Source: Myxococcaceae bacterium
GTDB lineage: Bacteria; Myxococcota; Myxococcia; Myxococcales; Myxococcaceae
NCBI GenBank assembly: GCA_016926755.1
Contig: JAFGNZ010000069.1
Span: 1-54,418 of the forward strand
Length of the DNA stretch: 54,418 nt
Reading direction: 5' to 3'
This document shows positions 1-54,418 of this stretch, piece after piece; positions within the stretch are counted from its first letter, which is position 1, and each line of letters opens with the position of its first letter. The notes beneath the pieces are model-generated. The model was not told where the DNA came from, did no database searches, and was given only the letters and a program-made list of their open reading frames with translations. The translations under genes and the position numbers were made by a program.

Positions 1-2932
<2,932 letters not shown>

Positions 2933-2939
2933 GGCGCTC

Positions 2940-5900
2940 TCACTCGTGGGAGTCCTCGGCGGCCCGGCGGGCCAGCTCGCGCTCCAGCTCCTCCTCCGAC
3001 ATGGAGGCCACCTGTTGCAGCAGCTCCTCGGCCTGGGCCTGCTCCTGCTGGGCCTGCAGCTCGGCGATCGCCCGAGCCAGCCCCGCCACCGTGGACACCT
3101 CGAAGAGCTTGGAGATGGCCAGGTCCACGTTCAGGTCCGTCCTCAGCCGGCCGATGATGCGCGTGGCCAGCAGCGAGTGTCCCCCCAGGTCGAAGAAGTC
3201 ATCGTGCAGCCCCACCTGCTCCACGCCCAGCAGCTCCTGCCACAGCTCCGCCACCTTGCGCTCCAGCGGGGTGGTGGGCTCCACGTAGACGCCGCGAGCA
3301 CGGCGGGCCCTCGACGAGGGGGCCGCGAGGGCCTTGGGGGCGCTGCCCCGGTTGATCCACAGCCCCAGCCGGTAGGGCAGATCTCCCGTGGCCACCACCA
3401 CCGGTCCATCCACCCCCGTGGAGGCCAGCCGGCGGAAGGCCTCCACGCTCTCGGCCACCGTCATGGCGTAGCGGTCCATGCTGGTGCGCGCCGAGTAGTG
3501 CCGCGTCTGCTCGGGCCACGGATCCCACGAGGCGCTCAGCCACCGTGTGCCGCCCTGGGTGCGGCGGCTGGCGGCGAAGGCGTCGAGGAAGAGGTTGGCC
3601 GAAGCGTAGGTGACATAGCCCAGGCCGCCGAGCACCGCGGCGTTGGACGAGAAGAGCAGGACGAAGTCCGGCGAGCGGCCACGCAGCGCCTCCTCCAGCG
3701 CGTAGGTGCCGTACACCTTGGGGCCGAACTGGGCCTCCGACTCGGAGGGGCCCATGTCGGTGAGGGCGCCGTAGAGCGAGGGGCCGTGGGTGATCCCCGC
3801 CGCGTGCAGCACCCCGTTCACGGGGCCGAAGTGCTGCTCGGCCTGGGCCAGCGCGGCGCGCACCTGCCGCGCGTCCGCCATGTCCGCGGTGAGCACCAGC
3901 ACCTGCGCCCCCTTGTGCTCCAGCCGCTGCACCAGCCTGATCTGCCGGCTCACCTTGTCCTGCGCCTCGTGCCCGGCCAGCCAGGTCTCCCACGCGCCGC
4001 GCTCGGGCAGCGGCGTGCGCCCCACCAGCACCAGTCGCGCCTTCAGCGCCTCGGCGAGGTGCTCACCCAGCAGCTCCCCTACCCCGCCCAGGCCGCCGGT
4101 CATGAGGTACACGCCCCCCTGCCGCAGCGGGAAGGCGTGCTCCCCCCCCTCCAGCCGCAGCGGCTCGTACACCTGCAGGTAGCGGCGCGGCCCTCGCCAG
4201 GCCACCGCCAGGTGCGTGGGCGAGGTGCTCAGCTCGGCCAGCAGTCGCGAGCCCAGCAGCTCCAAGCCCCCCGCCGCCGGCAGCTCCACGTCGATGCAGC
4301 GGCAGGAGACATTCTGCTGCTCCTGGGGAATGACCTTGCACGGCCCCAGCAGCGTGGCCTTCTCCACCAGGGCGCCATGCTCCCCCTCCAGATCGTGCAG
4401 CCGGTTGGTGATGACCTCCAGCCGCAGCACCTGCTCGGGCAGCACCTGGGCCAGGGATTGGCCCAGGTACAGCAGGCTGTAGTAGCCCCGCGGCTGCAGC
4501 TCGCCAAAGAGCGCCGGCCCCGAAGCCACCTCTCCCGCCGGGGTGAGGCTCCACAGGTGCACCAGCACCGAGGGCCTCAGCCCCTGTGCCACCAGCCCCT
4601 CGAGCAGCTCCACGTACTGCTCGGCTCGGCCCGGCTCCAGCACGTAGCGGCGCTCGCCCTCGCGGCGCAGCCCGGCGCCCGCGGACACCCGGACCACCTC
4701 CTGTCCCTCTGCCTCCAGCCGCGCGGCCAGCGCCTCGCCCACGCCCAGCCCGTCCATGAAGAGCAGCCAGCAGCCGCGCGCCGCCAGGGCCTCTTTGCGC
4801 AACGAGGGCGGGGCCGTGCGCCGCCAGCCGGCCACGTGGAACCAGTCAGCCACCTCCGGCAGCTTGCCCATGGGGCCCTGCTGCGCCTGGGCCGTGCTGG
4901 TGCGCTCCCCGGGGCCGATCCAGTACCGCTGCCGCTCGAAGGGATAGGTGGGCAGCGGCAGCCTCCGGCGCTTCTCCCCGCTGTGCACCGCCGCCCAGCC
5001 CACCTCCACGCCCGCGAGCCACAGCCGCCCCAGCGCCTCCTGGAGGCAGGCCGCATCCGAGCCCCCCTCCTCGGCCCCGCGGGTGGAGGCCACCACCTGC
5101 ACACCGGCCTGGGCCGCCCGAGCCGCCAGCGCCTGCCCCGGGCCCACCTCCAGCAACACCCGCGGAGACTCCCTCTGTAGCTCGCGCAGCGCCTCGGAGA
5201 AGCGCTCGGCCGGTCGGGCCGCGTCCCAGTGCTGTGGGCGGCTCACCTCCTCGGCGCTCACCCACGTGCCGGTAGCGCAGGAGACATGGGGAATGGAGGG
5301 CGCCTTGGGCTGCACCGCGACGTCTCCCGGAGTCTGCCCTGCCTTCCGAGTCACCAGCGCCGCCGCCTCCTCCAGCGTGAGCACGCCCGCCACGCAGGCC
5401 GCTGCGTACTCACCCGCGCCGCACGCCAGCAGGGCCTCGGGCTTGAGGCCCCATGCCAGCCACAGCCGCGCCAGGGCGTACTCGAAGGCGAAGAGCGCCG
5501 GCAGGGCCAGCCTCGAAGGAACCTGCGCCACCGCTCCCCCCGAGGGCACCAGCACCGTACGCACGTCCTCGCCGAGGCGCGGGGTGAGCACCTGGGCGCA
5601 GGTGTCCAGCTCGGCGCGGAAGGCCGGCTCGGCGCGGTACAGCTCCGCGGCGGCCTGGAGTGGCTGCGCTCCCATGTCCGGAAAGAGAAAGGCCACCGGG
5701 CGCTGGCGTGTCTCCGGCTCACCGGAGAGCACGCGCGAGGGGTCCGCCGCGCGCAAGGCCTGCACAGCCTCCTCGCGGCCGCGGCACGCCAGCACGCGCC
5801 GGTGCTTGAAAGCCTGGCGCCCTACCTGCAGCGTCCACGCCACGTCCGCGAAGGACTGCTCGGGGTGACGCTCCAGGTGGTCCGCCAGCCGGCGTGTGGC

Positions 5901-7310
5901 CGACTCCAGCGCGCTGGCCGTCTTCGCCGAGAGCACCAGCAGCTCCCATGGGCGACCCGGGGCCGCCGGGGACGAGGGCGGGGCCTCCTCGAGCACCACG
6001 TGGGCGTTGGTGCCTCCCACGCCAAAAGAGCTCACCCCCGCGCGCCGAGCCGCCTCGCCGCGCGGCCATGGCCGCAGCCGGGTGTTGACGAAGAAGGGGC
6101 TGCTCTCGAAGTCGATCTGCGGGTTGGGCTTCTCGAAGTGGAGGCTGGGCGGGATCTCCTCATGCGCGAGCGCCTGCACGGCTTTGATCAAGCTGGCGGC
6201 GCCAGCCGCGGCATCCAGGTGGCCCATGTTCGTCTTCACCGAGCCGATGGCGCAGAAGCCCACCTCGTCCGTGTCCGCGCGGAAGGCCTTGGTGAGGGCA
6301 CGCAGCTCAATGGGGTCTCCCAGGGCGGTGCCGGTGCCGTGCGCCTCCACGTAGGAGATGGAGCGCGCATCCACCTCGGCGGCGGCCAGGGCATCCTTGA
6401 TGACCTTGGTCTGCCCCTGGACACCGGGAGCGGTGAAGCTGGCCTTGGCCGACCCGTCATTGTTGATGGCCGAGCCCTTGATGATGGCGTGAATGGTGTC
6501 ACCGTCGGCGATGGCATCCTCCAGGCGCTTGAGGACGACCAGGCCCACGCCGCTGCCGAAGAGGGTGCCCTGGGCCTTGGCGTCGAAGGCGCGACAGTGG
6601 CCATCCGGCGAGGTGATGCCGCCGAACTGGTAGAGGTACCCGGTCTTCTGAGGCACGTTGATGGCCACGCCGCCGGCAATGGCCAGCTTGCACTCGTTGG
6701 CCAGCAGGCCCTGGCAGGCCAGGTGCACGGCCACCAGCGCCGTGGAGCACGCGGTGTGCAGCGAGTAGGCGGGGCCGCGCAGGTTGAGCCGGTGCGAGGC
6801 GCGCGTGGTGAGGAAGGCCAGGTCATTGCCCAGGCCGATCTCGAACGGATCCAGCGCTCCCAGGGCGGCCGGGTTGGAGAAGAGGTTGAAGACGTAGGTG
6901 TTCGTCCTCGCGCCCGCGTACACGCCGATACCGCCCCGGTGGCGCTCCGGATCATAGCCCGCATCCTCCAGTGCCTCCCACGCGCACTCGAGGAAGACGC
7001 GGTGCTGCGGATCCATCACCTCCGCCTCCTTGGGGGTGAAGCCGAAGAAGGCCGCGTCGAAGAGGTCTGCCCCCTCGAGCAGGGCCGCCGCCTTGACGTA
7101 GTTGGGGTCGCTGCGCGGCGACGGATCGATGGCCGAGGCCTCCAGCTCCTCATCCTTGAGGAAGGTGATGGACTCCACGCCCTCGCGGAGGTTGCGCCAG
7201 AAGGCCTGGGCATCCGCGGCCCCTGGGAAGCGGCAGGCCATGCCCACAATGGCAACCTCCAGCCCGGTCAACTCCGCACCACCCATCTGCTGATTCATTG
7301 GCTCACTCAT
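2940..7310 (-). CDS. Type I PKS module, KS-AT(degenerate)-KR-ACP
   Basis: 1456-residue modular polyketide synthase. The start MSEPMNQQ overlaps the glycosyltransferase stop by 8 bp; an in-frame start 30 codons upstream is unlikely because it lies deeper inside that gene. The KS (about 17-440) has the full triad: Cys188 (HTACSTAL), His324 (EAHGTGT) and His364 (NMGHLDAAAG). The AT region (about 538-725) is degenerate: GHSxGE reads ACGAGEY (629-635), so the catalytic Ser is Gly631. About 80 residues, including the segment carrying the catalytic His, are missing relative to the sister AT in this operon. The KR (about 1066-1300) has TGGLGGVG, Ser1221/1222, Tyr1235 and Asn1239, so it should be active. 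The ACP Ser is 1379 (LGGHSLL). The C-terminal acidic helix (about 1430-1456, SMSEEELERELARR) probably docks onto the following NRPS. Extender loading must come from another AT. Confidence 0.95.
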   Translation of the reverse strand: MSEPMNQQMGGAELTGLEVAIVGMACRFPGAADAQAFWRNLREGVESITFLKDEELEASAIDPSPRSDPNYVKAAALLEGADLFDAAFFGFTPKEAEVMDPQHRVFLECAWEALEDAGYDPERHRGGIGVYAGARTNTYVFNLFSNPAALGALDPFEIGLGNDLAFLTTRASHRLNLRGPAYSLHTACSTALVAVHLACQGLLANECKLAIAGGVAINVPQKTGYLYQFGGITSPDGHCRAFDAKAQGTLFGSGVGLVVLKRLEDAIADGDTIHAIIKGSAINNDGSAKASFTAPGVQGQTKVIKDALAAAEVDARSISYVEAHGTGTALGDPIELRALTKAFRADTDEVGFCAIGSVKTNMGHLDAAAGAASLIKAVQALAHEEIPPSLHFEKPNPQIDFESSPFFVNTRLRPWPRGEAARRAGVSSFGVGGTNAHVVLEEAPPSSPAAPGRPWELLVLSAKTASALESATRRLADHLERHPEQSFADVAWTLQVGRQAFKHRRVLACRGREEAVQALRAADPSRVLSGEPETRQRPVAFLFPDMGAQPLQAAAELYRAEPAFRAELDTCAQVLTPRLGEDVRTVLVPSGGAVAQVPSRLALPALFAFEYALARLWLAWGLKPEALLACGAGEYAAACVAGVLTLEEAAALVTRKAGQTPGDVAVQPKAPSIPHVSCATGTWVSAEEVSRPQHWDAARPAERFSEALRELQRESPRVLLEVGPGQALAARAAQAGVQVVASTRGAEEGGSDAACLQEALGRLWLAGVEVGWAAVHSGEKRRRLPLPTYPFERQRYWIGPGERTSTAQAQQGPMGKLPEVADWFHVAGWRRTAPPSLRKEALAARGCWLLFMDGLGVGEALAARLEAEGQEVVRVSAGAGLRREGERRYVLEPGRAEQYVELLEGLVAQGLRPSVLVHLWSLTPAGEVASGPALFGELQPRGYYSLLYLGQSLAQVLPEQVLRLEVITNRLHDLEGEHGALVEKATLLGPCKVIPQEQQNVSCRCIDVELPAAGGLELLGSRLLAELSTSPTHLAVAWRGPRRYLQVYEPLRLEGGEHAFPLRQGGVYLMTGGLGGVGELLGEHLAEALKARLVLVGRTPLPERGAWETWLAGHEAQDKVSRQIRLVQRLEHKGAQVLVLTADMADARQVRAALAQAEQHFGPVNGVLHAAGITHGPSLYGALTDMGPSESEAQFGPKVYGTYALEEALRGRSPDFVLLFSSNAAVLGGLGYVTYASANLFLDAFAASRRTQGGTRWLSASWDPWPEQTRHYSARTSMDRYAMTVAESVEAFRRLASTGVDGPVVVATGDLPYRLGLWINRGSAPKALAAPSSRARRARGVYVEPTTPLERKVAELWQELLGVEQVGLHDDFFDLGGHSLLATRIIGRLRTDLNVDLAISKLFEVSTVAGLARAIAELQAQQEQAQAEELLQQVASMSEEELERELARRAAEDSHE

Positions 7311-8595
7311 CCTCGTGTAGGGTCCGGCGCCGCTGCAGGAGCGCCTTGCGTCGGGGGGCCGTGTCCACGGCCTCGGAAGGGGAAGGGCTCTCGGGGGCAA
7401 GGCCCACGCGCTCCACCAGGCTCTCGATGAGCTGGCGCGCCCGCACCACGCCCTGCTCGGCGCGGACCTTCTCCCCCAGGTGGGCTGCGTTCTGTCGGGC
7501 CTGGGGGGTTCCGAGCGCGGTGCTCAGCGCCTCGGTGAGCCGCGCGGCGGAGAGCTGGGCTCGAGGCAGCGGAGGGGCCGCGCACCCGAGCTGCCAGGCC
7601 AGGTCCGCCCAGACGAACTGATCATAGGCGTGGGGGATGATGACCTGCGGCACCCCCGCGCGGAAGGCCGAGGCGGTGGTGCCGGCGCCGCCGTGGTGCA
7701 CGACACAGGCCGCGCGGGGAAAGAGCCACGAGTGGGGCAGCGCGCCGGCCAGCCACACCGAGTCGGCTCGTGGAAGGTGTGCCAGGCTCGCGGGCCCCTG
7801 CTGCAGCAGCGCCCGGCGTCCTGCGCGCTCGCACGACTCCAGCAGCAGGGCGGCCAGGGCCTCGGGCTCCTCGGAGGGCATGCTGCCGAAGGTGAGCACC
7901 ACGGGAGGCGCTCCCGCCTCCAGGAAGGCCGCCAGGTCCGCGGGAGGCGCCCACGCCTCGTCCTCCAGGAAGAAGTAGCCGGTGAGGTGGTAGTGCGAGG
8001 GCCAGTCCGCGGGCGCCTGCCGCACGTGCCGGCTGTTGGCGAAGAGCACGAGCTGGGGCGAGTTGCCCTCCACCAGCGGGTTGGAGAAGGGCGGCAGGCC
8101 GAGCCGGGTGCGCAGGGGGTTGATGGTGGCGCGCACGGCCTCCTGGAAGGCGGGGCTGCCGCCGCTGCCGCCCGCCGTACCGCCGCTGTGCTCCACGTGC
8201 ACGGAGACGAAGGGCACCTGCGTCAGGTCATGCACCATGCGCGCCGCCGGCTGCATGCGCCCGCTGATCAGCACGTGCGCGCCGCGGCAGGCCGCCCGCA
8301 GGTCCTCGAACATGCGCGGCAGCGCCTCGGCCAGCGGGCCGAAGAGGCTCAGCAGCTGCGCCGTGGAGTCGGTCACCGAAGGCGCGGCCACCATGGAGTG
8401 GTTGATGGTCTCCTGAGCCGAGCGCAGATCCGGCCCCACGGGGACGAAGTCCAGCCCCAGGCGGCTCGCATCACCCGCGGCGGCGGGGGGCATGGCCAGC
8501 AGCGGCTGGTGCCCGTGGCGCCGCAGCTCCACGGCCAGCGCCAGGAAGGGCTGTATGTCGCCCCGGGTTCCGAAGTTGGTGAGTACGGCCTTCAT
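7303..8595 (-). CDS. UDP-sugar-type glycosyltransferase (GT1/MGT-like)
   Basis: 430-residue soluble glycosyltransferase of the GT-B fold family that decorates natural products and lipids. The N-terminal motif NFGTRGDIQPFLALAVEL (about 7-24) is the acceptor-side signature of vancomycin/sterol-glucosyltransferase-like enzymes. The C-terminal donor site has HHGGAGTT (300-307) followed by P-H-A-Y-D-Q (321-326). The ATG was chosen because it opens this conserved N-terminus and has CAGGAG about 10 nt upstream; a longer frame runs back into the upstream PKS. The gene sits 43 bp after one PKS and overlaps the next by 8 bp, so it is co-transcribed and probably glycosylates the product or a carrier-bound intermediate. 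The last 20 residues (about 411-430) are Arg-rich then acidic (RRKALLQRRRTLHEDE) and resemble the docking tail of the upstream PKS. Sugar donor and acceptor position are unknown. Confidence 0.93.
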   Translation of the reverse strand: MKAVLTNFGTRGDIQPFLALAVELRRHGHQPLLAMPPAAAGDASRLGLDFVPVGPDLRSAQETINHSMVAAPSVTDSTAQLLSLFGPLAEALPRMFEDLRAACRGAHVLISGRMQPAARMVHDLTQVPFVSVHVEHSGGTAGGSGGSPAFQEAVRATINPLRTRLGLPPFSNPLVEGNSPQLVLFANSRHVRQAPADWPSHYHLTGYFFLEDEAWAPPADLAAFLEAGAPPVVLTFGSMPSEEPEALAALLLESCERAGRRALLQQGPASLAHLPRADSVWLAGALPHSWLFPRAACVVHHGGAGTTASAFRAGVPQVIIPHAYDQFVWADLAWQLGCAAPPLPRAQLSAARLTEALSTALGTPQARQNAAHLGEKVRAEQGVVRARQLIESLVERVGLAPESPSPSEAVDTAPRRKALLQRRRTLHEDE

Positions 8596-8638
8596 CTCGC
8601 GCTCCTGCAGGAGGACGGGTGCACCGCCGGGGCGGGCC

Positions 8639-11600
8639 TCAGTCCTCCTCCTCCTCGGATCGGCGGCGGGTGCGCTGGCGCTCCAGGTTCTGCTTGCGCC
8701 GCTGCTGGCGCTCGTCGCGCTCGGAGTCCTCGCCTGCCTCGGCGGCCGCCTTCTCCGGGGACAGGAGGGCCGCCAGGGCCTGCACGGTGACGCCCTCATA
8801 GAGGCTGGAGGCGGACAGCGTGGAGCCCAGCTCGCGCTTGAGCCGATCGTTGATCTGCACCGCCAGCAGCGAGTCCCCCCCCAGCTCGAAGAAGTTGTCC
8901 TGGATGCCGATGGGGGCCACGCCCAGCACCTGCTGCCACAGCTCCACCAGCCGGCGCTCCAGCTCGCTGGAGGGGGCCACGTAGGGGGTGCGCAGCTCCG
9001 GGCGTGGATGGGACTGGGGCGCCGCGGCACCCGGGGCCTGCGGCGAAGGGGTGGCGAGCTGGGGCGCGATCCCCACCCAGTAGCGCTGGCGCTCGAAGGG
9101 ATAGGTGGGCAGGAGCACACGGCGGCGGCGCTCGCCCTGGTGGAAGCCCGGCCAGTTCACGGCGACACCGGCCTGCCACAGCCGGCCCAGTGTCTCGTAC
9201 GCGGTGGGCGCGGGCGGAGGCGTGTCCTGGTGGGCGGGCAGCGAGGGCAGCACCACGCGCGAGGCCCCTGCCTCCGGGTGGCGGCGCGCGAGCCGGCTGA
9301 GCACCTGGCCCGGGCCCACCTCCAACAGGGCGCGCCGAGGCTCGGCGAGCAGCGTGCGCAGCCCGGCCTCGAAGCGCACCGCCTGGCGCAGGTGCTGGGC
9401 CCAGTACTCGGGGCGAGTGGCCTGCTCGGGGGTGATCCAGGTGCCGGTGACGTTGGAGATGAAGGGCACCTGCGGCGGGCGGGGCCGCGCCGAGGCCACC
9501 AGGGCGGTGAACTCGGCGAGGATGGGGTCCATCATCGGCGAGTGGAATGCGTGCGAGGTGACGAGCCGCTGGCAGCGCACGCCTGCCATGGAGAGCTGGC
9601 GCTCCAGCTTGTCCACGGCGGCGGGGGTGCCGGCCACCACGCACTGCATGGGCGCGTTGACGGCGGCCAGGGACAGCTCGGCGTGCAGGTAGGGCTGCAC
9701 CTCGTCCTCGGCGAGCGGCACGGCCACCATGGCCCCGGGGGGCAGGGCCTGCATGAGCCGCCCGCGTGCCGCCACCAGCCGCAGCGCCTCCTCCAGGGAG
9801 AAGACGCCCGCCAGGCATGCCGCCACGTACTCGCCCACGCTGTGGCCCAGCATGGCCTGTGGCTTGACTCCCCACGCCTGCCACAGCCGCGCCAGGGCGT
9901 ACTCGATGGTGAAGAGGGCCGGCTGGGTGAGCGCGGTCTGGGCCAGCCGCTGCGCACAGGCTTCGGCCTCGCTCGGAGGTGGGTAGAGGAGCGGGCGCAG
10001 CTCCAACCCCAGGTGGCGCTGCAGCAGCGTGGCGCACCTGTCCACCTCGGCGCGGAAGAGGGGCTCGGCCTCGTACAGCTCCCGGCCCATGCCCACGTGC
10101 TGAGTGCCCTGGCCGGGGAAGAGGAAGGCCACGGGCCTGTCCACCAGCTCCTCCGGCGCGGTAGAGGGCGGCGAGGCCAGGCGCTCGACGGCCTCGGCCG
10201 AGTCCCGGCACAGCACGAAGTGGCGGTGCTCGAAGCGCTGGCGGCCCGCCTGGAGCGTCCACGCCACATCCTGCAAGTCCAGGTCCGGCCTCTCCTTGAG
10301 CCACGAGGCCAGCCGGGCGGTGGCGGCCTGCAGCGCCGTGGGCGTACGGGCGGACAGGGGCAGCAGCTTCCAAGCCCTGCCGGCCGAGCCCGGTGCCGGC
10401 AGCGGGGCCTCCTCGAGAATGACATGGGCATTGGTGCCCCCCACGCCAAAGGAGCTCACCCCCGCGCGCCGGGGATTGGAGCCGCGGGGCCAGGGCTTGA
10501 GCGAGGCGTTGACGTAGAAGGGGCTGGAGCCGAAGTCGATGGCGGGGTTGGGCTGCTCGAAGTGGAGGCTGGGGGGGAGCTGCTGGTGCTCGAGCGCCAG
10601 CGCCGTCTTGATGAGGCCGGTGACGCCCGCGGCGGCGTCCAGGTGGCCCAGGTTGCCCTTGACGGAGCCAAGCGCGCAGTAGCGCTGGCGCTGGGAGCTG
10701 GCGCGGAAGGCGCGGGTGAGGGCCTGCACCTCGATCGGATCCCCCAGGGGGGTAGCGGTGCCGTGGGCCTCCACATAGCTGATGTCCTCCGCGGACACGC
10801 CAGCGGCGGCCAGGGCCTCGGCGATGACCTGGGCCTGGCCCTCCAGACCGGGCGCGGTGTAACCGGCCTTGCGCGCGCCGTCGTTGTTGATGGCGGTGCC
10901 TTTGATGACGGCGTGGATGGTGTCCCCGTCCTCCACGGCGGCGCGCAGGCGCTTGAGCACCACCACCCCCACGCCACTGGAGAAGAGGGTGCCCTGGGCA
11001 CGCGCGTCGAAGGGGCGGCAGCGCCCATCTGGCGATGCCATGCCCCCCTCCACGTAGCGGTAGCCGTAGCGCTGGGTGAGGTTGACGGAGACACCGCCCG
11101 CGAGCGCCATGTCACACGCCTCGTCCAGCAGCGCCTGGCACGCCACGTGGACGGCCACCAGCGAGGTGGAGCAGGCGCTCTGCACCGTGTGGCTGGCGCC
11201 TCGCAGGTTGAGCTTGTAGGCCACGCGCGTGGTGAGGAAGTCCCCCCCGTTGCCGATGTTGAGCTGCACCGGATCCACCATGCGCAGCAGCTCGGGGCTG
11301 CGGGCCAGGTTGAGCAGCAGGTAGGTGTTGATCGTCGCCCCACCGAACACGCCCACCAGGCCCGGGTAGTCGCGCACCGCGTAGCCCGCGGACTCCAGCG
11401 CCTCCCATGAACACTCCAGGAAGAGCCGGTGCTGAGGATCGGTGAGCTGGGCCTCGCGCGCCGGCATGTCGAAGAAGCCCGCGTCGAAGGACTCCACCTC
11501 CGCGGGGAAGGCCGCCGCGCGCACGTAGGCCGGATCCTTCAGCAGCGCCTCCTCCACGCCCCCGGCAAGACACTCCTCCTCGGTGAGCTGGCGGATGGAC

Positions 11601-11734
11601 TCCACCCCGTCCCGGAGGTTGGCCCAGAGCTGCTCCACCCCCTCCGCTCCGGGGAGGCGCCCCGCCATTCCGATGATGGCGATGTCCGCATCTTCAACGT
11701 GCTGCGCTGAGAACTTTTCCAACTCTTGCTCCAC
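8639..11734 (-). CDS. Type I PKS module, KS-AT-ACP (malonyl-type AT)
   Basis: 1031-residue minimal PKS module with no reductive domains, so it should leave a beta-keto group. The KS (about 16-440) has Cys188 (QSACSTSL), His324 (EAHGTAT) and His364 (NLGHLDAAAG). The AT (about 533-830) has LFPGQGTQ, the nucleophile Ser632 in GHSVGEY, and SHAFHS (727-732), the classic malonyl-CoA signature. The ACP has Ser955 in LGGDSLLA. The tail (about 1005-1031) is strongly basic then acidic (RRKQNLERQRTRRRSEEEED), like the class 2 C-terminal docking domains of cyanobacterial and myxobacterial synthases. The N-terminus is short and charged (MEQELEKF). It lies 33 bp after the upstream PKS and 43 bp before the glycosyltransferase. 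By gene order it is the second polyketide extension. Confidence 0.96.
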   Translation of the reverse strand: MEQELEKFSAQHVEDADIAIIGMAGRLPGAEGVEQLWANLRDGVESIRQLTEEECLAGGVEEALLKDPAYVRAAAFPAEVESFDAGFFDMPAREAQLTDPQHRLFLECSWEALESAGYAVRDYPGLVGVFGGATINTYLLLNLARSPELLRMVDPVQLNIGNGGDFLTTRVAYKLNLRGASHTVQSACSTSLVAVHVACQALLDEACDMALAGGVSVNLTQRYGYRYVEGGMASPDGRCRPFDARAQGTLFSSGVGVVVLKRLRAAVEDGDTIHAVIKGTAINNDGARKAGYTAPGLEGQAQVIAEALAAAGVSAEDISYVEAHGTATPLGDPIEVQALTRAFRASSQRQRYCALGSVKGNLGHLDAAAGVTGLIKTALALEHQQLPPSLHFEQPNPAIDFGSSPFYVNASLKPWPRGSNPRRAGVSSFGVGGTNAHVILEEAPLPAPGSAGRAWKLLPLSARTPTALQAATARLASWLKERPDLDLQDVAWTLQAGRQRFEHRHFVLCRDSAEAVERLASPPSTAPEELVDRPVAFLFPGQGTQHVGMGRELYEAEPLFRAEVDRCATLLQRHLGLELRPLLYPPPSEAEACAQRLAQTALTQPALFTIEYALARLWQAWGVKPQAMLGHSVGEYVAACLAGVFSLEEALRLVAARGRLMQALPPGAMVAVPLAEDEVQPYLHAELSLAAVNAPMQCVVAGTPAAVDKLERQLSMAGVRCQRLVTSHAFHSPMMDPILAEFTALVASARPRPPQVPFISNVTGTWITPEQATRPEYWAQHLRQAVRFEAGLRTLLAEPRRALLEVGPGQVLSRLARRHPEAGASRVVLPSLPAHQDTPPPAPTAYETLGRLWQAGVAVNWPGFHQGERRRRVLLPTYPFERQRYWVGIAPQLATPSPQAPGAAAPQSHPRPELRTPYVAPSSELERRLVELWQQVLGVAPIGIQDNFFELGGDSLLAVQINDRLKRELGSTLSASSLYEGVTVQALAALLSPEKAAAEAGEDSERDERQQRRKQNLERQRTRRRSEEEED

Positions 11735-11767
11735 CTGTGCGTGACGGCCCGTGTGCGCCCTGGGGGC

Positions 11768-14700
11768 TCAACCTCGGCGGTTGCGCCGCTCCCTGCGCCG
11801 CTCCCCGCGGCTCTGGCTGGCCTCGTATGTCTGCGGCTCCGAGGGCCCCTCGCCCAGGAGCTTCGCCAGCGCTGCCACGGTGGGGGCCTCGAAGACGGAG
11901 GTGAGGGGCACCTCCCTGCGCAGCTCCTTCTTCAGCCGGCCCACCACCTTGAGCCACAGGAGCGAGTTGCCCCCCAGATCGAAGAAGTTGTCGTGGATGC
12001 CGAGCTGCTCCAGGCCCAGCGCCTCCTGCCACGCCTGGGCAAGGGTGCGCTCCAGCTCCGTATCGGGTGGCACGTACTCGGTGCCCAGCGCCGGGCGGGC
12101 GTGCATTGCGGGCGTGCTGCCGGTTGACCCGCCGGCCCCCCCCGCCTCGCGACGCACCCACTGCGCCAGCCGTGGCTCCAGGGGGCCGGTGGAGATGACC
12201 ACCTGCCCGGTGAGCGGCGACTCCACCACGCGACGGAAGGCCTCGGGGGCCTCGGAGGCGCTCATGGCGAACTGATCCATGCTCGTCTGCAGCGCTCCGC
12301 CCTGGGCCTCGGCCACGGGCCACCCGTCCCAGTTGGTGCTCAGCCACCCGAGCCGCTCGTCTCGCGCGCGGCTGGAGGCGAAGCTGTCCAGGTAGGTGTT
12401 GGCGGCGGCGTAGGCGGTGAGCCCCAGGCCGCCGAGCACCGAGGCGTTGGAGGAGAGCAGCAGGCAGAAGTCCAGCGAGTGGCCCTGCAGCACGCGCTCG
12501 AGCACCTGCACGCCGAGCACCTTCGCCTGGAAGTGCTGGGCGTAGGTGTCCGGGGTGAGGCTGGAGAGCAGCGCCAGGGCCCGCTCGCCCGCGAGACCCG
12601 CCGCGTGGATGACACCGTGGAGGGCGCCGAAGCGGGCCTGCACCTCGACGAGCAGCTCGCGCATGCGGGCCTCGTCCGCCACATCCGCGCAGGCCACCAG
12701 CACCTCGGCGCCCGCGGCCTCCATCTCCAGCACGGCCTGTACCCGGCGCCGCGTGGAGTCCCCCTCCCCCATGGCCAGCCACTGGGGCCACTGCTCGCGA
12801 GGAGGCAGGGGGCTGCGCCCCACCAGCACCAGGCGGGCCTGGTGCGTGCGCGCCAGGTACCCGGCCAACAGCAGCCCCACGCCGCCCAGACCGCCGGTGA
12901 CGAGATACACGCCCTGGTGCCGCAGCGGACGGCTCGCGGGCAGCTCCGCCTCCAGCCGCAGCGGCTCATAGGCCTGCACGTAGCGGTGCGGCCCACGCCA
13001 GGCCACCACCGGCTCCGAGCCCCCGTGGCTCAGCTCACGCCAGAGCTGCTGGGCCCCGCGCGCTCCCGCCTCTCCCAGGTCCACGTAGCGGCAGCCCACC
13101 TGCTCCAGCTCCTGGGCAATAACCTTGCAGGCCGCCAGCACGAGGGCCCTCTCCGGCACGGCCCTGTCCATGCTCTCCACCTCGAGCGCTCCCTGGCCGG
13201 CCACCCACAGCTCCACCCTCCCCTGCCGCTGCACCTCCGCGAGCGCCTGGGCCAGCAGCACCACGCCGTGCAGGCCCCACTCTCGCGCCCGCTCCAGCCG
13301 CTCGGGGCCGGACTCGGGCAGCGCCTCCAGGCTCCACAGGTGGGCGATACGATCCACCTTGAGCCCTCGCGCCTCGAGGCCGCCGAGCAGCGCCACATAG
13401 TCCTCATGCTGGCCGGGGTGCACGGTGTAGCGCCCCTCCGTCTCCTGGCCGAAGTGCGTACCCGGCAGCACGCCCAGCACCTGGTGCCCCTGCCCCGCCA
13501 GCCGCTCGCACAGGGCCGCGCCCACGCCCACACTGTCCAGGAAGACCAGCCAGGTATTCTTGCTGTCCTCTTCCCTCCTGGGCTGCAGGGGCAGCGAGGA
13601 TCGCTGCCATGAGGGCTGGTAGAACCACCCCGCCACGTCCGGGCTCTTCTTCGCGTGGGTGCGGCGGCGAGCCGAGGGCGCCTCGGGGGCGAGCCAGTAC
13701 TCCTGGCCCTCGAAGGCGTAGGTTGGCAGTGGCACGCGGCGGCGCTGCTCGGCGGGGTGCACCAGGGCCCAGTCGATGGGGAGGCCCACCAGCCACAGCC
13801 GGCCGAGCGTGGCGTGCAGGTGCTCGCCGTCGTCCACCTTGTCCAGCGGGTGGCGCATGGAGGCGAGCACCGCGGGGGCCTGGGGGCCCGTGAGCTGCAG
13901 CCGGGCCAGGGTGCTCAGCGTGCGGCCCGGCCCCACCTCCAGCAGCACGCGCTCGGGCTGCTCGCACAAGCTGCGCAGGCCCTCGCCAAAGCGCACCGTC
14001 TGCCGCAGGTGCCGCGCCCAGTAGGCGGGATCCTTCGCCTCGACGGGGGTGAGCCAGGCGCCTGTCACATTGGACACCACCGGCAGCGTGGGCTCGTGCA
14101 GCGCGAGCGTGGAGACGAAGGCCTGGAAGCGCCCGAGCAGGGGCTCCACCAGGTGCGAGTGCGCCGCCACGTCGATCTGGAGCTGGCGGAACTCCACCTC
14201 GCGGCGCGTCAGCTCGGCGGCGAGCGCCTCGATGGCCTGGTGGGAACCGGCCACCACGCACTGCGAGGGCCCGTTCACCGCGGCCAGCGACAGCTCGGGG
14301 GTGAGCAGCGCCTGCACCTGCTCCTCGGGCAGGGGGAGGCTGAGCATGGCCCCCCCGGGCAGCTCCTCGAAGAGCTGGCCGCGCCGCACCACCAGCGCCA
14401 GCGCATCCTCCAGGGAGAAGACACCGGCCAGGCACGCCGCCGTGTACTCGCCGAGGCTGTGGCCGATGAGGGCCTCGGGCCTCACCCCCCAGGACTCCCA
14501 GAGCCGAGCCATGGCGTACTCGGTGGTGAAGAGCGCCGGCAGGGCCACGGAGGTGCGCTTCATCCGCTGGGTGGCCTCGGCCTGGCGCTCGGGCTCCGGG
14601 TACATGACGGGGCGCAAGTCGTAGCCCAGGCGCGGGCGCAGCAGCTCGCAGCAGCGGTCCACCGCCTCGCGGAAGGCGGGCTCGGACTGGTACAGGCTCC

Positions 14701-16360
14701 GCCCCATGTCCACGTGCTGGGCGCCCCCTCCGGCGAAGAGGAAGGCCACCGAGGGGGAGCGGCTGCTGGCCGCCGAGGTGAAGAGGCGCTGGGGCTCGCG
14801 CTCCCGGAGCACCCGCAGCGCCTCCTCCCGGTCCTTGCAGAGCACGGCGCGGCGGTGCTCCAGGGGCTTGCGCCCTACCTGCAGCGTCCACGCCACGTCC
14901 GCCAGGGGCTGCTCCGGGTGGCGCTCGAGGTGGGCGAGCAGCTCGGCCGTCTGCGCCTCCAGCGCGCCAGGAGTCCTGGCGGAGAGCGGCAGGAGCTGCC
15001 AGGGGCGTCCGGCGCCCGAGGGGCGCGGGGGCGGAGCCTCCTCGAGGATGAGGTGGACGTTGGTGCCGCCGATGCCGAAGGAGCTCACTCCGGCGCGCCG
15101 GGGGTGAGGCCCCTCGGGCCAGGGCTTGAGCGAGGCGTTGACGTAGAAGGGGCTGTTCTGGAAGTCGATGCGCGGGTTGGGTTCCTCGAAGTGCAGGCTG
15201 GGGGGCAGCTCGCGGTGCTCGAGCGCCAACACCGTCTTGAGCAGGCCCGCCACGCCCGCCGCGGCATCCAGGTGGCCGATGTTCGTCTTCACCGAGCCCA
15301 GGCCGCAGAAGCCCTTGCCCTCGGCGCCCCCCGCACGGAAGGCCTGGGTGAGGGCCTCCACCTCTACCGGATCTCCCAGCTGCGTGCCGGTGCCGTGGGC
15401 CTCCACGTAGGAGATGCTGTCGGGCGTCACCTCGGCCACGGCCTGGGCGCGAGCAATCACCTCGGCCTGGCCCTCCACGCCGGGGGCGGTGTAGCCCACC
15501 TTGACGGAGCCGTCGTTATTGATGGCCGAGCCTTTGATGACGGCATGAATGGTGTCGCCGTCGGCGATGGCATCCTCCAGGCGCTTGAGGATGACGACGC
15601 CCACGCCGCTGCCGAAGAGGGTGCCCTGGGCACGGGCGTCGAAGGCGCGGCAGTGCCCATCCGGCGAGTTGATGCCACCCTCCTGGTAGAAGTAGCCGGT
15701 GCGCTGGGGCACGTGCACGGACACGCCGCCCGCGAGCGCCATGTCGCACTGGTAGCCCAGCAACGCCTGGCAGGCCAGGTGCGTGGCCACCAGCGAGGTG
15801 GAGCACCCCGTCTGCACGGTGATGGCTGGGCCCTTGAGATCCAGGTGGTAGGCCACGCGCGTGGCGAGGAAGTCCTTGTCGTTGCCCACCATGACCGGGA
15901 AGGTGTCCTCGGCCTCGACGAGGTCCGGGCGCGTGGTGAGGTTGAAGAGCAGGTAGGTGCTCAGGCTGGAGCCAGCGAACACGCCCGTGGCGCCAGTGTG
16001 CCGCGAGGGCGGGTAGCCCGCGTGCTCGAGCGCCTTCCACGCGCACTCGAGGAAGAGCCGGTGCTGCGGATCCATCAGCTCGGCCTCGCGGGGGGAGTAG
16101 CCGAAGAAGGGTGCGTCGAAGCGGCCCACGCGCTCGAGCACCGGGGCCGCCTTGACAAAGTGGGGCTGGTGCAGCGCGGCGCTGTCCACCCCGCGTGCCT
16201 TGAGCTCCTCCTCGGAGAAGAAGGTGATGGACTCCACCCCACCCCGGAGGTTGCGCCAGAAGGCCTCCACGTCCTCGGCGCCGGGCAGGCGCGCGGCCAT
16301 GCCGATGATGGCGATGCAGAGGCCCTCGCCGCTGCCCGTCAGCTCTTGCTCGTCACTCAT
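11768..16360 (-). CDS. Type I PKS module, KS-AT-KR-ACP
   Basis: 1530-residue PKS, probably the first polyketide extension after the FAAL-NRPS subunit; only 9 bp separate the two genes. The KS (about 15-435) has Cys186 (QTGCSTSL), His322 (EAHGTGT) and His363 (NIGHLDAAAG). The AT (about 537-830) has Ser635 in GHSLGEY. Its specificity segment reads VAAHSHLVEP (731-740), neither the malonyl HAFH nor the usual methylmalonyl YASH form, so the extender is uncertain. The KR (about 1150-1390) carries TGGLGGVG, the SSNAS serine (1303/1304), Tyr1317 and Asn1321 and looks active. The ACP Ser is 1466 in an unusual LGGNSLLWLK. The C-terminal tail is Arg-rich (RGERRRERRNRRG), a likely docking element. Extending a glycyl thioester and reducing it would give a 4-amino-3-hydroxybutyrate-type unit (inference). 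Confidence 0.95.
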   Translation of the reverse strand: MSDEQELTGSGEGLCIAIIGMAARLPGAEDVEAFWRNLRGGVESITFFSEEELKARGVDSAALHQPHFVKAAPVLERVGRFDAPFFGYSPREAELMDPQHRLFLECAWKALEHAGYPPSRHTGATGVFAGSSLSTYLLFNLTTRPDLVEAEDTFPVMVGNDKDFLATRVAYHLDLKGPAITVQTGCSTSLVATHLACQALLGYQCDMALAGGVSVHVPQRTGYFYQEGGINSPDGHCRAFDARAQGTLFGSGVGVVILKRLEDAIADGDTIHAVIKGSAINNDGSVKVGYTAPGVEGQAEVIARAQAVAEVTPDSISYVEAHGTGTQLGDPVEVEALTQAFRAGGAEGKGFCGLGSVKTNIGHLDAAAGVAGLLKTVLALEHRELPPSLHFEEPNPRIDFQNSPFYVNASLKPWPEGPHPRRAGVSSFGIGGTNVHLILEEAPPPRPSGAGRPWQLLPLSARTPGALEAQTAELLAHLERHPEQPLADVAWTLQVGRKPLEHRRAVLCKDREEALRVLREREPQRLFTSAASSRSPSVAFLFAGGGAQHVDMGRSLYQSEPAFREAVDRCCELLRPRLGYDLRPVMYPEPERQAEATQRMKRTSVALPALFTTEYAMARLWESWGVRPEALIGHSLGEYTAACLAGVFSLEDALALVVRRGQLFEELPGGAMLSLPLPEEQVQALLTPELSLAAVNGPSQCVVAGSHQAIEALAAELTRREVEFRQLQIDVAAHSHLVEPLLGRFQAFVSTLALHEPTLPVVSNVTGAWLTPVEAKDPAYWARHLRQTVRFGEGLRSLCEQPERVLLEVGPGRTLSTLARLQLTGPQAPAVLASMRHPLDKVDDGEHLHATLGRLWLVGLPIDWALVHPAEQRRRVPLPTYAFEGQEYWLAPEAPSARRRTHAKKSPDVAGWFYQPSWQRSSLPLQPRREEDSKNTWLVFLDSVGVGAALCERLAGQGHQVLGVLPGTHFGQETEGRYTVHPGQHEDYVALLGGLEARGLKVDRIAHLWSLEALPESGPERLERAREWGLHGVVLLAQALAEVQRQGRVELWVAGQGALEVESMDRAVPERALVLAACKVIAQELEQVGCRYVDLGEAGARGAQQLWRELSHGGSEPVVAWRGPHRYVQAYEPLRLEAELPASRPLRHQGVYLVTGGLGGVGLLLAGYLARTHQARLVLVGRSPLPPREQWPQWLAMGEGDSTRRRVQAVLEMEAAGAEVLVACADVADEARMRELLVEVQARFGALHGVIHAAGLAGERALALLSSLTPDTYAQHFQAKVLGVQVLERVLQGHSLDFCLLLSSNASVLGGLGLTAYAAANTYLDSFASSRARDERLGWLSTNWDGWPVAEAQGGALQTSMDQFAMSASEAPEAFRRVVESPLTGQVVISTGPLEPRLAQWVRREAGGAGGSTGSTPAMHARPALGTEYVPPDTELERTLAQAWQEALGLEQLGIHDNFFDLGGNSLLWLKVVGRLKKELRREVPLTSVFEAPTVAALAKLLGEGPSEPQTYEASQSRGERRRERRNRRG

Positions 16361-16369
16361 GGTGCTCTC

Positions 16370-22786
<6,417 letters not shown>

Positions 22787-23228
22787 GGCTGCACCCTGGG
22801 AGTAGCAGCCGCCGCTGTCAAGCCTCCACTGGATAGCTGGCGGAGCTCACATGCGCCTGGGCTATTCACGAGCCGCCCGGGGTACCGGATGCGCTACGGC
22901 CACGCTTCCTGCACGCGGATGGTGACGCGTGTGCCAACCTGTGTGACTCGCCGGAGGAGGCGCTGGGCATGCTCGAGAAGACGGGCACTCGGAGGATTTT
23001 CGGTGATGTCATTCATGTTTGCACTCACAGGATGCATGGCTCCAGTGCCTGGAACGGCCCAGCTGGGAGTGGCGGGTGTTGGGGGCGCAACCTGGTGGCC
23101 AGAGCAGTGGTGCGAGTGGCTTCTTATTGCGCGAGAATGCTCGAAGGCCCCCCGGGTGGGACTGACGTGTCAGCCACCGTGCCTGGTGGTGTATGAGGAG
23201 CGCCCCTGGGCTGCCTGGAGCGGACTTG
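22787..23228. other. Divergent intergenic regulatory region
   Basis: 442 bp between the minus-strand FAAL-NRPS operon and the plus-strand sigma-54 activator. No convincing coding frame is present. It holds a -24/-12 type sequence on the minus strand (23087-23101), and TGGAGC just before the activator ATG is a plausible ribosome binding site. No clear activator-binding inverted repeat could be picked by eye. Confidence 0.6.
23087..23101 (-). promoter_or_regulatory. Candidate sigma-54 promoter for the PKS/NRPS operon
   Basis: On the minus strand the sequence reads TGGCCACCAGGTTGC. This is the invariant GG then GC with exactly 10 nt between them, inside TGGC-N7-TTGC. The three positions after TGGC do not match the full TGGCACG consensus. 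It points towards the FAAL-NRPS start about 290 nt downstream of the expected transcription start and lies next to a gene for a sigma-54 enhancer-binding protein. Context supports it, but such a short motif can occur by chance. Confidence 0.45.
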
Positions 23229-24842
23229 ATGCAGGAACGGAAGCGCACCGACATCTCGACGGTTGCCACGCCCGCTCGTTCTCACGAGGGGGCGCCACGC
23301 CTCGTACCCGCGCTCACCATCGTCTCCCATCCCGTGCCCCAGCGTGCCGGCGAGCGGCTGCTGCTTGAGGAGCTGGCCAGCGGCCAGAGCGTGGCGGTGT
23401 CTCGCGTAGGCCCGGACTTCCTTCTGCCTGGCGGTCTCCAGGGCGTGCCGTTGGACGACCCATTCCTCAGCCGCAAGCCGCTCGTCTTCGAGCCTGTGCC
23501 CTCAGGCGGCGTGAGGCTGCGCGGGGAAAAGGGTGGGACGCGGGTGCTCGTGGAGGACACGCCGCTGGCGGGCGTCCGTGAGTTCAGCTCCGAAGAGCTG
23601 GCGGCGGGCATTCCCCTGGTGCTCGCCGATCGTGTCGTGCTGCTGCTCCACCTGGCGCTCACCACCCAGCCCCCCACGGCGGAGGAGTACGGCATGGTGG
23701 GCTACAGCGCCGGTGCCAGCCGGGTGCGTGAGGACATCTCCCACGTAGCCGATCTGAAGGTGCCCGTGCTCGTCCGCGGTGAGACAGGCACCGGCAAGGA
23801 GCTGGTGGCCCAGGCCATCCATCAATTCAGCCCGCGCCGCGCGGGGCCCTTCGTCAGCATCAACCTGGGCGCGCTCCCCAAGGAGCTGGCCGCCGCGGAG
23901 CTCTTTGGCGCGCGCAAGGGGGCCTATACGGGCGCAGCTCAGGAGCGTGAGGGCTTCTTCCGCGCCGCCCATGGAGGCACCCTCTTCCTGGACGAGGTGG
24001 GAGAGGCGCCGCCCGAGGTGCAGGCGCTGCTGCTGCGGGTGCTGGAGACGGGAGAGATCTTCCCGGTGGGCGGACACACCCCCGTGTCCGTCGACGTGCG
24101 GCTGATCACGGCCACGGACGCCAACCTGGAGGAGCGCATCCGCAAGCAGTCCTTCAAGGCGCCGCTGCTGCACCGGCTGGCCGGCTACGAGATCCGGGTC
24201 CCCCCGCTGCGCGAGCGCCGCGAGGACATTGGCATGCTCTTCTTCCACTTTGCCCGTCAGGAGTTGATCGAGCTGGGCCAGGCCCACCGCCTGGAGGCCG
24301 TGGAGCCCCGCGCCGAGCCCTGGCTCCCGGCATCACTGGCGGTCCGCCTGGTGCGCTGCCCCTGGCCCGGCAACATCCGCCAGCTGCGCAACGTCACGCG
24401 GCAGATCGTCATCGGCAGCCGTAGGCTGGCCACGCTCCAGCTCAGCCCCCAGCTCGAGCGGGAGCTGGAGGAGACCACCGCGCGGGCGCCCATGGGCGCT
24501 CCCGTCCAGGGCGAGCACGGCGAGCCCCCGGCCTCCCCGGAGCCTGCCGTGCCCCGGCGCAAGCCCTCGGAGGTGAGCGATCAGGAGCTGGTGGCTGCGT
24601 TGCGCGCCACATCGTGGGACCTGAAGAACGCGGCCGAGCGGCTGGGCATCACCCGCTCCTCGCTCTACATGTTGATCGAGCGCAGCCCCAGCCTGAGAAC
24701 CGCCGCGGAGCTGAGCGTCGACGAGATCACCCGCTGCTTTCAGGAGTGCGGAGGAGACCTCGACGCCATGGTGCAATGCCTCCAGGTCTCCAAGCGCGGG
24801 CTCCAGCGCCGCATGAAGGATCTGGGCCTGGACGTGTCCTAG
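23229..24842 (+). CDS. FHA-type sigma-54-dependent transcriptional activator (bacterial enhancer-binding protein)
   Basis: 537-residue regulator. The N-terminal third (about 25-145) has the spacing of a divergent FHA domain (SVAVSRVGPDFLLP...LVLADRVVLLL), common in myxobacterial activators. The central AAA+ domain (about 155-385) has Walker A GETGTGK (184-190), the sigma-54 contact loop as GAYTGA (231-236) and Walker B TLFLDEVGE (251-259). The C-terminus has two Fis-like helix-turn-helix segments, about 440-480 (AAERLGITRSSLY) and 495-535 (LQVSKRGLQRRMKDLGL). The start at residue MQERKRT was chosen for its upstream TGGAGC; an in-frame ATG 12 codons earlier has a poorer site. It is divergent from the PKS/NRPS operon, which carries a candidate sigma-54 promoter. 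Its stop overlaps the convergent kinase-cyclase stop in a shared CTAG. Phospho-signals via the FHA domain are likely but not shown. Confidence 0.93.
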   Translation: MQERKRTDISTVATPARSHEGAPRLVPALTIVSHPVPQRAGERLLLEELASGQSVAVSRVGPDFLLPGGLQGVPLDDPFLSRKPLVFEPVPSGGVRLRGEKGGTRVLVEDTPLAGVREFSSEELAAGIPLVLADRVVLLLHLALTTQPPTAEEYGMVGYSAGASRVREDISHVADLKVPVLVRGETGTGKELVAQAIHQFSPRRAGPFVSINLGALPKELAAAELFGARKGAYTGAAQEREGFFRAAHGGTLFLDEVGEAPPEVQALLLRVLETGEIFPVGGHTPVSVDVRLITATDANLEERIRKQSFKAPLLHRLAGYEIRVPPLRERREDIGMLFFHFARQELIELGQAHRLEAVEPRAEPWLPASLAVRLVRCPWPGNIRQLRNVTRQIVIGSRRLATLQLSPQLERELEETTARAPMGAPVQGEHGEPPASPEPAVPRRKPSEVSDQELVAALRATSWDLKNAAERLGITRSSLYMLIERSPSLRTAAELSVDEITRCFQECGGDLDAMVQCLQVSKRGLQRRMKDLGLDVS

Positions 24843-26776
24843 GAGCGCGGAGGGAGGGTCGGCTCCGCGGTGTCCACTGCCATGCTCCGGCGCACCACCT
24901 CGTAGACGACGAGAGGCACGCTCGAGCCAGGCAGCTGGCGGGTGCCAAGTGCCGCGCACTCGAAGCTCGAGTCCAGCCGCTGGCGGACGGCCTCCCGGAT
25001 GAGGAGCTGATCCCGTCCCGCGATGGAGGCCAGCCAGGCCGCCCGGTTCACCACGTCCCCGAGCACCGTGTAGTCCAGCCGCCCCAGCGCCTGGGCGCCG
25101 ATGCTGCCCGACAGCAGCTCACCCGAGTCCACGCCGACGGAGACACCGTGGGCATAGGGGGACTGCTCGCCGGTGCGGGAGGCCAGGCCCTGCAGCACCT
25201 GCCGCGCCGCGAGGCAGCCATCGAGCGCCCGCCCCAGGTGCCCCTGGCCCCGGAACACGGCCATCACCGCGTCCCCCACGAACTTATCCACCACCCCTCC
25301 GCGGAAGACGAGCTCCGGGACAATGGCCTCGAAGTAGGCGTTCAGCCGCCGGAGCGCCGTCCCGGGCTGCTCCGTGCGAATCACCGGGGAGAAGTCCTTC
25401 ACGTCGATGAAGACGACCGTGCTCTCCACGCGCTCTCCTGCCAGGCTCGGGGGCGTGCGCACCGCCGAGAGGACCCGCTCCACGACGCCGCCGTGCACGA
25501 ACATCCGCAGCAGATCATTCTCCTCAGTGGAGCGCAGCATCCGGCGCACCTCGCCCACATGCTTGAGCGTCTTCTCCAGCGTGCTCTTGAGGTCCTGGAA
25601 GTTGATGGGCTTGACCAGGAAGTCGAAGGCGCCACGGTTCATCGCCGTGCGGATGTTGCTCATGTCGCTGTAGGCGGAGACGATGATGACCTTGACGAGC
25701 GGGTGCACCTCGCCCACGCGGCTCAGGAAGGTGAGCCCGTCCATCTTCGGCATGTTGAGATCCAGGAGGACGACGTCCGTGTCCGGGTACTGGCGCAGCC
25801 TCTCCAGCGCCTCCTCGCCGTTGGAGGCGAAGATGAACTCGTAGACGGACTGCTGGATCTGCTCGCGGAAGCGCTGCTGCATCACCACCGCCATGAGGGG
25901 CTCGTCGTCCACGACCAGGAGCTTCGCGGCCCGGACGGGCCGGCCCGCCAGCACGAGCGAGGAGAAGGCGGCGGCCAGCTCGCGGGCGGAGGAGAAGCGC
26001 TGGGCGGGATCCGCGGCGAAGACTTGCGCGAAGAAGGCATCCGTCTCCGCTCCCAGCTCCGGCACGAGGCTCGATGGGGGCCTGAAGGACAGGGGCATGT
26101 TGTGCCTGCGCAGGGCCTCGAGCGCGTGCACGGGGAACGGGTACTCGCCCGTGAGCAGCAGGTAGAGGACGACGCCCAGGGACCAGAGATCCGTGCGGTG
26201 GTCCAGGCCGGGCTGGCCGCGCAGCTGCTCCGGGCTCATGTAGCGGGGGGTGCCCATTGGCTCCTTGTCCTGCGTGGGAGCCTCGGCGCCGGAGTCCAGC
26301 AGGGCCAGGCCAAAGTCGAGGACCTTGACCACCTCCTCTCCGCCGATGCGGGCCAGGAAGAGGTTGCCAAGCTTGAGGTCCCGGTGGATGACCCCCGCGG
26401 TGTGCGCCGCGGTCAGCGCCCGGGCCACCTGGTTGAGCAGGGGCACCACGGCGGCAGGCACGAGCCTGTTGCGCAGCGCGAGGAGCGCCGCGAAGTCCTC
26501 CCCCTCGAGCAGCTCCATCACGATGTACGGCGCATCGCCATCAATCCCGTAGTCGTAGATCTGCACCACATGCGGGTTGTGGAGCCGGGCGATGGCCTTG
26601 GCCTCCTGCGCGAACCGCTGCCGTGCCCCCGCTGAGGAGAGGTAGCGCGGGGACATGAGCTTGAGCGCCACGTGCCGCTGGAGCTGGGTGTCCATCGCCA
26701 GCCAGATGGTCCCCATGCCACCTCCGGCAAGACTCTGCTTGAGGAGGTACCTGCCGCTGATCAGGCGCTCGGTCAT
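24839..26776 (-). CDS. Ser/Thr kinase - response receiver - class III cyclase-like fusion protein
   Basis: 645-residue cytoplasmic signalling protein with three modules. The Hanks-type kinase (about 9-270) has GGGMG, VALK (Lys39), HRDLKLGN (131-138) and DFG (154-156). The receiver domain (about 284-405) has the DDE acidic patch (290-292), phospho-acceptor Asp339 in VVLLDLNMPKMDG and Lys389. The class III nucleotidyl cyclase domain (about 450-625) has metal-ligand candidates Asp458 and Asp502 (KFVGDAVMAVF), Lys498 and Asp568. The transition-state pair N-x3-R reads NRAAW (577-581), so the Arg is replaced by Trp; activity is doubtful or altered. The gene starts in an ATGA overlap with the histidine kinase stop, so the two are translationally coupled and may form a phosphorelay pair (inference). 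Confidence 0.92.
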   Translation of the reverse strand: MTERLISGRYLLKQSLAGGGMGTIWLAMDTQLQRHVALKLMSPRYLSSAGARQRFAQEAKAIARLHNPHVVQIYDYGIDGDAPYIVMELLEGEDFAALLALRNRLVPAAVVPLLNQVARALTAAHTAGVIHRDLKLGNLFLARIGGEEVVKVLDFGLALLDSGAEAPTQDKEPMGTPRYMSPEQLRGQPGLDHRTDLWSLGVVLYLLLTGEYPFPVHALEALRRHNMPLSFRPPSSLVPELGAETDAFFAQVFAADPAQRFSSARELAAAFSSLVLAGRPVRAAKLLVVDDEPLMAVVMQQRFREQIQQSVYEFIFASNGEEALERLRQYPDTDVVLLDLNMPKMDGLTFLSRVGEVHPLVKVIIVSAYSDMSNIRTAMNRGAFDFLVKPINFQDLKSTLEKTLKHVGEVRRMLRSTEENDLLRMFVHGGVVERVLSAVRTPPSLAGERVESTVVFIDVKDFSPVIRTEQPGTALRRLNAYFEAIVPELVFRGGVVDKFVGDAVMAVFRGQGHLGRALDGCLAARQVLQGLASRTGEQSPYAHGVSVGVDSGELLSGSIGAQALGRLDYTVLGDVVNRAAWLASIAGRDQLLIREAVRQRLDSSFECAALGTRQLPGSSVPLVVYEVVRRSMAVDTAEPTLPPRS

Positions 26777-28584
26777 GCTTCTTGCACCATCCTGCGTGCC
26801 ACCTCGAGCTGCTTCCTCGGCAACCTCACCACGAACTCCGTGTAGTCTCCCTCGCGGCCGTCGAACTCCAGCGCTCCGCCGTGCTCGTTGGCGATGATGT
26901 CGTAGCTGAGCGACAGCCCCAGCCCGGTGCCCTCCCCCGGCGGCCGGGTCGTGAAGAAGGGGGTGAAGAGCTGCTCCCGGACAGCCTCGGGGATTCCACT
27001 GCCGTTGTCCCAGATACGGATCTCGATCATGCCCTCACGCTCCCGCGTGGAGATCCGCAACCTGGGCGTGAACGAGCCCCCTTGAGCCTTGAGCCGGGCC
27101 TGGAGCGCGTAGCAGGCGTTCTCGACGAGGTTGCCGATCACGCGGCTGACGCGCTGCGGAGTGAGCAGCACGGGAGCAAGAGCGGGCTGATAGTCCACCT
27201 CGAGGGCTGCTTGGAAGCCGGCGTACCGGAGCCGGAAGCTCTCGTACGCATGCTGGAGCGCCTCCGCGGCCAGCTCGTTGACATCCACCTGCTCGAGCTG
27301 GCCGGTGGTGCCACGCGCGTGCTGGAGCATGGAGCTGATGATGGCGTCCGCGCGCTGGCCCTGCTGGTGAATCCATCCCATGTTCTGCTGCAGCTCCAGG
27401 AGGACACCGTCGAGCTCCTGGAGCGCCTCTGCCGGGATGCTGCCGGCCTGCTGCCGCATCTTGCCGCGCAGCTTCTGCGCGAGCTCGGTAGAGAACTCCG
27501 CGAAGCTGTTGATGAAGGTCAGCGGGTTCTTGATCTCGTGCGCGATGCCGGACGTCAACAGGCCCAGGGAGGCGAGCTTCTCCTGTGCCACCAGCTGCCG
27601 CTGGGTCTGGCGCAGGCGCTCCAGGGCCTCTGACAGCTCGCGGGTCCTCTCGTTGACGCGGTTGTCGAGCGTCTCGTAGAGGCGGGCATTCTCCAGCGAG
27701 ACGGCCGCCTGGTTGGCGAAGGCGGTGAGGAACTCCAGATCCTCCCCGGTGAAGCGGTTGGCCTGGGTGCGGTTGTCCACGTACAGCACCCCCAGCACCT
27801 CGTTGCGCGGCTTGAGGGGCACGCACATGGAAGCTTGGATGGACTGCACCACCACGGAGGAAGCCCCGTCCAGCCGCGAGTCCTGCGAGGCATCCGCGAA
27901 GAGCGCCGCCACGCTGTGGGTGCGCACATATTCGATGATCTGCTGGCTGTAGAACGCTCCAGAGGGCTCCTCGCCCGAGGAGAGCCGGGCCACCCGCGGG
28001 AGGAGCGCGTCGCTCCCGGGCTCCACCAGGAAGATGGCCGCCCGGTCTACCTCGAGGATCTGGAACACGAGCTGGATGATGCGCTCCAAGAGCTCGTCAA
28101 TGGGCACTGGCGAGGAGAGCAGCTGGCTCACCTTGAGCAGGACCTGGAGCTTCTCCGCGGTACGGCTGTCCACCGGCGGCGCCTGCCGCACCTTCAGCAC
28201 GAGGTCTCCCGGCGCGTGCTCCTGCACGAGCAGCTCCTCCATCGTGCGGGACGAGAAGCGGGTCTGGAGCCCCTGGGTCTGCGCGGGCTTCGGCTCCCTG
28301 GCACGGGCCTCGATCCGGAAGGAGATCTCCCCGCAGCGGAAGGTGTCTCCCGAGCGCAGCTCGTGGCGCTCTATCCGCTCCTCGTTGACGAAGGTTCCGT
28401 TCTTGCTGCCCAGATCGATGAGCATGACCCGCTCACCTTCACGCTCGAGCTGTGCGTGGCGGCGCGAGATGCTGGCGTGGAGCGACCAGAAGGTGTTGTC
28501 TTCCGTGCGCCCGATGCACGAGATCCCCTCGGGCAGCGGCAGCACACGCTCAGTGCTCAGGCCGGGGTTGATGATGACCCACAT
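26773..28584 (-). CDS. FHA-GAF sensor histidine kinase
   Basis: 603-residue soluble histidine kinase with no membrane segments. The FHA domain (about 22-95) shows GRTEDN, SRRHA and GSKNGTFVNE, the phosphothreonine-binding signature. The GAF domain (about 155-305) is followed by a coiled-coil helix, then the HisKA domain with His349 in SGIAHEIKNPL. The HATPase domain (about 455-600) has the N box NLVENACYAL, G1 DNGSGIP and G2 GTGLGLSLSYDII. The start MWVIINPG has GGAGAG just upstream; a longer frame to 28716 would run into the upstream CHAT gene. Its stop overlaps the start of the kinase-receiver-cyclase gene, whose receiver is an obvious candidate phosphoacceptor. The FHA domain may read threonine phosphorylation by the neighbouring Hanks-type kinases. 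Confidence 0.94.
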   Translation of the reverse strand: MWVIINPGLSTERVLPLPEGISCIGRTEDNTFWSLHASISRRHAQLEREGERVMLIDLGSKNGTFVNEERIERHELRSGDTFRCGEISFRIEARAREPKPAQTQGLQTRFSSRTMEELLVQEHAPGDLVLKVRQAPPVDSRTAEKLQVLLKVSQLLSSPVPIDELLERIIQLVFQILEVDRAAIFLVEPGSDALLPRVARLSSGEEPSGAFYSQQIIEYVRTHSVAALFADASQDSRLDGASSVVVQSIQASMCVPLKPRNEVLGVLYVDNRTQANRFTGEDLEFLTAFANQAAVSLENARLYETLDNRVNERTRELSEALERLRQTQRQLVAQEKLASLGLLTSGIAHEIKNPLTFINSFAEFSTELAQKLRGKMRQQAGSIPAEALQELDGVLLELQQNMGWIHQQGQRADAIISSMLQHARGTTGQLEQVDVNELAAEALQHAYESFRLRYAGFQAALEVDYQPALAPVLLTPQRVSRVIGNLVENACYALQARLKAQGGSFTPRLRISTREREGMIEIRIWDNGSGIPEAVREQLFTPFFTTRPPGEGTGLGLSLSYDIIANEHGGALEFDGREGDYTEFVVRLPRKQLEVARRMVQEA

Positions 28585-28630
28585 GCGCTCTCCATCGTAA
28601 CACTCCAAGGTCTGGCCGGATCTGCCGGTA

Positions 28631-31600
28631 CTAGGGGGCTGGTGCTCGCTGGGGACTCGTGGTGAGCGAGCGAAGAGGAGCGTCGCTGCCCAGGGAGATG
28701 AAGGGCGCCCAAGCATGCGGGTGGGGCTGAGCCTGGCGCAGGGAGAGCATGGCCGCTTGGAGAGCGGCCGCGCGGCCCTGCCCTGCCAGGAGGTTCTGGT
28801 AGTAGCGCTCCATGAGCAGGCGAGTGGAGTCGTCGTTGACCTTCCACAGGCTCATCACGAGTGTCTCCGCGCCAGCGACGACCAGGGCCCGGCGCAGGCC
28901 GTAGACACCCTGGCCGAGCTTGACGTCGCCGCGGCCTGTGTCACAGGCGGACAGGACGACGAGCTGAGTGCCCCACAGGTCCAAGCCCGCCAGCTCCAGA
29001 GCGGTGACCAGGGCGGAGTCGGCGCGAGGCGTGGGGGTACCGGTGGCGTCGGGTTGCTGAGAGCGTGCGCCGGTGAGGACGAGGCCGGAGCGCAGCAGGG
29101 GATCCTCGGGGCGCCGAGCGGAGACGCCTGGGCCGCCGACGGCGCCGAGGGCGCGGGAGTCAGCGGGAGTGGCGGCATCCTCGAGGAAGAAGCCATGGGT
29201 GGCGAGGTGAAGGACAGCAGGAGTGGGCAGCTCCAGCAGCCGTTGCTTGGAGGCGTCGGCGCCAAGGAAGAGCTGGGCCTGGGGAAACAGGCGCTGAATG
29301 GCCTCGGCCTCCAGGCGCGTGCCGGGAAGAGGAGGCCAGGGGTGCTCGGCCACCTCCGCCCGCAGGGTAGAGAAGAAGCGCTCCAGGGAGGAGGAGCGCT
29401 GGAGCCGTGAGAACTCTCGCGTGGTGGAGGTGGGAGCTGGGGTGGTGAAGGCGGGATCGGCCAGGACGACGACAGCGCCAGAGGAAGGAGTGTCCAGGGT
29501 GCGAGGCAGGAGCTCCTTGCCGGAGGTGAGGTAGGAGAAGTCAAAGGAGTCAACGAGGAAGGACTTGCCGTCGTGGAGGGCGGCGAAGGGCGCCAGGGCG
29601 AGCTGGCCGTCCGGCGCCAGGAAGAGGCGGCGGGTGCCCCCGAGAAGAGGCCGCAGGGGCTTGAAGACGAGGGTGTAGAGCGCCTGAGCGGAGGGTTGGT
29701 AGGCGGCCTCGCGGAAGGCCAGAGCGTCACGCAGGCGGGAGACGGCGCGGTCGATGGGAGCCGCGGGGCCGAGGTCGAGGATGCGGATGCCGGCGTCCGG
29801 GAAGAGCACCAGGGCCAGGTAGCGCAGCTGGGAGGGAAGCTTCGACTTAGGAGTACCGGGTTTGGGAACGAGAGGCCGGTCCATGTAGGCGACGAACTCG
29901 ATGAGGGCGCCGTCCTTGGGCAGGGAGGCGGCGACGCGGCCGGCGATGTCGTCGGGTGAAGGAAGAGCGGAGAGGGCGCGCAGGGGGGCTGAGTGCCGGG
30001 CGAGGTCCGCTTCAAGCGCATCGCCTTGGTCTGCGAGCTCCTTCAGCTGCTTCTGGTAGTCCGCGGGGGGGAGCGCTTGCGGGCCTTGGAGCGAGAGTTG
30101 GGCGAGCTGGGTACGCAGGCCGCGCAGGCGCTCGAAGGTGTCGCGATCCTGAGGGCCGAGGCTGCGGAAGACGGTGCGGGAGGTGTTGGAGATCTCCTCG
30201 ACGGAGCGGCCCTTGCGCAGCAGCACGGCGGTGAGGGCCAGGCGCTGAACGGAGGCGCTTCGCGGGTGCGCGCGCAGCAGGGCGTAGAGGCGCTCCTCTT
30301 CTTTGCGGAGGAGTTGGAGAAAGCTGGTCAGGCGCGACTCGGAGAAATCGAGGGACTCCTTGCGCAGACGCGACTCGGAGCTGGAGAAAGCACGCGTCAG
30401 GAGCGGCAGGGCGTCGGCGAGGCGGTGCTGCGCCAGGCGCAGCTGGGCGAGGCTGTTGAGCGAGGAGGCGACGTCGGGGTGGTGCTCGCCGAGGGCTTCC
30501 TCTCGAATGGCGAGCGCGCGCTGAAGGAGCGGCTCGGCCCGGCTGTGCAACCCCTGCGTCCCGTAGAGGAGGGCGAGGTTCTCGAGCGAGTCGGCGAAAT
30601 CGGGGTGGTACTTTCCGACGGCTCCCTCCTGAATGGAAAGCGCGCGCTGGGAGAGGGGCTCGGCCCGGCTGTACAACCCCTGCTCCCTGTAGAGGTTGGC
30701 AAGGTTGTTGAGTGATTGGGCGACGCTGGGATGGTGCTTGCCGAGGGCTTGCTCCTTGATGGCAAGCGCGCGCTGAAGGAGCGGCTCGGCCCGGCTGTAC
30801 AACCCCTGCTCCGCGTAGAGGGTGGCGAAGTTCAGGAGTGAGGAGGCGACGTCGGGATGGTGCTCGCCGAGGGCCTCCTCCCGAATGGCGAGCGCTCGCT
30901 GGTGGAGGGGCTCGGCCCGGCTGTACAACCCCTGCGCCCCGTAGAGGAGGGCGAGGTTATTGAGCGTGGGGGCGACGTCGGGATGGTGCTTGCCGAGGGC
31001 TTCCTCCCGAATGGCGAGCGCTCGCTGGAGGAGGGGCTCGGCCCGGCTGTACAAGCCTTGATCGTTGTAGACGGTGGCGAGGTTATTGAGCGTGTAGGCG
31101 ACGTTGGGATGGTGCTTGCCGTAGGTCTCCTCATCAATGACGAGCGCGCGCTGGTAGAGGGGTTCGGCCCGGCTGAACAGCCCCTGGTTGGCGTAGAGGT
31201 TGGCGAGGTTCAGGAGCGAGTCGGCGACGAGGGGATGGTCCTTGCCGAGGGCCTCCTCCCGAATGGCGAGCGCACGCTGGTGGAGGGGCTCAGCCTGGCT
31301 GTACAACCCTTTGGAGTTGTAGAGACTGGCGAGGCTATTGAGCGCGGCGGCGACGAGGGGATGGTGCTTGCCGAAGGCCGCCTCCCGAATGGCGAGCGCG
31401 CGCTGAAGGAGCGGCTCGGCGCGGGCGTACTCTCCCTGGTGCCGGTAGAGAGCACCCAATTTGTGGAGGCAGAGCGCCACCTCGGGGTGTGTTCCGCCCA
31501 ACACGGCCTCTCTGAGCGTGAGCGCCTGCTCGGCCTTCGGGATGGCTTCAGCGTACTTGCCTTCTTTCTGGAGCTTCTCCGCCTCGTCCAAGGCGGCCTG

Positions 31601-31699
31601 TGCCTCCACCAGCCGCGGATCCGAGGGCTCCACGCCGGCATCCTTGCCAGCCGCGCAGCAGAGGAAGACCACGGTCATCCACCCAAGCACTCGCCGCAT
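28631..31699 (-). CDS. TPR-repeat CHAT-domain protein (caspase-like protease fold)
   Basis: 1022-residue protein. A short hydrophobic N-terminus (RVLGWMTVVFLCCAAG) suggests a signal or membrane anchor, but a canonical lipobox is not seen. Residues 75-410 are eight uninterrupted 42-residue TPR units of kinesin-light-chain type (consensus NLA-LY---GLYSRAEPLLQRALAIREEALGKHHPDV), flanked by weaker units. The C-terminal CHAT domain (about 690-1005) has catalytic His835 (HLATHGFF) and Cys919 (VVLSACDTG), so the peptidase dyad is intact. The start was chosen for the strong GGAGGA 9 nt upstream; a frame start 10 codons earlier lacks one. It lies 51 bp after the ADYC gene and 46 bp before the histidine kinase gene. 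CHAT proteins are separin/caspase-like proteases often tied to STAND and TPR scaffolds; the substrate is unknown. Confidence 0.94.
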   Translation of the reverse strand: MRRVLGWMTVVFLCCAAGKDAGVEPSDPRLVEAQAALDEAEKLQKEGKYAEAIPKAEQALTLREAVLGGTHPEVALCLHKLGALYRHQGEYARAEPLLQRALAIREAAFGKHHPLVAAALNSLASLYNSKGLYSQAEPLHQRALAIREEALGKDHPLVADSLLNLANLYANQGLFSRAEPLYQRALVIDEETYGKHHPNVAYTLNNLATVYNDQGLYSRAEPLLQRALAIREEALGKHHPDVAPTLNNLALLYGAQGLYSRAEPLHQRALAIREEALGEHHPDVASSLLNFATLYAEQGLYSRAEPLLQRALAIKEQALGKHHPSVAQSLNNLANLYREQGLYSRAEPLSQRALSIQEGAVGKYHPDFADSLENLALLYGTQGLHSRAEPLLQRALAIREEALGEHHPDVASSLNSLAQLRLAQHRLADALPLLTRAFSSSESRLRKESLDFSESRLTSFLQLLRKEEERLYALLRAHPRSASVQRLALTAVLLRKGRSVEEISNTSRTVFRSLGPQDRDTFERLRGLRTQLAQLSLQGPQALPPADYQKQLKELADQGDALEADLARHSAPLRALSALPSPDDIAGRVAASLPKDGALIEFVAYMDRPLVPKPGTPKSKLPSQLRYLALVLFPDAGIRILDLGPAAPIDRAVSRLRDALAFREAAYQPSAQALYTLVFKPLRPLLGGTRRLFLAPDGQLALAPFAALHDGKSFLVDSFDFSYLTSGKELLPRTLDTPSSGAVVVLADPAFTTPAPTSTTREFSRLQRSSSLERFFSTLRAEVAEHPWPPLPGTRLEAEAIQRLFPQAQLFLGADASKQRLLELPTPAVLHLATHGFFLEDAATPADSRALGAVGGPGVSARRPEDPLLRSGLVLTGARSQQPDATGTPTPRADSALVTALELAGLDLWGTQLVVLSACDTGRGDVKLGQGVYGLRRALVVAGAETLVMSLWKVNDDSTRLLMERYYQNLLAGQGRAAALQAAMLSLRQAQPHPHAWAPFISLGSDAPLRSLTTSPQRAPAP
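30470..31477 (-). repeat. Eight tandem 126-bp coding repeats (TPR units)
   Basis: The DNA under residues 75-410 of the CHAT protein repeats with a 126-bp period. Neighbouring copies share long identical stretches (for example around the GLYSRAEPL and RALAIREEALG codons). Copies differ mainly at the codons between those blocks. This is in-frame coding repetition, not a CRISPR or intergenic array, and it could expand or contract by slippage or recombination. Confidence 0.9.
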
Positions 31700-31750
31700 G
31701 TCATTCCTCCAGAGGTAAGTCGTTGGCAATGGCCGCCTCCCGCCGCGGGT

Positions 31751-32824
31751 CTACTGGCCTGGGGCTGGAGCGGCGGCGCTCTTGTGGCTCTCGTACGAGC
31801 GGTTGCGCAGCAGCGGCGCTCCCGGGCTCATGCCCTCGCGCTGTAGCGTGCAGCGGTCCCCCTGCCCCAGCTCCACCGCCGCGCCCGCGCGGAAGCGCCC
31901 CGGGCACTCCTTGACGATCGTCTCCAGCGCCCGCCCATCCCGGGTGCGAGACAGGCACGTGGCCCCGTCCGGCGCCCAGGCCGCCTCGAAGGAGGCGCGG
32001 GAGAGATCCCAGTCCGCGGAGGACTCCGTCGTCGCGGCGAGCAGCCCCAGCCTGTCATACATGTCGATGATCGTGCCCTCGTGGGTGTGGCTCTGGCCGT
32101 TGCCGCAGTAGTCCGCGCGGGCCATGCGCGTGCAGGCCTGGTGCAGCTCCACCAGCGACTGCCCCTCCCGGCTGGCCCAGGGCTTGTAGCCCCAGCGGAT
32201 GCACTTGGTGATGACGCCGTTCTCGCACGCCAGGGTGAACTTGCCCGGCGCCTCCTGGCGAGCCCCGCTGGCATCCCACACTCCCCCCACCGCCAGCGCC
32301 CGCGGGTCAGGCACGGCGCCGGAGGCTTCGCACGGGTTCTCCCACTGCTGGGCCACCGGGTTCCAGGCCTCGATGCGGTACCAGGCCATGCTGGGATCCT
32401 CGGGCGCGGGCTCCGCGCCGCAGAAGGCCACCTCCACGGGCTTGCCCTCACTGGAGGTGCCTTGGAGCACGGTGCCCACCGGGCCGGTGGAGGCCTCGGG
32501 AGAGGCCTCCAGGCGCCCGTCCACCAGCCTCAGGGCCTTCACTGCGGCATCGGACTTGCGCAACGCGTTGAGGTCCACGGAGACGATCACGCTGCGGCGC
32601 TCATCGCGCCCCTGCTGCGGGCCCCAGGCGCCCTTCATTCCCCACAGCATCGTCCCCTGGGGCTTGCCACTGCGATCAGGAGCCCGGCTCTGGCAGCGGC
32701 GCGCGTACCGCTCGGCCTCGGACAGAGGGGCGGGGGTGCCCGTGGAGGAAGGTCCGGCTGCCAGCGCCGGCACGGCAAACAGCAGACACACAGCTGCGAG
32801 CAGGGACTTGTTCATCACGTTCAT
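31751..32824 (-). CDS. Secreted ADYC-domain protein
   Basis: 357-residue exported protein. A Sec signal peptide (MNVMNKSLLAAVCLLFAVPALAAG, cleavage near Ala-Leu-Ala-Ala) opens it. The middle holds the motif RADYCGNGQSHTHEG (about residues 236-250), which matches the ADYC domain found mainly in myxobacterial secreted proteins. Paired cysteines (about 44, 133, 164, 199, 208, 230, 240, 291, 310, 330) suggest disulfides, as expected outside the cytoplasm. The ATG was chosen because GAGG lies about 10 nt upstream; the Met four codons in has none. No biochemical role is established for this family as far as I know. It lies 150 bp after the kinase-STAND-SUMF1 gene and 51 bp before the TPR-CHAT gene, so co-expression is likely. 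Confidence 0.8.
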   Translation of the reverse strand: MNVMNKSLLAAVCLLFAVPALAAGPSSTGTPAPLSEAERYARRCQSRAPDRSGKPQGTMLWGMKGAWGPQQGRDERRSVIVSVDLNALRKSDAAVKALRLVDGRLEASPEASTGPVGTVLQGTSSEGKPVEVAFCGAEPAPEDPSMAWYRIEAWNPVAQQWENPCEASGAVPDPRALAVGGVWDASGARQEAPGKFTLACENGVITKCIRWGYKPWASREGQSLVELHQACTRMARADYCGNGQSHTHEGTIIDMYDRLGLLAATTESSADWDLSRASFEAAWAPDGATCLSRTRDGRALETIVKECPGRFRAGAAVELGQGDRCTLQREGMSPGAPLLRNRSYESHKSAAAPAPGQ

Positions 32825-32974
32825 GGGTGCGCCTCTTCGTGGGTGGGCGCAGGCCAGTGCAAGGCGGGTACCAGCATGGCTTTCCGGTATGGACAGAGCG
32901 TGAGCACGCCCGGGGCCGAGTGGGATCCCCGTACTGACACACCCGCTGGCACGTCGGCTGGCATGCCAATGGGA

Positions 32975-35900
32975 CTACCGGGGAGAGAATGAGGCGCACA
33001 CGCGCACGCCAGTCGTCGCGTCACGCAGGGAGGGATCGCCTGGCGTGCGGTTGGCGGCATGCGCGACGGCATCGTCGTAGTACCAGGCCCCCCCTCGCAG
33101 GGCGATGCGCCCGATGTCGGGGGTCGCGGGCCGGGTCATCTCGAACGCGTTGCCCGCCATGTCGATGAGGCCGAAGGGGCTCGTGGACGCAGGGTAGGAG
33201 CCGATCACGTCGGGCCCGAAAGCACTGGACTGCCGATCATACGTCGTGTCGATGTTGGCATCCTCTGGCAGCAGCCGGTCTCCATGCGGGTACGCGCGGC
33301 CGTCGGCACCGCGGGCGGCGCGCTCCCACTCATCCTCTCTGCACAGGCGCGCTCCAGGCAGGCGCCCCGAGCGGTTCAGCCAGAAGAAGTAGCCCGCGAG
33401 ATCCTCGGCGGAGACGCCGGACAGGGGAAACCGGCGCCAGTCCGCGGTGTTGCGCTGGGTCCGGCCGGGGTAGTGAAGCGGCTCTCCCTGCCGCGCCGTG
33501 AGGATGCCGTCGAGCGAGCGGTGGAAGGAGAAGACCCAGCCAGTGCCGGGCTGGTGCCTCAGCGAGATCCCCCCGAAGGTGCCCATGCTCGCCTGCTCGA
33601 GGAGGCGTCTGGCCGCTGCGTCCGGGGGCAGGGAGTCAAGGTAGGCGATCCAGTCGCCGAACGTCACCTCTGACTTCCCGATCAGGTACCCCTCGTTGAG
33701 ACAGTACCGGTGGAGCGGCGGGCTGCGCATGAACCGCCGCATCTGCTCTGGATCGGCGCTGCCCAGCAGGAAGCAGCCGGGAGCGATGTAGACATAGCCC
33801 TCGGGCACCTCGGCCGGGAGCACGAGGCGGACCCGCTCGCGCTCGCCATGCCTGAGCAGCAGGGGCAGGTCCACCTGTGCGCGATCAGGCCGGGTGATGT
33901 GGAGGAGGTAGGAGCCCTCGGGCAGCCGCACGCCGGTGAGGGGGGTCGGGCCGAGCTCCTGGACAGGCTGGCGGTGCAGCACGCCTTGGGCGTCAGGCAC
34001 GTAGCGCTCGATCTGGACCCTGGCGCCGGAGGGATCCGTCACGAGCTCGAGCTCGGCCGGCGCCAGCAGCCGCTGCCGCCACTCGCCGCTGTCCTCCGCG
34101 GTGTCGATCAGCTGCTCCAGGCGCTGCCTCAGCTCAGCCCGCGCGTGCTGTTGGTGGAAGTGCTCGGCCAGCTGCATGCGCTCGTAGGTGAGCCCGGTGA
34201 GGAGCCGCCGCGCCTCCCCATGGCCTTGCTCACGCTCCAGCGTCCTCTCCAGGGACTGGCCTGCGCGGGCGTAGGCCGCATCCGCCTGCGCGAGCAGGCC
34301 GAGCGCTTCCGCCCAGCGCCGCTCGGCCGCTTTCCAGGGATCGTGGGCGCCGGGTGAGGCCCCAGGGGTGGAGGACGGAGGCGCCCGGCCGTCAAACAGC
34401 GCCAGCGCCTCCTCACGCCGTGCGCGGGCCTCCTCTCCCAGGGAGTGGCCCTCGGCGGCCGCCTGCCTCGCGGCTCCCAGCGCGGCGGCGACGAAGCGCT
34501 TGTCCTCGAGGTACGCCTGCAGGCGCAGCCCCCCATAGACGGCGGCGATGGCGAACACCCCGAGGAGCGTGGCCAGGTACCGGCCCCACCGCTGGAGCCT
34601 CAGGGCGCGGCGCGAGGCGAAGAGGAAGGCATGCTCACGGGGGCCCAGGGTGGTGAGATCCAGCGGGCGCGTCTCGTCCAGCTGCCGCTGCCCCCACAGG
34701 GCCTCCTTGGCGTGGGCCAGGCGCTCCCACTCGGCGCTCGCCGCCTCCACGCGCTGCCGCACCGCGCGGTGGCCAATGTCGTTGTCGAGCCAGTTGCGCA
34801 GCGTGCCCCAGTGCGTGATGAGCGAGTCATGGGCGATGCCGTACCACGCCTGGCCGCCCGCGGTGCGCGCGTGGAGAAGCCGGCCATCGATGAGCGCGCG
34901 AAGGGCGGTGCGGGAGGTGGCCTCCGAGGCCGCGGCGAGCTCCTCCTCGCTGTGCTCGCTGCGCGTGCCCTCGGCCGTCACCAGCTGGAGCAGGAGCCGC
35001 CGCGCCGCCTGCTGCCCGGCGGGACTCAGCCCCGCGAGCACCCCGTCCGCGTGCCGCGACAGCGCTCCGGCCACGCCGCCCATCGCGTCCAGCGCCGCCC
35101 GGGTGATGCGGCCCTCCGCCGGGTTGCGCCGCTCCCACAGCTCGGCGAGCGCGAACTGGAGCAGGGGCAGGCTGCCCGCGCCGTGCGCCGTGGATGCCAC
35201 CAGCGCCTGGATCAGCTCCTCGGACTCGAAGACCACGCCGCGGCTGCGCGCCGGGCCGGTGATGGCCTCGCGCACTCCCTCGGGGGACATGGGCCGGAGG
35301 ATGAAGAGCGCGCGCTCGGCCTCGTCTCCCAGGCCGGGCAACGCGCACACGCGCGTGAGGAAGTCGCCGCGCACCGCCAGGAGTATGCGCACGCCCTCCG
35401 AGGGGAGGGCGAGCTCACCCAGCAGGGCAGCGAAGCCCGCGGCCTGGGCGGGCTCGGCGACGGTGATGAGCTCCTCCAACTGATCGATGAAGAGGAGCAG
35501 GCCGCGCCGCCCCTGGAAGGCCTCACGCAGCCCCTGCCCCACCGAGGCCGGCATGTCCGCGAGCGCGGCGACGAGCTCCGGCTCCTTCTGGCCCAGCAGG
35601 GGCGCGAGCGCGGCGGCCAGGGACTCTAGCGGCCGCGAGCCAGGACAGAGGGTGACCGTGGAGAGCTCACGGCCCGCCTCCAGGGCGCTGGCGGCCATCC
35701 GAGGCAGCACACCGGCCCTGCACAATGAGGACTTGCCAACGCCGGAGTCGCCCGCGACGAGCACCAGGGACTGGCGGCGCAGGCGCTCGAGCACGGCGCG
35801 GATGTCCACGTCGCGGCCGAAGAAGAGGGCGCGGTGCTCGGCCTCGAAGGGTTCCAGGCCCCGGTAGGGGTTGCCGGCGGCGAGCTGCGCGGAGGCGTGG

Positions 35901-37006
35901 ACCTGCTCCAGGCGCTCCAGGGCCTCGCAGAGGAGCTCGGCCGAGGCAAAGCGCTCGGCCGGATCGGGCGCGAGGCAGCGCCTGATGATCGCGGCGAAGT
36001 CTGGATCCATGCCTGGCTTGAACGCGAGCAGGGGCGCGCTCTCCGAGGCTGAGACGCTCGTGGCGGCCCCCAGGGCCATCCCGGAGGGCAGCACCTTCGG
36101 GGACGAGCGGGGGGGCAGGCTGCCCGTGCACAGCTCATAGAGGGTCAGCCCGAGCGAGTACAGGTCGCTCCGCGGAGCCGCCGGCGCGCCGCGGAGGAGC
36201 TCGGGCGCCATGTAGCGCGGGGTGCCCGCGAGCGGGGACCCACCAGAGGCCTGCGAGGAGACGCCCAGATCGAAGCGCTCGGCCAGGCCGAAGTCCAGCA
36301 GCTTCACCTCGCCGCCCTCGGTGACGAGGGCGTTCGAGGGCTTGATGTCCCGGTGGAGCACGCCCTGGCGATGGGCCGCAGCGAGCCCCCGAGCGAGGCC
36401 GCAGCCGAGCGTGAGGGCCCGCCGCCAGGGCAGGGGCAAGGGGAGCTCCGCGAGGCTTCGGCCGGCCACGTACTCAGAGACGATGTAGGGGTGTCCGCCG
36501 GCAGTGCCGACGCGGAACACGGTGACGACGTTGGGATGCTGCAGGCGAGCGATGGCGCGCGCCTCCGTCTCGAAGTACGCGCGGACCAGGGGCCCGGGCT
36601 GTTCCGAGGCGATGAACTTCACCGCCACGGGGCGGCCCAGGGAGGTGTCCTGCGCCAGGTAGACGACGCCCATGCCGCCGTGGCCGAGCATGCGCTCCAG
36701 GCGGAACTCGTCGAACTCGGTGGGAGGCGTCCACGGGGAGACGGGCTCTGACTTCGCGGCCGCGGGCCCGGGGGAGCCTGGCTTGCCAGGTCCCGGCATG
36801 GTCCGGGTCCTGTCCTTCGGGGCAATCTCCCCGTCGCGCGCAAAACGTGCCAGGAGGCCGCGGCAGGCGTCGCACTCCGTGGCGTGGAGTTGGGCGCGTG
36901 CCAGGGCATCCGAAGGCAGCCTCCCATCGGCCAACTCCACCAGATCCTCGTCGGACAGGCAGCCGGGTGCACCGGGCCCAGCCTCATTTGACTTTCGCGG
37001 ATACAT
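32975..37006 (-). CDS. Ser/Thr kinase - STAND NTPase - membrane segment - PEGA - SUMF1-like fusion
   Basis: 1343-residue membrane-spanning signalling protein. Residues 41-48 (HATECDAC, H-x3-C-x2-C) form an anti-sigma-like zinc-binding motif. The Hanks-type kinase (about 100-365) has GHGGMG, Lys130, HRDIKPSN (218-225) and DFG (238-240). A STAND-type NTPase follows, starting NPYRGLEPFEAE near 379, with Walker A AGDSGVGKSS (418-427) and a Walker-B-like LLLFIDQLEEL. One hydrophobic helix (YLATLLGVFAIAAVYGGL) probably crosses the membrane. After a charged helical region comes a PEGA-like segment (DPSGARVQIERY...LPEGSYLLHITRP) and a C-terminal SUMF1/formylglycine-enzyme-like domain ending GVRVCASFS. 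The SUMF1-like part would sit outside, the kinase inside, making this a plausible sensor. It heads the signalling block; 150 bp separate it from the ADYC gene. Confidence 0.93.
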   Translation of the reverse strand: MYPRKSNEAGPGAPGCLSDEDLVELADGRLPSDALARAQLHATECDACRGLLARFARDGEIAPKDRTRTMPGPGKPGSPGPAAAKSEPVSPWTPPTEFDEFRLERMLGHGGMGVVYLAQDTSLGRPVAVKFIASEQPGPLVRAYFETEARAIARLQHPNVVTVFRVGTAGGHPYIVSEYVAGRSLAELPLPLPWRRALTLGCGLARGLAAAHRQGVLHRDIKPSNALVTEGGEVKLLDFGLAERFDLGVSSQASGGSPLAGTPRYMAPELLRGAPAAPRSDLYSLGLTLYELCTGSLPPRSSPKVLPSGMALGAATSVSASESAPLLAFKPGMDPDFAAIIRRCLAPDPAERFASAELLCEALERLEQVHASAQLAAGNPYRGLEPFEAEHRALFFGRDVDIRAVLERLRRQSLVLVAGDSGVGKSSLCRAGVLPRMAASALEAGRELSTVTLCPGSRPLESLAAALAPLLGQKEPELVAALADMPASVGQGLREAFQGRRGLLLFIDQLEELITVAEPAQAAGFAALLGELALPSEGVRILLAVRGDFLTRVCALPGLGDEAERALFILRPMSPEGVREAITGPARSRGVVFESEELIQALVASTAHGAGSLPLLQFALAELWERRNPAEGRITRAALDAMGGVAGALSRHADGVLAGLSPAGQQAARRLLLQLVTAEGTRSEHSEEELAAASEATSRTALRALIDGRLLHARTAGGQAWYGIAHDSLITHWGTLRNWLDNDIGHRAVRQRVEAASAEWERLAHAKEALWGQRQLDETRPLDLTTLGPREHAFLFASRRALRLQRWGRYLATLLGVFAIAAVYGGLRLQAYLEDKRFVAAALGAARQAAAEGHSLGEEARARREEALALFDGRAPPSSTPGASPGAHDPWKAAERRWAEALGLLAQADAAYARAGQSLERTLEREQGHGEARRLLTGLTYERMQLAEHFHQQHARAELRQRLEQLIDTAEDSGEWRQRLLAPAELELVTDPSGARVQIERYVPDAQGVLHRQPVQELGPTPLTGVRLPEGSYLLHITRPDRAQVDLPLLLRHGERERVRLVLPAEVPEGYVYIAPGCFLLGSADPEQMRRFMRSPPLHRYCLNEGYLIGKSEVTFGDWIAYLDSLPPDAAARRLLEQASMGTFGGISLRHQPGTGWVFSFHRSLDGILTARQGEPLHYPGRTQRNTADWRRFPLSGVSAEDLAGYFFWLNRSGRLPGARLCREDEWERAARGADGRAYPHGDRLLPEDANIDTTYDRQSSAFGPDVIGSYPASTSPFGLIDMAGNAFEMTRPATPDIGRIALRGGAWYYDDAVAHAANRTPGDPSLRDATTGVRVCASFSPR

Positions 37007-37076
37007 GAAACCGGTGGTCCCACCTTAGCCCAGTGCAGGCGCTCACGCAGGGGGGCGAGGTGGGCGCACCAAAGCA

Positions 37077-37110
37077 GAAGCCCCCCGAGGATTTCTCCTC
37101 GGAGGGCTTC
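37077..37110 (-). terminator. Stem-loop downstream of the LanM gene
   Basis: A 15-bp stem with one mismatch (left arm 37077-37091, right arm 37096-37110) and a 4-nt loop (TTTC) lies about 100 bp past the LanM stop and 71 bp upstream of the next start codon. On the minus strand it is followed by CTTCTGCTTTGG, only moderately T-rich. It likely ends the lanthipeptide transcript; the tail is weak for a classic intrinsic terminator. Confidence 0.65.
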
Positions 37111-37207
37111 ATTCCCCAAGCGAGCGAGGAGGCGAGCGTGGCGCCTTGAGCAGCGGCAAGCAGGGAGCCGAAGAAGGAGCGCACACCGCCCGTGGACTGT
37201 GGCGGAG

Positions 37208-40200
37208 TCACGCGCCAGGGCTCAGGGAGAGGACCGAGGGCACGCGGGCGGGGGAGGCCAGCCGCAGCAGGCCCATGCCAATCCCGGAGAGCCCTACCAA
37301 CAACCCGGGCGTCTCGCTGAACTTCGGCAGCCCGCACCGCCAACCGCTCTCGCGCCCCTGACGGATGGCCTCCGCCGCGTGCTCCAGCGCGGCGCCCGTC
37401 CAGCGCGGCTCTCCGAGCACCTCGCCCGCGAGGTGCAGCACCTCGATGTTGCCCACGTCCCCGTGGCACAGGCAGTGGCTCCCACCGAAGCCCTCCAGGA
37501 GCGTGCGCTCCAGGCCCGTGGTGATCTCCGCGCGGGTCTCCGCATCATCCAGGTGTCGCAACGAGAGCAGCCGCCCGAGCGCGATGCCCGGCGCCCCATT
37601 GCACCATGTGGTGGGGAAGGACTCTGGAGCGACGGTGGGGGTGTCTCCAGCCGTCCGCAGATCCAGCCAGTTGCCGTGCTCCGCGTCGAACAGTGCTCGC
37701 CCGTAACGCACGCCGCGCAGCGCCATGTCCCTGTACCGCGCCTCGCCCGTGGCCGAGGCCAGCTCCAGCAGCGCCCAGGCGACACCCGCCGCGCCGTGCG
37801 AGAGCCCCGCCAGTGGCTTCTTCGTCGTCGCCGGGCTCCACCACCCCGCCGTGCCGTCCGGGAAGGACATGGCCGTGGCCAGCAGGCGATCTCCGCAATG
37901 CCTCGCGGCCTCCAGGAATCGAGCATCCCCTGTCTGCCCATACAGCCCGAGCAAGACGATGGCGCAGCCCGCGGCGCCGCTCAGCAGATCGTTGCTCGTA
38001 TCGGTGCTGATCCCTGTCTCCAGCGAGGGCAGCCCCGCAAGCACCTCGCCCATCAGGGCCGGCTCGTTCCACAGCGCGGACAGATGGCCGAGCACATAGG
38101 CGTGGGACGCGCGTCCGGTGAAAGGCCCGATCGAAAGATGGCCCCGCGCGCCAGCCTCGCGCCACTGCTGGAGGATCGGCCCCAGCGTCGAGCGCGCCAG
38201 CGCCTCGAAGTCGCTGCGCCCGGTCTCCGCGGCGAGGTAGCCGAAGAAGAGCGCCAGCCCTCCCAGTCCCTCGTACAAGCCCTCGTTCAGCGGCGCCAGC
38301 GTCCAGCGCATGCCCTCGAGGCTGTCGAGCTTCATCCCGATCCAGCACACGTCCGTCCGGCCGTGGATGGCTTCGGCCTGGAGGTACTCTCCCACGGAGA
38401 TCGCGGCGGCCAGGCAGTCCTCGGGCGTGGCGGGCCGAGGCGCCTCGCGGTGGGGGAACGGCCGGGTGATCCACGCGGGGAGCCGCTCCGTACCGAGCGA
38501 GGCCATCGAGCGCCGGAGCAGGGAGACCTGCCTGTCACGCTCGCGCGTGTCCATCCGCTCGAGGCGCTCCAGGGACTCACCCAGGCTGTCCCGGGCGAAG
38601 AAGTCCGGGATGCACTCGCCCCTGCTGCTCCAGAGGTGGCGCTGGCCAGGGCGGGCCGTGAAGAGGGGGATGTCCCCCACGTTGAGGTCCTCCTTCTCGG
38701 GAGGGAGGACGCGCTGGAGCTCGGGGAGCCGCGCCGCCTCCGTCGAGAGGTGATCCAGCAGTGCGCTCCGTGCTTGCTCGTCCTGCAGGAAGTCGGGGTG
38801 GTGGGACTCCAGGAGGAGCGTGCTGTAGCGCCTCGTCGGCCGGACGATGTGCCGGACCTCCACATCGGCGAAGCGGCGGAGCTGGGACGCGACCTCCGCC
38901 TGCTGACGCATCAGGAGCTCGTAGGTCTCCTGGAAGCCCTGGACGATGTCCTCGGTGAAGTCAGCGGGGCGCACCGGGGCGCCCGCGACGCTCGGGCGGT
39001 TGTGGGCCCCCTGGGTCCGAACCTGCCGGCGGACGACCTTCATCGTGTCCTGCCCCGAGTCCGCGATCTGGGAGATGAGCAGCGGGTAGAGCTGCCCCGC
39101 CTCGCCGCCGAGGCCACTCAGATCGACCCCGGGCTGACCCGTGTCGTTCAGGATGAACTTCGGCAGGAGCCCCACGCCCAGGACCGATCCGGCGAGTTGA
39201 TCCGCGGCGCGTGCCTGGGCGCTGTCATCGGCCAGCGGAGCCCGGGAGTGGAAGAGCGCCTCCAGGTCCACGAGGACCGGGTGCTCCCCGGAGGCGATCA
39301 GGTTCTCGTAGTGGAAGTCGGTGGCCTGAAGCAGGTGCAGCAACGCCAGCAGGCTCCCCTGGCGCCAGTAGAAGCGGCTGACAGCCTCGTGAGAGTCGCA
39401 GGGCGCCGGTTCCACGAACTCGACCCAGCCGTAGCCCTCGCGCTCGAGAACCGTGAGCTCCCGATGGGGGTGACGGAGCCCCGCGGAGTTCATCGACCGG
39501 AGGAACTCCTGGAACTGGACGTCGATCTTCAGCGAGCGAGGCTTGTAGACGAGTCCCAGGCCCGAGCTGAACCGGAGCTGAACGACGCCGCGGCCCCTCC
39601 GATGCAGATCCGACAGGCCCGTCTTGATGGTGGGCAACGGCCCCGGCTCCTGGTTGGGGGAGAAGGTCCGGCGGAGCATGGGAAGATCCGCCGCCAGCCG
39701 TGCCAGCAGCTCCAGTGAGGAGTCGGCCCAGTGGACCACACTGGTGGCCATCAGCCGCGCGAGCACCGGGTACTCCTCCAGGGTGCGGCGCAACCTCCCC
39801 GGAGCCTGGAACCAGGTCGTCGTGAACGAGCGGAAGCGCTCCTGGGGCGTGGCTCCCGGGAGCTGGCTGAGCATCCGCGCCACGTGGAGCTCCAGCACCA
39901 GCGTGCGCGTGGCCTGGACCTGGAGCTGGTGCGCCAGCGCGTGGATCAGCGCGGCCTCGGCCCCGCTGTCGAGCTGGATGTTCTCCTCGGGATGATGTTG
40001 GCGCAACGCCGAGATTCCGGCACGCAGGCGGGCGGCTCCAACCCGGAGGAAGGGTTGGAGGAACCCGGTGAACAGGGGGGGAGCGTCATCCCCCAGGGAG
40101 GCCAGGCGTTCCGGGAGCGCGGGGAGCGGCTCGTCCACGAACTCGCGCGAGGAGACCTGCTCGAGCACCGCGCTCCAGGCCCCAGGGGGCAGGTGCGCGT

Positions 40201-40276
40201 CGGCGCCAGCACCTGACGCCCTGCGCGGCGGTGGGATCGTTGCGTCAAAAGATTCCACGAGCGTGTGTTCCGACAT
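37208..40276 (-). CDS. lanM: Class II lanthipeptide synthetase (LanM)
   Basis: 1022-residue bifunctional enzyme that phosphorylates and dehydrates Ser/Thr in a precursor peptide, then adds Cys thiols to form (methyl)lanthionine rings. The N-terminal dehydratase domain (about 150-600) shows KPRSLKIDVQFQ, TDFHYENLIASGEHPVLVDLEALFH and the typical long linker. The C-terminal LanC-like cyclase (about 660-1015) has the zinc ligands Cys892 (WCNGAPG), Cys937 and His938 (CLCHGDVG). Length is normal for LanM. The ATG has GGGGAG about 10 nt upstream. It follows its precursor gene by 122 bp, with a stem-loop between. No LanT, immunity or regulator gene is adjacent. Family certain; the link to the upstream precursor is by position and by that peptide's leader type. 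Confidence 0.96.
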   Translation of the reverse strand: MSEHTLVESFDATIPPPRRASGAGADAHLPPGAWSAVLEQVSSREFVDEPLPALPERLASLGDDAPPLFTGFLQPFLRVGAARLRAGISALRQHHPEENIQLDSGAEAALIHALAHQLQVQATRTLVLELHVARMLSQLPGATPQERFRSFTTTWFQAPGRLRRTLEEYPVLARLMATSVVHWADSSLELLARLAADLPMLRRTFSPNQEPGPLPTIKTGLSDLHRRGRGVVQLRFSSGLGLVYKPRSLKIDVQFQEFLRSMNSAGLRHPHRELTVLEREGYGWVEFVEPAPCDSHEAVSRFYWRQGSLLALLHLLQATDFHYENLIASGEHPVLVDLEALFHSRAPLADDSAQARAADQLAGSVLGVGLLPKFILNDTGQPGVDLSGLGGEAGQLYPLLISQIADSGQDTMKVVRRQVRTQGAHNRPSVAGAPVRPADFTEDIVQGFQETYELLMRQQAEVASQLRRFADVEVRHIVRPTRRYSTLLLESHHPDFLQDEQARSALLDHLSTEAARLPELQRVLPPEKEDLNVGDIPLFTARPGQRHLWSSRGECIPDFFARDSLGESLERLERMDTRERDRQVSLLRRSMASLGTERLPAWITRPFPHREAPRPATPEDCLAAAISVGEYLQAEAIHGRTDVCWIGMKLDSLEGMRWTLAPLNEGLYEGLGGLALFFGYLAAETGRSDFEALARSTLGPILQQWREAGARGHLSIGPFTGRASHAYVLGHLSALWNEPALMGEVLAGLPSLETGISTDTSNDLLSGAAGCAIVLLGLYGQTGDARFLEAARHCGDRLLATAMSFPDGTAGWWSPATTKKPLAGLSHGAAGVAWALLELASATGEARYRDMALRGVRYGRALFDAEHGNWLDLRTAGDTPTVAPESFPTTWCNGAPGIALGRLLSLRHLDDAETRAEITTGLERTLLEGFGGSHCLCHGDVGNIEVLHLAGEVLGEPRWTGAALEHAAEAIRQGRESGWRCGLPKFSETPGLLVGLSGIGMGLLRLASPARVPSVLSLSPGA

Positions 40277-40310
40277 GCGGGGCTCCCCTCGGTCTTGGAT
40301 GAAAATGCAA

Positions 40311-40347
40311 GGCTCTCCGCTCGCCAGAAGGAGACGAGCGGAGAGCC
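40311..40347 (-). terminator. Perfect 13-bp stem-loop between precursor and LanM genes
   Basis: Arms 40311-40323 and 40335-40347 are exact reverse complements (13 bp) with an 11-nt loop. On the minus strand the stem is followed by TTGCATTTTC. Its place between a precursor gene and its modifying enzyme is typical of partial terminators that keep precursor mRNA more abundant than enzyme mRNA. It could also stabilise the 3' end of the precursor message. Confidence 0.65.
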
Positions 40348-40398
40348 CTGCTCGCGCGACGGATGGGTACGGTTACCCCGTCAGGCGTGGTTCAGGGA

Positions 40399-40611
40399 TC
40401 AGCAGCACTGGTTGCAGCAGCACGAGGTGTGCGGATCGCTCGGGGCAAGGCCGCCCGTCACCGCGTCCAGCTCGCCCTCATCGAGCTCGGTCATGGCCTT
40501 GCCAGAGGGGCTCTCCGGAAGCCCGGCCCGCTGCTCCTCGCTGAGGCTCGCCCGATAGGCTGGGCTCTTCCACGCGCGGATGATCATCTCCTGGGTCAAC
40601 GTATTGCTCAT
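40399..40611 (-). CDS. lanA: Class II lanthipeptide precursor peptide (mersacidin/lichenicidin-type leader)
   Basis: 70-residue precursor. The ATG has GGAGA about 10 nt upstream, and the frame before it is not conserved-looking. The leader (1-54) contains IIRAWKSPAYRASLSEEQRAGLP, the pattern of mersacidin/lichenicidin-type leaders. It ends ELDEGELDAVTGG, a double-glycine site after an acidic helix. The predicted core is LAPSDPHTSCCCNQCC: 16 residues with three dehydratable residues (Ser4, Thr8, Ser9) and five Cys (10, 11, 12, 15, 16). At most three thioether rings can form, so at least two Cys stay free, form a disulfide or bind metal. The LanM gene follows at 122 bp. The call rests on leader type, double-Gly site, core composition and adjacency. 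Confidence 0.88.
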   Translation of the reverse strand: MSNTLTQEMIIRAWKSPAYRASLSEEQRAGLPESPSGKAMTELDEGELDAVTGGLAPSDPHTSCCCNQCC

Positions 40612-40825
40612 CGTGTTGTCTCCATGTTGGGGGTCATGGGAACAGAGTGAGCCTGTGCCGGAGTGTGATGTGCCTGGCGCGGAAGCAAGGGCACGCGGTG
40701 CGAACGTCCCCACATTCCCGTGGCAGGCCCTCTGCCTGCCCTCGTAGGCCTCGAACCACACGAGCAACCAGGGGCTCCACAGGTAGGCTGGGCGGGGCTG
40801 CTGCGCCATGGAGGGGTTCCCCCTC

Positions 40826-42394
40826 TCACGGGCAAAGCTTCACGTCATCCACGAGCAGGTGGCCCCACGGGCCGCTGTCCGCGTCCCAGATGCGCAGCTG
40901 TGCCGTCTTCCCACGCAGCGCCGACACGTCCCAGCTCACCAGCCCCAGGTTCTCCGCGCCCCGGCCTCGCGCGCGCGCCTGAGCGCGCCCCTCCACCACC
41001 AGCTCCACCCCCACGTTGCTTCCTTCTCCCCCTCCTCCCACTCGCAGCCGCACCCAGGAGCCCTCCAGCACGAAGGGCGGTGAGAGCGCCTCTCCCACGG
41101 GTGCGTCCCCCTGCTCCGTGAACGTGTTGAGGAACCCACCCCCCCGCTGCCCGGTGATGGGCTGCTGTTTCGGCGCTGGCCCGGCCTGCACCCGCACCGC
41201 CTCGCCCCGCAGCGTCCACCCTGTCAGCTCCACCGCGTCGAACGTGAAGACCGACTGGCACTTCGCGCTCGGGAAGGTCGAGCCCCCCAGCGCCGGCAGC
41301 AGGTACTCGCGCGTCAGGTGCTCCGAGAACTTCACCGCACCCTGCGAGCTCAGGTGATCCCCATCCGAGAAGTCCGTATCCGACAGCCCCGACACGGTCT
41401 TCAGGTCGACGTAGGTGGCCCCGTGCTTCGCCGCCTGATCCTTCACCCAGGCGATGTGCTCGTCATAGAGGCTCTGGGGCCCGTAGGCCACGTCCAGCTG
41501 GCTCGCCGAGGGGGTGTTGATGACGATTGTCTGGACACCGGCCTCGCGCAGCTCGCGCAGCGCCTCCAGGAAGTAGCCCATCTGCTCGTTGCCGAACCGC
41601 GCCTCGGGCTTCCACATCTCCGCGCGGTACGCCATGCCTCGGTGATGCGCCCGAGACGCCTGCGTGGCCGGATCTACGGCCCCCATGGGCAGGTAGCCGT
41701 CATCACCGACGTCCGCCGCCGCGCCTGGCTTGCTGCCATTGAGCACCACCTCCACGACACGAGGCCGCAGCCGCACCGACTCGAACAGGTTCGTGACGAT
41801 GAGGGTGCTCAGCTCCTCGAAGCCCGCCCCGGCCCTCACCGCCGCGCCCAGATCCTCCAGCCGCCAGATCGTCGTGAGCGACTCGCGAGACGGCGCCCGG
41901 GCGATCCGGGAGGAGAACATGTACGGCGAGATCCCCATCACCACCACCTTCGGCCTCCGCCCCGGGTGCGTCAGCATCCGCCGCACCCACGCGAGCTGCG
42001 CCATGGGCGGCGCCCCGGACAGGGCTGCGTTGTAGACGCGCGGCCGCTCGTTCCGCTCCTCCTCCACCACGTCCGCCACCGCCGCCGGGTAGACGCCGTG
42101 CAGCATGCGGGAGTCCCCCGTCACCGCGATGTCCGCACCCTCGGACATCGAATAGGTGCGGGCCTTGCGGATGTAGAGGCTCTCCGCCGCCAGCGCCTCG
42201 GCCAGCGACGAGCCTCGGAAGCGCAGCTCGAGCGTCACCACCCCCAACACCAGCACCGCCAGAGCCACCCACGCGCCCCGGCGATGGCGCGCGCGCTCGG
42301 CCTGTGGCGCCTCCGGCCGCCCCGCGTGCACGCCAGGCTCGGGAGCCGTGGGCTCCAGTGACTGCGGTGAAGGTGATGACCGGGCTGGCTCCAT
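40826..42394 (-). CDS. Membrane-anchored SGNH-hydrolase-like protein with C-terminal beta-sandwich, MBOAT partner
   Basis: 522-residue protein with one N-terminal membrane helix (about 40-58, GAWVALAVLVLGVVTLEL) and an extracytoplasmic SGNH-like domain. Block I is TGDSRMLHG (Gly-Asp-Ser), and the catalytic Asp/His block is probably SDGDHLS, as in DltD/AlgJ-like and DUF1574-type partners of MBOAT enzymes. The C-terminal 130 residues form a separate domain whose SWDVSALRGKTAQLRI...GHLLVDDV pattern resembles beta-sandwich modules found on glycoside hydrolases. The gene starts 3 bp after the MBOAT stop, so the two act together, most likely in O-acylation of a surface polysaccharide or other exported polymer (inference). 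Its 3' part carries one copy of a 58-bp direct repeat. Confidence 0.82.
   Translation of the reverse strand: MEPARSSPSPQSLEPTAPEPGVHAGRPEAPQAERARHRRGAWVALAVLVLGVVTLELRFRGSSLAEALAAESLYIRKARTYSMSEGADIAVTGDSRMLHGVYPAAVADVVEEERNERPRVYNAALSGAPPMAQLAWVRRMLTHPGRRPKVVVMGISPYMFSSRIARAPSRESLTTIWRLEDLGAAVRAGAGFEELSTLIVTNLFESVRLRPRVVEVVLNGSKPGAAADVGDDGYLPMGAVDPATQASRAHHRGMAYRAEMWKPEARFGNEQMGYFLEALRELREAGVQTIVINTPSASQLDVAYGPQSLYDEHIAWVKDQAAKHGATYVDLKTVSGLSDTDFSDGDHLSSQGAVKFSEHLTREYLLPALGGSTFPSAKCQSVFTFDAVELTGWTLRGEAVRVQAGPAPKQQPITGQRGGGFLNTFTEQGDAPVGEALSPPFVLEGSWVRLRVGGGGEGSNVGVELVVEGRAQARARGRGAENLGLVSWDVSALRGKTAQLRIWDADSGPWGHLLVDDVKLCP
40940..40997 (-). repeat. Direct repeat copy A (58 bp, inside the SGNH-like gene)
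   Basis: This 58-bp segment is identical to 44962-45017 except for one extra CG pair in a GCGCGC run. Here it encodes part of the C-terminal domain, including the residues RARGRGAENLGL. Both copies have the same orientation. It contains a small GC-rich hairpin (GCGCGC, CTGA, GCGCGC). Confidence 0.9.
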
Positions 42395-42397
42395 GAC

Positions 42398-43825
42398 TCA
42401 GAACTGGAAGTAGATGAACTGCTCTCGTGGCTCGGCGAGCAGGTAGCAGCCGAGCACCAGCACCAGCCACACCACGCCCCGGGCCGGCGCCGGCATCCAC
42501 CCATGCAGCCTCGGCCCCACCTCGAAGCGCCCCAGCCCGTGCGCCACCACCAGCGCGCCCGTGAGCACCAGCGCCGTGCGCAGCCCCAGCGGCCACGCGG
42601 CCCACGCCGCCCGCAGCGTGTCCGGCCCCACTGCTGGAAGGAACATGCGCCCCAGCACCTCGTGCGCCAGCGTGAACGTGGGCGCGCGGAAGTACACCCA
42701 CCCCACCATCACGAACACCAGCGTCACCGCCCACGCCACCACTCGATACGGCACGCGCTCGCGCGCCCCTCCCCACGGGCGGGCTCGCGCGAAGCCCTCC
42801 CACAGCCTGTGCACGACCAGCCCCACGCCGTGCAACGCACCCCAGAAGACGAACGTCCAGCTCGCCCCGTGCCACAGCCCGCCCAGCAGCATCGTCAGCA
42901 GCAGGTTGCGGTACAGCGCCCACGCGCCGAGCCGGTTGCCCCCGAGCGAGATGTAGAGGTAGTCGCGCAGCCATCGAGACAACGTCATGTGCCAGCGCCG
43001 CCAGAACTCGGTGATGGACGTGGAGAGGTACGGCAGCCGGAAGTTCTCCGGCAGCTCCAGCCCCAGCATCTTCGACGCGCCTCGGGCGATGTCCGTGTAC
43101 CCCGAGAAGTCACAGTAGATCTGCCCGGTGTAGGCGATGACGCCCATCCACACGCCGAAGCTCGCGTGCGCCTCCGGGTGGGCGAACACCTCGTCCGCCC
43201 AGACCGAGAAGCGGTCCGCGAAGACCAGCTTCTTGGTGAGGCCAACGAGGCATAGGAGCACGCCGTCGGAGAAGCGCTCCCCGTCGAAGTCCTGCGGGGC
43301 GTGGAGCTGGGGCAGCAGCTCGCCCGCGCGCACGATGGGGCCGGCGACGAGGTGCGGGTAGTAGGCCACGTACAGCGCGAAGCGCCCCAGCGAGCGCTCT
43401 GCCTTGTCGCCTCGGTACACATCCACCAGGTAGCTGATGACCTCGAAGGTGTAGAATGAAATGGCCAGCGGCAGGACGATGTCCACCTTCCCTGCCCCGG
43501 GCTCCTGCCCCAGCAGCCGCAGCAGCGCCGCGCCCTGGGCCGCCAGGAAGCCCGCGTACTTGAACCCCGCGAGCACTCCGAGCAGCGACACCACGCTGCC
43601 CCCCAGCAACATGCGCCGGTGCCAGCCGCGCTCCAGCCCCAGCCCTGCCGCCCACCCCAGCACCGTCATCCCGCCGATGAGCAGCCCGTAGATGGGGCCC
43701 CACGAGAGATAGAAGACGTAGCTGCTCACCAGGAGCAGCGGCCCGACGAGCGCTCGGGGCAGAACCCAGCGCAGGGCCACCACACCCAGATGGAAGAGCA
43801 GGAACGTAGCGCTGGTGAAGAGCAT
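42398..43825 (-). CDS. MBOAT family O-acyltransferase (AlgI/DltB-like)
   Basis: 475-residue polytopic membrane protein with about 10-12 hydrophobic segments. Family marks are YFPHL-like YYPHLVAGPIVRAGELLPQL, CDFSGYTDIARG, FWRRWHMTLSRWLRDYLYISLGGNR and the active-site histidine region LLGGLWHGASWTFVFWGALHG. MBOAT enzymes of this subgroup pass an acyl group (often acetyl) across the membrane to a periplasmic SGNH partner, which modifies alginate, teichoic acid or other polymers. The partner is encoded 3 bp downstream. Acceptor polymer unknown. There is no direct link to the lanthipeptide genes beyond proximity and shared strand. Confidence 0.95.
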   Translation of the reverse strand: MLFTSATFLLFHLGVVALRWVLPRALVGPLLLVSSYVFYLSWGPIYGLLIGGMTVLGWAAGLGLERGWHRRMLLGGSVVSLLGVLAGFKYAGFLAAQGAALLRLLGQEPGAGKVDIVLPLAISFYTFEVISYLVDVYRGDKAERSLGRFALYVAYYPHLVAGPIVRAGELLPQLHAPQDFDGERFSDGVLLCLVGLTKKLVFADRFSVWADEVFAHPEAHASFGVWMGVIAYTGQIYCDFSGYTDIARGASKMLGLELPENFRLPYLSTSITEFWRRWHMTLSRWLRDYLYISLGGNRLGAWALYRNLLLTMLLGGLWHGASWTFVFWGALHGVGLVVHRLWEGFARARPWGGARERVPYRVVAWAVTLVFVMVGWVYFRAPTFTLAHEVLGRMFLPAVGPDTLRAAWAAWPLGLRTALVLTGALVVAHGLGRFEVGPRLHGWMPAPARGVVWLVLVLGCYLLAEPREQFIYFQF

Positions 43826-43950
43826 GCCGCCGAGAGGGCCGACACCCTACCACGGCCAGCGCGCCCCCCTGGCAGGGCCGCTTGCTCGCCGAGGCAGGTG
43901 GCCCCACTGGGCGCGCCGCGCTTTTCTAAGGATCGTCTCCACGTAGCGCA

Positions 43951-44790
43951 TCAGTACAGGTGGTAGCGGAACGGCAGCTCCAGGAGAAAGGGATTGCCAA
44001 GCTCCGGAGGGGGTGGAGGAAACGGCTCGGCGTTGCGCACGGTCTCCTGCGCGGCGTCGCACAGCACCGGATGCGGGCAGCGGCCGAGCAGCTCCAGCTT
44101 CAACAGCCGGCCCTGGGAGCTGATGGACACGCGCAGCACCACCTGCCCCGCGATGCCCGCCGCGGCCGCCTGGTGCGGATAGCGCACGTGCATGAACCGG
44201 CCACGGATGAGCGTCTCCATGTAGCGCTTCACCCACGCCTCCCGCTCCTCGGGCGTGAGGGGCGGCGGCGCCGGAGCGCCGCTGGCGAGCACTCCGCGCA
44301 TGAGGCCGCCCACCACTTCGCCCACGGCGGCCCCCGCCACGCTGTCCAGCGCGACGCCCGAGGGGACGGCCCCGCCCGCGGCTTCGGAGGCGTCGCGAGG
44401 GGCCGAGGGCGCGTCGTCGACCTCGGGGATGTCCTCGGAGGGTGTGGGCGATTCGGGCGCTCGCGTCGGCTGCGGCGCGGGCTTCAGGCGTGGAGGCACC
44501 TCGCGGGCGACCACTCTCCGGGTGACGGATGGTGCGGGTGCGCCCGCCGCGGACGAAAGGGGGGGCCGGGCCGCCAGGAGCTTGAGGATGGGCGCGTCGT
44601 CATCCCCTGCCCGGGCGGGCAAGCGAGCGGTCTCCCGCCGGGCCGGCGCAAGGACCACGACGGCGAGGATGTGCAGGGCGAGGATGACCGGCACCACCCG
44701 TAGGAGTCGCGCGCGGCGCTCGGCCTGGTGTGCGTGGGCGTTGAGGACGAAGGCGAACAACCCGGCCTTCCCGCCAGCCCCCTGACGCAT
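43951..44790 (-). CDS. TonB-like energy transducer protein
   Basis: 279-residue protein with a short cytoplasmic N-terminus, one membrane helix (about 29-49, LLRVVPVILALHILAVVVLAP), a long Pro/Ala-rich periplasmic spacer and a C-terminal TonB-like domain (about 205-279: RYPHQAAAAGIAGQVVLRVSISSQGRL, ending LELPFRYHLY). The C-terminal pair Cys-Pro-His-Pro-Val-Leu-Cys is unusual. The start MRQGAGGKAG was chosen because it gives a normal N-in membrane anchor and has a G-rich site upstream; a longer frame to 45159 runs through the direct repeat and has no such support. TonB proteins couple proton motive force to outer-membrane receptors; some myxobacterial paralogues serve other machines such as gliding. 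No ExbB/ExbD genes are nearby. Confidence 0.82.
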   Translation of the reverse strand: MRQGAGGKAGLFAFVLNAHAHQAERRARLLRVVPVILALHILAVVVLAPARRETARLPARAGDDDAPILKLLAARPPLSSAAGAPAPSVTRRVVAREVPPRLKPAPQPTRAPESPTPSEDIPEVDDAPSAPRDASEAAGGAVPSGVALDSVAGAAVGEVVGGLMRGVLASGAPAPPPLTPEEREAWVKRYMETLIRGRFMHVRYPHQAAAAGIAGQVVLRVSISSQGRLLKLELLGRCPHPVLCDAAQETVRNAEPFPPPPPELGNPFLLELPFRYHLY

Positions 44791-44961
44791 GCGTCCCCCC
44801 CGTCGAGCCCAGCCCCGAGATCCTCTGCTGAGATAGGGACTCCAGAGCGACGCGCCACGCCCGAAGAGGGCCCGGCCGCGAAACATGTGCGGCGGTCCCC
44901 ACTTGCGCCTGCGGAGGTGTCGGCGAGGCTTCATTGTGGGGCCGCTCGCAGCGGTGGTGCT

Positions 44962-45017
44962 CAGCCCCAGGTTCTCCGCGCCCCGGCCTCGCGCGCGCCT
45001 GAGCGCGCCCCTCCACC
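44962..45017 (-). repeat. Direct repeat copy B (56 bp, in the spacer 44791-45088)
   Basis: Nearly exact copy of 40940-40997, lacking one CG pair, in the 298-bp spacer between the TonB-like start and the stop of the CxxCH lipoprotein gene. Similarity stops sharply on both sides. In the spacer it is not part of any gene I can support; nothing else recognisable is seen there. Confidence 0.9.
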
Positions 45018-45088
45018 GAAGGAGGCAGCGCCACCGGGGACTGCCCCGGCGCGCGCCCCGCCATGCGCGCGCCGGGTGAAGCGACGAC

Positions 45089-47302
45089 TCAGTGCACGAA
45101 CTGCTGGGCCGGCCGGATGAAGTCCACAGGCTCGGACCGGACGTCCTTCGCGAACTCACGGCGGACGTCGAGGATCTTCTTCACGTGCTCGAGGTCGCGG
45201 ATCGGGCCCACCGGGAACGGCTTCTCCACCGGGCCAATCGGGTCGATGGGCACCACCTGCGCGATCTCCTTGATCCGGTCGACGATGGCCGGCCCAACGG
45301 AGATGACGTTGGTGCACTGCGTGCAGAAGGCAAGCTCGTGCAGCCGCTTCCACCGCCGCTCGAGGTCCGCGAACCGCCAGGTCGGCGGCGCGCCGAACTG
45401 CGTGTCCCCGACGCCGAACGTCAGGCCCGGGCCACCGCCCGTCAGGAAGCTGGACATGCTGACCGGGATGAACCCGGTGGTGACGTGGGTGAACAGGGTC
45501 AGCGTGTCACCGCCGTGGCAGCCGCTGCACGTGTTGAGCGAGAACTGGTGCCGCGCGCACACATCCCGGGGATCCGCGGCGTTGGCGCCGAAGGCCTCCC
45601 AGTGGGTGAACGGGTTCGGGACCAGCGAGTTGCCGCCGCGGTACGCCCCTCCCCCGAACGAGTACGGGACGGTGTGGGCGGACGAGCAGTTGGCGGGCAG
45701 CGGCCCCACCGCCGCCGGCACCGTGGCCTTGACCGGGCCCAGGACGAAGGCGTTGTTGGTGGCGTTCCCCACGAACGGGAAGGCGGTGTCATTCGGCGTC
45801 TGGGCCACCGTGTGCCGGCGGAGCAGGCCGTCGGAGGGCATGTCCGTCCCCGCGGCAGGGTTCTCGTCCGTCAGCGTGAACTCGCGCAGCTCCCAGACGC
45901 CGCCCAGCGGGAGCTCGTTGGTGCGCAGCTGGTTGAGGGCGTTCTTGTTGCCCTTCGTCGGCGCCTTGCCGTGCAGCACCACGCTCTCCGTCAGCGTCTG
46001 GAGGTGGGTGAGGTAGGCGGCGTTGAAACCACCGAAGGTGTTGAGCTGCGTCCAGTCCCTCGCCCACTGCACCACGTTCGAGCAGCCGGTGATGGGCACG
46101 CCGTACTCGAAGATGGCGGTGGCCTGCTTGATGCCGCAGGTGGCCTGCGTGCCAGCGCCCCAGGGGTTCGGCTGCACGATGTTGAAGATGAAGCGCAGCT
46201 CGCCGGCGTCCACCGGGCGGCTGGTGGTGGCGCCGCCATACCCGCTGGCCCCCGTCACCGTGTCACCGAGATCGATGCGGTTGACGATCGCCGTCAGGCG
46301 GAACGGCGCGATGTTCAGGTTGAGCGGACCGCTGAGCGTGACGAACCGGTGCCCGGTGGCGTCGGTGCTCAGGGTCGCGGTGTGGCCGCTGGCGATGGCC
46401 CAGGGCTGGATCACCTGGTTGAACATCAGGAGGCGCGCCGGCACCACGTCTCCATTGATGGTCTGGGGGTTGAGCCAGTCCTCCAGCCACTTGAGGACGA
46501 ACGTCTCGGGGGTGTGGCCGGAGGTCATCGCCATCTGGCGCATCAGGTGGGCGAAGGTCCAGACGCCGCCCTGCGTCCCCGCTCCCGTGCACGGATCCCA
46601 CGTCCGCGCCGGGTCGAGGACGACCGCTGGCGAGGTGATGAACAGCGACTCACCCCAGCCCTGCATCGTGGAGACCGGCGTGGCCGGGCAGAGCGAGAGG
46701 GGCTGCGGGATGAACCGGTTGAACTGATCGAGATTGAAGGCGAGGCCCTTGCTCACCGCGACGGGCGTGCGCCCGTCGAAGATGACGTTCCGGTCGGTGA
46801 CCCGGCCCTGCTTTCCGGCGGCCAGGTCCCGCTCGTTCTGGATGCGGCGCGAGATCTCGCTGCTGTCCAGCCGGCTGAAGAGGGTGAAGAACTCGGGGCC
46901 AGGGCTCTCCGGGATCTGGCCCAGCGCCTTGAGCGCATCCGAGCGGACCAGCAGCACCGGGCTCTCGGGCTCGCCCATCACGCGCACGAGGCTCCCCTCG
47001 AGCTCCTTGTTGGTCGGCGGCGGCAGCAGCATGTGGAGCGCCACGTTCTCCTCGAGCTGCGTCACCTTCTCCAGCTGCTGGAGCGAGATCTTGGAGGCCT
47101 TCTCCGGCTCGATGTAGGGCAGCGAGTCCAGCTCCTTGGTCTCGCCTTGCGGCTCCGCGGCCTGGGCCTGCGTCTTCAAGGCGTCAGCAGCGGCGCCTGT
47201 GTCGGCGGGATCCGGTGAACAACCGGCAGCGGTGAGCAGCGTCCCTGTGAGCAACAGGGAGGAGAGAGACCAGTGGCGTGTACGGCGAGTACGTCGAACC
47301 AT
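45089..47302 (-). CDS. Large lipoprotein with one CxxCH heme-binding-type motif
   Basis: 737-residue exported lipoprotein. The N-terminus has an Arg-rich n-region, a hydrophobic stretch and a lipobox LTAAGC with Cys28 as the lipid-attachment site; GAGGAG precedes the ATG by about 9 nt. A single CSGCH (592-596, NTCSGCHGGD) matches the covalent c-heme motif, and a later pair C-T-Q-C (near 660) could be structural. No other heme motif or known catalytic domain is recognised in the body. Function unknown; a mono-heme electron-transfer or sensor role is possible but unproven. Divergent from the S9 peptidase, with a 216-bp spacer. Confidence 0.82.
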   Translation of the reverse strand: MVRRTRRTRHWSLSSLLLTGTLLTAAGCSPDPADTGAAADALKTQAQAAEPQGETKELDSLPYIEPEKASKISLQQLEKVTQLEENVALHMLLPPPTNKELEGSLVRVMGEPESPVLLVRSDALKALGQIPESPGPEFFTLFSRLDSSEISRRIQNERDLAAGKQGRVTDRNVIFDGRTPVAVSKGLAFNLDQFNRFIPQPLSLCPATPVSTMQGWGESLFITSPAVVLDPARTWDPCTGAGTQGGVWTFAHLMRQMAMTSGHTPETFVLKWLEDWLNPQTINGDVVPARLLMFNQVIQPWAIASGHTATLSTDATGHRFVTLSGPLNLNIAPFRLTAIVNRIDLGDTVTGASGYGGATTSRPVDAGELRFIFNIVQPNPWGAGTQATCGIKQATAIFEYGVPITGCSNVVQWARDWTQLNTFGGFNAAYLTHLQTLTESVVLHGKAPTKGNKNALNQLRTNELPLGGVWELREFTLTDENPAAGTDMPSDGLLRRHTVAQTPNDTAFPFVGNATNNAFVLGPVKATVPAAVGPLPANCSSAHTVPYSFGGGAYRGGNSLVPNPFTHWEAFGANAADPRDVCARHQFSLNTCSGCHGGDTLTLFTHVTTGFIPVSMSSFLTGGGPGLTFGVGDTQFGAPPTWRFADLERRWKRLHELAFCTQCTNVISVGPAIVDRIKEIAQVVPIDPIGPVEKPFPVGPIRDLEHVKKILDVRREFAKDVRSEPVDFIRPAQQFVH

Positions 47303-47518
47303 GAGACTCCTCAGTGGAGGTTTTCATGGATAGTGAAGCAGCCGGAGAGTCATGGAAATTAGGGAAAACCAGCCCCCCCCTCCCTTCCATGTGACATTTC
47401 GTCGCATGAGGGCGGCCATTTGTCAGGGAATGCTATCGGGATCGGGGCAGGCTCACTTCTGTAGGCTTCGTGCCCCTCTGCTGTGAAAGGAGAGCGGGCC
47501 CACCTGGCCCCGCATCGC

Positions 47519-49726
47519 ATGCGCCACTTCACTACCGCCGTGCTCCTTCTCTCGAGCCTGACGGCGCTCGCCAAGCCCCCACCCGCCAGGCCCCTTGCTG
47601 ACCGGAAGACCGACACGTTCCTCCGCCAGTACTCCGAGACGCGCCGCTTCATGAGTGGCCGCCCCGGCAGGCCGCGCATCACCCCGGACGAGAAGACGAT
47701 CCTCTTTCTGCGCGCCCAGCCCCACTCCGCCACCCAGACGCTCTTCGCCTTCGATGTGGCCACCGGCACGACGAAGGAGCTCCTGACCCCCGAGGCCCTC
47801 CTCAAGGGCTCCGAGGAGCAGCTCTCCGTGGAGGAGAAGGCCCGCCGGGAGCGCATGCGTGTGAGCGCCCGGGGCTTCACCACCTATGATCTGTCCGAGG
47901 ATGGCGAGCGCATCCTGGTGAGCCTGTCGGGCAAGCTCTACCTGGTCGAGCGCTCCTCCGGAAAGGTGACGGAGCTGAAGACGGGCCCTGGCATCATCGA
48001 CCCGCACTTCTCTCCGGACGGCAGGCAGATCGCCTACGTGCGCGGCCAGGATGTCTACCGCATCGATCTGGCCACCAACCAGGAGCAACCCATCACCCGA
48101 GGCGGCACGGAGGAGAAGACGCACGGTCTGGCCGAGTTCGTCGCCCAGGAGGAGATGGGGCGCTTCTCCGGCCACTGGTGGAGCCCGGATGCGAAGCTCA
48201 TCGCGTACACCGAGTCGGACACCTCGGGCGTGGAGCAGTTCACCATCGTTGACGTGATGCACCCCGAGCGCGGCGGCAACACCTTCCCCTATCCGCGGCC
48301 CGGGAAGGCCAACGCCGTGGTGCGGCTGGGGATCATCCCCGTCACCGGTGGCAAGACGGTGTGGGTGGACTGGGATGCGAAGGCGTACCCATATCTGGCC
48401 ACCGTGCGGTGGCAGAAGGGCGGGCCGCTCACGGTGCTGGTGCAGAACCGCACGCAGACGGAGGAGCAACTGCTCGCGGTGGAACCCTCCACGGGCAAGA
48501 CGCGCCTGTTGCTCACGGAGAAGGATGCGGCGTGGGTGGAGCTGCACCAGGCCTTCCCGCAGTGGCTCGAGGATGGCAGCGGCTTCCTCTGGCACACCGA
48601 GCGCAACGGCGGCCCCGAGGTGGAGTTGCGCAACGCGGACGGCAGCCTGGCGCGCTCGTGGGTGAAGCCGGGGGCGGGCTTCCGGGGCCTGGTGCGCTTC
48701 ATCGACAAGGATCGCACCCTCTACTTCCATGGGGATCCCAACCCCACCGAGAGCTACCTGTGGCGCGTGAAGGATGGCGGAGCGCCCGAGAAGCTCTCCA
48801 CTGGCGTGCCTGCCCCCGCCTACGAGATGGCTGCCGCCATCTCCATGCAGGGCGGACTGCTCGTCACCCTCTCCCAGACGGACACCACCATGCCGCGCTT
48901 CCAGGTGCTGCGCTCGGACGGCACCCGCGTGGGGGAGCTGCCCTCGGTGGCCGCCGAGCCGCCCTTTACTCCGAAGACACAGTTCTTCCAGGTGGCCAAG
49001 GAGGGCTTCCACGCCTCCGTCATCCGCCCCCGGAACGCGAAGCCCGGCGTGAAGCTGCCCGTCATCGTCTACGTGTACGGTGCCGCCACGATGGTGCGCC
49101 ACGGCATGGCGGAGAACCTGCTCAACCAGTGGATCGCGGACCAGGGCTTCCTCCTCGTCAGGTTCGATGGGCGAGGCACCCCTCAGCGCAGCTCCTCCTG
49201 GCAGCGCGCGATGAAGTATGAGTTCGCCTCCGTCCCCCTGAATGACCAGATCACGGCCCTCCAGGCCCTGGCGCAGAAGGTGCCCGAGATGGATCTGTCA
49301 CGGGTGGGCATCTATGGCTGGAGCTTCGGCGGCTACACGTCCGCGTTCGCCGCCCTCACGCGCCCGGACGTCTTCAAGGCCGCGGTGGCCGGCGCGCCCG
49401 TGGTGGACTGGCTCGACTACGACAGCCACCTCACCGAGCGCTACCTCGGGCTTCCCCAGGAGCACCCCGAGGCCTACAAGAAGAACTCCCTGCTCACCTA
49501 CGCCGAGGAGCCCGGCAAGCCCATCGCCCCGCTGCTGCTCATTCACGGCACCGCGGACGACAACGTCTACTTCTTCCACACCCTCAAGCTCTCCCACGCG
49601 CTCTTCCTCGCCGGCAAGCCGCACGAGCTGCTGCCACTCAGTGGGCTGACGCACATGGTGCCGGATCCGCTCGTCACCCAGCGCCAGTACGAGCGGATGC
49701 TCGACTTCTTCCAGAAGCACCTGTAG
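47519..49726 (+). CDS. S9 family dipeptidyl peptidase IV-like serine peptidase, secreted
   Basis: 735-residue exported peptidase. The start MRHFTTAVLLLSSLTALAK gives a clean signal peptide; a GTG 12 codons upstream would put charged residues before it. The N-terminal beta-propeller (about 40-470) carries the paired glutamates FVAQEEMGRFSGHWWSPD that bind the substrate amino end in DPP IV. The alpha/beta-hydrolase domain has Ser602 (GWSFGGY), Asp near 680 (HGTADDNVYF) and His712 (GLTHMVPD), a complete triad. It should remove X-Pro or X-Ala dipeptides from peptide N-termini in the periplasm or outside the cell. It is monocistronic by layout and one of only two plus-strand genes. A role in trimming a peptide product is conceivable but there is no evidence beyond distance. 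Confidence 0.95.
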   Translation: MRHFTTAVLLLSSLTALAKPPPARPLADRKTDTFLRQYSETRRFMSGRPGRPRITPDEKTILFLRAQPHSATQTLFAFDVATGTTKELLTPEALLKGSEEQLSVEEKARRERMRVSARGFTTYDLSEDGERILVSLSGKLYLVERSSGKVTELKTGPGIIDPHFSPDGRQIAYVRGQDVYRIDLATNQEQPITRGGTEEKTHGLAEFVAQEEMGRFSGHWWSPDAKLIAYTESDTSGVEQFTIVDVMHPERGGNTFPYPRPGKANAVVRLGIIPVTGGKTVWVDWDAKAYPYLATVRWQKGGPLTVLVQNRTQTEEQLLAVEPSTGKTRLLLTEKDAAWVELHQAFPQWLEDGSGFLWHTERNGGPEVELRNADGSLARSWVKPGAGFRGLVRFIDKDRTLYFHGDPNPTESYLWRVKDGGAPEKLSTGVPAPAYEMAAAISMQGGLLVTLSQTDTTMPRFQVLRSDGTRVGELPSVAAEPPFTPKTQFFQVAKEGFHASVIRPRNAKPGVKLPVIVYVYGAATMVRHGMAENLLNQWIADQGFLLVRFDGRGTPQRSSSWQRAMKYEFASVPLNDQITALQALAQKVPEMDLSRVGIYGWSFGGYTSAFAALTRPDVFKAAVAGAPVVDWLDYDSHLTERYLGLPQEHPEAYKKNSLLTYAEEPGKPIAPLLLIHGTADDNVYFFHTLKLSHALFLAGKPHELLPLSGLTHMVPDPLVTQRQYERMLDFFQKHL

Positions 49727-49839
49727 CCGGTGCTGCAGAAGGAAGCGATCTCGGCCGCAGCTCTCCCCTGCACTGCTGGACCTCGGCTCGCGCCTGCTTG
49801 TCCTGGGGGCAGACGCAGAGGAAGCCGTCCGAGGCGTCG

Positions 49840-50124
49840 TCATAGCGCAGGGGCGCCGGCCGGCGCCGCGGGGCTCCCCTGTTCCTCGACCATCTCCTCG
49901 CAGAGCACGGCCAGCTGCTCCAAGGTGTTGAACACGTCCGCAATCGTCGGGTGGATGCCCAGCTCATCCTCGAGACGGTTGGCGAGCAGGGTCGCAAGCA
50001 TCGAATTGCCGCCGAGCTCGAGGAAGTGATCTCCCTGCTTGATCACCTCGATACCGAGCAGCTCGCGCCAGTGGCGGGAGAGCCTCTGCTGCATGGGGGT
50101 GCTGGGGAGGGTTTCGGAACTCAC
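49840..50124 (-). CDS. Free-standing acyl/peptidyl carrier protein
   Basis: 94-residue carrier protein with a GTG start. AGGAG lies about 9 nt upstream, and the GTGA overlap with the HlyD-type gene stop implies translational coupling. An internal ATG 10 codons in has no ribosome site. The phosphopantetheine attachment is Ser41 in FLELGGNSMLATLLANRL, PCP-like in sequence. The fold helices are complete (about 11-82) with a short Ala/Pro-rich tail. No adenylation or condensation domain is attached, so it must be loaded in trans. By position it belongs to the right-hand NRPS operon and could supply a residue or tailoring substrate. Confidence 0.9.
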   Translation of the reverse strand: MSSETLPSTPMQQRLSRHWRELLGIEVIKQGDHFLELGGNSMLATLLANRLEDELGIHPTIADVFNTLEQLAVLCEEMVEEQGSPAAPAGAPAL

Positions 50125-51425
50125 GGAGTGCTCCTGTTGGCATGAGGGGAAAGGACTGCTTCCTGCGGCGGGGATGAGCCGAGGTCCGCGCTGCCTGCGG
50201 TAAAGACGGTGACCTCCGCCGACAGGCCCGCGCGCAACGGCAGCTGCTCGGGCAGCTCCTCCCAGGAGAGCCGCACGGGGACGCGCTGCACCACCTTCAC
50301 GAAGTTGCCTGAGGCGTTGTCCGGCGGCAGCAAGGAGAAGCGCGCTCCCGTCCCTCCGGACAGGCTCTCCACCCGGCCCTTCAGCTTGACCTCCGGGAAG
50401 GCGTCCACCTTCACCTCGGCCCGTTGACCTGGACGAAGCTTCCCCACCTGGGTCTCCTTGAAGTTGGCGATGACATACGTCCGGCGCGGCACGAGCTGCG
50501 CCACCGGCTGCCCGGTGGACAGGAGCTGCCCCTCTCGCACGGCCAACCTGGACACCCAACCGTCCGTGGGAGCGAGAATCCGAGTGGACTCGAGCATGAG
50601 CCGGGCCTGCTCCAGTGTGGCCTCCGCGGCCCTCACCCGAGCGTGGGCGAGCGCCGCAGTGGCTCGAGCCACCGCGATCTTCGCCTCCACCGGGGCGCTC
50701 TGGTCGAGCTGCCCCTGCGCCTCGGCCACCCGGCTGAGGGCCGCCTGCCGATCCTGCTCGACCGCGGCGAGCTGGGCGCGCGCCCCCTCCAGGAGCGCTT
50801 GGGCGCTCTCGCTGGCGGCCCGCGCGGCCTCGAACTCCGACTGGGCAGCCACCTTCCTCTCCAGCAGCCGCTGGACGCGCTCGAAGTCCAGCGCGGCGCG
50901 GTGCGCCTCCGCCTCGGCCTGGGCGAGGGCCGCACGGGCGACGCCCACCCGGGCCTCGGCGCTGCTCATCGCGGCCATGTTGCCGGACACCAGGGCCCGC
51001 GCGGTGGAGTGGCCGCCGCGCGCCCCTGCCTCCGCCACCGTCGCCTGCGAGTCCGCCGACTCCGCCTGCGCCCGGGCCGAGTCCAGCTCCGCCTCGGCCT
51101 GCTTGACGCGGGTGGCGTACTCGCGCGGGTCAATCTCCACCAACACGTCCCCCTTGCGCACCAGCGCGTTGTCCGCCACGCGCACCTTCAGCACCAGCCC
51201 TCCGACGCGGGCGTGGAGCGGCACCACGTCCGCCTCCACCTGCGCGTTGTCCGTTGTCTCCTGGCCACGGGTGAGCAGCGCGTAGCCCCCGAGGCCGGCG
51301 AGCACCGCCGCGAGCAGGCCCAGGACGAGCGCGCCCCGGCGGCTCCTGGCATGGCGCGGCGCCTCGGCGGCGTCTGGCTCGGGGGCCTCCCCCTCCTCCT
51401 CCACTGATCGCGCGGGCGCACTCAT
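50121..51425 (-). CDS. HlyD/EmrA-type membrane fusion protein
   Basis: 434-residue periplasmic adaptor for a tripartite exporter. After a cytoplasmic acidic N-terminus, one membrane helix (about 31-49, ALVLGLLAAVLAGLGGYALL) anchors it. A split biotinyl-lipoyl-like domain (about 57-105 and 290-330) flanks a long Ala/Glu-rich coiled-coil hairpin (about 105-280). The beta-barrel domain (RTYVIANFKETQVGKLRPGQRAEV is split across about 325-350) is typical of EmrA. The gene begins 5 bp after the MFS stop and overlaps the carrier-protein gene by 4 bp. With the MFS protein it probably exports the right-hand NRPS product. An outer-membrane channel gene is not seen here. Confidence 0.95.
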   Translation of the reverse strand: MSAPARSVEEEGEAPEPDAAEAPRHARSRRGALVLGLLAAVLAGLGGYALLTRGQETTDNAQVEADVVPLHARVGGLVLKVRVADNALVRKGDVLVEIDPREYATRVKQAEAELDSARAQAESADSQATVAEAGARGGHSTARALVSGNMAAMSSAEARVGVARAALAQAEAEAHRAALDFERVQRLLERKVAAQSEFEAARAASESAQALLEGARAQLAAVEQDRQAALSRVAEAQGQLDQSAPVEAKIAVARATAALAHARVRAAEATLEQARLMLESTRILAPTDGWVSRLAVREGQLLSTGQPVAQLVPRRTYVIANFKETQVGKLRPGQRAEVKVDAFPEVKLKGRVESLSGGTGARFSLLPPDNASGNFVKVVQRVPVRLSWEELPEQLPLRAGLSAEVTVFTAGSADLGSSPPQEAVLSPHANRSTP

Positions 51426-51430
51426 CTCCG

Positions 51431-53032
51431 TCAGGCCTCCACGTCCAGGTGAGCCCTGCCGCGGGGGCCGCTCCGGGGCGAGGTCCGCAGGAAGAGCAAG
51501 AGCGGCAGCACGCCCAGCAGCAACAGCGCCGCCAGCAGGAAGAGCCGATCAAAAGCCAGGATGGTCGCTTGCCGCAGGGTGGTGCCCGCCAACAGGCGCA
51601 GGCTCGCCTCATGGGCGCTGGCCTCATCCAGGCCTCGCGCGAGGAACCCTCCCCGGACCTGCCCGAGCCACGCGAGGGGCTCGGGACGGTCCGCCGTCAG
51701 GTGGGCACCGAGCGCCTCGCGTGCCTGCGCGGTGTAGCGCGTCAGCGCGCTGACGAAGAAGGCCAGCCCCAGCGAGCTGCCCACCTGTCTCAGCAGCCCG
51801 ATGACGCCGGCCGCATCCGCCAGCCGCGAGCGCGGAACGTGGTCGAGCGCCACGGTATTGAGGGGCACGAAGATCAGGCTGGTCCCGAGCCCCTGCAGGA
51901 TGATGGAGCCAACGATGTCCTGCATGGCCGTGTCCAGGGAGAACCTGCTCATGAGGTAGACGCCCAGCCCGGTGAGGAGCACGCCCGTGGCGATGAGCCA
52001 GCGCGACGGGAGCCGGCCATACAGGCGCCCGACGATCGGCATCGTCACCATCATCGCCAGCGTGCGCGGCATGAGCGCCAGCCCGGCATGGGTGGCAGTG
52101 AAGCCGAGCACCTCCTGCATGAAGAGGGACAGCAGGAAGAGGCCCGCGACGAGGACGAAGAAGATCACCGCACCGAGCAAGGCCCCCGAGGTGAACACCG
52201 GATCCCTGAAGAGGCGCAGCTCCACCGCGGGCGCGGGGGCGCGGAGCGAGCGCAGCACGAAGGCCGGCAGGCACAGGCTGGCCACCAGCGCGCACGCCGA
52301 GATCGCGGGCGAGTCGAACCAGTCACGGCTCTGGCCCTCCTCGAGCATGTACTGGAGCGAGGCCAGGCCCACGCTCAACAGGGCGATGCCGCTCCAGTCC
52401 ATGTTGCGTCGCTGGCGCTCGGCGGCGGCGCGCTCGGCGGCGAGTAGCTCCGGTGGCTCCTCGACGAAGCGCCACACCATGAGCAGGCCCAACGCTCCCA
52501 CGGGGAGGTTGATGAAGAAGATCCAGGACCAGTGGAGGTTGTCCACGATGAAGCCGCCGAGCGTGGGGCCGACGGCGGGCCCTGCCACGATCACCATGGA
52601 GAAGACGGCCATGGCCATGCCCTGCTCCTCCGGCGGGAAGGTGCGTCGGAGGATGGCCTGCTCGGTGGGCGTGAGCACCGCGGAGCTGAGCCCCTGAAGC
52701 ACGCGGAAGCACACCAGTGAGGGCAGGTTCCAGGCCAGTCCGCACAGGAACGAGCTGCCGGTGAAGAGGGCCAGGCAGACCAGGTAGGCGCGCTTCTGGC
52801 CGAAGAGCCGGCCCACGAGCCCGGTGAGCGGTAGCACGAGCACCGAGGCGATGATGAAACCCGTGCTGGCCCAGGTGACCTCCTGCAGGGTGGCCCCGAC
52901 GGCCCCCCGGATCTGCGGCAGGGCCACATTGATGATGGAGGCATCAATGGAGGCCATGAGGGTGCCACAGGAGACCGAGAGGGTGACGAGCCACTTGTCG
53001 GGGGGGGCCCCCTTGACGGACGTGAGGGACAT
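51431..53032 (-). CDS. MFS multidrug exporter, DHA2/EmrB family
   Basis: 533-residue transporter with the 14-helix layout of the DHA2 family. Marks include WLVTLSVSCGTLMASIDASIINVALPQI (helix 1, motif D1), WASTGFIIASVLVLPLTGLVGRLFGQKR (motif A) and VAGPAVGPTLGGFIVD (motif C). The start MSLTSVKG was chosen because it lies 14 bp after the NRPS stop and just before the first membrane helix; the longer frame overlaps the NRPS end. Ribosome site is weak, so coupling to the NRPS gene is likely. It forms an export pair with the HlyD/EmrA-type gene 5 bp downstream. Confidence 0.95.
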   Translation of the reverse strand: MSLTSVKGAPPDKWLVTLSVSCGTLMASIDASIINVALPQIRGAVGATLQEVTWASTGFIIASVLVLPLTGLVGRLFGQKRAYLVCLALFTGSSFLCGLAWNLPSLVCFRVLQGLSSAVLTPTEQAILRRTFPPEEQGMAMAVFSMVIVAGPAVGPTLGGFIVDNLHWSWIFFINLPVGALGLLMVWRFVEEPPELLAAERAAAERQRRNMDWSGIALLSVGLASLQYMLEEGQSRDWFDSPAISACALVASLCLPAFVLRSLRAPAPAVELRLFRDPVFTSGALLGAVIFFVLVAGLFLLSLFMQEVLGFTATHAGLALMPRTLAMMVTMPIVGRLYGRLPSRWLIATGVLLTGLGVYLMSRFSLDTAMQDIVGSIILQGLGTSLIFVPLNTVALDHVPRSRLADAAGVIGLLRQVGSSLGLAFFVSALTRYTAQAREALGAHLTADRPEPLAWLGQVRGGFLARGLDEASAHEASLRLLAGTTLRQATILAFDRLFLLAALLLLGVLPLLLFLRTSPRSGPRGRAHLDVEA

Positions 53033-53046
53033 GAACCCGGCGTCGG

Positions 53047-54418
53047 CTACGCGGAGGAGCCCCGGCTCTTCTTCGAGCGCGTGGTATGCGCGGCATGCGC
53101 CCGGTCCAGGCACGCCTTGAGCCGCGCGGCCAGCTCCTCCACGTGGGGACGTCGCAGGAGAGAGTCATGATCCCCCGGGAGCTGGAAGCGCTCCTCCTCG
53201 CCGGCTGGAAACCGCTTCCACCCGTGCGCTCTCAGCGAGGACTCGCTGGCCTCGAACGCGGTGATCCGGCCAGCGTATGGCTGGGGCACGTATCCCCACG
53301 CCGCTCGCAGGTTGCTCTCGAAGACCCGGCGCAGCGCCTGCAGGGACTGGAGCCCCTCTCCCAGCGAGGCAGCCGCCGACTGGCTGGCCTCCTCCAGGGT
53401 GCGGTACAGCCGCTCCGGCTCCATCCGCGCCAGCTGCTCGTCTGGCAGAGGCGGCTCCTGGCCAGCGGCACGCAGGAGATCCTTGTAGAACAGCGCGGCC
53501 AGCCGCGCGGCCTCGGTCTGCTCGGGCCAGGCGTGCTGGCCAGCCAGGGGGCTGGCATAGCTGTCGATCAGCGCCAGCACCTCCACCTGCTCTCCCTGTT
53601 GCTGGAGCTGGCAGGCCATCTCGAAGGCGATGCAGCCTCCCATCGACCAGCCTCCGAGCAGGTACGGCCCCTGAGGCTGCACCTCCCTCACGGCCCGCAG
53701 GTAGAGCGCCGCCATGGCGGGGATGGTGCCGCATGGCTCCTGCTCACCCTCGAGCCCTGGCGCCTGCAGCCCATAGAAGGACTGCTGTGGCCCCAGCAGC
53801 CGCGCCAGCTCCACGTAGCTCAAGACCGTGCCCCCCACTGGGTGGACACAGAAGAAGGGCCGCCTGCCATCACCCCTCCGCAGCTCCACCAGCGGCGACC
53901 AGGGCATCCCCCCTTGGCGCAGCAGACTCGCCAGGTGCTCGACAGTGGCATTCTGGAACAGCGCCGCCACGGGCAGGTTCTTTCCCGTGCTCTCCCGGAC
54001 CCGAGCCAGCAGGCGGATGGCCAGCAGCGAGTGCCCACCCAGCTCGAAGAAGTTGTCCCGCACACCGATGGGATGAATGCCCAGCAACTCCTCCCAGATC
54101 CGGACCAGGCGCAACTCCACGGAGTTCCTCGGAGCAACGAGGGGGCGTCCCGGCTCCGGACGAATGCTCTCGGGAGCCGGCAGGGCCTTGCGGTCCACCT
54201 TCCCACTGGGGGTCAGCGGCAGGGCCTCCAGCCTCATGAATGCGGACGGCACCATGTACTCGGGCAGCTTCTCTCTCAGGTAGTTCCTGAACTCCGTGGC
54301 GGCTGGCGCGCTGGACTCCCCCACCACGACGTAGGCGACCAGGCGCTTGTGGCCCGAGCCATCGTCCCGCGCGTCCACGATGCAGTCCCTCACCGCGGGG
54401 TGCTTCGCCAGCGCCGCC
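53047..54418 (-). CDS. NRPS, terminal module end: A (C-terminal part)-PCP-TE (5' end outside window)
   Basis: Last 456 codons of a nonribosomal peptide synthetase that enters from the right edge. In order: the A-domain C-terminal lobe (LPEYMVPSAF, NGK-like SGKVDRKAL with the catalytic Lys), a PCP (Ser in FFELGGHSLLAIRLLARV) and a type I thioesterase (about the last 260 residues) with Ser in GGWSMGG, Asp in ALIDSYA and His in GDHDSLL. The TE releases or cyclises the finished peptide, so this is the final module. The A-domain pocket is outside the window, so its amino acid cannot be read. Exporter and carrier-protein genes follow closely. It is separate from the left PKS/NRPS operon, with about 30 kb of unrelated genes between. 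Confidence 0.95.
   Translation of the reverse strand, partial: AALAKHPAVRDCIVDARDDGSGHKRLVAYVVVGESSAPAATEFRNYLREKLPEYMVPSAFMRLEALPLTPSGKVDRKALPAPESIRPEPGRPLVAPRNSVELRLVRIWEELLGIHPIGVRDNFFELGGHSLLAIRLLARVRESTGKNLPVAALFQNATVEHLASLLRQGGMPWSPLVELRRGDGRRPFFCVHPVGGTVLSYVELARLLGPQQSFYGLQAPGLEGEQEPCGTIPAMAALYLRAVREVQPQGPYLLGGWSMGGCIAFEMACQLQQQGEQVEVLALIDSYASPLAGQHAWPEQTEAARLAALFYKDLLRAAGQEPPLPDEQLARMEPERLYRTLEEASQSAAASLGEGLQSLQALRRVFESNLRAAWGYVPQPYAGRITAFEASESSLRAHGWKRFPAGEEERFQLPGDHDSLLRRPHVEELAARLKACLDRAHAAHTTRSKKSRGSSA

Follow-up and report, generated by a model that had tools for sequence, protein, structure and literature searches.

A predicted class II lanthipeptide precursor and synthetase pair with a cysteine-packed core peptide in a Myxococcaceae genome

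The window analyzed here, by which we mean the whole 54,418-nt stretch of DNA, comes from a draft Myxococcaceae assembly of 409 contigs and carries on its minus strand a short gene, lanA, for a precursor peptide, followed by lanM, for a lanthipeptide synthetase (Table 1). Translation of lanA gives the leader MSNTLTQEMIIRAWKSPAYRASLSEEQRAGLPESPSGKAMTELDEGELDAVTGG and the core LAPSDPHTSCCCNQCC. The leader matches NCBIfam TIGR03898, the mersacidin/lichenicidin type, well above the cut-off of 23.5 bits (E 7.7e-19), no other family being above its cut-off for this precursor, and it ends in ELDAVTGG, in agreement with the class II lantibiotic leader motif given in the available part of PMC11356792. 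An earlier note on this DNA had proposed a lanthipeptide precursor whose core follows a double-Gly leader, and both proposals agree with the profile match, with the leader end and with the adjacent LanM. The core has 16 residues, with Cys at positions 10, 11, 12, 15 and 16 and Ser/Thr solely at 4, 8 and 9, every Ser/Thr thus lying upstream of every Cys; the same note had read this composition correctly, with the five Cys packed as CCC and CC. The window has 626 stop-to-stop frames of 40 codons or more, and lanA is the only one of them with at least five Cys within its last 16 residues. The putative ribosome binding site lies 8 nt ahead of the ATG. A chance open reading frame was excluded by the leader score together with the LanM, and a longer core hidden behind a frameshift was rejected, as only five codons remain until the next in-frame stop.

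Table 1. Coordinates of lanA, lanM and associated features in the window.
Feature	Position	Strand	Evidence
lanA, 70-aa class II lanthipeptide precursor, with stop codon	40399..40611	minus	translation; TIGR03898 67.4 bits
Leader peptide, residues 1-54, ending E(-8)LxxVxGG(-1)	40450..40611	minus	translation, TIGR03898; motif as in PMC11356792
Core peptide LAPSDPHTSCCCNQCC	40402..40449	minus	translation; predicted cleavage after GG (putative site)
GGAG, putative lanA ribosome binding site	40620..40623	minus	sequence; putative function
lanM, class II lanthipeptide synthetase, 1022 aa, dehydratase (DUF4135) and LanC-like cyclase	37208..40276	minus	TIGR03897 941.8 bits; PF13575, PF05147; PDB 6st5 LicM2 E 3.5e-124
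LanM motif DFHYENLIASGEHPVLVDLEAL, aligned with LicM2 DFHNENIIASGEHPILIDLETL (dehydratase)	39254..39319	minus	LicM2 alignment
LanM Cys892 (WCNG), first cyclase zinc ligand	37601..37603	minus	aligned with WCHG of LicM2
LanM Cys937-His938 (CHG), second and third zinc ligands	37463..37468	minus	aligned with LCHG of LicM2
19-pair hairpin followed by ATTTTC, terminator-like, between lanA and lanM	40307..40351	minus	terminator search; putative role

The lanM gene is the next one on the same strand and begins 122 nt past the lanA stop codon. Its product aligns over nearly its full length with LicM2, the best PDB match, and both the dehydratase and the cyclase motifs are intact; D320, H322, N325 and D337 are presumably the residues with roles in the dehydratase motif DFHYENLIASGEHPVLVDLEAL. 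The bifunctional architecture and the catalytic motifs of a class II LanM (TIGR03897, PF13575, PF05147, Cys892, Cys937 and His938) are all present. Judged by their sequences, lanA and lanM appear to be a real and intact pair of class II lanthipeptide genes whose Cys-packed core is unmatched, and the pair is probably functional. Two terminator-like sites were found in the region, against 1.1 expected, and the 119-nt stretch between the two genes has a predicted folding energy of -62 kcal/mol (z -5.54), which none of 200 shuffles reached. The hairpin after lanA suggests partial termination there, and it may possibly be an attenuator that holds lanM below lanA.

The 21 window proteins scanned also include a TonB_C protein, a PKS/NRPS set, an EmrAB-type efflux pair and signalling proteins. 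The PKS/NRPS set, of trans-AT or modular type and with one luciferase-like monooxygenase domain, occupies positions 2940-22786, and a thioesterase-ended NRPS piece lies at the contig end (49840-54393); together, these genes on either side of lanA-lanM probably make up a natural product cluster of their own. A kinase-nSTAND1-FGE fusion (32975-37006) adjoins an ADYC-domain protein (31751-32824), and in all 7 genus genomes searched both families are present in multiple copies. No transporter, protease or immunity gene was recognized beside lanA-lanM among the 21 proteins. By Pfam, the genome encodes a single C39 peptidase domain, located on another contig (C5) within a 740-aa ABC transporter that shares 77-78% identity with transporters from lanthipeptide loci of family members (e.g., L042, L044, L046, L067 and L071). 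As no transporter gene lies beside the pair, cutting and export of the lanA product in trans by this distant transporter are likely.

From this arrangement we infer expression of the pair, dehydration, ring formation, a ring pattern and processing in trans. The adjacent LanM would read the lanA leader and dehydrate up to three core residues (Ser4, Thr8 and Ser9), to which Cys thiols would then be added; the resulting 16-residue product would contain two or three small thioether rings that overlap. Of its five Cys, at least two would stay outside the rings, as free thiols, in a disulfide or bound to something, and cleavage after the GG as well as export would be carried out by the C39-peptidase ABC transporter encoded elsewhere. 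We consider it rather probable that lanA-lanM is a minimal class II lanthipeptide unit of this kind, probably expressed, that yields a modified 16-residue product processed in trans. The likeliest product would be a class II lanthipeptide in which no more than three thioether rings form and two or more Cys are spared, and the core composition supports the same limits on simple rings and spare Cys that had been proposed before. A first guess at its role, made from the class alone, would be an antagonistic or signalling peptide.

To place the core among its relatives, we compared it with those of related precursors. Of 96 family genomes searched with the precursor, 36 contain a match at E <= 0.01, and of 195 phylum genomes, 31 contain one at E <= 1e-6. 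The comparison covered 103 distinct cores from 81 loci, drawn from longer match lists such that some matches at E <= 0.01 fall outside the set; core starts were assigned from the last G[GA] close to the end of the profile, six of the cores lack Cys, and a few may thus be wrong frames. A conserved leader with a variable core is the pattern throughout the family. The earlier note had described typical cores of this type as longer, with spaced Cys, and this holds for most relatives (median length 29, n = 103), although two cores are shorter than that of lanA, three others are equal to it, and CC occurs in 22 of the 103. The same note's view that the ratio of Cys to Ser/Thr is unusual fared less well. 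Cys outnumber Ser/Thr in 21 of 103 cores, the window core included, and they do so by at least two in five, all with a ratio of 5:3 (the window core, three members of a CxPGQ..ICTPCPPxxC group and one long core). Because 21 cores share the excess and four others also have the 5:3 ratio, we regard it as a habit of the family. What is unique to the window core is instead the CCC run, present in 1 of 103 cores, and the Cys fraction, in which it ranks first of 103; only one other core has all of its Ser/Thr upstream of all of its Cys.

Searched at the codon level in the 195 phylum genomes, the pattern CCCxxCC matched in 106, and most of the matches listed end in TGG rather than a stop. The earlier note had asked for CCCxxCC cores in other genomes, and none came to light: of 21 distinct stop-ended sites read, 0 follow a double-Gly leader. 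One of these sites is a 22-residue open reading frame ending in CCCGECC and a stop (MLSTCARFLTTACGLCCCGECC and MSATCARFLTTACSPCCCGECC), conserved in two genomes of one genus, G003 and G007 (at about 3.9-4.0 kb on the minus strand of loci L165 and L166), and located 100-200 nt upstream of a conserved gene. It is no lanthipeptide precursor, but perhaps a Cys-sensing leader peptide.

Which Cys are predicted to be spared depends on the end from which a published pairing rule is applied. According to the available part of PMC11251773, Cys are paired one by one from the C-terminus, each with the closest Ser/Thr that is still free and lies at least three residues upstream, a rule that is correct for 92 of 100 known lanthipeptides and on which its authors urge caution where rings overlap. 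Applied to the window core, this C-terminal-first rule predicts the rings S9-C16, T8-C15 and S4-C12, each crossing the other two, and leaves C10 and C11 free, whereas the same rule run from the N-terminus predicts S4-C10, T8-C11 and S9-C12, with C15 and C16 free. Since the C-terminal-first rule leaves at least one Cys free in 47 of 97 Cys-containing cores, and at least two in 15 of 97, its free Cys in the window core are no proof that such Cys exist. A new ring topology in the lanA product, as the earlier note had suggested, is possible. Labionin was rejected as a crosslink, as it would require two Ser and a LanKC-type enzyme. On CCC-NQ-CC the LanM would have to select among five nearly adjacent thiols with three partners; if it does make rings there, the peptide would be a clean natural test of how ring pattern is controlled and of the fate of spare Cys.

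LanM matches at E <= 1e-30 were found in 47 of 92 family genomes, the best besides the window LanM itself having 59% identity. In a 41-row tree built by a quick method, with SH-aLRT support only and several long branches flagged, the window LanM falls within an 18-row clade with support of 100, where it has a branch to itself, 0.46 long, and the fork is drawn open. The genome's second LanM, on contig C279, clusters in this tree with the LanMs of other species, and we therefore regard the window LanM as belonging to a second, divergent lineage, for which the sample contains no orthologue. A scan of genome contigs with the window LanM gave one weak match, in Acidobacteria. None of the six other genus genomes searched has the pair, the best LanM there reaching 59%, and the core went unmatched among the matches read, which come from the 36 leader-bearing genomes of the 96 in the family; purifying selection on the core therefore cannot be demonstrated. 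The flanks of the pair, a kinase gene on one side and SGNH/MBOAT genes on the other, stand apart in other genomes of the genus, and the SGNH gene occurs in 3 of 7 genus genomes, its own included. For these two reasons, insertion of lanA-lanM could not be demonstrated.

These comparisons bear on whether the core is the object of selection at all. The leader and LanM could have been kept or acquired while the core was altered, for instance by slippage in TGC, leaving a decaying or newly drifted core without a selected product. The CCC run is coded by TGCTGCTGC and the end of the core by TGCTGCTGA, a run of TGC triplets in which slippage could occur, and both the singularity of CCC among relatives and the absence of the pair from the rest of the genus fit such drift. 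We nevertheless find it unlikely, since decay would not be expected to keep intact a leader, a ribosome binding site and, over 1022 codons, a LanM that has every catalytic motif, and the five codons past the lanA stop restore no longer, relative-like core. Alternatively, the lanA product may act jointly with, or be shared among, other precursors of the same genome, as in two-component lantibiotics. Six TIGR03898 leaders lie above the cut-off in this genome (that of the window, three next to the second LanM on contig C279, and one each on C116 and C258) against two LanMs, and several family genomes have far more precursors than LanMs. However, the window pair has a contig region and a LanM to itself, and no alpha/beta-like partner adjoins lanA, making joint action the least probable of the readings we weighed. 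Matches to precursors and LanMs number 13 and 1 in genome G003, 14 and 4 in G004, and 9 and 4 in G007, the TIGR03898-type precursors being dispersed, which looks like trans-acting LanMs with scattered substrates. The prochlorosins are made in this manner, by a trans-acting LanM with scattered substrates.

The remaining question is whether the spare Cys hold a metal, a possibility that the earlier note had raised. Under this reading the peptide would be a zinc- or copper-binding lanthipeptide, a metallophore or metal buffer in which two crossed rings close on the terminal Cys-Cys while the free Cys and His7 hold the metal. That lanthipeptides can bind copper is illustrated by noursin (PMC10206099, from the part available). 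The window itself offers a TonB_C protein encoded two genes upstream of lanA (43951-45159), but TonB_C proteins are generic, and no metal transporter family was detected by Pfam near lanA among the 21 proteins scanned. The box TGATAATNATTATCA, which we take to be the Zur-box consensus, had 0 matches in the window with up to 3 mismatches; this pattern suits AT-rich genomes and may not be that of the host. Metal binding was thus rejected as the main reading, as neither the window's own genes nor the box search gives evidence for it, and for the lanA peptide we hold it improbable.

Relatives outside the myxobacteria nonetheless make the metal reading worth testing, although for the lanA locus they are suggestive only. 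A tblastn search of 72,556 plasmids with the lanA precursor returned four records, among them a plasmid of Dolichospermum sp. DET69 (CP070234.1, 32527-44700) that carries a LanM, a C39 transporter, a lanA with the core LLAGEVHTKTCNHCCGSASAATISLA and an HlyD gene, directly followed by znuA (PF01297) and a metal ABC transporter. Of 105 comparators, the Dolichospermum stretch LLAGEVHTKTCNHCC scores best against the window core, sharing HT-[ST]C-N[QH]CC with it (score 36, shuffle p 0.007 uncorrected), but about 0.7 comparators would be expected at this level by chance, and the likeness is not significant after correction. The likeness may also be due to convergence, since the two LanMs are 38% identical and that of the window groups with myxobacterial ones. 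Matches to TGATAATNATTATCA at the Dolichospermum locus include one with one mismatch beside znuA and one with three mismatches before lanA, yet with 5 matches where 1.9 are expected, a count also reached by 9 of 200 shuffles, the excess is weak. In Trichormus variabilis (NZ_CP047243.1, 263785-275913, and locus L203), a mersacidin-leader cassette of LanM, C39 transporter, precursor (core CTTCGNPLHTPIIKCKPVFGALEDISV) and HlyD has as neighbors znuA, a metal ABC ATPase gene, hemB, thrS, hisI, CobW_C and metallophosphoesterase genes and a porin gene. Here the box is found 8 times where 1.13 would be expected, a count that 0 of 200 shuffles reached; a perfect TGATAATAATTATCA stands 34 nt ahead of lanM (382-396) and a one-mismatch copy 106 nt ahead of lanA (5868-5882). 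Such Zur-like palindromes before both genes, within a zinc-limitation-like island, make the Trichormus cassette a candidate zinc-controlled lanthipeptide. In the open-license literature we found no paper linking LanM lanthipeptides to control by zinc or Zur or to a metallophore role. Taken at its broadest, the idea would be that a family scattered over myxobacteria and heterocystous cyanobacteria makes very small metal-holding lanthipeptides, in which two crossed rings end on the C-terminal Cys-Cys and one or two free Cys bind zinc or copper together with the His in HT-x-[ST]C-N-[HQ]-CC; the cyanobacterial genes would be zinc-controlled, the peptide a ribosomal zincophore and the window core its five-Cys version. 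We regard this as a long shot. Should the spare thiols bind metal, the window peptide would be a candidate LanM-made ribosomal metallophore alongside the cyanobacterial lanthipeptides of the zinc islands.

Among myxobacteria, the cores most like that of the window in form are KQVSSCCWESC (L123), ASEQLDSCCWSSCNSAEQF (L121) and VAEDVEVSSCGWDSCN (L040), which are likewise short, with [ST/D]SC, CC and all rings near the C-terminus; they differ from it in having fewer Cys and no CCC, and the LanMs of L121 and L123, where placed, belong to another clade than the window LanM. Short precursors of the SSCCWxSC type occur at loci L189, L190, L191 and L192 together with a LanM, a C39 transporter and further conserved genes, where starts of open reading frames resemble, by eye, an oxidase and glycosyltransferases; their products are possibly tailored lanthipeptides.

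The Dolichospermum DET69 precursor shares with lanA the leader family and a resemblance of HTKTCNHCC to HTSCCCNQCC, and differs in its own transporter genes, its zinc-uptake neighbors and a C-terminal extension, GSASAATISLA. Noursin, a class III-type lanthipeptide in the available text of PMC10206099, is made by a LanKC rather than a LanM and carries labionin and histidinobutyrine crosslinks. A precedent for the product favored here, a class II lanthipeptide with spare Cys, is LanII-2B of Archangium violaceum, described in the accessible portion of PMC9576775 as a class II lanthipeptide with two rings and one free Cys; it too is myxobacterial and has not all of its Cys cyclized, but it contains three Cys as opposed to five. 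Myxococin, another myxobacterial lanthipeptide, has five overlapping bridges, as cited in the part of PMC11251773 available. With the mersacidin-type class II systems, the window pair shares the leader, the GG site and the adjacent LanM. Its core departs from mersacidin in its 16 residues, in CCCNQCC and in having no TxTxEC, the lipid II motif of mersacidin in the available part of PMC7268733, which was sought in the window core and not found there, the core containing no Glu.
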